This document shows positions 1-39,620 of a stretch of DNA of 39,620 nucleotides, piece after piece. Position 1 is the first letter of the stretch. Every line of letters begins with the position of its first letter. The DNA comes from Prosthecobacter debontii (GTDB lineage: Bacteria > Verrucomicrobiota > Verrucomicrobiia > Chthoniobacterales > Chthoniobacteraceae): positions 1 through 39,620 of the forward strand of contig CAMAUI010000034.1 in assembly GCA_945861385.1 (NCBI GenBank), written 5' to 3'. Both the position numbers and the translations under genes were made by a program. Under the pieces are notes generated by a model. That model saw nothing but the letters and a program-made list of their open reading frames with translations, did not search any database and was not told the origin of the DNA.

Positions 1-1046
1 ACGCCGACCTCGGCGTAGGGCAGGTCCCACTTTTCAAAGATGTCCACCACGGTCTGCTCGTGGCCCTTCTTCACGATGATGAGCATGCGCTCCTGCGACT
101 CGCTCAGCAGCGTCTCGTAAGGCGTCATGCCGGTCTCGCGCTGCGGCACTTTCGCGAGATCGATTTCCACGCCCGTGCCGCCGCGGCTCGCCGTCTCGCA
201 CGTCGAGCACGTGAGGCCCGCCGCGCCCATGTCCTGGATGCCCGCCACCGCGTCGGTCGCGAGCAATTCGAGGCACGCCTCCAGCAGCAGCTTCTCGCGA
301 AAAGGATCGCCGACCTGCACCGCGGGCCGGTCCTGCTTGCTTTCCTCCGTGAGATCGCGCGACGCGAACGCCGCGCCCGCGAGCCCGTCGCGTCCCGTCT
401 CCGCGCCGACATAGAAAACCGGATTGCCCACGCCCTTCGCCGCGCCGCGCGCGATCTGCTCGTGCTTCAGGATGCCGAGGCAGAATACATTCACGAGCGG
501 GTTGCCATTGTAGCTCTCGTCGAAAAACACCTCGCCGCCGATGGTCGGCACGCCGATGCAATTCCCGTAGTGCGCGATGCCGCTCACCACGCCGGCGAAG
601 CGCGAGCGGTTCCACTTGTGCTGCTCCGTGTCGCCGTGGATCGGCCCGAATCGCAGCGAGTCCAGCGAGAATACCGGCCGCGCGCCCATCGTGAAAATGT
701 CGCGGATGATTCCGCCCACGCCCGTCGCCGCGCCCTGAAACGGTTCGATGGCGCTCGGGTGATTGTGCGACTCCATCTTGAACGCCACCGCCCACCCGTC
801 GCCGATGTCAATGACGCCCGCATTTTCCTCGCCCGCCTTCACGAGCACGAGCGGCCCCGTCGTCGGGAACTTCCGCAGCTCGCGCTTCGTGTTCTTGTAG
901 CTGCAATGCTCGCTCCACATCACGGAGAATACGCCTAGCTCCGTGATGTTCGGGTCGCGCCCAAGGATGCCCTGGATGCGGGCATACTCCTCGTCGGTGA
1001 GGCCGTGCTTTGCGATGAGTTCCTTGGTGATGGCGGGCTCGGTCAT
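1..1046 (-). CDS. purL: Phosphoribosylformylglycinamidine synthase subunit PurL (5' part, cut by window edge)
   Basis: ATP-dependent amidation of FGAR to FGAM, step four of de novo purine synthesis, in the cytosol. About 348 N-terminal residues are visible, compared with roughly 740 for stand-alone small-type PurL; the rest lies left of the window. The protein begins [10 protein letters not shown]. Family motifs seen are SEHCSYKN (about residue 45), [20 protein letters not shown] (about 92), GGIIRDIF (about 111) and [13 protein letters not shown] (about 165). The frame is open throughout, so this looks like the functional copy. The ATG at 1046 is chosen because the same MTEPAITKE start is kept in the second copy near 3068. 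No gene lies between it and the divergent toxin-antitoxin operon at 1147. Two partial copies of the same region occur to the right (2611-3068 and about 5025-5278). Identity is certain; the missing 3' part cannot be judged. Confidence 0.96.
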
Positions 1047-1146
1047 GTTGAGAAAGGCGCGCACCTTTTTGGAAATGCACGGGCGCGGCAAGAAAAACGT
1101 CCGCCCAAGAACTTGTCGCCATCGCATCCGCTGTTACCTTTGGCCC

Positions 1147-1371
1147 ATGAGCACCGCCATTCTCAGCGAATTCAACCGCCTCAGCACACCCGAACAGGTG
1201 CAACTCGTCGAAGACCTGTGGGACGTGATTTTCGCCAAGGGCGACGGCCCCGCGCTCACCGACGCGCAGCGCGCCATGCTCGACCGCGAGAGCGCGGAAA
1301 TCGCCCGCAACCCCGGCCACGGCATCACCCTCGCCGAACTCAAAGCGCAAATCCTCGGCGGTCGGAAATAA
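1147..1371 (+). CDS. Addiction-module antitoxin, TIGR02574-like
   Basis: A 74-residue protein starting MSTAILSEFNRLSTPEQVQL. Its layout (helical N-terminus with PEQVQLVEDLWDVI, a middle alanine/arginine/glutamate helix, and a C-terminal ITLAELKAQI tail) matches the family annotated as putative addiction module component, the antitoxins that pair with RelE/ParE toxins. It would bind and neutralise the toxin encoded directly downstream and probably repress the operon. The ATG at 1147 follows a 100-base gap from the divergent purL. Its TAA stop at 1369-1371 touches the toxin ATG at 1372, so the pair is almost certainly co-translated. The assignment rests on motif resemblance and on the neighbouring toxin. 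Confidence 0.82.
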   Translation: MSTAILSEFNRLSTPEQVQLVEDLWDVIFAKGDGPALTDAQRAMLDRESAEIARNPGHGITLAELKAQILGGRK

Positions 1372-1677
1372 ATGGCCCTCATCATCCGCCGTCGGGCCGC
1401 ATTCGCAGTCGTCGAGATTGTCGCCCGCTACGAAAGCGAACAGCCGGGCCTCGGCCTTGAGTTCATGAGCTGTTTCGAGGCCGCGTGTGCCGCCATCGAG
1501 CGCGAGCCTTTTGCCAGCGCGCCGCACTACCGCGAATTCCGCCGCCGCAACCTCCGCCGCTTCCCCTACACGCTCCACTACCTCGTCGCGGGTGAAAATA
1601 TCATCGTCTCCCTCATCTTCCACGCGAGCCGCGACCCGGCGGAACTCTACTCCCGACTCGAAGACGACGGGCCATAG
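1372..1677 (+). CDS. RelE/ParE-family toxin
   Basis: A 101-residue basic protein. It shows the RelE/ParE layout: an N-terminal strand (ALIIRRRA), a helix pair around YESEQPGLGLEFMSCFEAAC, then strands ending with RRFPYTLHYLVAGENIIVSL and HASRDP near the C-terminus, the usual place for toxin active-site residues. Family members are ribosome-dependent mRNA endonucleases (RelE) or gyrase poisons (ParE); the sequence alone does not decide which. It starts immediately after the antitoxin stop with zero spacing. The frame is intact, so the pair may be functional. It sits between purL and a second purL 5' fragment, in an accessory segment that has clearly been rearranged. Confidence 0.85.
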   Translation: MALIIRRRAAFAVVEIVARYESEQPGLGLEFMSCFEAACAAIEREPFASAPHYREFRRRNLRRFPYTLHYLVAGENIIVSLIFHASRDPAELYSRLEDDGP

Positions 1678-1680
1678 AAA

Positions 1681-1850
1681 TCACAGGACTCCACAGCCTT
1701 TGCCGCCAGCACCACATTCGTATCGAGCACCGCGCGCAGCATCACTGCTTCCCGGCGAGTTGCGCCGTGATGCGGTCATACACCTCGAAGAACTCGCGAA
1801 ACGCCTCCTCGCGCGAAACGCCCCGCGCCTTCGCAGCCTCGGCCTCCGCG
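1681..1850 (-). pseudogene. Remnant of a VapBC-type operon: antitoxin tail plus PIN-toxin N-terminus
   Basis: Read on the minus strand, about 35 residues up to the stop at 1742-1744 (ARGVSREEAFREFFEVYD, then RITAQLAGKQ) look like the C-terminal end of a small antitoxin. The stop overlaps an ATG at 1740-1742 that opens MLRAVLDTNVVLAAKA, the first strand of a PIN domain with its metal-binding aspartate in LDTNVVL. The TGATG overlap is the classic coupling of such pairs. Both partners are truncated: the toxin frame loses PIN similarity by about 1681 and stops shortly after, inside the end of the RelE/ParE gene, and the antitoxin loses its N-terminus at the TPR fragment near 1850. I infer a second toxin-antitoxin pair destroyed by deletion. 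The short length limits certainty. Confidence 0.6.
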
Positions 1851-2461
1851 AGAAAGAACAACGAACGGTGCTGGCCATCAAATCGAGCAGCCTCGGCCCC
1901 GAACATCTGGAAACGCTCAAAATCCGGAACAACCTCGCGCTCGCCTTGAATGGCCATGGCAAGTGCGCCGAAGCGGAGCAGGAGCATCGGATCGTGAGCG
2001 CCGTGCGAACGCGCATCCTCGGCCCCGATCATCCCGATACGCTTCGGAGCCGTGGGAACCTAGCTTCCGCGCTTTTCGGACAGGACAGGCATGCCGAGGC
2101 GGAGAAGGAGTTCCGCGCCGCACTGGCAGCAGAGGAACGCGTCCTTGGTTCCGAACACCCCAGTGCGCTGAACAACCGAAGCAACCTTTCAGCGGTTCTT
2201 GGCACTCAGGGCAAATACGCCGAGGCGGAGAAGGAAGATAGGATGGTGCTGGCCATCCGGGAACGCATCCTCCGCCCCGGGCACTCCGATATATTCATAT
2301 CGTGTTACAATCTCGCCCAAAACTTGGAGCGCCAGAAAAAGCAGGGCGAGGCATTGCAGTTTGCACGGCGAGCATTGGAGGGAATGATGAAAGCCCTCGG
2401 CGATGGGCACTCATACACGCAAAATGCAAAGGCCATGGTCAACCGGCTGGAAAAGCCCTGA
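1851..2461 (+). pseudogene. TPR-repeat (kinesin-light-chain type) protein, 5'-truncated fragment
   Basis: About 200 residues of regular 42-residue repeats: four full units with the pattern VLxxxERxLGPEHPxTLxx, xNLAxAL and xAEAEKExR, plus a partial fifth ending in MVNRLEKP at the stop at 2459-2461. This is the TPR_10/TPR_12 form found in bacterial signalling and NB-ARC/CHAT-type proteins, where it forms the C-terminal protein-binding part. The frame continues upstream only into sequence that reads as an antitoxin remnant on the other strand, and no start codon with a ribosome site precedes the repeats; a GTG at 1868 is the only in-frame candidate near the boundary. I therefore read it as the tail of a longer gene whose effector-bearing 5' part was lost. 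It could still be expressed as a short TPR protein. Confidence 0.6.
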
Positions 2462-2610
2462 GCGCCTCACCCCTTCCCCCGCCCTGCCGCGACACCGTCG
2501 CCGCTGCCACGGGGGTGAAGTCGCCGTTCGGCGCGTCGTCCTCGTAGAATTGCAGCCGGTATTCGCGGGCTTCGGAAGCGCAGAGGACAGACGAACTATC
2601 GGCGCTCGTC
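2439..2610 (-). other. Unidentified in-frame tail joined to the purL copy-2 fragment
   Basis: Where the purL similarity ends near 2611, the minus-strand frame continues through sequence I do not recognise, including [20 protein letters not shown], and stops at 2439-2441. The stretch reads like ordinary protein rather than random high-G+C sequence and may be a scrap of another gene captured at the break. Its plus-strand side contains no convincing gene. The TPR fragment ends at 2461, just inside this block. No function is proposed. Confidence 0.35.
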
Positions 2611-3068
2611 GCGCCCGCGAAGTGCGAGCGGTTCCACTTGTGCTGCTCGGTGTCGCCATGGATCGGCCCGAAGCGCAGCGAGTCCAGCGAGAACACCGGC
2701 CGCGCGCCCATCGTGAAAATGTCGCGGATGATCCCCCCCACGCCCGTCGCCGCGCCCTGGAACGGCTCGATGGCGCTCGGATGATTGTGCGACTCCATCT
2801 TGAACGCCACCGCCCACCCGTCGCCGATGTCAATCACGCCCGCATTCTCCTCGCCCGCCTTCACCAGCACGAGCGGCCCCGTCGTCGGGAACTTCCGCAG
2901 CTCGCGCTTGGTGTTCTTGTAGCTGCAATGCTCGCTCCACAACACCGAGAACACGCCCAGTTCCGTGATGTTCGGGTCGCGCCCGAGGATTCCCTGGATG
3001 CGGGCATACTCCTCGTCGGTGAGGCCGTGCTTTGCGATGATTTCCTTGGTGATGGCTGGCTCGGTCAT
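2611..3068 (-). pseudogene. purL: Duplicate purL 5' fragment (copy 2), with leader
   Basis: Starting at the ATG at 3066-3068, this reads [20 protein letters not shown] and follows PurL residue for residue to about residue 152 (KWNRSHFAG). Similarity to the true gene stops abruptly near 2611. Upstream similarity continues for about 50 bases into the leader (around 3070-3120, matching 1048-1100). The amino-acid changes I noticed are conservative (for example L10I and M43L), while many third codon positions differ, so the fragment diverged mainly at silent sites. The frame stays open for another 57 codons of unrelated sequence to a stop at 2439-2441. An ATP-dependent enzyme cannot be made from this piece, so I call it a pseudogene. 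Alternatively it could be the displaced 5' end of an older purL. Confidence 0.88.
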
Positions 3069-3195
3069 TGTGTTCAAAAGGTCGCGACCTTTGGGAAAAG
3101 CACGCGCACTTGCAAGGCGGACGTGCGAAGACACCCACCCGCCCCACGCAAAATCCACGGCATGCTCACACAAGTTGAAGACGCTGCCTGAACGC

Positions 3196-4149
3196 TTAGC
3201 AAAAGTTACTGTCGAGACGTGAAAGGAAACCGGGGAGTTCGTAAGCTACATCAAGGACAAACCACAGGCTGGAGTCTTCCTCGTCATATTCCCTCAAGCA
3301 GTGACGAAGGATTCTTGATTTCTCATTTGCAAGTTGACGGTTGAAGTCGGAGCGACGACGGGCTTCGCGTGATGTGATGATCACCGCATCAATCAAACAC
3401 TGCTGCTTCAACCAATCAGACACCACGAGTTGAACATCACGATCAATTTCCCCGAAAAGCGACAAGGCAAGCACGTTGACTTCGTTCGCTGTGCTCTTTC
3501 GGAATTTCGGAAGAACCTCTTCTGTGCAGAATCGTAAAAACGAGGACTCGTTAAACTTTCGAGCGTGCGGACGTGCATGTCGCACGGCATCGGACACGAG
3601 ACGCTTTACTTCGAGGTTCACCTGCAAATTTGCGCTTGGAACATGGAAGGACCAATCAACGTCCTTCTTCGAATCGCTCCGCAAGCGAACTCCACGGCGG
3701 ATGTTTTGCAAACCACACCAACGGGAAAGCCACCAGACTTCCTCCAAAGCACTCAAATGCTGCGTCGGGTTTTGCAACGCAGCGCGGAGTTTTTTGTCGG
3801 CCAGCCAAAAATTGGGAATGATCGTTCGCCCAAGCTCGCAGACACGGGAAAAGAACTGAAGATGGCCACGGTCAATGCCTGTTCCACCGAACCACTGAAT
3901 TTTGTTCTCAAACGGATTTTCAGCGTTGTTCACGCTGCATCCAGTATCGCCAAAATGATACTCGGCCAAAGGAGCGCCCCTCTCAGAATCGGGAAATGGG
4001 TAGGGCTGGGCAGAAAGGCGGAATGTCTCAAAACCTATGAGATTGATATCCTCGGCGAGTATCGCGGCTCTGCGGCGTGCCGCAGCATCATCGAGCGAAC
4101 CGAGTCTCAAGCAGCGTTCGATATCGGCAGCATGAACAGTCACAGTCAT
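3196..4149 (-). CDS. Hypothetical protein with possible PD-(D/E)XK nuclease motif
   Basis: A 317-residue soluble protein of no family I recognise. The middle contains DVDWSF followed about 15 residues later by LEVKR (about residues 164-185). That spacing of an acidic residue and an E-x-K on a strand resembles the PD-(D/E)XK nuclease core. The N-terminus has an aromatic-rich part ([19 protein letters not shown]) and a [11 protein letters not shown] helix. There is no signal peptide or membrane segment. Base composition is visibly lower in G+C than all neighbours and codon third positions are more mixed, which suggests recent acquisition. It lies alone between purL copy 2 and the VapBC pair. 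A short inverted repeat (cagtat/atactg, 4154-4176) precedes its ATG. A restriction-type or defence role is only a possibility. Confidence 0.6.
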
Positions 4150-4153
4150 GGTT

Positions 4154-4176
4154 CAGTATTCTTTAGCCACATACTG
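4154..4176. promoter_or_regulatory. Small inverted repeat upstream of the 3196-4149 gene
   Basis: Arms cagtat (4154-4159) and atactg (4171-4176) are separated by 11 bases and lie 5 bases upstream of the start codon of the minus-strand gene at 4149. The position fits an operator or a leader hairpin. Six-base arms can arise by chance, so this is tentative. Confidence 0.25.
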
Positions 4177-4256
4177 AAAACGGAAAGAGCGGAGCGAGAG
4201 TTATCGAACCCAGGATTCTAGAGCCGAAGGACAAAGCATTTGCACAGTGCCCCGCG

Positions 4257-4285
4257 TTGACGCCCCGCGCAGGGGCGTGCATCTT
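4257..4285 (+). promoter_or_regulatory. Candidate promoter with internal operator palindrome for the VapBC pair
   Basis: A -35-like ttgacg (4257-4262) and a weak -10-like catctt (4280-4285) are 17 bases apart. The spacer is largely filled by a perfect inverted repeat, acgcccc (4260-4266), gcgca, ggggcgt (4272-4278). A palindrome between the promoter boxes just ahead of an antitoxin ATG (4292) is where autorepressing antitoxins usually bind. The -10 match is poor and the leader would be very short. Confidence 0.4.
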
Positions 4286-4291
4286 CGCGCC

Positions 4292-4564
4292 ATGAGCACA
4301 ATTCTCGAAGCGGATGAGACGGGCGCACTACGCTTGCCGGCTTCGTTGCTGCCGCATCCGGGGCCGCATCGGCGCTATCGCGTGGCGGCGGAGGGCGGGC
4401 AGGTGGTGGTGGATGAGGCGGAGCCTGCGCCGCCGCAGGCTGCGGTGGAGTCGCACCGGGCGTGGCTGGAGAGGCTGCAGCAGGTGCGCGAGCGCAATGT
4501 GACGGGGAAGCAGGGCACGCCGCTCCAGCAAATCTTCGACGAAATTCGCGAAGATCGCCGCTGA
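4292..4564 (+). CDS. vapB: VapB-type (AbrB-like) antitoxin
   Basis: A 90-residue protein beginning MSTILEADETGALRLPASLL. The N-terminal half (EADETGALRLPASLL, then RYRVAAEGGQVVVDE) has the strand pattern of a swapped-hairpin AbrB/MazE-like DNA-binding domain. The C-terminal half is helical and charged (AWLERLQQVRERNVTG, then QIFDEIRED), as expected for a toxin-wrapping tail. It would neutralise the PIN RNase encoded 2 bases downstream and repress the operon through the palindrome at 4260-4278. The ATG at 4292 is preferred to an upstream in-frame ATG at 4247 because the latter would add a basic extension lying over the promoter. Gene order and spacing support the call more strongly than the sequence of the antitoxin itself. 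Confidence 0.78.
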   Translation: MSTILEADETGALRLPASLLPHPGPHRRYRVAAEGGQVVVDEAEPAPPQAAVESHRAWLERLQQVRERNVTGKQGTPLQQIFDEIREDRR

Positions 4565-4566
4565 CG

Positions 4567-4998
4567 ATGAGCTATTGGGATTCGTCGGCGCTGGTGAAGC
4601 TCTATGTGAAGGAGGCGGATTCCGCGCAATTTGATGCGCTGGCGCTTCTCGGACCGGTGGTGACTGGCATGCTGGCGCTGCATGAAGCGAGGACCGTGTT
4701 TCGTCGGCTTGAAGCGGAGGGGATGCTTCCACACGGCCAGGGCACGCCGCTGTTTGCACAGCTCACGGGTGACGTGGCTGCGGGCAAAATCCAGATGCAG
4801 ACGGAAACTGACATGGTGCGCGGAAAATTTGGCGAGGTGCTGGAAGCGTGTTTTTCGCAGACACTGCCCGTTTTCATCCGCACGAACGACGCGCTGCACA
4901 TCGCATCGGCTCTCATCGCTGGCGAAAAGGAATTCATCACCGCCGATGGTCGGCAACGTGCTGCCGCGATGCTCATGGGACTCGTCGTGCTTCCGTAG
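4567..4998 (+). CDS. vapC: VapC-type PIN-domain ribonuclease toxin
   Basis: A 143-residue PIN-domain protein with the full acidic set: D5 in YWDSSALVKLY, E40 in LALHEARTVF, D108 in RTNDALHIASAL and D127 in FITADGRQ. These residues bind Mg2+/Mn2+ in the family, whose members cleave tRNA, rRNA or mRNA when not held by the antitoxin. Its length is normal for VapC. The ATG is 2 bases after the antitoxin TGA, so translation is coupled. The catalytic residues and frame are intact, so it should be active if expressed. The cellular RNA target cannot be read from the sequence. It lies between two purL fragments in the accessory segment. Confidence 0.9.
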   Translation: MSYWDSSALVKLYVKEADSAQFDALALLGPVVTGMLALHEARTVFRRLEAEGMLPHGQGTPLFAQLTGDVAAGKIQMQTETDMVRGKFGEVLEACFSQTLPVFIRTNDALHIASALIAGEKEFITADGRQRAAAMLMGLVVLP

Positions 4999-5024
4999 GC
5001 GCGTCCGCCATTCCACGACAGCCG

Positions 5025-5278
5025 CCGCCCATCACGGTAGCCGTTCATTTTTTCCGGAAGAAAGACACACCCTGTGCGACGAGGGCGTCGCAGCCACGGG
5101 TCGGCACACCGATGCAATTCCCGCAGTGCGCGATTCCGCTCACCACGTCGGCGCAGCGTGAGCGGTGGGGAACGTCACAGGCTGGAAGCACTGTGCCACT
5201 TTCGGCCCGACGCGCAGCGAATCCTGCGAGGACACCGTCCGCGCGCCCATCGTGAAAATGTCGCGGCGAAGTCCGCCT
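5025..5278 (-). pseudogene. purL: Degenerate purL internal fragment (copy 3)
   Basis: Bases 5099-5278 align with 543-718 of the true purL. Shared runs include the blocks around gatgcaattccc, gccgctcaccac (one difference) and gcgcgcccatcgtgaaaatg, but there are many substitutions and several insertions that break the frame. Weaker similarity continues left to about 5025 (a VF..E..NG pattern matching the [10 protein letters not shown] segment). This corresponds to PurL residues of about 110-180. It is much more decayed than the copy at 2611-3068 and lacks the start region. Its right end meets the stop codon of the next minus-strand gene at 5277. It is non-coding and evidently older than copy 2. 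Confidence 0.78.
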
Positions 5279-5759
5279 ATTTGCCGGTCTTCAGCGCGGT
5301 GAGCACTTTGACCAGGTCGGCGGTCGTGCCGTTGAAGCTCCGCTTTGCGTCATGGGCCTGGATCACGCGCCAGGCGGGGATTTTTGACGCGGGGAGAAGC
5401 TCGGCGAGCAGCCAGGTGTCGGCGGCGTGGATCAATGCGACGGGCTTGCCGAAATCCTCGCCGGTCATGAGGATGAGCGGCTGGTCGGCGGCCATTTTTG
5501 CGATCAGCGCGGCGGGGGCGGCGATTTGCACGCGGAAGGTTTCGCCGACGGGCGCGCCTTTGAGCGTCGCGGTGGTCTTGAGGTCAATCACCCGGTTTTC
5601 GGCGCTGACGGCGGTGACGGTGCCGATGGCCACGGCTTTGACTGCCGCGAAGATTTTTTCGATGGGCATGTCAATGTTGATGACGGCGCGGGTGGGGTGC
5701 GCGGACAGAAAAACAGCTACGATGGCGAGGAGCGTCTTGGCGAATTTGCGGGAAATCAT
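5277..5759 (-). CDS. Small secreted protein sharing a domain with the VCBS protein at 9663
   Basis: A 160-residue protein with a signal peptide (MISRKFAKTLLAIVAVFLSA, cut near PTRA). The mature part reads INIDMPIEKIFAAVKAVAIG, an ENRVIDLKTTATLKGAP segment and ADQPLILMTGEDFG. The same order of elements (start of a strand, a residue pair before VIxxKxxxxLKG, then a hydrophobic strand) is seen at residues of about 27-130 of the secreted VCBS protein at 9663-11414. I infer a shared, unnamed periplasmic domain. It is divergent from the large TPR gene at 5887, with 127 bases between them. Its stop touches the degenerate purL fragment, so its C-terminus might have been altered by that rearrangement. 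Function unknown. Confidence 0.72.
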   Translation of the reverse strand: MISRKFAKTLLAIVAVFLSAHPTRAVINIDMPIEKIFAAVKAVAIGTVTAVSAENRVIDLKTTATLKGAPVGETFRVQIAAPAALIAKMAADQPLILMTGEDFGKPVALIHAADTWLLAELLPASKIPAWRVIQAHDAKRSFNGTTADLVKVLTALKTGK

Positions 5760-5886
5760 GGAGTCTCATAGGCGGGGCGCCGGGCGCATGGCAATCATCG
5801 CGAAATAAAAAGCTACCGTTTCCTCCGAGCCCGCCGATATAAGCAAATTTTTGAGAGCGAACCGCCTCTTTACTTTCACGCCTCGC

Positions 5887-8800
5887 ATGAACTCCAGCCA
5901 TCCAACAATTTCTTTCCTCAGCACCGCGCGTCTCGCAGCCGCAATCCTCGTCGCGCCGATTTTCACGAGCCTGCTGCCCGCGCAGCAACTCTCGCCGGAC
6001 GACGCGGCGGCGGTGGTGCTGAATGCGGGGCGGCGGGCGTACAATGAAAAGCAGTTTCCCGCCGCGGCGGAGCGGTTCCGGGAGTTTCTGAAGGTCGCGC
6101 CGAATCACAAGGACGCGGCGGCGGGTCGCTACGGGCTGGGGCTGGCGCTGCTGGAGGCGGGCGATGTGAAGGGCGCGGTGGAAGCGCTCGTGCAGGCGGC
6201 GGGCGCGGAGTTTCCGGAGCGGCCGCTGGCGCTGTATTTCGCGGGCGCGGCGCATCGGCTCGCGGGGACGCAGGCGATGGCTCAGATCGCGGCGAAGCCG
6301 AATGAGGAGGCGGCGCTGCGGACCGCGGCGGCGGCGAGTTTCGGCGAGGCGGCGAAGTCTTTTCAGCAGGCGGCGGAGATGTTCACGGCGCGGTGGAAAA
6401 AGCCGGAGGGTGAGCCGCCGGCGGTGCTGCCGGTCGAGGGCGAGTGGCTGGTCCGCGCGCGGTGCGATCAGGCGGAGATGCTGCTGCGGACGGGCAGGGC
6501 GAAGGAGGCCGGCGATCTCGCGTGGACGGTGCTGAATGATCCCGCGTGGGCGAAGAGCCGCAACCGCCCGCTGGCGGCGTATCACTTCGGGCACGCGAGT
6601 TTTTTGCAGAAGGAATACGTCCTCGCCGGGCGTGAGCTGAGCCAGCTCGCGCCGTTCGCGCAGGAGTTTGGCGTGCATGCGCGCTATCTGCTCGCGCGCA
6701 CGCATCACCTCAGCGGCGAACTCGCGGAGGCGGGCGTGCAATACAAGGCGGTGCTCGCCGGTTACGAGGAGCGGAAGAAGGCGGCGCAGCCCGCGTTGCA
6801 AAATCCGGCGGCGCTCGTGCCGGAGCAGAAGGCCGCGCTGGAGGCGCTGCTGAATCAGCCGCCGCCGGAGCATGTGGAGCGCACGGAGTTTTACAGCGCG
6901 GTGCTCGCGTTCGACGAAGGGAAGCAGGCGGACGCGGCCACGATGTTCGCGGCGTTCGCGCAGAAGTATCCGAAGTCGCCGCTGCTCGCGGAGGCGCAGT
7001 TCCGCATCGGCGCGTGCAACGTGCAGCTCAAGAAATGGCCTGAGGCCAATGCCGCGCTCGACCCGCTGAAGGAGCATCCGCAGCTCGCCGACCAGGCGCT
7101 GACGTGGCTCGCCCGCGCGAAGATCGGCGCGGCTGATCCGGCGAAACCGGCGGAGTTTGATCCGGCGCTGACCGCCGCGCTCGACCTGCTGCGCCGTGCT
7201 TTGCAAAAGGTGCAGCCGCTCGCCGCCACCGATCCCGATGCGAAGCTCCGCCGCGCGGGCATCCTCATGGAACTCGCCGACACGGCCGTGCTCGCGAAGC
7301 AGTTTCCCGAGGCGGTGACGAACTACGATCTCGTCATCAACGAGAAGCTCGACCGCGCCGAGGAAGCCATGCAGCGGCAGGTCACGGTGCGGCATCTCGC
7401 CGGCCAGCATGCCGAGGCGGAAGCGGCGGCGGCGCGCTTCGAGCAGACGTATCCGGCGAGCACGCTGCTGCCGATGGTGCTATTCCGCGCGGCGGAGAGC
7501 GCCTACCTGCGCGCGGTGAAAACCGCCGACCTCAACCAGCAAAAGGCGGTGCTCGGCGAGGCCGTCACCCGCTACAAGCGCGTGGTGCGGAAGTATCCCG
7601 AATTCCCGCACATCAACACGGCGCGCCACGGCCTTGCGACCGCGCTCTACCGCCTCGGCAACTTCACCGAGGCCGCGCTCACTTTCGCCACCATCCCCGA
7701 CCCCGACCGCTCCGGCGATCTCGCCGACGCGTCGTATCTCCACGCCGATAGCCTGATGCGCGGTTTCCCGGCGGAAACCGACGACGCGATCCAGGCCGCG
7801 CGTTTCATCCAGCAGGCGGAGCAGGCGGCGAAGCTGCTTGAAGTTTTCACCGGCGCGCAGCCGCAAAGCCCGCAGGCCGCGGACGCGCTGCTCAAGCTCG
7901 GCTACTGCCAGCAGCGCATCGGCACGCTCCTCGCCGCGCCCGCCGACCGCACGAAAGCGTTCACCGCCGCGCGCGACACCTACGACAAGGCGATGAAGCT
8001 CACCGACAAGGAGCCCGTGCGCTCGGTCGCCGTCTTCGAGCTGGCGAAATGCCAGGCGCTCCTCGGCGATGCGGTCGCCTCCGCGGCTTCGTTCGCACAG
8101 TTCCAAAATGCGCCGCTCAACGCCACGCCGAACGCGCCGCTCGCACTGCTCCGGCTCTCGGTCCTCCTTCGCGCGCAGAACAAGGCGGCGGAGGCGGTGA
8201 ACATCATGACGGCGTGCCGCGCGCAGCACGAGGGCAGGCTCGCCGCCGATCTGGCGCGCGTGCACTGGGTGCCGATGATCCAATACGAACACGCCGTGGC
8301 GCTGAAGGAATCCGGCAAGCTGCCCGAGGCGCGCGCGCAGTTCGAAGCACTGGCGAAAGCCTTCCATGGCAAGCCAGAGGGGCTGAACGCCGAATGGCGC
8401 CTGAGCCAGTGCAAACGCGAGGAGACCGCCGCGCTCATCGCCACGGCGCGCACCGCCGCGGCCAACCCCGGCGTGAATCCCGAGCAGTTCGCCGCGGCTT
8501 TGAAAGCTCTCGAGACACAGACCGACACGCTGCGTGATTTCGCCGATGGCTTCCTCGTCCAGGCCGAGCAGCTCCGTCCGCTGGCGGGCGGCTCCGACGC
8601 GCATCTGCGCATGCTTTACGAGGCGGCGTGGTCCTTCCGCCTGATCTCGCATGTGGAAACTGAAACCGCGAAACTCATCGCGCAGCGCCCGCCCGTGGTC
8701 CCCGCGCCTGCCCCGGCGGGCACGCCCGCGAAAGCGCCCGTCGCAGCCCCGGCGCCCGCGCCCGTCGCTCGTCCGCCCGCGGAGAAACGCGCCGTCGAGG

Positions 8801-9660
8801 TTTACCAAAAGCTCATCGCAGTCGCGCCGGCATCGTCCGTGGCCACGCAGGCGCGCAGCGAACTGGCGGAGATTCTCACCGCCCGCGGCGACACCGACAC
8901 CGCCACCGAGCTGCTCACGGAATCGCTCCAGCACACACCCGCCGGGGAGATTCCCGGCCGCATCCGCCTCGGCCTCGCCGCCACGAATATCGCGCGGAAA
9001 GCTCCCGCGCAGGCGCTCGCAAACGTCCAACCGCTCCTCGCCACGCCCGACAGTCCCGACGGCATTGAGGCGCGCGCGGTCGTCGGCGAAGTGTTCATCC
9101 AGCAGCAGAACTGGCCCAAGGCCATCGAGCAGTTGCTGCCGTTCCGCGACGACGGAAAACTCCACAACATCGCCGGGGTGAGCGACCGCGCGGTGCTGCG
9201 CCTCGCTTTCGCCTACTCGCAGAGCGGCCAGTGGGACCCCGCGCGGCAGGCGCTGGAAATACTGCTGCAACGCTACCCGCAGAGCCCGTGGATCAACGAG
9301 GCGCGCTACGCCATCGGCTGGGTCTGGCAGACCCAGAAAAACTACGACAACGCCGTGGCGTCGTACACCGAAGTGACCAAGCGCACGACCGCGGAAATCG
9401 CGGCGAAGGCGCAGTTGCAGATCGGCCTGTGCCGGCTGGAGCAGAAGCGCTGGGAGGAAGCCGCCGCCGCACTCGTCGCGGTGACCGTGACCTACGCCTA
9501 CCCGGAGCTGGTCGCCGCCGCCCGCTGCGAAGCGGCCCGCGCGCATCTGGAACTTCTCAAGCCCGCCGAGGCGAAAAAGCAGTGGCAGCAGGTGCTCAAC
9601 GATCACCCGAAAAGCCAGTGGGCCGACGTGGCGCGGAAAGGTTTGGAGGGATTGAAATAG
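5887..9660 (+). CDS. Large exported TPR-repeat protein
   Basis: A 1257-residue protein with an N-terminal signal sequence (TARLAAAILVAPIFTSLLPA, then QQLSPDD). The rest is mostly helical tetratricopeptide units, for example AYNEKQFPAAAERFREFLKV near residue 50, YPEFPHINTARHGLATALYR, and a late run with YPQSPWINEARYAIGWVWQT. A Pro-Ala linker around residues 938-960 (PAPAPAGTPAKAPV) divides a long N-terminal array from a shorter C-terminal one. The architecture resembles YbgF/BamD-like and other envelope scaffold proteins but is far longer. The ATG at 5887 is chosen because it gives a clean signal peptide; an in-frame start at 5851 would add 12 residues ahead of it. Its stop is followed 2 bases later by the VCBS gene, so it heads the operon running to 20742. 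It is probably a periplasmic or outer-membrane-facing scaffold; partners are unknown. Confidence 0.85.
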   Translation: MNSSHPTISFLSTARLAAAILVAPIFTSLLPAQQLSPDDAAAVVLNAGRRAYNEKQFPAAAERFREFLKVAPNHKDAAAGRYGLGLALLEAGDVKGAVEALVQAAGAEFPERPLALYFAGAAHRLAGTQAMAQIAAKPNEEAALRTAAAASFGEAAKSFQQAAEMFTARWKKPEGEPPAVLPVEGEWLVRARCDQAEMLLRTGRAKEAGDLAWTVLNDPAWAKSRNRPLAAYHFGHASFLQKEYVLAGRELSQLAPFAQEFGVHARYLLARTHHLSGELAEAGVQYKAVLAGYEERKKAAQPALQNPAALVPEQKAALEALLNQPPPEHVERTEFYSAVLAFDEGKQADAATMFAAFAQKYPKSPLLAEAQFRIGACNVQLKKWPEANAALDPLKEHPQLADQALTWLARAKIGAADPAKPAEFDPALTAALDLLRRALQKVQPLAATDPDAKLRRAGILMELADTAVLAKQFPEAVTNYDLVINEKLDRAEEAMQRQVTVRHLAGQHAEAEAAAARFEQTYPASTLLPMVLFRAAESAYLRAVKTADLNQQKAVLGEAVTRYKRVVRKYPEFPHINTARHGLATALYRLGNFTEAALTFATIPDPDRSGDLADASYLHADSLMRGFPAETDDAIQAARFIQQAEQAAKLLEVFTGAQPQSPQAADALLKLGYCQQRIGTLLAAPADRTKAFTAARDTYDKAMKLTDKEPVRSVAVFELAKCQALLGDAVASAASFAQFQNAPLNATPNAPLALLRLSVLLRAQNKAAEAVNIMTACRAQHEGRLAADLARVHWVPMIQYEHAVALKESGKLPEARAQFEALAKAFHGKPEGLNAEWRLSQCKREETAALIATARTAAANPGVNPEQFAAALKALETQTDTLRDFADGFLVQAEQLRPLAGGSDAHLRMLYEAAWSFRLISHVETETAKLIAQRPPVVPAPAPAGTPAKAPVAAPAPAPVARPPAEKRAVEVYQKLIAVAPASSVATQARSELAEILTARGDTDTATELLTESLQHTPAGEIPGRIRLGLAATNIARKAPAQALANVQPLLATPDSPDGIEARAVVGEVFIQQQNWPKAIEQLLPFRDDGKLHNIAGVSDRAVLRLAFAYSQSGQWDPARQALEILLQRYPQSPWINEARYAIGWVWQTQKNYDNAVASYTEVTKRTTAEIAAKAQLQIGLCRLEQKRWEEAAAALVAVTVTYAYPELVAAARCEAARAHLELLKPAEAKKQWQQVLNDHPKSQWADVARKGLEGLK

Positions 9661-9662
9661 TC

Positions 9663-11414
9663 ATGCATCTCGCGAACACGATTTCCAAACAGCTCCGGCG
9701 TCTCGCCGCGCTCCTGCTCCTTCTCGCCTGCCTTTCCCTCCCCGCCCGCGCCTACGTCGAGGTTCCCTATTCCCTCGGCAGAGTGATCGCCGAATCCACG
9801 AACATCTTCGTCATTCGCGTCCAGAGTGTGGATCGCGCGGCAAACGTCATCACTTACTCCAAGGTCGCCGACCTCAAAGGCACGCACCCCACGCAGACGC
9901 TGAAGCACAACATCGGGCGCGGCGGTTTTCACCCGCGCGAATGGCAGACCATCATGGCGTGGGCCGAGGTCGGGCAGACCGCCGTGATGTTTCACAACGG
10001 CGGCTTGTCGGAGACCTGCATCAACGATTATTGGTATCAGTGTGGTGGAGGCGGCGAGGGGTGGAACATGGTTCACGCCGAGCCGTTTCTGCTGCGCAGC
10101 TTTGCCGGCAAACCGGAGAAGCTCATCGGCGTCGTGACGGCCATCCTCTCAGGGCAGGAGGTCATCGTCACCGCGATGGTGGATGGCGACAAAAACGCCA
10201 TTCAGATCCGGACCGCGCGCGTGCAGCGGATCAAGGCCAGCCTTGCGCTCCAGGACTACAACCCCGCGCGTGATTTCACCGGCTGGGGCGCTGAGGAAAT
10301 GCGCCAGCTCGCGGGCATGCCGGGCTTTCAGCAATACGCCGCGCTCAACCGCACCAGCCCCGGCGCGGCGGGCGTCGCTCCGGCGGATTTCGACGGCGAC
10401 GGCAAGCCAGACCTCTGCCTTTTCGGCAGCGCGAAAGTGGTGCTGCTGCAAAACGCGGGCGGCTCGTTCAATGAAGTCGCGCTGCCCGTGACCCATGGCG
10501 CGCGCGCGGCGTCGTGGGCCGACTACAACGGCGATGGCAAACCCGACCTGCTGCTCGCCACGCCGTCGGGCGCGCGGCTTTTCACCAACGCGGGCGCGGC
10601 CACTTTCAAGGACGACACCGCCAGCCTGCCGGTCGCAGCTTACAGCCATCTCACCGCCGCCGCGTGGCTCGACCAGAACGGCGACGGCAAACCCGACATT
10701 CTGCTCGCAGACGGCTTCAACGGGCTGCGCCTGCTGCTGAATGCGAGCGCCGCCGGTGCGCCGAAGTTCGAGGATGTCTCAGACAAAGTCGGGCTCGGGC
10801 GCGACGGCATCGCGAGCCGGCTGAAAGGCGACCGCCTCACGCTCGCCGACGTGGATGGCGACGGGCGCACCGACTTTCTCTACAGCGCCGGCAACGGCGT
10901 GCTCGTGCTGAACAGGAAGGAAGGTTTCGCCGAGGCGAAGGACTCCGGCCTCGCGTTTCGCGCCGGACAGATCACGCCCGTCTTCGGCGACTTCGACGGC
11001 GACAAAGCGCCCGACCTGTTCGTGCCGCAGACCGGCGGGAGCAAACTGTTTCGCAACGACGGCAAAGGCCGCTTCACCGACATCACCGCGAAGTCCGGCG
11101 CGCTCGCCGAGTTCACCGGCGACGCCACGTGCGCCGTGTGGACCGACTTCAACAACCGCGGCCAGCTCGACCTCGTCGTCGGCTGCCTGCGCGGCCCGAA
11201 CCGCTACTTCCGCCACACCGGCAACGGCACCTTCGCTGACGCCACCGAGGACATCGGCTTCCTCCAGCGCATCTTCAACACCCGCGCCCTCGCCGCGATT
11301 GACCTCAACAAAGACGGCGTGCTCGACATCATCCTCAACAACGAAGGCCAGGAATCCTCCGCCCTCATCGGCGACCCGCAGCGCCTGGTGGCACCGGCGG
11401 TGGCAAAGCAATGA
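9663..11414 (+). CDS. Secreted VCBS/FG-GAP repeat protein, seven repeats
   Basis: A 583-residue protein with a signal peptide (LRRLAALLLLLACLSLPARA). Residues of about 27-130 form a domain also found in the protein at 5277-5759. From about residue 240 there are seven calcium-loop repeats: DFDGDGKPD, DYNGDGKPD, DQNGDGKPD, DVDGDGRTD, DFDGDKAPD, DFNNRGQLD and DLNKDGVLD, spaced about 45-60 residues apart. Seven units fit a closed seven-bladed integrin-like propeller; the sixth lacks the usual acidic spacing and may not bind calcium. The start at 9663 lies 2 bases after the TPR gene stop, and its TGA overlaps an ATG at 11411. It is predicted to be extracytoplasmic. No catalytic motif was seen; it may bind ligand or protein partners with the neighbouring propellers. 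Confidence 0.88.
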   Translation: MHLANTISKQLRRLAALLLLLACLSLPARAYVEVPYSLGRVIAESTNIFVIRVQSVDRAANVITYSKVADLKGTHPTQTLKHNIGRGGFHPREWQTIMAWAEVGQTAVMFHNGGLSETCINDYWYQCGGGGEGWNMVHAEPFLLRSFAGKPEKLIGVVTAILSGQEVIVTAMVDGDKNAIQIRTARVQRIKASLALQDYNPARDFTGWGAEEMRQLAGMPGFQQYAALNRTSPGAAGVAPADFDGDGKPDLCLFGSAKVVLLQNAGGSFNEVALPVTHGARAASWADYNGDGKPDLLLATPSGARLFTNAGAATFKDDTASLPVAAYSHLTAAAWLDQNGDGKPDILLADGFNGLRLLLNASAAGAPKFEDVSDKVGLGRDGIASRLKGDRLTLADVDGDGRTDFLYSAGNGVLVLNRKEGFAEAKDSGLAFRAGQITPVFGDFDGDKAPDLFVPQTGGSKLFRNDGKGRFTDITAKSGALAEFTGDATCAVWTDFNNRGQLDLVVGCLRGPNRYFRHTGNGTFADATEDIGFLQRIFNTRALAAIDLNKDGVLDIILNNEGQESSALIGDPQRLVAPAVAKQ

Positions 11415-11500
11415 AACCGCCCGCTAATCCAAATCCAACGCAAAGCGAAGCGCCTGCTGCATGCGCGCCATCGCCTCACCGGGACGGGGGATCATCGAGT

Positions 11501-13558
11501 ATGTTCATCACTTGTCCGCGCATCGCCCTCGCCCTCATCGCCATTTTCCTCGGCATCCTCCCACCCGCCTCCGCCGACTGGACCACCAGCCGCGGCAACC
11601 TCCAGCGCACCGGAAACATTGACGCCCAGCCCGGCCCGAAAAAGCCGCGCGTGCTGTGGGCCTACAAGGCGGCGCAACACTTCATCGCTTCGCCGGTGCC
11701 GGACGCGGGCACGCTGTATCTCCCGGGGCTCGGCGCATTCAACACGCCGGCGTTTCACGCTTTCTCCATCGACGCCGACATCGCCGAGCGCGCGCTGTGG
11801 TCAAAGGCCGGGCCGTTCATCAAGCTCCCCTCCGTCTCCGCGCCCGCGGTAACCGGCGGCTTCGTGATTTTCGGCGACGGCATGCACCAGACCGACGGCG
11901 CGACGCTCTACTGCATCCGCGCGGAAAATGGCCGGCCCGTCTGGCAGTTTTCGGTGCCGGGAAAACTCGTCCACATGGAAGGCTCGCCGACCGTCGAGAA
12001 GGATCGCGTTTACATCGGCGCGGGCGACGCGGGCGTGATCTGCGTGGAGTTGAAAAAGCTCACGCTCGACGGCCAGGAATTGGATCCGGCGGCGGCGCAG
12101 AAACTCCTCGAAGCGCGCTGGGCCGAGCTGACTGCGAAGTATGCCGAGGCGAAAAAGAAGGACCCGGAATTTGCCATTCCGCCGACCGAGGACGCGCTGC
12201 CGAAGCCCGCGCCGAAGCTCGTCTGGCAGCAGGGCAAAGGCACGCTGCACGTGGATGCCCCGGTCGCGGTGGCCGGCGAGCGCGTGCTCGTGGCGTCGGC
12301 CTACATTGATGACGACAAGGTGGGCAAACGCGCGCTGGTCTGCCTCGCGGCGGGCGACGGCAAGGTGCTGTGGGAGGTGCCGCTCGAGGGAAAATACAAC
12401 CCGTGGGCCGGGCCGACCGTGACCGGCAACACGGTGCTCGCCGGCTGCAGCAGCATCCGCTTTGACCGCAAAGGAATCCCCACCGCGAAGGGCGAAGTGC
12501 TCGCGTTGAACATCGAGAACGGCCAGGTGCTCTGGCGCAAGGAACTGCCCGGAGGCGTGCTCTCGGCGGTCGCGGTGAGCGGCGATCTCGCGGTGGCCAC
12601 GGCCACCGATGGCACGGTGCGCGCGTGGGCCGTGACGAACGGCGCGGAGAAGTGGAGCTACAACGCGGGCGCACCGTTTTTCGCCGGACCGGCGGTCGCG
12701 GGCGGCAGCGTGTATGCCGCCGATCTCAAAGGCATCGTCCACGCGATCAGCCTCGCCGACGGCAAGGCGGAGTGGACTTTCAACGTCGCCACCGATCCCG
12801 CCGTGCAAGGGCCGGGCATGTTCTTCGGCTCGCCCGTCGTGCATGGCGGCGAACTTTTTCTCGCGACGACAAACATCGACGGCGACCAACCGAACCAGCC
12901 GTCGGTCGTGGTGTGTCTCTCCGACAAAGCGGCAGGCGCGACCGCGGCGAACGCCGTGATCACCGTGGACAAGGAGAACCGGCGGATCAGCATCCCGGCG
13001 AAAATCGCGCCGCGAAAACTGCCGAACCTCAAGGATGTCTATCCGCTGGAAGTGCTCGCCACTTTCCCCACCCCGCGCGGACAGAAGGCGCACGAAACCA
13101 TCGTGACCTTCGAGGCCAGACCGAGTGAGATCCACAAGGCGCTCGAACAGCTCGGCCTCAAACCCGGCAAGCCGGCCAAAGGCGAAAACGCCAACGCCAC
13201 CGGCCCCGAGGTGACCGTCGCGCTCGAACTGCCCGGCGTCGCCGGCAAGACGCGCCTCGTGCCCATCGAACCCGCGATGATTGACATACGCACGGGCAAA
13301 AAAATGCCGCCGCTGAAATGGCATTTCACCGGCTCGACCATCCGCCAGCCCGATCCCGAAAAACCCGCGAAGGTCTATGGCGCCGACCTCAGCGGCACGC
13401 TCGCCACGATCTATCCGGTGACGGATGAAACCGTCCTGCAATCGAATCTGACCCTCGCCGAGACCTCGCTCCTGCGGCTCGAAATCAACAGCAACGTCCT
13501 GCCCGCCGAAGGCACGCCGGTGACTTTGCGGATCGAAGTGAAAAGAACGTCCCAATGA
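11501..13558 (+). CDS. Exported PQQ-like beta-propeller protein
   Basis: A 685-residue protein with a signal peptide (MFITCPRIALALIAIFLGIL, cut near PASA). The mature protein opens DWTTSRGNLQRTGN, the common start of PQQ-like (BamB-type) propellers, followed by repeated blades with tryptophan-docking patterns: YCIRAENGRPVWQFSVPG, LVCLAAGDGKVLWEVPLEG, LALNIENGQVLWRKELPGG, AWAVTNGAEKWSYNAG and HAISLADGKAEWTFNVA. About 180 C-terminal residues form a separate non-propeller part. No cofactor-binding residues can be claimed, so it may be a structural propeller. Two starts are possible: ATG 11411 overlaps the previous stop (ATGA), while ATG 11501 gives a proper signal peptide and is preferred. Its TGA overlaps the lipoprotein ATG at 13555. 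It is paralogous to the propeller at 14620. Confidence 0.87.
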   Translation: MFITCPRIALALIAIFLGILPPASADWTTSRGNLQRTGNIDAQPGPKKPRVLWAYKAAQHFIASPVPDAGTLYLPGLGAFNTPAFHAFSIDADIAERALWSKAGPFIKLPSVSAPAVTGGFVIFGDGMHQTDGATLYCIRAENGRPVWQFSVPGKLVHMEGSPTVEKDRVYIGAGDAGVICVELKKLTLDGQELDPAAAQKLLEARWAELTAKYAEAKKKDPEFAIPPTEDALPKPAPKLVWQQGKGTLHVDAPVAVAGERVLVASAYIDDDKVGKRALVCLAAGDGKVLWEVPLEGKYNPWAGPTVTGNTVLAGCSSIRFDRKGIPTAKGEVLALNIENGQVLWRKELPGGVLSAVAVSGDLAVATATDGTVRAWAVTNGAEKWSYNAGAPFFAGPAVAGGSVYAADLKGIVHAISLADGKAEWTFNVATDPAVQGPGMFFGSPVVHGGELFLATTNIDGDQPNQPSVVVCLSDKAAGATAANAVITVDKENRRISIPAKIAPRKLPNLKDVYPLEVLATFPTPRGQKAHETIVTFEARPSEIHKALEQLGLKPGKPAKGENANATGPEVTVALELPGVAGKTRLVPIEPAMIDIRTGKKMPPLKWHFTGSTIRQPDPEKPAKVYGADLSGTLATIYPVTDETVLQSNLTLAETSLLRLEINSNVLPAEGTPVTLRIEVKRTSQ

Positions 13559-14289
13559 ACAGACGCCCCGCCCTTATCGCCATCATCGCCATGAGCCTCG
13601 CCGCGTGCGGTGACGCGGACAGCAAACCTGCCGTCGCGCTGGACGCAAAACCCGCCCCGGAGGCAAAACCCGCCACAGACGCAAAGCCCACCCCAGCCCC
13701 ACCTACGCTCAGTGAACTGCTGGAACCAACGCTCTCCGCGCCACCTCTCACCGCTGCCACTCCTTCCGCACAGTGGAATCCCGCCACCATATTTCCCGTG
13801 CCCTTCCGCCCGTGGCTGCCACCCGGGGAGTCACTGGAAAAGCCCCGCGTCGTTCCCGGCGATCAGCGCATGCCCAACACCGCGCCCTTTTCCCTCCCGA
13901 CAGCGCCTCTTCCCTCGCCGGACGTTGCGCTCCCCGCGCCGCTCGTGCTGCCCGCCACCGCCCGCGAATTTTTCATCGGGCCGAACCCCGCGCTCATCAC
14001 CGTCTGGATCGCCACCAGTCCCGCGCCGGAGATGCGCGGACGCCCGCCCGCCTGGGACCGCCCGCGGTTCGCGACCGACCCGACCGATGGCATCATCCGC
14101 ACCGCACCGCTCGCCACCCCCACCGGCCTGCGCGAAAAATCGCCGCCCTTCCTGCGCGTGTCGCTCCCCGATCCCTTCGAGCAAATCAACATCGCCGAAC
14201 TCCGCCCGCCGCCGCCCGAAACGGACGCGCCCGTCGCCTCGTTTTACCGCCCGCCGGTTTCGCTGCCCGTCGCTCCCGCGGCGAAATAG
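13555..14289 (+). CDS. Proline-rich lipoprotein, hypothetical
   Basis: A 244-residue protein. It begins MNRRPALIAIIAMSLAACGD, a type II signal peptide with lipobox LAAC (Cys18), so it should be lipidated and membrane-anchored. An Ala/Pro/Lys-rich stretch with repeated DAKP and AKPA elements follows (about residues 22-45), typical of a flexible spacer. The remainder is unusually rich in proline (FPVPFRPWLPPGESLEKP and ELRPPPPETDAPVASF) and I recognise no domain. It overlaps the preceding propeller gene by ATGA and is followed by the REP-like element. It may tether or space the propeller proteins at the membrane; this is inference from position only. Confidence 0.75.
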   Translation: MNRRPALIAIIAMSLAACGDADSKPAVALDAKPAPEAKPATDAKPTPAPPTLSELLEPTLSAPPLTAATPSAQWNPATIFPVPFRPWLPPGESLEKPRVVPGDQRMPNTAPFSLPTAPLPSPDVALPAPLVLPATAREFFIGPNPALITVWIATSPAPEMRGRPPAWDRPRFATDPTDGIIRTAPLATPTGLREKSPPFLRVSLPDPFEQINIAELRPPPPETDAPVASFYRPPVSLPVAPAAK

Positions 14290-14349
14290 CGGGCACAACG
14301 CCCGCCTCATCGTTGTGATGCAAAGCGGCACGAATGCGAGGCCAGTTCA

Positions 14350-14578
14350 TCGTCCCGAAGGGACAGCGGAAATTAGCCGGTGGTGGAGCGAGTCCGCGAG
14401 CGGGAACCACCGGGTCTCAGGGAAAGAAAGCATCCGCCCCGGAGGGGCGGCGGAATTCCCCCCGCAGGCTGGCTTCCATCGCCCCTCCGGGTCGAGAACC
14501 TCGGAACGACGCGATCCGGTGGTTGCGCTCGCGGACTCGCTCCACCACCGGCTAATTTCCGTAGTCCCTCCGGGACGA
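14350..14578. repeat. REP-like inverted doublet (BIME-type) inside the operon
   Basis: Two arms of about 63 bases, 14350-14413 and 14516-14578, are near-perfect reverse complements, including a run of more than 35 matching bases. Each arm contains its own hairpin with stem ccggtggt/accaccgg (14377-14384 with 14406-14413; 14516-14523 with 14544-14551). Between them is a further palindrome, ccgcccc-gga-ggggcgg (14434-14450), and a partial mate cgcccctccggg near 14480. Nested hairpins of this sort are typical of REP doublets moved by RAYT transposases. The 330-base gap 14290-14619 otherwise holds no gene. The open frame through it ahead of the next gene appears fortuitous. Confidence 0.85.
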
Positions 14579-14619
14579 CAGATTTCCTGCACATCAACTC
14601 ATCAGACCTGCCGCCTCGC

Positions 14620-17205
14620 GTGAACGCATTTCCCACGAACCTAGCCGTCGTCCCGATCCTCGTCGGGCCGTTGCAAGTGCTGCTCGCGATGCTCCCGGCG
14701 ATCCTGCTCGGCCTCGCGAGCGCGCTGCTCGCGCTGTTCAAGCCGCGCACCTTCATGCTCGCGCTGCGGATTTTGTGGCGGCTGAAACTCTCCGTCCTGA
14801 TCGCGCTGGCAGCCATCGGCGCCACGGTCCTTGGCGTGCGCGCCGTCTGGCGAGGCACCACCGGCACAGTCGGCAGTGCCGAGGCCGCCACGCGGGACTG
14901 GCCAGCCTTTCGCGGCGGCCCGCAACGCACCGGCGCGGTCGCGGGCAGTCCGTCGCCCGCCGCCGGCGGGATCAACTGGACCTTTTCCGACGCAAAAACT
15001 TTCCACTCCTCACCCGCCATCATCGGCAACCGGCTCTACGTGACCTCCGCGGAAGTCGGCGTCTTTTCCACGCGCGGCGCGATCTACTGCCTCGATGCCG
15101 ACACCGGCGGAGTCGTCTGGAAAACCGCGCCCGAGGGATTCCGCGCCACATTTTCCTCGCCCGCCGTTTCGGGAAAATACCTCGTCACCGGCGAGGGGCT
15201 GCACCAGACGCAGGACGGGCGGATCAGTTGCCTCGATGTCACGCGCGGCGGCGCGGTGCTGTGGAGCTACCGGACGAAAAGCCACGTCGAATCCACGGCG
15301 TGCATCGCCAGTGGGCGCGCGGTCATCGGCGCGGGCGACGACGGCTACTACTGCTTCCAGCTCGATCCGGATGCGCAGGGGAATCCGGTGCTGTTGTGGC
15401 ATCTTCCCGGCGACAAATATCCCGATGCCGAGAACGGCCCGGTCGAGCACGAAGGGCGCATCTATCTCGGGCTCGGAATCAAGGGCCAGGCGCTCGTCTG
15501 TGTGGATGCGGCGAGTGGCGGTGAACTCTGGCGGGTGGCCACACCGTTTCCCGTTTTCAGTCCGCCCGCCATTGCGCGTGGGAAAATCATTGTCGGCATG
15601 GGCAATGGTGATTTTGTCCACAGCGCGGATGAGTTGCTGGCAAAGCAGATCGAAACCAGTCGTGCGGCCGGGGCAGGCGAGGCGCAGCTCGCCGCGCTGG
15701 CGAAGGAATGGAAAACACACGGCGAGGTCTGGTGCATTGATCTCGCGACGCAGAAGGTGGAGTGGCGTTTCAAGACCGACCGCACCGTGCTCGGCGCGGT
15801 GGTCGCCGGCGACGACCGCATCTTTTTCGCCACTCGCGGCGGCACGGTTTACAGCGTGGGTTTCGATGGCAGGCAGATCGCCGCGTGGAATGCGCACGCC
15901 CCGTTGCTCGCCTCGCTCGCGCTCACCTCCTCGCGCGTTTACGCGGCGGCGGAAAACGGGCGGCTCTTTGTGCTGGACCGCCCCTCCTTGCAACCCGTGT
16001 GGGAGAGCGCACTCGGGCCGGCGGGGACACATCTGAGTTCGCCCGCCGTCGCGCGCGGTCGCGTCTATGTCGGCACGCCGGAGGATGGATTGCTCTGCCT
16101 TGGCAGGCCCGCGGACACGACGGCCGCGCCGCGGGAATTGTGGGCCGGCCATCTCGGCGGTGCCGGTGCTGGTGGGAATCCCGACAACGCCGCACTCCCC
16201 GAACGCGGCGCGGTGATCCCGGCCTGGCTGGCCATTCCGGGCGCTCCGATCCCAGCGATCACCGCTCCCGCAGCGGCGGTGCAAAACCGAATCTTCGTCC
16301 CGCTCGCCGGACCAGCGCAGCGCGGCATGGTCTGCCTCCGCACTGCCGACGCCACGCAGCAGTGGTTTTGCGAAACACCGCTCGGCGTGAGTTCCTCACC
16401 CGCCGCGTCCGCGAAGCACGTCGCGTTTGTCGAAGGAGCGAAAGGCAGCGCGGGCCGGCGGCTGCATTTTTTGGACGCCACCTCGGGCGCAAAATTGTGG
16501 TCGGCGGAAGTGGCGGCGGATGCACCTGGCGTTTGCTGTCTCACCGCGGATGCGGTGCTCGCGGAAGCTCAAGCCGGGCAGCTCACGAGTTACGATTTCA
16601 CCGGCAAAGTGCGCTGGCGCGCTTCGCATCAGTCGCAGTTCGCCGGCCCTCCCGCCCTTGCCGATGCGCTCATCATCGCCACCACCGCAGGGCCGGACAC
16701 CCTGCTCGCGCTGGACGACGCCAGCGGCCGCGGCCTCTGGCGCGTCGCAGTTGGCGATCCACCGCGCACCGGACCGATCACCCATCGCAAAACCATCCTC
16801 TTCGGCACACCTGCCGGCATCGCTGCGCACAGCATCCTCGATGGCAGGCGGCTCTGGCACGCGCCCGTTGGCGAAGTGAAAAGCGACCTCGTGCTCTGCG
16901 GTAATTTCGTGTCTGCGGTGAACGCCCTGGGTGAACTTGTGATCCTCGACGCCACAACCGGCGCAGTCCACGCGAAGCAAGCCGGTGCCACGCCGAACCT
17001 CCCGCCACTGCCCGCCCGCGATGCACTCCTTTACGCGACGCCGGGGGGACTGAACCGGTACGACCTCACGAGCAACGCCAGCGAACCGTGGCTGGCCACG
17101 CCCGATTTCGGCGCGACCACCTCGCCGCTCATCATGGCCGGATCGTCAGTCTGGTTCGCCACGGAAAAGCGCGGCCTCATCCGGGCAGGGAAGCCCACGC
17201 CATGA
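14620..17205 (+). CDS. Membrane-anchored PQQ-like beta-propeller protein
   Basis: An 861-residue protein. Two N-terminal hydrophobic segments (about residues 9-38, VPILVGPLQVLLAMLPAILL, and about 55-75, LSVLIALAAIGATVLGVRAV) anchor it. The exterior part opens DWPAFRGGPQRTGAVAG, like the propeller at 11501, then continues as repeated blades: IYCLDADTGGVVWKTAPEG, LVCVDAASGGELWRVATPF, VWCIDLATQKVEWRFKTD, FVLDRPSLQPVWESALG, HFLDATSGAKLWSAEVA and LALDDASGRGLWRVAVGD. The count suggests more than one propeller. The GTG at 14620 is chosen because it is the first plausible start after the REP element; in-frame starts further upstream would translate the repeat. The TGA overlaps the dikinase ATG at 17202 (ATGA), implying coupling of an envelope protein with a cytosolic phosphotransferase. 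Confidence 0.82.
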   Translation: MNAFPTNLAVVPILVGPLQVLLAMLPAILLGLASALLALFKPRTFMLALRILWRLKLSVLIALAAIGATVLGVRAVWRGTTGTVGSAEAATRDWPAFRGGPQRTGAVAGSPSPAAGGINWTFSDAKTFHSSPAIIGNRLYVTSAEVGVFSTRGAIYCLDADTGGVVWKTAPEGFRATFSSPAVSGKYLVTGEGLHQTQDGRISCLDVTRGGAVLWSYRTKSHVESTACIASGRAVIGAGDDGYYCFQLDPDAQGNPVLLWHLPGDKYPDAENGPVEHEGRIYLGLGIKGQALVCVDAASGGELWRVATPFPVFSPPAIARGKIIVGMGNGDFVHSADELLAKQIETSRAAGAGEAQLAALAKEWKTHGEVWCIDLATQKVEWRFKTDRTVLGAVVAGDDRIFFATRGGTVYSVGFDGRQIAAWNAHAPLLASLALTSSRVYAAAENGRLFVLDRPSLQPVWESALGPAGTHLSSPAVARGRVYVGTPEDGLLCLGRPADTTAAPRELWAGHLGGAGAGGNPDNAALPERGAVIPAWLAIPGAPIPAITAPAAAVQNRIFVPLAGPAQRGMVCLRTADATQQWFCETPLGVSSSPAASAKHVAFVEGAKGSAGRRLHFLDATSGAKLWSAEVAADAPGVCCLTADAVLAEAQAGQLTSYDFTGKVRWRASHQSQFAGPPALADALIIATTAGPDTLLALDDASGRGLWRVAVGDPPRTGPITHRKTILFGTPAGIAAHSILDGRRLWHAPVGEVKSDLVLCGNFVSAVNALGELVILDATTGAVHAKQAGATPNLPPLPARDALLYATPGGLNRYDLTSNASEPWLATPDFGATTSPLIMAGSSVWFATEKRGLIRAGKPTP

Positions 17206-19925
17206 GCACGCCACTCTGGGTTTACTCTTTCGACGACCCTCCACCTCCCGACGCGGACGCTGCCCGGACGCTGCTCGGCGGGAAGGGAGCGAGCCTCGCG
17301 GCGATGAGCCAGGCGGGGCTGCATGTCCCGTCAGGCTTCACGATCACGACCGACGCCTGCCGTCATTTTTATGAGCACGACGGCAAGTGGCCGGCGGAAC
17401 TCGAAGCGCAAATTCACGCGCACCTCGCGCGGCTGGAGGAAAAAACGGGCCGCCGTTTCGGCTCCGGCCGCGAGCCGCTGTTCGTATCCGTGCGCTCCGG
17501 CGCGGCTTCCTCGATGCCGGGAATGATGGACACCATCCTGAATTGCGGCATCCACCCCGGACTCGCCGCGGAAGTCGGCGACACGCCGCGGTTCTGGCGC
17601 GTCTGCGTGCAGTTCATCGAGACGTTCGCGAAAACTGTCACCGGCATTCCCTTCGCCGACGAATCCGCGGAGCCCAGCGCAGCGCGCGCACGACAATTGA
17701 TGGAGGAATTCTCCGCGCGCACAGGGCAGCCTTATCCCGACACGCCGCGCGCGATTCTCGCCGAGTGCATCAACGCCGTTTTCCGCTCCTGGAACAGCGA
17801 GCGCGCCATCGCGTATCGCAAACGCCACGACCTCCGCGGACTCAGCGGGACGGCGGTGAATGTGCAGGTCATGTTTCCTTCGCGCGTGTCGGGCATCGCC
17901 TTCACGCAGGATCCGAACAACCTCGCCGCGCAGCAGCTCGTCATCGAAAGCTCGTACGGGCTCGGGGAGACGGTGGTCTCGGGCGAGGTCACCCCGGACC
18001 GCTTTCTCGTGAAACGCGACGACTTCACAGCGATCCGGACTTTTCGCGGGAGCAAGGCCGGCGCGGTCGCAGCGCTCGGCGACACCGGCACGCACGATGC
18101 CGATGCGCTCACACTTTCGCCCGCGCAGCTCGCCGAACTCTGCTCGCTTTGCCTTGCCGTCGAGAAGCACTTCGGCCTGCCGATGGACATCGAGTGGGGC
18201 TGGGCGGGCGGAAAATTTGCGCTGCTCCAATCGCGCGGGATCCGCGGGCTGGACATCGCGCAGGATGCCGAGGTCGCGCGGGAGGAAACCGTGCTGCGCC
18301 TGCGCCAGCTCGCGGGCAATACGCGGCGCGTGTGGGTGACACACAATCTGCGCGAGACGTTGCGCGCACCGACGCCACTGACGTGGGACATCGTGCGCCG
18401 CTTCATGAGCGGCTCGGGGGGATACGGGCTCATGTACCAGGACTTTGGCTACCGCCCGTCTGCGGCAGTCTGCCACCACGGTTTCCTCGAATTGATCTGC
18501 GGACGCATCTACGCCGACCCGAAGCGGCTCGCGCAGCTTTTTTGGGACGGGCTGCCGATGAGCTACGACTTGGGGGCGATCCTGCGGGACAAAAGCGCGC
18601 TCGACCGTGCGCCGACCGTTTTCGACACCAGCCGCGTGGATGAAACGCTGCTTTTCAAACTACCCGGCGCGATCCGCGCGATGCTGCGTTCGTCCCGCCA
18701 ATTAAAGCGCCTGCGCAAGACGGCGAAGGCGCGCTTCGAGGACGATATCCTGCCGCCGTTTCTCGATTACGTGCGCGAAAAGCGTGTGGAGGATTTGAGC
18801 GGACGCGCGACAGCCGACGTGGTGCGCGAGGTCCACAGCCGCTGCGAGCGGGTGCTGAACGACTTCGGCAAGGAGTCGCTCAAGCCCGCATTTTTCGGAG
18901 GCCTCGCACTTGGGAGGCTACAGGCCTTGCTCGTACAGCTCATGGGCGAAGCCGAGGGCGCGCGCACTGCGAGCACGCTGACCATGGCGCTGGACAACGA
19001 TTCGACCTACGAGCAGGACGCGCTGCTTTACCGGGTCGCGAAAGGCGAGGCGACGCTCGACGAATTCCTCGCACGCAACGGCCACCGAGCCACGGGCGAG
19101 ATGGAACTCTCCGAACCGCGCTGGCGGGAGGATCCGTCGTATTTGCAAAACGTCGTCGCGCAGATCAGCCGCTCGACGGGACGAGCGATGCCGGAGATCC
19201 ACCGCGAGAACATGCGCAGGTTCGCGGAAGCCGCGAGCGCTTTGCCCGAGCGGCTGGCCAGCTTTGGCGGCAGCTCGTTCGCCGGGGAGATTGCGGAGTT
19301 GCTCGCCGAGGCGCGCGCGCTTTTGCCCTATCGCGAAACGGGCAAGCACTACCTGATGATGGGTTACGAACTGATCCGGCTCGCAGTGCTGGAACTCGCC
19401 CGGCGCTGGGGCGCCGGCAACGACATTTTTTTTCTGCACCTGCCCGAATTGGAACAGTTCGAGACGCGAAAACACGAGATCGAGGGCGAGATCGCCCGCC
19501 GCAAGGTTCGCTGGAAGTCCGCGCAGCGGCTGGAATTGCCGGACGTGATTGATTCCGGGGAGCTGAGCCATTTCGGGATGCCGCAAGTCTTTGCCAACGC
19601 CACCGAGTGGCAGGGCGATGCCGTCTCCGCAGGGGTCGCCACCGGCACGGCGAGGATCGTTTTCAATCCGCGCGAAGTCCCGGATCTCGGCAGCGATTAC
19701 GTGCTCGTCTGCCCATCCACCGACCCCGGCTGGACTCCGCTCTTCATCAACGCCCGCGCCCTGATCGTCGAGCGCGGTGGCGTCCTCTCCCACGGCGCGA
19801 TCGTCGCCCGCGACTTCGGCATCCCTGCCGTCGTCTGCCCGCACGCGACCGCTTTTCTCCGCTCCGGCGAGCGCATCCGCGTGGACGGCAACACGGGGAA
19901 AATCACGCGCATGGAATCCGCCTGA
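17202..19925 (+). CDS. PEP-synthase/rifampin-phosphotransferase-like dikinase, substrate unknown
   Basis: A 907-residue cytosolic protein. The N-terminal ATP-binding domain is close to pyruvate phosphate dikinase: LGGKGASLAAMSQAGLHVPS, SVRSGAASSMPGMMDTILNC (about 97) and SSYGLGETVVSGEVTPDRF. The middle (GSGGYGLMYQDFGYRPS, TGEMELSEPRWREDPSYL, GKHYLMMGYELIRLAVLE) looks like the acceptor-binding domain of rifampin phosphotransferase. The C-terminus is the mobile phosphohistidine domain, with His864 in GGVLSHGAIVARDFGIPAVV. The PEP/pyruvate TIM-barrel of PPDK and PEP synthase is absent. So ATP should phosphorylate His864 and the beta-phosphate should pass to an acceptor bound by the middle domain, as in Rph. 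The acceptor is unknown; resistance is only one option, and the envelope operon context argues for another role. The next gene starts 1 base after its stop. Confidence 0.85.
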   Translation: MSTPLWVYSFDDPPPPDADAARTLLGGKGASLAAMSQAGLHVPSGFTITTDACRHFYEHDGKWPAELEAQIHAHLARLEEKTGRRFGSGREPLFVSVRSGAASSMPGMMDTILNCGIHPGLAAEVGDTPRFWRVCVQFIETFAKTVTGIPFADESAEPSAARARQLMEEFSARTGQPYPDTPRAILAECINAVFRSWNSERAIAYRKRHDLRGLSGTAVNVQVMFPSRVSGIAFTQDPNNLAAQQLVIESSYGLGETVVSGEVTPDRFLVKRDDFTAIRTFRGSKAGAVAALGDTGTHDADALTLSPAQLAELCSLCLAVEKHFGLPMDIEWGWAGGKFALLQSRGIRGLDIAQDAEVAREETVLRLRQLAGNTRRVWVTHNLRETLRAPTPLTWDIVRRFMSGSGGYGLMYQDFGYRPSAAVCHHGFLELICGRIYADPKRLAQLFWDGLPMSYDLGAILRDKSALDRAPTVFDTSRVDETLLFKLPGAIRAMLRSSRQLKRLRKTAKARFEDDILPPFLDYVREKRVEDLSGRATADVVREVHSRCERVLNDFGKESLKPAFFGGLALGRLQALLVQLMGEAEGARTASTLTMALDNDSTYEQDALLYRVAKGEATLDEFLARNGHRATGEMELSEPRWREDPSYLQNVVAQISRSTGRAMPEIHRENMRRFAEAASALPERLASFGGSSFAGEIAELLAEARALLPYRETGKHYLMMGYELIRLAVLELARRWGAGNDIFFLHLPELEQFETRKHEIEGEIARRKVRWKSAQRLELPDVIDSGELSHFGMPQVFANATEWQGDAVSAGVATGTARIVFNPREVPDLGSDYVLVCPSTDPGWTPLFINARALIVERGGVLSHGAIVARDFGIPAVVCPHATAFLRSGERIRVDGNTGKITRMESA

Positions 19926-19926
19926 C

Positions 19927-20742
19927 ATGCTCTCCCAACTCAACCACTCCATCGTCGCTTTCATGGATCTGCTGCTCGGCTGGCTGCTGCGGTTCCCATC
20001 CGATGTGCAGCTTGTCTTCATCGCCATCCTCTCCGCCAGCGTCCTCACCGCCGTGCGATTCTGGACGAGCGACCAGGACTTGCTGCGCCGTTGCCGCGCT
20101 GACAAGGCGCGCCTGAAAGCACTCCTCCGCGAAGCGAAAACCCGCCGCGAAAAGGACGCCATCGCCCGCCACCGGACCACTCTCGGCATGGTTGCGATGA
20201 AGCAACTCCGCCAGGAAGGCCGTCCGCTGCTCGCCTCGCTGCTGCCGATCATCCTGCTCGCGACCTGGGCCCTGAACCGGCTCGAATTTCACCCGTTGAA
20301 AATCGGGGAGCCCGTTGAGTTCGCGGCGGATTTCCCCATCTCCGCCGTCGGCAGAATCGCGCACATCGTCCCGAGCGACGATCTCACCACCACGAGCGGA
20401 TGGATCCAGGAAATCACCGCCATCACCGATCAAGGCCCCGCGCGCGGGATCGCCATCTGGCGGCTCGCCGCCACGCCCGGCGCTGAATCGCGACAGCTTC
20501 GGATCCGCTTCGGCGCGGAGACATTCGACCACCCCTTCAGCGTTGGCGGCCGGACGTACGAAGCCTCCGCGCAAACCCACGGCGAACACTTGCTCTCGAC
20601 CGAATTAAAGCTCCGTCCTGTGCGGCTTTTCGGAGTTGTCCCGGGAGTTCCCGTGATTTTCTTCCCGGCGTGGCTCGTAGCGTACGTGCTCCTCACCATC
20701 CCGAGCGTGTATTTCTGCAAGAAGTTGCTCAGGATTTACTAA
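19927..20742 (+). CDS. Three-helix membrane protein resembling DUF106/EMC3 (Oxa1 superfamily)
   Basis: A 271-residue protein. Hydrophobic segments lie at about residues 28-45 (QLVFIAILSASVLTAVRF), about 98-115 (LLASLLPIILLATWALNR) and about 243-262 (VIFFPAWLVAYVLLTIPS). Between the first two is a charged helical hairpin (DQDLLRRCRADKARLKALLR, then KDAIARHRTTLGMVAMKQLR). A first helix, a cytosolic coiled coil and two later helices are the signature layout of DUF106/EMC3/TMCO1 proteins, the archaeal and eukaryotic relatives of YidC. A roughly 120-residue extracytoplasmic domain sits between helices two and three. The ATG is 1 base after the dikinase stop, so it closes the operon. It may help insert or fold envelope partners. 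The family call rests on layout, not on a diagnostic motif. Confidence 0.68.
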   Translation: MLSQLNHSIVAFMDLLLGWLLRFPSDVQLVFIAILSASVLTAVRFWTSDQDLLRRCRADKARLKALLREAKTRREKDAIARHRTTLGMVAMKQLRQEGRPLLASLLPIILLATWALNRLEFHPLKIGEPVEFAADFPISAVGRIAHIVPSDDLTTTSGWIQEITAITDQGPARGIAIWRLAATPGAESRQLRIRFGAETFDHPFSVGGRTYEASAQTHGEHLLSTELKLRPVRLFGVVPGVPVIFFPAWLVAYVLLTIPSVYFCKKLLRIY

Positions 20743-20750
20743 GCACCTGG

Positions 20751-20767
20751 GAACATGCGGGATGTTC
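20751..20767. promoter_or_regulatory. Perfect inverted repeat between two genes
   Basis: gaacat (20751-20756), a 5-base spacer and atgttc (20762-20767) lie 9 bases after the stop at 20742 and about 85 bases before the next start at 20853. It could be an operator for the downstream gene. There is no T-run, so an intrinsic terminator is unlikely. Confidence 0.35.
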
Positions 20768-20852
20768 TCTGCGTGGCGCAAACATTGCCGAGCAAATATT
20801 TTGACCGATGAGCCTTTGGCACCTACAAAAACACACATCCGACGTCTTTCCT

Positions 20853-21971
20853 ATGTTGCGTCCTGCTCTTCTCTCCTTGCTGATGTCCCTGGCTGCGGCA
20901 TCCCTCATTGCCCAGGAGGCTGATCCCATCCGTGAACATGTGACGAAAGTCGTCCGCGAGCACGATGCGATCGCGGCCAGCACCCACGCGCTGGTGACCA
21001 GCGAGATCGAAGCCAAGGTCAAAGCCACGGCGGCGACGGGTAATCTGGATGCGGTGAAAAAACTTGTCGCTGAAAAGAAGGCCTACGAGACCTCGGGTGC
21101 GATGCCTTCATGGATTTCCGGGGTTCCCGCGGTCAAGAATGCCCTCAAAGCCCTCGCAGAGACGGACGCCCGGCTTGATGCCGCATACCGGAATGCCGAA
21201 GTCGCCTACACGAAAGCCCTGAAGATTGATAAAGCGGAAGCGATCCGTGCCGAGCGACTGGAGGCGAAGCTTTCGCAAGTGACCATCACACCGGATGGGC
21301 CTGCCGCGAAGCCTGATGTCGCACCGCCGCCCAAGGCGGTCCCGGCGGAACGGAACTCCGCCATGGGGACGATTGATTTGATGGCCTCGATAGACGTGGA
21401 AAAGGATTCGGTGAACGGGCGTTGGTCCAAGGTTCAGGACGGCTTTCGGACCAACCTCGTCAGCGACCGCGGCTGGGGGTCGGGAATCCGCATTCGATAT
21501 GAACCGCCCGAGGAATACGATTTCATCATGGAATTCACGCGCAATGACGGGAATGACTCCATCTCGCAACTTTGCTGGGGATATGGTCACCGCTTTCGCT
21601 GGGCGATGGGGGGGTGGAACAACACCGCTTGCGCCATTGACGAAGTGAGGACCCAGAATTTCGGCGAAAACCCCACCAGCGTGAAAATGAAGCTGGAGAG
21701 CGGCAAGCGATACAAGTCCGTCGTCAAAGTCCGGAAGGGCCAGATTTCCTGCTATCTCGACGACAAACTGATCACCTCGCTGGAGACTGATTACAGCAAC
21801 CTCTCGTACAATGCATGGGGGTTTGATCCCGGCATCCTGGGCATTGCGAGTTGGAATTCCAGCTACACGGTGCACAAACTGGCCATCACGGAAATCACCG
21901 GCAGAGGCAAGCGGCTCGCCAGGCCCGTTTCGTCCAATCCATTCGGCAGGGTGCGCAGGTTCAAGTTCTGA
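20853..21971 (+). CDS. Secreted protein with C-terminal DUF1080/LamG-like domain
   Basis: A 372-residue protein. The signal peptide is MLRPALLSLLMSLAAASLIA, cut before QEADP. Residues of about 20-150 are helical and charged, with many Lys/Glu/Ala (REHVTKVVREHDAIAAS, AVKKLVAEKKAYE), likely a coiled coil. After a Pro-rich linker (about 155-170) comes a jelly-roll type domain: GRWSKVQDGFRTNLVSDRG, YEPPEEYDFIMEFTRNDGND, FRWAMGGWNNTACAIDEV and LGIASWNSSYTVHKLAITE. This arrangement is frequent in Planctomycetes/Verrucomicrobia secreted proteins and is related to DUF1080 concanavalin-like folds that bind or modify carbohydrate. The ATG at 20853 is chosen over one at 20808 because it starts the signal peptide. 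Substrate unknown; no catalytic residues are claimed. Confidence 0.8.
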   Translation: MLRPALLSLLMSLAAASLIAQEADPIREHVTKVVREHDAIAASTHALVTSEIEAKVKATAATGNLDAVKKLVAEKKAYETSGAMPSWISGVPAVKNALKALAETDARLDAAYRNAEVAYTKALKIDKAEAIRAERLEAKLSQVTITPDGPAAKPDVAPPPKAVPAERNSAMGTIDLMASIDVEKDSVNGRWSKVQDGFRTNLVSDRGWGSGIRIRYEPPEEYDFIMEFTRNDGNDSISQLCWGYGHRFRWAMGGWNNTACAIDEVRTQNFGENPTSVKMKLESGKRYKSVVKVRKGQISCYLDDKLITSLETDYSNLSYNAWGFDPGILGIASWNSSYTVHKLAITEITGRGKRLARPVSSNPFGRVRRFKF

Positions 21972-22119
21972 CCGTATCAAAGCCGGGTGCCGCGGGGCGT
22001 TTGAAGTGTGGTGCTGAACGGCGGATGAAAGCGGAGGTGGTGCATGAGGTCGCACCGCCATTCCGGAGGGATTGATGAATGCGAAAACCGCCGTCCGCTG
22101 GAAGATCTAGAAACGCACC

Positions 22120-22147
22120 TTGACACATGGGGCACCGCCGTTAGTTT
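22120..22147 (+). promoter_or_regulatory. Promoter of rpsT
   Basis: Perfect -35 ttgaca at 22120-22125, a 16-base spacer, and a -10-like tagttt at 22142-22147, about 25 bases before the rpsT ATG. It is the clearest plus-strand sigma-70-type promoter in the window. The -10 matches the consensus only partly. Confidence 0.6.
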
Positions 22148-22172
22148 CCGCGCTCCTTTTTCAAAGACATCC

Positions 22173-22436
22173 ATGGCCAACACAATTTCAGCAGCAAAAC
22201 GCGCCCGCCAAACCGTCGTCCGTACCGCCCGCAATCGCCGGGCGAAGGCGGCAATCAAGGGGGGCTTGAAGGAAATACGCACGGCAATCGCCGCGGGCAG
22301 GAAGGACGAGGCGAAAGCGCTGCTTTCAAAGGTGGTGAGCGGACTCGATAAAGCCGCGAAGAGCGGGCGTGTTCACAAGAACAAAGTCAACCGCCACAAG
22401 AGCAAACTCGCATTCCAGATCGCGGCGCTGAAGTAG
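22173..22436 (+). CDS. rpsT: 30S ribosomal protein S20
   Basis: An 87-residue, very basic protein, MANTISAAKRARQTVVRTAR, then RNRRAKAAIKGGLKEIRTAI and a C-terminal NKVNRHKSKLAFQIAALK. It has the length, the helical-bundle layout and the conserved N-terminal and C-terminal basic motifs of S20, which binds 16S rRNA in the small subunit body. It stands alone as usual, with its own promoter (ttgaca at 22120) and a terminator hairpin 25 bases after the TAA. The ATG at 22173 is the only sensible start. Neighbours on both sides are unrelated secreted proteins. Confidence 0.96.
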   Translation: MANTISAAKRARQTVVRTARNRRAKAAIKGGLKEIRTAIAAGRKDEAKALLSKVVSGLDKAAKSGRVHKNKVNRHKSKLAFQIAALK

Positions 22437-22461
22437 GCGCGGCCCGGTTTTCAACAAGAGG

Positions 22462-22490
22462 CGGCGTTCCATCGGGGATGCCGTTTTTTT
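22462..22490 (+). terminator. Rho-independent terminator of rpsT
   Basis: A GC-rich hairpin, cggcgttcc (22462-22470) with ggggatgccg (22474-22483) and one or two mismatches, followed by seven T residues (22484-22490), 25 bases after the rpsT stop. It has classic intrinsic terminator form. Confidence 0.75.
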
Positions 22491-22632
22491 GTACCGACGC
22501 GGCGGTGATCAAAGAAACGGCGATGCGAAAAGTACGGGGATGACAGGGGTTGTGCGGATTCAGGAAGATGCGCTCGCTTAAGGGCGATGCAGCACCATTC
22601 CCCGGACTGTGAGGGAGAACACCAGCCTGCGC

Positions 22633-23469
22633 CTATTGGCGTTGCAGGTGTTTTTCGAGAGCCTTCATGCATTCCTGAAACCCTGCGGATGCATACTGGC
22701 CGTCATGACCACCGGGACCTTCGTGATATGTGTGTTCGATCCCCAGCGCTTTCATTTGCTCGGAAAGTTTGCGGTTGTCGGGAAGCAGTTCATCGCGGAC
22801 CCCGCAGCCAAACCAGATCGTCATGCCAGTGCCCTTCGCGTTCTTCAAATGGGGTTCCAGTGAGCATCTGGCCCAGTTGTCGGAATGGTCTGCGTGAAGA
22901 CCGAGAACATGAGGAAGCTTCCAATCCGGCTTGGATCCCACGTAGCGCGTCAGATCGGGGCAGCCGTAAATGCTGCCGGCGGCGATGCAGGTTTTGGGAT
23001 TTTGAAACGCGAACAACAGCGCCCCATGGCCGCCGCTGCTGAAGCCCGTGATGGCACGACCTTCCCGCCTGGCGATCGTGCGGTAATTTTTGTCAATGTA
23101 GCCGATGAGTTCCTGCCCCAGAAATGTTCCAAACTGGAGCTTTGGGTCCATCGGGGAGTCGAAGTACCAGTCTGCGGGGAGTCCGAAATTGACGACGATC
23201 ACCTGTTTCTCATCGGCGAAATTTTGAATGAACGGTCTTTGGCCGATCGCGTTGTTGTAGAACAACCCCATTCCGTTTCCATACCAGCCATCGAGCACGT
23301 AAATCACGGGATAGCGCCTGTCCGCTTCTGTCTTGTAGGAGTCCGGAAACAGCACGGAAAAACTCACGTCACGCGCAAGGACAGCGCTTTTCATCGTGAC
23401 CTTGGCGGGCTCTGCCGCAGGGCACAGGCCCGTGAGCAACAGGCACAGTCCCGGCAAAAGCCACTTCAT
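22633..23469 (-). CDS. Exported esterase D/antigen 85-type alpha/beta hydrolase
   Basis: A 278-residue protein with a signal peptide (MKWLLPGLCLLLTGLCPAA). The fold markers of the esterase family are present: FPDSYKTEADRRYPVIYVLD, an early strand, GFSSGGHGALL with nucleophile Ser144 in GxSxG, Asp in GCGVRDELLPDNR, and His in EGPGGHDGQYA near the C-terminus. The triad is complete, so it is probably active on an ester or acyl substrate outside the cytoplasm; feruloyl, acetyl-xylan or trehalose-mycolyl-like activities all occur in the family. The ATG at 23469 is chosen over further upstream starts because it begins the signal peptide. It is followed on the same strand upstream by the squalene-cyclase-repeat protein, with a 300-base gap. 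Confidence 0.88.
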   Translation of the reverse strand: MKWLLPGLCLLLTGLCPAAEPAKVTMKSAVLARDVSFSVLFPDSYKTEADRRYPVIYVLDGWYGNGMGLFYNNAIGQRPFIQNFADEKQVIVVNFGLPADWYFDSPMDPKLQFGTFLGQELIGYIDKNYRTIARREGRAITGFSSGGHGALLFAFQNPKTCIAAGSIYGCPDLTRYVGSKPDWKLPHVLGLHADHSDNWARCSLEPHLKNAKGTGMTIWFGCGVRDELLPDNRKLSEQMKALGIEHTYHEGPGGHDGQYASAGFQECMKALEKHLQRQ

Positions 23470-23769
23470 GCATGGCTTTCGGCAAAATGCTTTTGAGTGC
23501 TTCGGAGCAGATGCGGCGGGGTCGTGAGTCGTTGGTTGGATTTGAAGAAAATACATGCAAGCGCGCCCGGCTTTGTGCCGGAAGCAGTAACGGGCGGGAA
23601 GGCGGAACTGCGCGCTCCAAGCGCACACTTCACAAATCCCTGCCCCGTTGGAACCGGTTCCGGGTGCGCCGCCGCTCTCCCTCGGCATGTTCAGCAGCGC
23701 GCGGTTTTCAAGTGCATAGAGCCGAACCGTCCGCGCATGGTGCGGGAAGTTCCGGGGCGGGGTTCTTCC
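23470..23769. other. 300-base intergenic gap without a supported gene
   Basis: The gap lies between the esterase start and the stop of the next minus-strand gene. It holds no ORF with a recognisable protein pattern, no T-run terminator and no convincing promoter boxes. The open minus-strand frame extending upstream of the esterase is rich in Arg/Cys/Pro and looks fortuitous. Confidence 0.5.
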
Positions 23770-25221
23770 TTAGAGCGCCGCGTTGGTCGGCATGTAGCGG
23801 TAGAAGACCTCGAGCATCAGGATGCACAAAGTCGTGCGATAGACGTCGCCGGATTTGCCTGCGGGAGCGTGGCTGGCATTGCCGGAAACGGGCCAGCTTC
23901 CGTCGGGGTTCTGTGCGGCGGTGATCTCATCCTGAAACCAGCGATTCCACTTGTCCCATGCACCGCCACCAAACATGAGCGCAGCCTGTGTGTGGTAATA
24001 CCACGCGTAGAGATCGGCGGATGGCGCCTTGTATTTTACCGGGAACTGTTTGTCGGTTGATTCAATGATCCATCCCATGCCCTTGGTGAGCTTTCCACGC
24101 TCTCCTTTCCAGAACAGCGAGCACAGGATTCCGACGCCCGACAGGCTGTATTTGTCCTCCGGGCCGCGATAGCCGTAGCCGCCGTTCGGGCCCTTCACCT
24201 TGTCAAGATAGAGCATTGCCTTGTCGAGTGCAGCGTCCACGCCGGCAATTTTCAGACCAGTGAGGTGGCCGGCTTTGAGTGCCTGAATTTGCCAGCCACT
24301 GACTGAAAGATCGCCCGGGGATTTGTCGAAGCTGTACATCCAGCCGCCATCAGGGCCCTGCCCCTGCACGATGTGCGTGAGAGCCTGCTTGAGGAGTTCG
24401 ACCACACGTTCGTCCTTGGTCATCGTGAAGTACTCGCCCAGTGCGTAGGTGGCGATGCCCTGTTCGTAGGAACCCGGCTGCGTGATGTTCCCATCCGAGG
24501 TCAAGCGCCCTTGATGGGTTGTCCCGTTGGTGAGGAGCCATTCCACTGCCTTGGAAACGGTGACGCCGTATTGCTCGGACTCGGCAGTTTCCCCGTGGCC
24601 GAGGAAGCACAGAAATGCGAGGCCAGTCATCGCCGACTTATGTACATCACCCCATGAGCCGTCGGCGTTCTGATTGAGCCTCAGCCATTCGAGCCCGCGC
24701 AGCACAGCCAGTTCAGATGCCGGTTTCATCTTGTTCTGCTTCATCGCGGCTGCGCGTCCGGAGCCCGAGCGGCCGCCCATCGTCCCGGGGAGGCCTCCGA
24801 TGCCAGAGCCTATTCCCTTGGCGATGTTGCCAGTCGCCTTGGCGAGCTCTGCCACATCCGTTTTCAGGTTAATTGCCACCGCTGCAGGCGCGACTTTGAA
24901 TGTGTTGGTTGTAGCGGTGGTGCTGATGATGTCTATCGAGGGCGAATTAATCTTCGGTGTTTCCGGCGCGAATGACTCCGCGGGCACTGCATCCGCCGGC
25001 GATTCCGCCGCGGCTGGCAGGCTGTCGGGCGTTGCGATCAGGCCGTCCCCATCGGCAACGAAGTCTGGCGGATCCATGGTCGCCCTGTGGAGGACGATGG
25101 CGCCCAGCAGGATCACGAGGACGAGGTGCAGAACCAGCGAGAACGCAAAGTAGCGGCTGTCGGCGAGTTTCCGTTGGAAGCGTTCCTTGCCTGAGTCTTC
25201 GTGTTGGATGACGGCGTTCAT
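23770..25221 (-). CDS. Membrane-anchored squalene-cyclase/prenyltransferase-repeat protein
   Basis: A 483-residue protein. One N-terminal transmembrane helix (about residues 26-46, YFAFSLVLHLVLVILLGAIV) is followed by an Ala/Pro/Ser-rich spacer and a Gly-rich stretch (GIGSGIGGLPGTMGGRSGSG). From about residue 175 there are repeated alpha/alpha-toroid units with QW-like motifs: GLEWLRLNQNADGSWGD, GQGPDGGWMYSFDKS, KGPNGGYGYRG and AAQNPDGSWPVSGN. The fold is shared with squalene-hopene cyclases and alpha-2-macroglobulin thioester domains. I see no DxDD cyclase motif, so terpene cyclisation is unlikely; a binding or scaffold role outside the membrane is more likely. The ATG at 25221 has a good promoter close upstream (25241-25269) and almost no leader. 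Such proteins are common in Planctomycetes and Verrucomicrobia. Confidence 0.85.
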   Translation of the reverse strand: MNAVIQHEDSGKERFQRKLADSRYFAFSLVLHLVLVILLGAIVLHRATMDPPDFVADGDGLIATPDSLPAAAESPADAVPAESFAPETPKINSPSIDIISTTATTNTFKVAPAAVAINLKTDVAELAKATGNIAKGIGSGIGGLPGTMGGRSGSGRAAAMKQNKMKPASELAVLRGLEWLRLNQNADGSWGDVHKSAMTGLAFLCFLGHGETAESEQYGVTVSKAVEWLLTNGTTHQGRLTSDGNITQPGSYEQGIATYALGEYFTMTKDERVVELLKQALTHIVQGQGPDGGWMYSFDKSPGDLSVSGWQIQALKAGHLTGLKIAGVDAALDKAMLYLDKVKGPNGGYGYRGPEDKYSLSGVGILCSLFWKGERGKLTKGMGWIIESTDKQFPVKYKAPSADLYAWYYHTQAALMFGGGAWDKWNRWFQDEITAAQNPDGSWPVSGNASHAPAGKSGDVYRTTLCILMLEVFYRYMPTNAAL

Positions 25222-25240
25222 GATGGTTGGATTTGTTTGC

Positions 25241-25269
25241 AGTTAAGTGTGTGTACGGATTGGTGTCAA
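25241..25269 (-). promoter_or_regulatory. Promoter of the squalene-cyclase-repeat gene
   Basis: On the minus strand, a perfect -35 TTGACA (25269-25264), a 17-base spacer and -10 TTAACT (25246-25241). The -10 ends only 19 bases before the ATG at 25221, so the transcript leader should be about 12 bases and no Shine-Dalgarno sequence is visible. Confidence 0.7.
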
Positions 25270-25394
25270 ACGATCACACGGTTGGAAACGCGGAATCATT
25301 AGGCCGGGACAGGCCTTGTCAGAAAATTTTTTTGCGCCGGGAACATCCGCTGGTTTTCAGCGCGATTGTTTCCCAGAAAACGGATGTCCCGAAC

Positions 25395-26837
25395 TCATTT
25401 TTCCACTTTCTCCATGCGTGGATCGTCCTTTTCGACCCCGTTGTTCCAGTACGCGTTCATTTCCACAGCGGTGGGAACTTTTTGCGGGCGGACGACGCGG
25501 AAGCCGAGGAACTGGGCATCCGTATGGAACCAGTAACTCTTCGGGAGTTGCGGGTCCTGGCGTTTCCATTCCGGGTTCGACGACCGGCGTGAGGCGGCGC
25601 GGAGCAGGGCGGGGCTTTCATCATCCCATGAGCCGCCGCGTGCCACGTGGGGATATGGCTGGGCGGCTTTGTTCCAGGGATTGGCGGCGGGCATTTTCGA
25701 GTAAAACTTGGGGTCGTACTGATCCAGCGTCCACTCGATCACATTGCCGAGCATGTCGTGAAGTCCCCACGGGTTCGGCTTTTTTTTGCCCACTTTCTGG
25801 TACTTGAAGTCCGCATTCTTTCCCCACCACTCATGTTCGCCGATTTTTGCGGGCGTTGCCTCGTCGCCCCAATAATACGCCGTCGTGGTCCCCGCGCGTG
25901 CGGCGTACTCCCACTCGGCCTCGGTGGGCAGGCGGTGGAAGTGCCCCGTCCGCGCGCTCAGCCACTGGCAGTATTTGTTCGCAGCGTGTTGGGTCATCGA
26001 GATTGCGGGGAATCCGTTCGTCCCCATCCCGAAACTCATCTCCACGTAAGGCTGGGTGGGGTGGGTGGATTCGTCGGAGAGCTTCACATTTGGCGCCGCA
26101 GCCCCGGGGATTTTCCCGCCTTCGCGGTTCTTGCGCTCGTTGTCATGGTACATGAACAGCAGATACTCATCCCATGTCACCTCCGTCTTCCCCATCCAGA
26201 AGGCGGCGATCTCGATCTCCTTCTGCGGGCCTTCGTCCTCCTTGCGGCCCTTTTCGTTGGCAGGGCTGCCGATCGTGAATTTTCCGGAGGGGATCGGCAC
26301 CATGGCAAACGTGACATCCGTGCCGGTGATCGTCTCGTTGTAGGGCTTCAGCTCATCGTTCTTTGAAGCCGCCACGATGCTTTTGTGAATTTCGTCAATC
26401 AGCACCGGGGTATCGGTCGGATAGCGGGAGTCTCCCTGTTTCCGCGCTTGAAGCTTGATGTCGTCCGGCCACTTCGCGCCCTCATCAATCCAAGTTTTCA
26501 GCGTCCCGGTTTCCTCTTTTGTAAGGCGGCGGCTGCTTTTCTTTTTGATCTCCACCAATGGCGGCATCAGTTCTTCAGCATCATCCGGCGCGATCGTGGT
26601 TTTGTACACCTTCGATTTCGCGCTGTCGCCGGGGATGATGTATTTTCCGCGCACGGCAGTTTTCGCCGTGTCGAGCAGGTAGTCAGTCTCTCCCTTCTCC
26701 ACGGCGGTTGCCTTCGCGGTGTGGCAGCGCACGCAGTTGAACTCGAGGATGGGCTTCACCTCGGCGGCGAAGTCCACTGCCGCATGCAGTGCGGCTGTCA
26801 TCAGGATCGTGGTGGTCAGGGTGGCTTTCAGATTCAT
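25395..26837 (-). CDS. Exported heme-motif/formylglycine-generating-enzyme-like (SUMF1) fusion protein
   Basis: A 480-residue protein with a short signal peptide (MNLKATLTTTILMTAALHAA). Residues of about 28-120 form a cytochrome-c-like PSCyt1-type domain with heme motif CVRCH (C35, C38, H39) and MPPL as a likely distal Met region. From about residue 180 a full FGE-sulfatase fold follows: VPIPSGKFTIGSPANEKG, FWMGKTEVTWDEYLLFMY, RLPTEAEWEYAARAGT, LHDMLGNVIEWTLDQYD, VARGGSWDDES and FLGFRVVRP. No cysteine occurs in the C-terminal part where the catalytic pair of true FGE sits, so sulfatase maturation is unlikely; the domain may bind a partner. The ATG at 26837 is chosen because it starts the signal peptide. 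It is divergent from the cysteine-cluster gene, with 105 bases between starts. Confidence 0.88.
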   Translation of the reverse strand: MNLKATLTTTILMTAALHAAVDFAAEVKPILEFNCVRCHTAKATAVEKGETDYLLDTAKTAVRGKYIIPGDSAKSKVYKTTIAPDDAEELMPPLVEIKKKSSRRLTKEETGTLKTWIDEGAKWPDDIKLQARKQGDSRYPTDTPVLIDEIHKSIVAASKNDELKPYNETITGTDVTFAMVPIPSGKFTIGSPANEKGRKEDEGPQKEIEIAAFWMGKTEVTWDEYLLFMYHDNERKNREGGKIPGAAAPNVKLSDESTHPTQPYVEMSFGMGTNGFPAISMTQHAANKYCQWLSARTGHFHRLPTEAEWEYAARAGTTTAYYWGDEATPAKIGEHEWWGKNADFKYQKVGKKKPNPWGLHDMLGNVIEWTLDQYDPKFYSKMPAANPWNKAAQPYPHVARGGSWDDESPALLRAASRRSSNPEWKRQDPQLPKSYWFHTDAQFLGFRVVRPQKVPTAVEMNAYWNNGVEKDDPRMEKVEK

Positions 26838-26942
26838 GGATAAAGAATGCGTGCCCATCCTGTATCCCGGCATCCCGCTCCCAGCGTCAAGCCCCGGCAC
26901 AATCCCGTTGACGGTTCGCCGCGGGAAGGAAATCCATCCCCC

Positions 26943-27290
26943 GTGCATTACGACATCCACTACGAATGCCAGCGATGCACGGCTTGCTGCCGCTGGCCCG
27001 GCACTGTCGCGCTCACCGATGCGGATACCGCCGCCATCGCAGCGCATCTCGGGATGGACGAGCGCACTTTCATCCAGCGCCACACACGCATCCGCCCCGA
27101 TCGCCGGGGTCTTTCGCTGCTGGAGAAGGAAGACCACTCCTGCGAATTTCTCGGTGGCAACGACTGCGCGATTCAACCTGTGAAGCCGGAGCAGTGTCGG
27201 CGTTTTCCGAATCACTGGCACTTTCCCGGCTGGCGGGAGAAATGCCACGCCGTTCCAACGCTCCACAAAGATCCGCAACCGCCGACGTGA
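26943..27290 (+). CDS. YkgJ-family cysteine-cluster protein
   Basis: A 115-residue protein with the cluster CQRCTACCRWPG near the N-terminus, then CEFL, CAIQPVKPEQCRRFPNHW and a last Cys in WREKCHAVPTL. This arrangement is that of the YkgJ/UPF0153 zinc- or iron-chelating family, whose exact role is not established. The GTG at 26943 is chosen because a purine-rich site (gggaagga, 26923-26930) lies just upstream and the protein then starts right before the cluster, as in relatives; an ATG at 26847 would add 32 unrelated residues. It precedes the MoxR gene by 87 bases on the same strand. Confidence 0.85.
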   Translation: MHYDIHYECQRCTACCRWPGTVALTDADTAAIAAHLGMDERTFIQRHTRIRPDRRGLSLLEKEDHSCEFLGGNDCAIQPVKPEQCRRFPNHWHFPGWREKCHAVPTLHKDPQPPT

Positions 27291-27377
27291 GCCCGCCGGC
27301 CGCGCGAATCCCCGGAAACGCGCCTTGCACGCGGCGTGGAAAATGGAGATTGCTGGCCGCCAGAACACGACAAACCC

Positions 27378-28379
27378 ATGAGCGACATCGCAGCACTCCA
27401 GGCCGAGGCACAAAAGTTCCGAGAGGATTTCCAGCGGCTGCGCGAAAGTGTCGGGCGCGTGATCGTGGGCCAGCAGCGGGTGGTCGAGGGTGTGCTCACG
27501 GCGGTCGTGGCGGGCGGCAATGTACTCCTCGAGGGTGTGCCAGGTCTCGGCAAGACGGAGCTGGTGAAGGCGCTCGCGCGGGCGCTGGATCTCGAGTTCC
27601 GGCGGATCCAATTCACCCCGGATCTCATGCCTGCGGACATCATCGGGACGACCGTGATGAGCGCGGGCGCGGACGGGCGGTACCAGTTTGAATTCCGGCG
27701 CGGGCCGATTTTCACACAGCTCCTGCTCGCGGACGAGATCAACCGCGCGACTCCGAAGACGCAGAGTTCGCTGCTGGAAACAATGCAGGAGGGCAGCGTG
27801 ACGGTGGGCGGGCAGACCCATGTTTTGCGGCCCCCGTTCTTCGTCCTCGCGACTCAGAATCCGCTGGAGCAGGAAGGCACGTATCCGCTTCCCGAGGCGC
27901 AGCTCGACCGGTTCATGTTCAAGATCAACGTGCCGTTCTTGAACCGCGCGGAACTGAACGAGGTCGTGCGCCGGACGACGCTCGGCGGTGGCGTGGACGT
28001 GCCGCGCATCATGAGCGGCGACCGGATCATGGAACTCCGCGGCATTTTGGAAAAAGTGGTCGTAGCCGATCCGCTGCGCGACTACGCGGTGAGGCTGGTG
28101 CTCGCCACGCATCCGGATGCGCAGGAGAGCGGCGGGACGGTGAAGCGATTTGTAAAATGGGGCGCATCCCCACGCGCCGCGCAGGCGCTGCTCCGCGGGG
28201 CCAGGGTGCGCGCGCTGGCGGAGGGCCGGGCGCATGTCGCGTTTGACGACGTGCGTTATTTTGCGCCGGAGGTCCTGTGCCATCGCGTGCTGCTGAATTA
28301 CGATGGTCTCGCGGAAAACCTGAGCGTGCCGGGTCTGATCACCGAGGTCGCCGCAGCGGTGCCGGAGCAGGCGGCGTAA
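27378..28379 (+). CDS. MoxR-family AAA+ ATPase
   Basis: A 333-residue protein. Walker A is GVPGLGKT at residues 53-60 and Walker B is LLLADE at about 115-120, followed by INRATPKTQSSLLETMQEGS, the typical MoxR insert, then sensor region FFVLATQNPLEQEGTYPLPE and AQLDRFMFKINV. MoxR ATPases act as chaperones for VWA/DUF58 partner proteins in metal insertion, envelope or stress functions. The DUF58 gene begins 9 bases downstream, the standard pairing. The ATG at 27378 is preferred to one at 27336, which would add 14 residues. A VWA membrane protein that could be the third partner is encoded at 34058-37174 on the opposite strand, not in the same operon. Confidence 0.94.
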   Translation: MSDIAALQAEAQKFREDFQRLRESVGRVIVGQQRVVEGVLTAVVAGGNVLLEGVPGLGKTELVKALARALDLEFRRIQFTPDLMPADIIGTTVMSAGADGRYQFEFRRGPIFTQLLLADEINRATPKTQSSLLETMQEGSVTVGGQTHVLRPPFFVLATQNPLEQEGTYPLPEAQLDRFMFKINVPFLNRAELNEVVRRTTLGGGVDVPRIMSGDRIMELRGILEKVVVADPLRDYAVRLVLATHPDAQESGGTVKRFVKWGASPRAAQALLRGARVRALAEGRAHVAFDDVRYFAPEVLCHRVLLNYDGLAENLSVPGLITEVAAAVPEQAA

Positions 28380-28388
28380 TTTTTTCCC

Positions 28389-29276
28389 GTGGGAACGCCG
28401 CCGCAACTGACCTCGCTGCTGAGCAACCGGGATCTCGACCGACTCGGGCGGCTGCGGTTGAATGCGACGCGACGGTTCACCAATCGCGCCCGCGGCGAGC
28501 ATCTCGCGGCGAAGGGCGGGACGAGCACGGAGTTCTGTGATTTCCGCGATTACTCGCCGGGGGATGATGTGCGGTTTGTGGACTGGAACATCTTCGCGCG
28601 GATCAACCGGCCGTACTTGAAGCAGTTTCACATGGAGGAGGAAATGCACGTGGTGCTGCTCGTGGATGCGAGCACTTCGATGACCTTTGGCGGGAAGCTG
28701 GAGCTTGCCCGGCAGCTTGCGGCGGCGCTCGGTGTGATCGGGCTTCGCGGCTCGGAGAAAGTGAGCGCCTATGCGATCGGCGGGCCGGGTGGCGTGTTGC
28801 GGCCATGCACGGGGCGTGCGAGCCTCGGGAAGTTATTTCGTTTTATCGAGAGCATCCCCGGCGGCGGGGATCAGCCGGTGGATCTCGGGATCGAGGCGTT
28901 CCTCCGCCAGCACAGGGGGCGCGGAGTGGTGGCGGTGGTGTCGGATTTTCTCACGGGCGGTGACATCAAGCGTGCGTTCAGTCTGCTCCACAATGCGGGG
29001 CTGGAGATTTTCGCGCTGCAATTGCTGTCGCCGGCGGAAATCGAGCCCGACGTGACGGGCGATTTCCGGCTCGTGGATTGTGAGACCGACGGTACGCTCG
29101 ACGTGAGCAATGCCGGGGATCTGCTCGCGCTTTACCACGAATACCGCAACGCCCACGCGGCGAACCTCGCGGCGCTCTGCCGGCAGCGGAGCGGACGGTT
29201 TGTCTCCGCCAGCTCCGCCGAGCCGTTTGAGCGCGTATTTTTCGAGACGCTGCGACGGAAGGGCTGGGTGGCGTAG
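28389..29276 (+). CDS. DUF58/VWA-like protein, MoxR partner
   Basis: A 295-residue soluble protein. The DUF58 signature is clear: RARGEHLAAKGGTSTEFCDF, RDYSPGDDVRFVDWNIFARI and YLKQFHMEEEMHVVLLVDAS. A MIDAS-like DASTSM follows at the first strand of a VWA-like fold, and VAVVSDFLTGGDIKRAFSLL lies in a later strand. DUF58 proteins are clients or adaptors of MoxR ATPases. The start is a GTG at 28389, 9 bases after the moxR stop, supported by the tight spacing. dxr follows after 71 bases. Substrate and pathway cannot be read from the sequence. Confidence 0.92.
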   Translation: MGTPPQLTSLLSNRDLDRLGRLRLNATRRFTNRARGEHLAAKGGTSTEFCDFRDYSPGDDVRFVDWNIFARINRPYLKQFHMEEEMHVVLLVDASTSMTFGGKLELARQLAAALGVIGLRGSEKVSAYAIGGPGGVLRPCTGRASLGKLFRFIESIPGGGDQPVDLGIEAFLRQHRGRGVVAVVSDFLTGGDIKRAFSLLHNAGLEIFALQLLSPAEIEPDVTGDFRLVDCETDGTLDVSNAGDLLALYHEYRNAHAANLAALCRQRSGRFVSASSAEPFERVFFETLRRKGWVA

Positions 29277-29347
29277 CGCGGCGGGCTTGCCTTGGGCGGG
29301 TCGCTTTCCGAAGGTCGCGTCATGATCCACCGTCCGAACTTCCGCGC

Positions 29348-30505
29348 ATGAGCAAGCGCCGTGTTGTCATTCTCGGGAGCACCGGGAGCATTGGCGAGAG
29401 CGCGCTGAAAGTTGCCCGCGATCTGCCGGAGCGCATGGAAGTCGTGGGGCTTGCGGCCGGGAAAAACGCCGCGCGTCTGCTGGAGCAGGCGCGCGAATTC
29501 AAGCCGCGTGCGATTTCATGCACCGACCCTCGGGACATCGAGGCCGGCGCGAAGGCGGCGGGTTGCGCGGTGTTCGCGGGTGATGACGGTTTGTGCGAAC
29601 TCGCGGCGCTGCCGGAGGCTGACATGGTCCTCATCGCCATCGTCGGGATCGCCGGCCTGCGGCCTGTCCTTGCAGCGATCGCGGCGGGGAAGGACATCGC
29701 CATCGCGAGCAAGGAAATCCTCGTGATGGCCGGGGAGGCCGTGATGAGCGCCGCACGCGCGAAGGGCGTGCGTGTGCTGCCGGTGGATAGCGAGCACAAC
29801 GCGATTTTCCAATGCCTCGAAGGCCGGACCAGCGACCAGGTGCGGCGGATCATCCTCACGGCGAGTGGCGGGCCTTTCCGGACGTGGCCGGCTGCGGATC
29901 TCGAAAAAGTGACCGTCGGGCAGGCGCTCAAGCACCCGACGTGGACGATGGGCGCGAAGATCACGATTGATAGCGCAACACTATTCAACAAGGGCCTCGA
30001 GATGATCGAGGCGCGCTGGTTGTTCGATGTGGAGATGGCGCGCGTGGATGTGGTCGTGCATCCGCAAAGCATCGTGCATTCGATGGTCGAATTTGTGGAC
30101 AACTCGGTGCTCGCGCAGCTTTCGGTGACGGACATGTGCTTCCCGATCCAGTACGCCGTGACGTGGCCGGAGCGCGTGCCGAACCGTCTTCCTGCGGTAG
30201 ATTTCGCCTCACTGGGACAACTCACGTTCGAGGGGCCGCGGCGGGATGTATTTCCGGCGCTTGATCTCGCGCGATGGGCGGGCGAAGCCGGCGGCACGCT
30301 GCCGGCGGTGCTGAATGCCGCAAATGAAGTCGCCGTCGCCGCCTTTCTCGGGGAGCGCTGCGGTTTCCCCGCGATCTGGCGCACCGTCGAAAACGTGATG
30401 CACTCTCACACCAACAAACCCCACGCCTCGCTCGCGGAAATCATCGCTGCCGACTCATGGGCGCGCGCCCGAGCAGTGGAAAAAATCGCCACACTCGGGA
30501 AGTAG
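29348..30505 (+). CDS. dxr: 1-deoxy-D-xylulose 5-phosphate reductoisomerase
   Basis: A 385-residue cytosolic enzyme converting DXP to MEP with NADPH, the first committed step of the MEP isoprenoid pathway. The NADPH loop GSTGSIGES is at residues 10-18. Metal ligands are in LPVDSEHNAIFQ, and the active-site segments ASGGPFR and HPTWTMGAKITIDSATLFNK are intact. Length matches the family (E. coli 398). The ATG at 29348 fits the usual N-terminus. It is followed by the site-2 protease gene and ispG on the same strand, so two MEP-pathway enzymes are in one cluster. A ttgaca at 30509, just after its stop, lacks a good -10, so a separate promoter for the next gene is uncertain. Confidence 0.97.
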   Translation: MSKRRVVILGSTGSIGESALKVARDLPERMEVVGLAAGKNAARLLEQAREFKPRAISCTDPRDIEAGAKAAGCAVFAGDDGLCELAALPEADMVLIAIVGIAGLRPVLAAIAAGKDIAIASKEILVMAGEAVMSAARAKGVRVLPVDSEHNAIFQCLEGRTSDQVRRIILTASGGPFRTWPAADLEKVTVGQALKHPTWTMGAKITIDSATLFNKGLEMIEARWLFDVEMARVDVVVHPQSIVHSMVEFVDNSVLAQLSVTDMCFPIQYAVTWPERVPNRLPAVDFASLGQLTFEGPRRDVFPALDLARWAGEAGGTLPAVLNAANEVAVAAFLGERCGFPAIWRTVENVMHSHTNKPHASLAEIIAADSWARARAVEKIATLGK

Positions 30506-30615
30506 AAATTGACAGGGAATGTATGGGTCGTTCATTCGCTTGATGAATTGCGCTGATTTGCAGAAATCCGTGTGCAACCCCCGCACATTGCGCTAAACCT
30601 CCCCGCTAGTCGCAA

Positions 30616-32271
30616 ATGGACACTTTTTTCAGCATTCTCAAAGTCATCGGCATCATCCTCGAGGTAGTCCTCATTTTTAACCTGCTCATTTTTGTCCATG
30701 AGCTTGGCCACTTCCTCGCTGCGAAATGGCGCGGGCTCTATGTGGAGGAGTTCGCGCTGTGGTTCGGCAAGCCGCTGTGGAAAAAGAAAATCGGCGGCGT
30801 GACCTACGCGATCAACTGCATCCCCGCCGGCGGTTACGTGAAGCTCCCGCAGATGGCGCCGATGGAGAGTCTCGAGGGCAAAAGCGAGGATCTCCCGCCG
30901 GAGGCCCGCAAGCCGATCAGTGCCCTCGACAAGATCATCGTGGCCTTCGCCGGGCCGCTGTTCAGTTTTCTGCTGGCGTGTGTGTTCGCTGTGATCGTCT
31001 GGCAGATCGGGCGACCGATGGCGGAGCGGGAATCCTCGGTCGTCATCGGCGAAGTCCAAAAGGGTTCGCCAGCCGCTGAGGCCGGTCTGCTCCCTGGGGA
31101 TGAGATCGTGGCGGTGGACGACATCCGGGTGAACCGTTTCATGGGGCAGGGGAAGGATGCGATCCTGTGGCGTGTGGTGCGCAGCGAGGGAGAGACCGTG
31201 AAATTTACGGTGCGCCGCAATGGGAAGGAGATGGATTTCAATCCGGCCCCGCGAATTCCTGGGACAAAGTTCTACGAGCGCAAGGGCACGCGCACTGTCG
31301 GCATCATCCCATCGGTGACGCCCCTGATCGGAAAAGTCGAGGAAGGCAGTCCGGCGGCGGTGGCGGGACTGAAGAAGGGCGATTTCATCACCCATGTGAA
31401 CGGCGTTCAGCTCTACAGCGAGATGGGGATCTCCGAATTTGTCCGCGACAATCCCGGCGTGCCGACCGTCCTCTCCGTCGAACGGGGAGGGAAGACGATC
31501 GAGGTTCCATTCAAGCTCGGCCTGCCGAAAGTTTCCGCGAATGGCGTCGTGAAGGACAGCCCTGCGGAAAAGGCGGGCCTGCGGGGTGGCGATGTCATTG
31601 TGAGCATGGATGGCAAAGCGTCCGGATCAACCTCCTCGCTCATGCAATATATCGGCTCGCGCAAGGATGCTGCGATTGACTTTGTTGTCAGGCGGGGTGG
31701 TGGCGAGGAGAAGCTGACGATCAAGCCGGCATTCCACGCTGACGCGCAGAGGTTCATGGTTGGCGCCGCATTTGAGGACGAGGACGGTATCACCTTCGAC
31801 ATCTACGGCCGGGGCAGGACCGTGCATCCCGGCCCGCTCGAACAAATCGAAATCAGCGTGGGCGCGATCGTGAACACCATTGAGGCTGTCGCATCGAGCA
31901 AGAGCGACATCAAGCTCCAGCACATGGGCGGGCCGGTGATGATGATGAATGTCTATTACCGGCTTTTCGAGCAGGATGATGGCTGGAAGCTGGCGCTGTG
32001 GTTCAGCGTGCTGCTCAACGTGAACCTCGCGCTCCTCAACATGCTGCCGCTGCCTGTCCTCGATGGCGGTCACATCACTCTCGCCATCGTTGAGGCGTTG
32101 CGCCGGAAGCCCGTGAACTTGAGGCTGCTCGAATGGGTCCAGACCGCCTGCGCGATGCTGATCATCGGTTTCATGCTCTACGTCACTTTCTATGACACGC
32201 AGGACCTTTTCGGCGGCAAGGACCGGAATAAATTCCATTACGGCACGCCTCCAGCCGAGAACGCCAAGTAG
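30616..32271 (+). CDS. rseP: RseP-type site-2 zinc metalloprotease with three PDZ domains
   Basis: A 551-residue inner-membrane protease, the family that cleaves anti-sigma factors and signal-peptide remnants within the membrane. The zinc motif HELGH is at residues 28-32 in the first helix and the second active-site motif LPLPVLDGGH lies near the C-terminus in a later helix. Between them are three PDZ-like units, each with the GSPAxxAGLxxGD pattern: GEVQKGSPAAEAGLLPGDEI, GKVEEGSPAAVAGLKKGDFI and GVVKDSPAEKAGLRGGDVIV. E. coli RseP has two PDZ domains and 450 residues, so this protein is longer. dxr lies 110 bases upstream and ispG starts 5 bases downstream, a neighbourhood familiar from other bacteria where rseP sits beside dxr. 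Confidence 0.94.
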   Translation: MDTFFSILKVIGIILEVVLIFNLLIFVHELGHFLAAKWRGLYVEEFALWFGKPLWKKKIGGVTYAINCIPAGGYVKLPQMAPMESLEGKSEDLPPEARKPISALDKIIVAFAGPLFSFLLACVFAVIVWQIGRPMAERESSVVIGEVQKGSPAAEAGLLPGDEIVAVDDIRVNRFMGQGKDAILWRVVRSEGETVKFTVRRNGKEMDFNPAPRIPGTKFYERKGTRTVGIIPSVTPLIGKVEEGSPAAVAGLKKGDFITHVNGVQLYSEMGISEFVRDNPGVPTVLSVERGGKTIEVPFKLGLPKVSANGVVKDSPAEKAGLRGGDVIVSMDGKASGSTSSLMQYIGSRKDAAIDFVVRRGGGEEKLTIKPAFHADAQRFMVGAAFEDEDGITFDIYGRGRTVHPGPLEQIEISVGAIVNTIEAVASSKSDIKLQHMGGPVMMMNVYYRLFEQDDGWKLALWFSVLLNVNLALLNMLPLPVLDGGHITLAIVEALRRKPVNLRLLEWVQTACAMLIIGFMLYVTFYDTQDLFGGKDRNKFHYGTPPAENAK

Positions 32272-32276
32272 CGCGC

Positions 32277-34067
32277 ATGTCTCCATTCTTCCGGCGGAAA
32301 TCCCGCGTCGTCGCTGTCGGTAATGTCATGGTCGGCGGCGGCAATCCCATCCGCGTGCAAAGCATGATCACCTGCGACACGATGGACACCGCGGCGTGCA
32401 TCCGGCAGACGCTCGATCTTGCCGCGACCGGGTGTGAGATCGTCAGGATCACCGCGCCGACGGTGAAGGATGCCGCCAATTTACAGCACATCGTAGCGGG
32501 GCTTCGAGGGCAGGGCTGCACCGTGCCGATCGTGGCGGACATCCATTTCAAGCCGGAGGCCGCGATGGAGGCTGCGAAGTGGGTGGAGAAAGTGCGTGTG
32601 AATCCGGGCAACTACGCGGACAGCAAAAAATTCAACATCCGCGAGTACAGCGACCTCCAATACACCGCCGAACTCGAACGCATCCGCGAGCGGTTCGCGC
32701 CCTTGGTGCTGTTCTGCAGGGAGCACGGGCGTGCGATGCGCATCGGCACGAATCACGGCTCGCTGAGCGACCGCATCATGAACCGCTACGGCGATACGCC
32801 GCTCGGCATGGTCGAGAGCGCGCTCGAATTCGCGCGCATCGCCCGCGATCTTGCCTACCACGACTTCGTGTTCTCGATGAAGGCGAGCAACCCGAAGGTG
32901 ATGATCGAAGCCTATCGCCTGCTCGCCTCACGGCTGGACGCCGAGGGGGCGGATTGGAATTACCCGATCCATCTCGGCGTCACCGAGGCCGGCGATGGCG
33001 AGGATGGGCGCATCAAGTCCGCCATCGGGATCGGCTCGCTGCTGAACGACGGAATCGGCGACACGATCCGCGTCTCGCTCACAGAGGATAGCGTGCATGA
33101 GATTCCCGTCGCACAGGCGCTGGTGAGGATCGCGAGCTCAGCGGAGGAAGTGATGACGCTTCGCGACCCGGCGCTGTCAATCGATCCGTTTTCGTACCGG
33201 CGTCGCGAGACTGCGACGGTTGCACTCCCCGATGCATCGCTCGTCGGCGCGGTGGTGCGCGAATCGCAAGCCGGCGGCTTGCGCCACATGGGCGGCGAGT
33301 CGCTGATCGCTGTCGCAGTGCGGCAGGTGAAGTGGGATGCGCTCGCGCACAAGGCGGCATCGCTCGGGGATTTCACTCCGGACTTCATTTGCGAAAGGGC
33401 GGGAGTCATCGAAGTGGATCCGCGCGACGAAGCTGCCATTTCGCTGATCAATGCCGGGGGCGATGCCCGTATCGTCACCGTAAAAGATTGGACGCCGCTG
33501 CCAGTGATCGCCGCCTACCGCCTGCTCGCATCGCGGTTACAGGAGCGGCACCCGATCCTTTTGAAGGACACATTTTCGCCGGAGGAAAGCCCGGCGCGGC
33601 AGTTCCTCGACACGCTGCTTGAGTCCGCGACAAACCTCGGCGCGCTGCTTTGCGACGGCATCGGGGACGCGATTCTCGTGCAGGGCGAGCACGCGCCGGG
33701 GCAATCGCTCCGCCTTGCATTCAACATACTTCAGGCGGCGGGCGCGCGCATTTTCAAGACGGATTACGTCGCGTGCCCGAGCTGCGGGCGCACGCTGTTC
33801 AACCTGCAGGAAACCACCGCGCTCATCCGCGCCGCCACATCGCATTTGAAGGGCGTGAAAATCGCGATCATGGGCTGCATCGTGAACGGACCCGGTGAAA
33901 TGGCGGACGCCGACTTCGGCTACGTCGGAGGCGCGCCGGGAAAGATCAATCTCTACGTCGGCAGGAAGGCCGTGAGATTCAACATTCCACAGGCCGAGGC
34001 CGTGGACCGGCTCACCGATCTCATCCGCGAACACGGCAAGTGGGTCGAGCCTGCCGTTCAGGCCTGA
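32277..34067 (+). CDS. ispG: 4-hydroxy-3-methylbut-2-enyl diphosphate synthase, long form
   Basis: A 596-residue iron-sulfur enzyme that converts MEcPP to HMBPP, late in the MEP pathway, using reduced ferredoxin or flavodoxin. The N-terminal TIM barrel has VGGGNPIRVQSMITCDTMDT, IVADIHFKPEAAMEAA, KVRVNPGNYAD and LHLGVTEAGDGEDGR-type segments. The C-terminal [4Fe-4S] domain has cluster cysteines in CPSCGRTLFNLQE and MGCIVNGPGEMADADFGYVG. An extra roughly 200-residue region between them makes it the long type known from plants, Chlamydiae and Bacteroidetes (short types are about 370 residues). It starts 5 bases after the protease stop, and its stop overlaps by 10 bases the end of the convergent VWA gene. 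Confidence 0.96.
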   Translation: MSPFFRRKSRVVAVGNVMVGGGNPIRVQSMITCDTMDTAACIRQTLDLAATGCEIVRITAPTVKDAANLQHIVAGLRGQGCTVPIVADIHFKPEAAMEAAKWVEKVRVNPGNYADSKKFNIREYSDLQYTAELERIRERFAPLVLFCREHGRAMRIGTNHGSLSDRIMNRYGDTPLGMVESALEFARIARDLAYHDFVFSMKASNPKVMIEAYRLLASRLDAEGADWNYPIHLGVTEAGDGEDGRIKSAIGIGSLLNDGIGDTIRVSLTEDSVHEIPVAQALVRIASSAEEVMTLRDPALSIDPFSYRRRETATVALPDASLVGAVVRESQAGGLRHMGGESLIAVAVRQVKWDALAHKAASLGDFTPDFICERAGVIEVDPRDEAAISLINAGGDARIVTVKDWTPLPVIAAYRLLASRLQERHPILLKDTFSPEESPARQFLDTLLESATNLGALLCDGIGDAILVQGEHAPGQSLRLAFNILQAAGARIFKTDYVACPSCGRTLFNLQETTALIRAATSHLKGVKIAIMGCIVNGPGEMADADFGYVGGAPGKINLYVGRKAVRFNIPQAEAVDRLTDLIREHGKWVEPAVQA

Positions 34068-37000
34068 GGGTCGCCGTCCTGCCGCTTGCGCTTCCGCGCG
34101 AGCAGACGCTCGGTGGTGGATTGCGGCGTGTCCTTGTCCGGTGGTGATTCCGGAGCGGGCTTTGGCACTGGCGGTGCGGAGGCTTTCGGCGCGGCAGGCG
34201 CTACCGGGGTCGAGGGGAGGATGATGGGTTTTGGGCGTTCCGTTTGCGTGGTGGTGGTCTGCACCTGTTTTTTGCGTTCGAGCAAGGCACCCATCGTCGC
34301 AGTGCTCTCGCGCTTGCGGCCGAAGCCGAACCAGCCCTTGATGACCAGCCAGTCGAGCTGCACACGGCGCAGTCCGACATCAATCGGGATGAGGCATGCG
34401 AGCGCGATGAGGAACCAGTCGAAGACCGGTTTGCTGCTTTCGCGGGTGCTGCGTGCGGGGTGAAAAAGGTCAATATCGGCGGGTGTGAGCACGCGCCCGG
34501 CGGTGCGCTCGGCGATTTGTTTCAAAAGAATCGGATCGCTTTTGAAACGCAAATACTCCGGCGAATACGGAACGACGAATCCGCCGAATGCCTGTTCGCT
34601 GCGGGGCTTGCCGCCGTCGCCATTCATGCCGAGGCCCGCGACGGCGACCTGGTATCGTCCTTTGCCCCACAGCGGAAATGCTGCCTGGTAGCGGCGTGGC
34701 GCGACTTGTTTCAACGCGATCTCGATCGCCTCGCCGCGCGGGCCGCTCACCCGCGCCTTGAGTTCCATGAAGCTCTCCTTCTTCGCGAAGTCCTCGACAG
34801 TCACCACGCCCTGCGAGCCCGCGGCGGAGGCGGACATCGTGAGGTCGCTGCGCGTTTCCACGCGGGAGACTTCCGTCACGAGCTGCTTGATGAACGGCCG
34901 GAATTTTTCCCAGGCCATCCACTCACGCGCCCAATTCGGCGCGAAGTCGCTCGTCCACGCCGCGGTGGTGCCGAGCCCGTAGCGCCAGATCGCGAGCACG
35001 GGATCGGGCGTGTCGCCCTTGGCGATTTCCTCGGCGAGCGGCGGTGCGTTGAGCACGAGGCTCGCGCGCGGCTTTGGCGTGGTGAGAACGTAGCCGTGGA
35101 GCTGCGGCATCGCGTCCATGCCCTTCAGCACGGGGGAGGGGAATTCGACGTCTGGCGCGAACGTCTTGTTTTGCAGCATCGAGCGCTTCAGCGTTTTTGC
35201 CTCCTTGATGAAGATGCTCGGGAGCTGATTGGGATCCTGCGGATAGTAAAAGCGGCCACCTGTTTTGTTGGCGATGGCCTCCATGAGGTCCACCGTCTGC
35301 CCGCCGTGCGGGTTGATCGCCACGGTCGAGACCGTGATTTTCTCGGCGTTGTACTGCGCGAGCAGCGCAGGCGTCGGCGGCTGCGGATCCCCGTCGCTGA
35401 TGACGATGCAATGTTTCGTCGCCGCGTCCGAGGCCTTCAGCCCTTTGAAGGCCATCGTCATGATGTTGTCGAACGCCGGCATATCCTCCGGCACGGCGGC
35501 ATTGATGAGTGGGAGCAGCTTCGTCTGGAACTCCTTTGCGGGTGTCATCGGGAAGATCCACTCGTCGCCCTTCGCGTATTTGAAATGGAGCATCCCCACC
35601 TCATCCTCGCCGCCGAGCACGCGGATCGCCGCCTTTGCGATGTCCTTCGCCCAGGAGTTACCGTCCTGAATCTCGCACGTGTGCAAAATGAGCGCGAGCG
35701 CGCCCTTGGGCAGCACCTTTTTCTGCGTCACGTCCATGGTCACGGGCAGCGCGTCTTCGATCGGCGTGCGGTGATAGCCACCCGGCCCGAACGTCTCCTT
35801 CCCGCCGAGCATGATGAAACCGCTGCCCTGATGATAGACCGCGTCGTGCATGGCCTGCAGTTGCACCGCGTCGAAGCCATCCGCCGGCGCATTCGGGATG
35901 ATGATCAGATCGTAGGGCAGCAGCGAAAGCGCATCGCGCGGCACCTCGTAGCTCATCCGCACCTGCACGATGCGTTCGCTCTGCTTGAGCGCCGCGACGA
36001 ACTGCTCCCAATCCCGCGCATCACCGCGCGCATCCGTCACCACGAGCACCTTGCCCTCGCCCTTCAAATACAGGTCGCCCATCGCCACGTTGTTCTCCGC
36101 CCACGAGTCCTCACCCTTCGCCGTCTCGATGCTTGCGACATACTCGTAATAGCCCGGCCCACGCTGTGGCAGCGGCAGCGAAAAGCGGTTTTTTCCCGCG
36201 ATGTAATCCACCTCCTTTTCAAAAATCCGCTGCCCGTTCTCCGAGAGCCGCAGCTTTCCACTCCCCGGGCTCAGCGCGGAGAGCAGCACTGTCGCCTCGT
36301 AAGTCTCCCCCTGCTTCACCACTCGCGGAAGGTCGAGCCGCTCCAGCCACACTTCCTTGTCAAAATTGAACCCCACCGGAAGCACATCCACCGCGATCCC
36401 CCGCGCCTTCATCGCATCCAGCACAGGCAGCACCGAGCCCTCTGTCTCGTTGCCATCGGTGATCAGCACCACGCGCCCCTGGTTTCCCTCCGGCAACATC
36501 GCCGCCGCCAGCCCCAGCCCCTTTGCGAGATCGCTGCCGTCCCTCGACACGCGCGAGTTGATCGTCTCAAAAGGAAATGCCGGCCTCGGCGGCAGCTCCA
36601 CTGCTGCATCCCTCCCAAACACCACCAGCCCCGCCTCATCCTTCTCCGGTTTTTTCTTCACCGACTCGAGAACCCACGCGAGTGACTTGTCCGAGATTTT
36701 CTCTCCCATCGAATCCGACACATCCAGCGCATACACCAGCGACAGCACATCGGACTTCCGCACCGCCCGCGGCTCCGCCAGCAGCGCCGCAAAAACGCCC
36801 ACCAGCATCAGCCGGGACAACAAAGCCAGCCCGGCCCGCCAGCCCGCCAGCCCGCTCCAGCCCGCGAAGTGCATCCACCACACCCACGGTGCCGCCAGCA
36901 GGAACCAGAACGCCGGCATCCACGTGAACCGCACCCACCCGCGCCACTCGCACAGCACCACCGCCACCGCATACAGCGTGAGAAAAACCAGCAGCGGCAG

Positions 37001-37174
37001 CAGCGCGCCAACCGTCACCGGCTTGCGGGCCACAGGGATTACCGCGCGCAGGGCGCGGATAAAAAAAGCGGAAACCTTCAACGCCGCGCACGCTGCCCGC
37101 TTCCACTTAGCCCGGCAAGCCGCCAGCGCATTGAATTCCCAGGAGCGGGTGCCAACCGCGAGGGATTGCCCCAC
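34058..37174 (-). CDS. Large VWA-domain membrane protein with glutamine-amidotransferase-like region
   Basis: About 1038 residues. N-terminal helices lie at about 55-75, 85-103 and 115-133 (TVGALLPLLVFLTLYAVAVV, MPAFWFLLAAPWVWWMHF, then RLMLVGVFAALLAE). A VWA domain follows with MIDAS DVSDSMG at about residue 151 and VVLITDGNETEG. Next is a class-I glutamine amidotransferase-like segment (LLPYDLIIIPNAPADGF, GSGFIMLGGKETFGPGG), a second VWA-like part (HCIVISDGDPQP) and a final helix (VFDWFLIALACLIPIDVG). The tail is Pro/Lys-rich and probably cytosolic. Paralogues are frequent in Planctomycetes/Verrucomicrobia near MoxR-DUF58 genes; here that pair lies 5 kb away. The start is uncertain: a GTG at 37174 gives the longest form, but translation could begin nearer the first helix. 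Its 3' end overlaps ispG. Confidence 0.85.
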   Translation of the reverse strand: MGQSLAVGTRSWEFNALAACRAKWKRAACAALKVSAFFIRALRAVIPVARKPVTVGALLPLLVFLTLYAVAVVLCEWRGWVRFTWMPAFWFLLAAPWVWWMHFAGWSGLAGWRAGLALLSRLMLVGVFAALLAEPRAVRKSDVLSLVYALDVSDSMGEKISDKSLAWVLESVKKKPEKDEAGLVVFGRDAAVELPPRPAFPFETINSRVSRDGSDLAKGLGLAAAMLPEGNQGRVVLITDGNETEGSVLPVLDAMKARGIAVDVLPVGFNFDKEVWLERLDLPRVVKQGETYEATVLLSALSPGSGKLRLSENGQRIFEKEVDYIAGKNRFSLPLPQRGPGYYEYVASIETAKGEDSWAENNVAMGDLYLKGEGKVLVVTDARGDARDWEQFVAALKQSERIVQVRMSYEVPRDALSLLPYDLIIIPNAPADGFDAVQLQAMHDAVYHQGSGFIMLGGKETFGPGGYHRTPIEDALPVTMDVTQKKVLPKGALALILHTCEIQDGNSWAKDIAKAAIRVLGGEDEVGMLHFKYAKGDEWIFPMTPAKEFQTKLLPLINAAVPEDMPAFDNIMTMAFKGLKASDAATKHCIVISDGDPQPPTPALLAQYNAEKITVSTVAINPHGGQTVDLMEAIANKTGGRFYYPQDPNQLPSIFIKEAKTLKRSMLQNKTFAPDVEFPSPVLKGMDAMPQLHGYVLTTPKPRASLVLNAPPLAEEIAKGDTPDPVLAIWRYGLGTTAAWTSDFAPNWAREWMAWEKFRPFIKQLVTEVSRVETRSDLTMSASAAGSQGVVTVEDFAKKESFMELKARVSGPRGEAIEIALKQVAPRRYQAAFPLWGKGRYQVAVAGLGMNGDGGKPRSEQAFGGFVVPYSPEYLRFKSDPILLKQIAERTAGRVLTPADIDLFHPARSTRESSKPVFDWFLIALACLIPIDVGLRRVQLDWLVIKGWFGFGRKRESTATMGALLERKKQVQTTTTQTERPKPIILPSTPVAPAAPKASAPPVPKPAPESPPDKDTPQSTTERLLARKRKRQDGDPQA

Positions 37175-37368
37175 AGCGCTTCCAGCTCACGAGCAAGAGC
37201 AAGAGTAAGAAGGAAGAAAGCGACCTGCCAAAAGCTGAGATGCGCCCCCGGTGCCCTTGGCAATCAATCCCGTGTGGACTTCCAGAAGCAATCCAACTAA
37301 ATAGTCCCGTGTCCCGCCGCTCTCACAGAGTACTCAGCAAACCGGGGCAATGAAAAATCCAAGTCCAC

Positions 37369-37797
37369 ATGAAATCCTCATCCACCATCCTGCTTGCATG
37401 CACCGTCGCGGTGCTCGTCATGCCCGCTGCATTCGCTGATCTTACGCCACAGCAGAAACAGGCCGCCGCCCAGCGCAAGGTTCTCGAGAAGAGGGTCGCG
37501 GACGAAAAACGATTGAAGGAAACCAGGACGGCACAGGACGCGCAGAAGAAGGCCGTGCGGGAGCGATACCTCCGGGATGAGCGGGAGGATCAACTCGCAA
37601 AGCAACGGGCAGCCCACCAGCGGTATCTCGCCACCCAGCGTGAAAATCAGCGCCGCGCCGCCGAGGAGGTGGAGAGGCGCGAGAAACTCGAAAGTGACAA
37701 ACGCAGGCAACAGGCGGCCGCGCCCCAGCAAGGCCAGCCTGCATTGGATCCGGCCCAGGCGGAAGGTGCGGCGCCGAAGCCCCCCGGGCAGGATTGA
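37369..37797 (+). CDS. Small secreted charged coiled-coil protein, hypothetical
   Basis: A 142-residue protein with a signal peptide (MKSSSTILLACTVAVLVMPA, cut near AFA). The mature part is almost entirely Lys/Arg/Glu/Gln/Ala (QQKQAAAQRKVLEKRVADEK, then KKAVRERYLRDEREDQLAKQ), which predicts one long helix or coiled coil, ending in a Pro/Gln/Ala-rich tail. I recognise no family; low complexity makes similarity unreliable. The first 9 bases of an inverted pair (tgtggactt 37273-37281; aagtccaca 37361-37369) end at its start codon. The next gene begins 88 bases downstream. Possibly a periplasmic structural or chaperone-like protein, but nothing supports a specific function. Confidence 0.65.
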   Translation: MKSSSTILLACTVAVLVMPAAFADLTPQQKQAAAQRKVLEKRVADEKRLKETRTAQDAQKKAVRERYLRDEREDQLAKQRAAHQRYLATQRENQRRAAEEVERREKLESDKRRQQAAAPQQGQPALDPAQAEGAAPKPPGQD

Positions 37798-37885
37798 TGG
37801 CGGTGGGCGGCTGCGTTTTTCGGCAGGGCAAATTATCTCCGGTTGTGTTTGGTTTTCGGAGGGCGGGCGCATAGCCTCCGGCATC

Positions 37886-38044
37886 GTGAAAAAAATCCGC
37901 TTCCTTCTCGCCATCCTCATTCTACCGAGTTCCGCGTGCTCGCTTTTTGGAAAGGGGAAGAACGGCACCGCCCGGATGTATGAGGGCGACACGAGTCCCG
38001 TCATCCGCATGACGGAGCAGCAGGGCCCGGGGAGCCGTCTCTAA
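37886..38044 (+). CDS. 52-residue lipoprotein, hypothetical
   Basis: A GTG start and a type II signal peptide (KKIRFLLAILILPSSACSLF) with lipobox SSAC, Cys18. The mature part is only about 35 residues, GKGKNGTARMYEGDTSPVIR then MTEQQGPGSRL. It is too short for a domain and matches no family I know. Two features support its being real: a clean lipid-attachment signal, and a stop 5 bases before the Rrf2 regulator start, which suggests co-transcription. It is smaller than most automatic gene-calling cut-offs. Confidence 0.6.
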   Translation: MKKIRFLLAILILPSSACSLFGKGKNGTARMYEGDTSPVIRMTEQQGPGSRL

Positions 38045-38049
38045 GTCTG

Positions 38050-38493
38050 ATGCGGATTTCCAAGAAAGCCGAATACGCTTTGCGGGCACTGACCGCGATG
38101 GCCCGGCATGCGAGGAAGTCGTGGTCCATTCACGAGCTTGCGGCTGCGGAGCGCATCCCGGTGAAATTCCTCGAGCAAATTCTTCTCTCCCTGCGGCGCG
38201 CGGGATTTCTCGCGAGCAAACGCGGAGTGGGCGGCGGCTACATCCTCGTGCGCGATGCGGGGGAAATCAGCGTCGGGGATGTGATCGCGGTTTTCGACGG
38301 GCCGATCGCCCCGGTCCCGTGCGTGAACGAGAGGGGGAGGGAGGGCTGTTCATGCCCGGATCCGCGGACGTGTCCGCTTCGGATCATGATGACGCAGGTG
38401 CGGGAGGAGATGGCGGCGGCGCTGGCGGAGCGGACGATCGAGAGCCTGCTGCGGCTCTCGCCGGGAGCGGCAGACATGGCGTTCGACATTTGA
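38050..38493 (+). CDS. Rrf2/IscR-family transcriptional regulator
   Basis: A 147-residue protein. The N-terminal winged helix is typical of Rrf2: MRISKKAEYALRALTAMARH, then IHELAAAERIPVKFLEQILL and SKRGVGGGYILVRDAGEIS. The C-terminal loop carries four cysteines, C91, C100, C102 and C108 (PCVNERGREGCSCPDPRTCP), the position where IscR and relatives hold an Fe-S cluster with three Cys. It is therefore likely to sense Fe-S status or redox/nitric oxide and to regulate genes by cluster-dependent DNA binding. Its start is 5 bases after the small lipoprotein. The DUF1080 gene follows after 50 bases. Target genes cannot be read from the sequence. Confidence 0.9.
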   Translation: MRISKKAEYALRALTAMARHARKSWSIHELAAAERIPVKFLEQILLSLRRAGFLASKRGVGGGYILVRDAGEISVGDVIAVFDGPIAPVPCVNERGREGCSCPDPRTCPLRIMMTQVREEMAAALAERTIESLLRLSPGAADMAFDI

Positions 38494-38543
38494 GGCGGAG
38501 CTTTTGTGCTTCCCGCCGGGGCGCGGTGGAGTATGCGGAGGGG

Positions 38544-39239
38544 ATGAAACATTTTCTCCTCGTGCTCGCGATGGCAGTGGCTTCCGGCGCATTCGCGTCT
38601 GAACCGAATACTTTGACGGATGAAGAAAAGGCTGCCGGCTGGCGGCTGCTTTTCGACGGCAGGACAACGGCGGGCTGGCGGGGGATTGGGAAAAAGGAGT
38701 TTCCGAAGAATGGCTGGGTGGTGAGGGATGGGACGCTCACGCACGAGGCCAAGGGCGGTGGCGGCGACATCGTCACCGAGGAGAATTTCGACAGCTTTGA
38801 ATTGGTGTGGGACTGGAAGATCGCTCCCACCGGCAACAGCGGTCTGAAATACAATCTGCCGAATGCCGACCGGAACATCGGCTGCGAATACCAGATGCTC
38901 GACGATGACGGACACCCGGATGGGAAGCGCGGAGGACGGCTGCATCAGACGGCCGGGCTTTACGATTTGATCGAGCCGCCCGCCGATAGAAAGGTGAACA
39001 AAGTCGGCGAGTGGAACAGCAGCCGGCTCGTGGTGAACGGCAACAAAGTCGAACACTGGCTGAACGGCGCGAAGGCGCTCGAATTCGAACTCGGCAGCGA
39101 GGCATTGAAGGAGCTTGTCGCGCGCTCGAAATACAAAAACGTCGCGGGTTTTGGCGTAAAGAAGGCCGGGCCGATCCTGTTTCAGGATCACGGGGACGAG
39201 GTGGTGCTCCGCAATATCAAGGTGCGTGTGCTCAAGTAG
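38544..39239 (+). CDS. Secreted DUF1080 (3-keto-disaccharide hydrolase-like) protein
   Basis: A 231-residue protein with a signal peptide (MKHFLLVLAMAVASGAFA, then SEPNTLTDEE). The DUF1080 jelly-roll pattern is complete: WRLLFDGRTTAGWRGIGKK, WVVRDGTLTHEAKGGGGDIV, FDSFELVWDWKIAPTGNSG, GCEYQMLDDDGHPDGKRG, TAGLYDLIEPP and GEWNSSRLVVNGNKVEHWLN. Members hydrolyse or bind 3-keto-glucosides and are very numerous in Planctomycetes and Verrucomicrobia. The ATG at 38544 is preferred since ggagggg lies just upstream and the signal peptide starts there. The DUF3820 gene follows 9 bases after its stop. Confidence 0.9.
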   Translation: MKHFLLVLAMAVASGAFASEPNTLTDEEKAAGWRLLFDGRTTAGWRGIGKKEFPKNGWVVRDGTLTHEAKGGGGDIVTEENFDSFELVWDWKIAPTGNSGLKYNLPNADRNIGCEYQMLDDDGHPDGKRGGRLHQTAGLYDLIEPPADRKVNKVGEWNSSRLVVNGNKVEHWLNGAKALEFELGSEALKELVARSKYKNVAGFGVKKAGPILFQDHGDEVVLRNIKVRVLK

Positions 39240-39248
39240 GTGCCGGTG

Positions 39249-39533
39249 ATGATCGAGGACAATCTCCGCGACTGGCTCGCCGCAGACCTCACGGAGATCG
39301 TGGGAACATTCATGCCGTTTGGGCGTTTCGGACCGGCGAAGTTTCCGCCGCACGGTGTGCCGTTGTTCGATCTGCCAGTCGAATATCTCTCGTGGTTTGC
39401 GGCGAGAGGCTGGCCGCGGGGCAGGCTCGGCGAGTTGCTGCGCAGCGTGCATCAGCTCAAGGTGGACGGATGCGACGAGATTTTTGACAAGTTCCGCCGG
39501 GCGCGCGGGGGAAGAACCGCGTTGCGCGGCTGA
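39249..39533 (+). CDS. DUF3820-family protein
   Basis: A 94-residue protein. FMPFGRFGPAKFPPHGVPLF, then LPVEYLSWFAARGWPRGRLG, ELLRSVHQLKVDGCDEIF. The MPFGxxxG, LPxEYLxWF and GxLGELL pattern defines DUF3820 (also called putative quorum-sensing-regulated virulence factor, a name without clear evidence). The ATG at 39249 gives a normal length; a GTG at 39240 would add three residues. It starts 9 bases after the DUF1080 stop, so the two are probably one transcript. Function unknown. Confidence 0.85.
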   Translation: MIEDNLRDWLAADLTEIVGTFMPFGRFGPAKFPPHGVPLFDLPVEYLSWFAARGWPRGRLGELLRSVHQLKVDGCDEIFDKFRRARGGRTALRG

Positions 39534-39552
39534 CCGCCTGGCACGAGGGGAG

Positions 39553-39620
39553 TGGGCAGTGAGGGATTCGAACCCCCGACCAACTCGGTGTAAACGAGAC
39601 GCTCTACCGCTGAGCTAACT
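39553..39620 (-). tRNA. tRNA-Val (UAC), 5' end cut by the window edge
   Basis: Read on the minus strand: AGCTC/GAGC D-arm, anticodon stem TCTCG/CGAGT around loop TTTACAC with anticodon TAC, T-arm GGGGG-TTCGAAT-CCCTC, and a 3' acceptor strand ACTGCCC plus discriminator A at 39553. Only the first four acceptor bases are outside the window. The pair 27-43 is a T:T mismatch. CCA is not encoded. Anticodon UAC indicates valine. Confidence 0.93.

What the first reader, a model, noticed from the sequence alone, without database searches (positions are those of the whole stretch)
1..5278. Three successive purL 5' pieces in one 5-kb stretch: a likely recurrent insertion site
The true purL 5' end (1-1046), a well preserved fragment with its own leader (2611-3068) and a degenerate fragment (about 5025-5278) lie in the same orientation, separated by unrelated accessory genes. 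A single tandem duplication does not explain foreign cargo between copies in different states of decay. A better fit is an element that inserts at, or recombines through, the 5' end of purL and each time supplies a new 5' end, displacing the old one to the right. I know of no named element with this target in this phylum.
Basis: partly seen in the sequence, partly recalled or inferred. Interest (0 to 1): 0.8.

Follow-up and report, generated by a model that had tools for sequence, protein, structure and literature searches.

The report
purL pieces beside toxin-antitoxin genes
Three pieces of one purine-synthesis gene lie in a row in a Verrucomicrobiota bacterium; one looks like the recently cut-off end of another version of that gene, and another belongs to a small repeated sequence that mostly sits beside toxin-antitoxin genes at several places in related genomes.

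Summary
In detail: purL 5' end (3-1046, minus), F2 (2603-3107, 92% identical) and degenerate F3 (5088-5277, 76%). The single-process reading does not.

F3 is not a displaced 5' end. It belongs to a repeat with purL-like sequence (about 531-716) behind a shared left end (GCAGCCGTTCATTTTCCC). Seven copies carry the purL part: three in this genome, three in a congener, one in another genus. Six of the seven have a toxin-antitoxin module within about 500 nt. One copy has a clean empty site in two relatives: a 1.25-kb block holding the repeat, a PIN toxin with a small partner gene, and remnants entered between two overlapping genes. How it moves is unknown.

F2 is a recently cut allele: 20 of its 23 differences from this purL are at third codon positions, and it is closer to a sister species' purL. 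purL is about 95% identical between species whose other compared regions are 67-87% identical, and its neighbours differ. I infer recombination anchored in purL that brought a new 5' end and left F2 behind. No recombinase was found among nine ORFs, and none of 70 named purL loci with enough upstream sequence has such a piece. An assembly artefact remains possible for F2.

The parts
3..1046 (-). 5' part of purL (348 codons; rest beyond the contig end)
   Evidence: Pfam FGAR-AT_linker, AIRS, AIRS_C; contig start
1047..1092 (-). purL leader, of the type of G008 and G001
   Evidence: alignment of leaders, read by eye
1147..1371 (+). antitoxin-like protein, putative addiction module component
   Evidence: PF09720, TIGR02574 above cut-off
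1372..1677 (+). ParE-like toxin
   Evidence: PF05016 just above cut-off, 23.9 against 23 bits; no NCBIfam hit
1681..1855 (-). vapB C-terminal piece plus first codons of a vapC, both cut; a like remnant lies in the C15 block
   Evidence: 1705-1852 is 78% identical to L043:9692-9839; intact relative in L176
1856..2461 (+). tetratricopeptide-repeat gene or remnant (frame open 1487-2461, start unclear)
   Evidence: TPR_12, TPR_10
2603..3127 (-). F2: cut 5' piece of a purL allele (ATG ends at 3068) with its leader to about 3127
3196..4149 (-). 317-aa protein, no family found, lower G+C
   Evidence: no plasmid match
4292..4564 (+). probable antitoxin (vapB place; no profile hit; DNA matches in G004 and G031)
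4567..4998 (+). PIN-domain toxin (vapC type)
   Evidence: PF01850 above cut-off; no NCBIfam hit
5037..5277 (.). F3: copy of the purL-derived repeat; left end 5037-5087 with the shared motif, purL-like 5088-5166 and 5202-5277, non-purL palindrome-like stretch 5167-5201
5277..5759 (-). neighbouring gene; in G005 its ortholog lies beside another gene (ABC-type ATPase by eye), not purL

Best explanation
Two processes meet here. (1) F3 is a copy of a short dispersed repeat that contains purL-derived sequence (about 531-716). It was probably carried to new sites inside blocks that also hold toxin-antitoxin modules; one such block entered a clean site elsewhere in this genome. Shown: the family, its common left end, its company with toxin-antitoxin genes, one empty site. 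Inferred: that F3 came in the same way; the enzyme is unknown. (2) purL itself is exchanged between species of this genus. An incoming purL allele, with different DNA upstream (a ParE-type module and debris), recombined with the resident gene by homology inside purL and joined without homology at the other end, leaving the old 5' end (F2) to the right. Shown: F2 was under coding constraint until recently, purL is an island of identity between species, and its neighbours differ. Inferred: the one-sided recombination and its direction.
For: Repeat family: copies with the purL part in G000 (C34, C15, C87), G004 (three) and G031, with the same left end. F3 and the C15 copy align through a non-purL stretch that stands in place of purL 608-640, so copies descend from a derived ancestor. 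Toxin-antitoxin genes within about 500 nt of 6 of 7 copies. The genome has 19 PF01850 hits, and 3 of 3 local copies lie within 125 nt of one; chance about 4e-8 by a rough formula. The PIN toxins are distant from one another or show no detectable similarity. Empty site for the C15 block in G004 and G005. Control 20 kb: no such fragments. F2: 23 of 447 differences from own purL, 20 at third positions, dN/dS about 0.04; 15 of 447 from G008; leader of the G004/G005 type, own leader of the G008/G001 type. purL dS 0.15-0.18 for own-G004 and own-G008 against tgt 0.54 and 0.72; G008-G004 95.1% over 2285 nt that coincide with purL plus leader. Neighbours of purL differ.
Against: One of seven copies (G004 C101:33.9 kb) has no recognised toxin-antitoxin gene beside it. 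Two further places (C3, C87:5220) keep the left end, but their purL part does not exceed shuffles (75 and 22 of 300 as good). In other genomes the left-end string is not clearly above its control (G004: 7 hits, control 4). One empty site only; no transposase, integrase or terminal inverted repeat found. No break in divergence is visible within the part of purL held (3.6% and 3.3% to G008), and the rest of purL is missing. F2 is not nearest to all relatives of its leader type (26 of 447 differences from G005). purL exchange rests on one control gene with dS plus lower identities of a few other regions, not on a genome-wide comparison. Draft genome of 174 contigs.
Confidence: 0.55

Rival explanations
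1. Hitchhiking debris: DNA pieces (purL, toxin-antitoxin, TPR) are captured at breaks by end joining, and toxin-antitoxin regions are merely tolerant places where such pieces survive.
For: Blocks are mosaics of cut genes; the C15 junctions show no terminal repeats by eye.
Against: The shared left end of seven copies and the shared stretch of F3 and C15 point to copying of one derived unit; 20 kb of control sequence gave no such pieces.
Confidence: 0.25
2. A site-specific element targets the purL 5' end and supplies a new 5' end at each insertion (first reader; SXT-like logic).
For: F2 is a former working allele; two leader types in the genus.
Against: No recombinase in nine ORFs; F3 lacks the 5' end and lies in a dispersed family; no second piece in 80 named loci (70 with at least 2.1 kb upstream) or 7 relatives.
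Confidence: 0.1
3. Assembly or binning artefact: F2 comes from a sister strain and was joined wrongly.
For: F2 is 95.8% identical to G008 purL; draft assembly, contig ends inside purL.
Against: The left junction of F2 lies inside purL next to unrelated sequence, without an obvious shared stretch (by eye). F3 and the other copies lie in different contigs and genomes and do not depend on it.
Confidence: 0.15
4. A cassette-like mobility system: the purL-derived repeat is the recombination end of toxin-antitoxin cassettes.
For: The left end lies about 35-45 nt after the toxin stop in three copies whose toxins show no detectable similarity; in C87 a left end and a full copy in the same direction flank a row of MazF-type, PIN_3-like (below cut-off) and PIN-type genes.
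Against: In other copies the module lies to the right or in the opposite direction; no conserved fold; no recombinase known; the left one of the C87 pair keeps only the left end.
Confidence: 0.12
5. Simple tandem duplication of the purL 5' end followed by insertions and decay.
For: Same orientation, within 5 kb.
Against: F2 is closer to G008 purL than to the own purL and changed mostly at third positions; F3 belongs to a dispersed family.
Confidence: 0.04

Closest known systems
Integrative elements that enter the 5' end of a host gene and supply a new one (SXT/R391 at prfC; recalled, not looked up)
   Same: A new 5' end with its own leader and an older 5' end left at the far side of cargo would look alike
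   Different: No recombinase found, no core repeat shown, not seen in the other genomes examined; F3 does not fit
Homology-facilitated illegitimate recombination after DNA uptake (recalled, not looked up)
   Same: One homologous anchor (purL), one junction without homology, foreign cargo added
   Different: Not demonstrated; direction and junctions are inferred
Integron gene cassettes with toxin-antitoxin cargo (recalled)
   Same: Small toxin-antitoxin modules near a repeated site; this genus also has rows of a 76-bp repeat, one near a partial integron-integrase match far below its cut-off
   Different: The purL repeat shows no conserved hairpin beyond pairs inherent in purL, and no copy of the 76-bp repeat was found in the window among the matches listed
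MITE or REP-like dispersed repeats (recalled)
   Same: Short, dispersed, no own enzyme seen
   Different: Contains sequence of a housekeeping gene; no terminal inverted repeat found; target duplication only suggestive (CCGCTGCG/CCGCTGTG)

Membership tests
Site-specific integrative element | Integrase or recombinase gene in or next to the insert | tested here: not met
   No recombinase family among nine ORFs of 3-5759 (Pfam); other ORFs there were not profiled
Site-specific integrative element | Same site used in related genomes | tested here: not met
   No second purL piece upstream in 80 named loci, 70 of them with at least 2.1 kb upstream, nor in 7 relatives with about 9 kb
Integron cassette | attC site that folds as a hairpin | tested here: not met
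   RNAalifold on seven copies: 10 pairs, one with a change on both sides, covariation term not favourable
Integron cassette | Integron integrase in the genome | tested here: inconclusive
   One 108-aa frame on C9 matches TIGR02249 over 46 residues, 30 bits against a cut-off of 265; the genome was not searched for integrases
MITE | Terminal inverted repeats | tested here: not met
   No pair at the ends of 5037-5277 among the 25 longest of 54 inverted pairs shown; ends also compared by eye
MITE | Target site duplication | tested here: inconclusive
   CCGCTGCG and CCGCTGTG at the two ends of the C15 block, one site only
vapBC type II toxin-antitoxin (cargo) | PIN-domain toxin after a small antitoxin gene | tested here: met
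   PF01850 above cut-off for the toxins at F3, C15, C87, G004 C101 and C106; PIN_3 below cut-off at G031; the antitoxins gave no profile hits
Tandem duplication | Copies closest to each other | tested here: not met
   F2-G008 15 differences, F2-own 23 of 447

The most novel reading that the evidence does not exclude
A repeat born from a housekeeping gene (purL) serves as the end or docking site of an unrecognised system that spreads toxin-antitoxin modules as small blocks through genomes of this Verrucomicrobiota family, and purL itself travels between species, so that working purL alleles, cut alleles and old purL repeats accumulate near toxin-antitoxin genes.
Probability: 0.13. Interest if true: 0.78.

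Novelty: new variant of a known kind. Interest (0 to 1): 0.45.

Why it matters
How solitary toxin-antitoxin modules get from place to place without a visible transposase is an open question. A repeat that marks such blocks, with one clean empty site, gives a handle to find more insertions and to date them. A housekeeping gene that is exchanged between species and sits in different surroundings is also unusual and can be tested by comparing complete genomes.

Tried and rejected
Single tandem duplication: rejected by the substitution pattern of F2. Site-specific integration at purL: no recombinase among nine ORFs, no recurrence. Structured RNA: no Rfam match at the repeats in window, L042, L043 and L047 at gathering thresholds, no convincing conserved fold. 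Integron attC: the 76-bp repeat found in C87 is a different family. Empty site for the C87 row: homology to relatives resumes only near the start of tgt, and the left flank gave no relative, so no clean site. Synteny upstream of purL as proof of insertion: not decisive, since flanks differ on both sides in most genomes compared. Defence-system profiles: none for ten proteins. Plasmid relatives of the 317-aa protein: none. Literature: five searches of the held library listed nothing on purL as a target or on purL-derived repeats. From two papers (PMC4377027, PMC4687380) I saw only the passages with the terms, where 'purl' was a web address; the rest I saw as search listings.

That the left part of the repeat also descends from purL (about window 499-530) is my reading of the alignment, not a test; the model's left positions match some relatives' purLs only in part. 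A loose gapped alignment extends some copies to purL 738-841, but BLAST does not, and I did not use it.

Dropped before counts: C3 and C87:5220 were left out of the seven copies because their purL part is not above shuffles; three matches of 28-37 nt (G015, G053, G020; E 1e-5 to 6e-4) were not followed up; weak matches (E above 2e-4) were not followed up.
Full report
Setting. The window is the start of contig C34 of a 4.29-Mb draft genome with 174 contigs (G000). The named genomes with the most similar purL are MAGs labelled Spartobacteria, Chthoniobacter, Chthoniobacterales and other Verrucomicrobia. purL runs off the contig start; only its first 348 codons are held.

Observation. Three purL pieces lie in the same orientation: 3-1046, 2603-3107 (92%) and 5088-5277 (76%). 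F2 matches purL residues 1-163 without a stop. F3 ends at purL position 716 and has no 5' end. Between them lie a ParE-type module (1147-1677), a cut vapB/vapC remnant (1681-1855), TPR sequence, a 317-aa protein in lower G+C DNA (3196-4149) and a PIN-type module (4292-4998).

F3 is part of a repeat family. A search of the own genome and 56 relatives with window 1-1100 found, besides the purL genes and F2/F3, ten shorter matches: six from about 522-660 (G000 C87 and C15; G004 C101 twice and C106; G031 C287), one from 678-716 in the same C15 block, and three of 28-37 nt that may be chance (at most 7 candidates per genome were scored, so pieces may be missed). Printed side by side, F3 and the six share a left stretch not evidently like purL: GCAGCCGTTCATTTTCCC, then an A-rich stretch, then purL from about 531. 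With a model of these seven copies (A2, R1), 40 genomes of the family gave full-length copies only in G000 (three), G004 (three) and G031 (one); the other matches with E up to 2e-9 lie at purL genes; weaker ones were not followed up, and 92 candidates per genome were scored. Two more places in G000 (C87:5220, C3:35.5 kb) have the left end, but their purL part is not above shuffles (22 and 75 of 300 as good), so I count them as left ends only. F3 and the C15 copy align through a palindrome-like stretch that stands instead of purL 608-640, so they descend from one changed copy rather than from purL twice. A string search for the left end with up to 2 mismatches gave 11 hits in G000 against 0 for the reversed control, but no clear excess in G004 (7 against 4); by eye five of the 11 belong to the family.

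Company. In three copies the left end lies about 35-45 nt after the stop of a PIN toxin (F3, C87:7204, G004 C101:2.9 kb). In C15 a PIN toxin gene ends 64 nt from the end of the purL match. In G004 C106 a small gene and a PIN toxin follow, starting 478 nt from the left end; in G031 a stretch 86% identical to the window's antitoxin starts 265 nt from the left end, followed by a PIN_3-like frame below cut-off. G004 C101:33.9 kb has none recognised. So 6 of 7. The genome has 19 PF01850 hits, 16 over the cut-off; the three local copies lie 69, 85 and 124 nt from one. The chance under uniform placement is about 4e-8, a rough figure that leaves out PIN_3 and other toxins. Of the five PIN toxins, one pair is 48% identical over 62 residues, two pairs are 25-30%, the rest show nothing. 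In C87 the left end at 5220 and the copy at 7204, in the same direction, flank a MazF-type toxin, a PIN_3-like frame (below cut-off) and a PIN toxin.

An empty site. The C15 copy lies between a glycosyltransferase and a GH130 gene. In G004 and G005 these genes abut, the stop of one overlapping the start of the other; in G000 a block of about 1.25 kb lies between them. The block holds a like vapB/vapC remnant as the window (78% over 148 nt), the purL repeat, a PIN toxin with a small partner gene, and a further purL piece (678-716). In G001, G006 and G008 the distance between the matched parts of the two genes (311-312 nt) leaves no room for the block. An eight-base near-repeat (CCGCTGCG/CCGCTGTG) at the two ends may be a target duplication; one site cannot decide. 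So here purL pieces and toxin-antitoxin genes arrived together.

Control. Twenty kb of the same window (5760-25759) searched against the own genome gave paralogues at 66-69% and one palindromic repeat, no short high-identity coding fragments; 40 of 236 candidates were scored, so weak pieces may be missed.

F2 is a cut allele. Over 447 nt F2 differs from the own purL at 23 sites, 20 of them third codon positions, 3 amino acids; from G008 at 15 (13 third positions), G004 at 19, G005 at 26. It therefore evolved as a working gene until recently and did not decay beside the own purL. Its leader resembles that of G004 and G005; the own leader resembles that of G008 and G001; G005 has the protein start of G001 with the other leader type (by eye).

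purL is exchanged. G008 and G004 are 95.1% identical over 2285 nt that coincide with purL and its leader, without adjacent collinear flanks (a few pieces of 42-400 nt match further downstream); G004-G005 94.8% over 2316 nt. Between G008 and G005, identity is 64-73% in the 3' flank, 88-98% in purL, and 28% beyond the leader. tgt has dS 0.54 (own-G004) and 0.72 (own-G008), purL 0.15-0.18; for the distant G009 and G007 the two genes differ far less (purL 0.49-0.80, tgt 0.84-1.10). Other regions of 300 nt or more compared between G000 and G001, G004, G005, G006 and G008 are 67-87% identical, a small and biased sample. The right flank of the window (gene 5277 onward) matches other contigs than those with purL in G005, G001 and G008, and the neighbour of purL in G008 lies in G000 on C7 without purL beside it. 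Contigs are short, so 'different neighbours' holds for the stretches held.

Mechanism. Most likely, (1) F3 was brought by a toxin-antitoxin block of the kind seen in C15; (2) incoming DNA with a sister-type purL recombined inside purL and joined without homology on the other side, leaving F2. Step 1 rests on one empty site elsewhere; step 2 is inferred. Which of F2 and the present 5' end is native cannot be told.

For it: F2.

Novelty. I know no named element of this kind. The parts (dispersed repeats, toxin-antitoxin modules, allele exchange) are known kinds; the combination is a new variant.

Noticed in passing
L042:4923-4998 (G000 C87); L185 (G000 C9:1-9000), L186, L187: A repeat of about 76 bp with dozens of matches in the genus; on C9 five copies and on C49 three lie in one direction. 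On C9 a 108-aa frame nearby matches integron integrase TIGR02249 over 46 residues, far below the cut-off. It may be the remains of an integron.
   Followed up: partly
G000 genome, e.g. C1:87977-88089, C7:63701-63813: CACAGGCTGGAAGCCTGTG: 73 matches with up to 2 mismatches, none for the reversed control, many as inverted pairs 94 bp apart; a part of this motif sits inside F3 (5167-5201).
   Followed up: partly
window 14350-14578: Palindromic repeat that matches itself on the other strand and places on C31, C32, C14 and C36 at 72-91%.
   Followed up: no
window 39553-39620: tRNA match cut by the window end (Rfam tRNA); ARAGORN listed none.
   Followed up: no
L042:5220-7320 (G000 C87): Three small toxin-antitoxin-like modules in a row (MazF type, PIN_3-like below cut-off, PIN) between a left end and a copy of the purL repeat, followed by tgt.
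   Followed up: partly
L049:11090-11162 and L051:1719-1791: tRNA-Lys (CTT) directly upstream of purL in G008 and G001; no tRNA in the G000 C7 stretch (L129) that holds the ortholog of the next gene.
   Followed up: no
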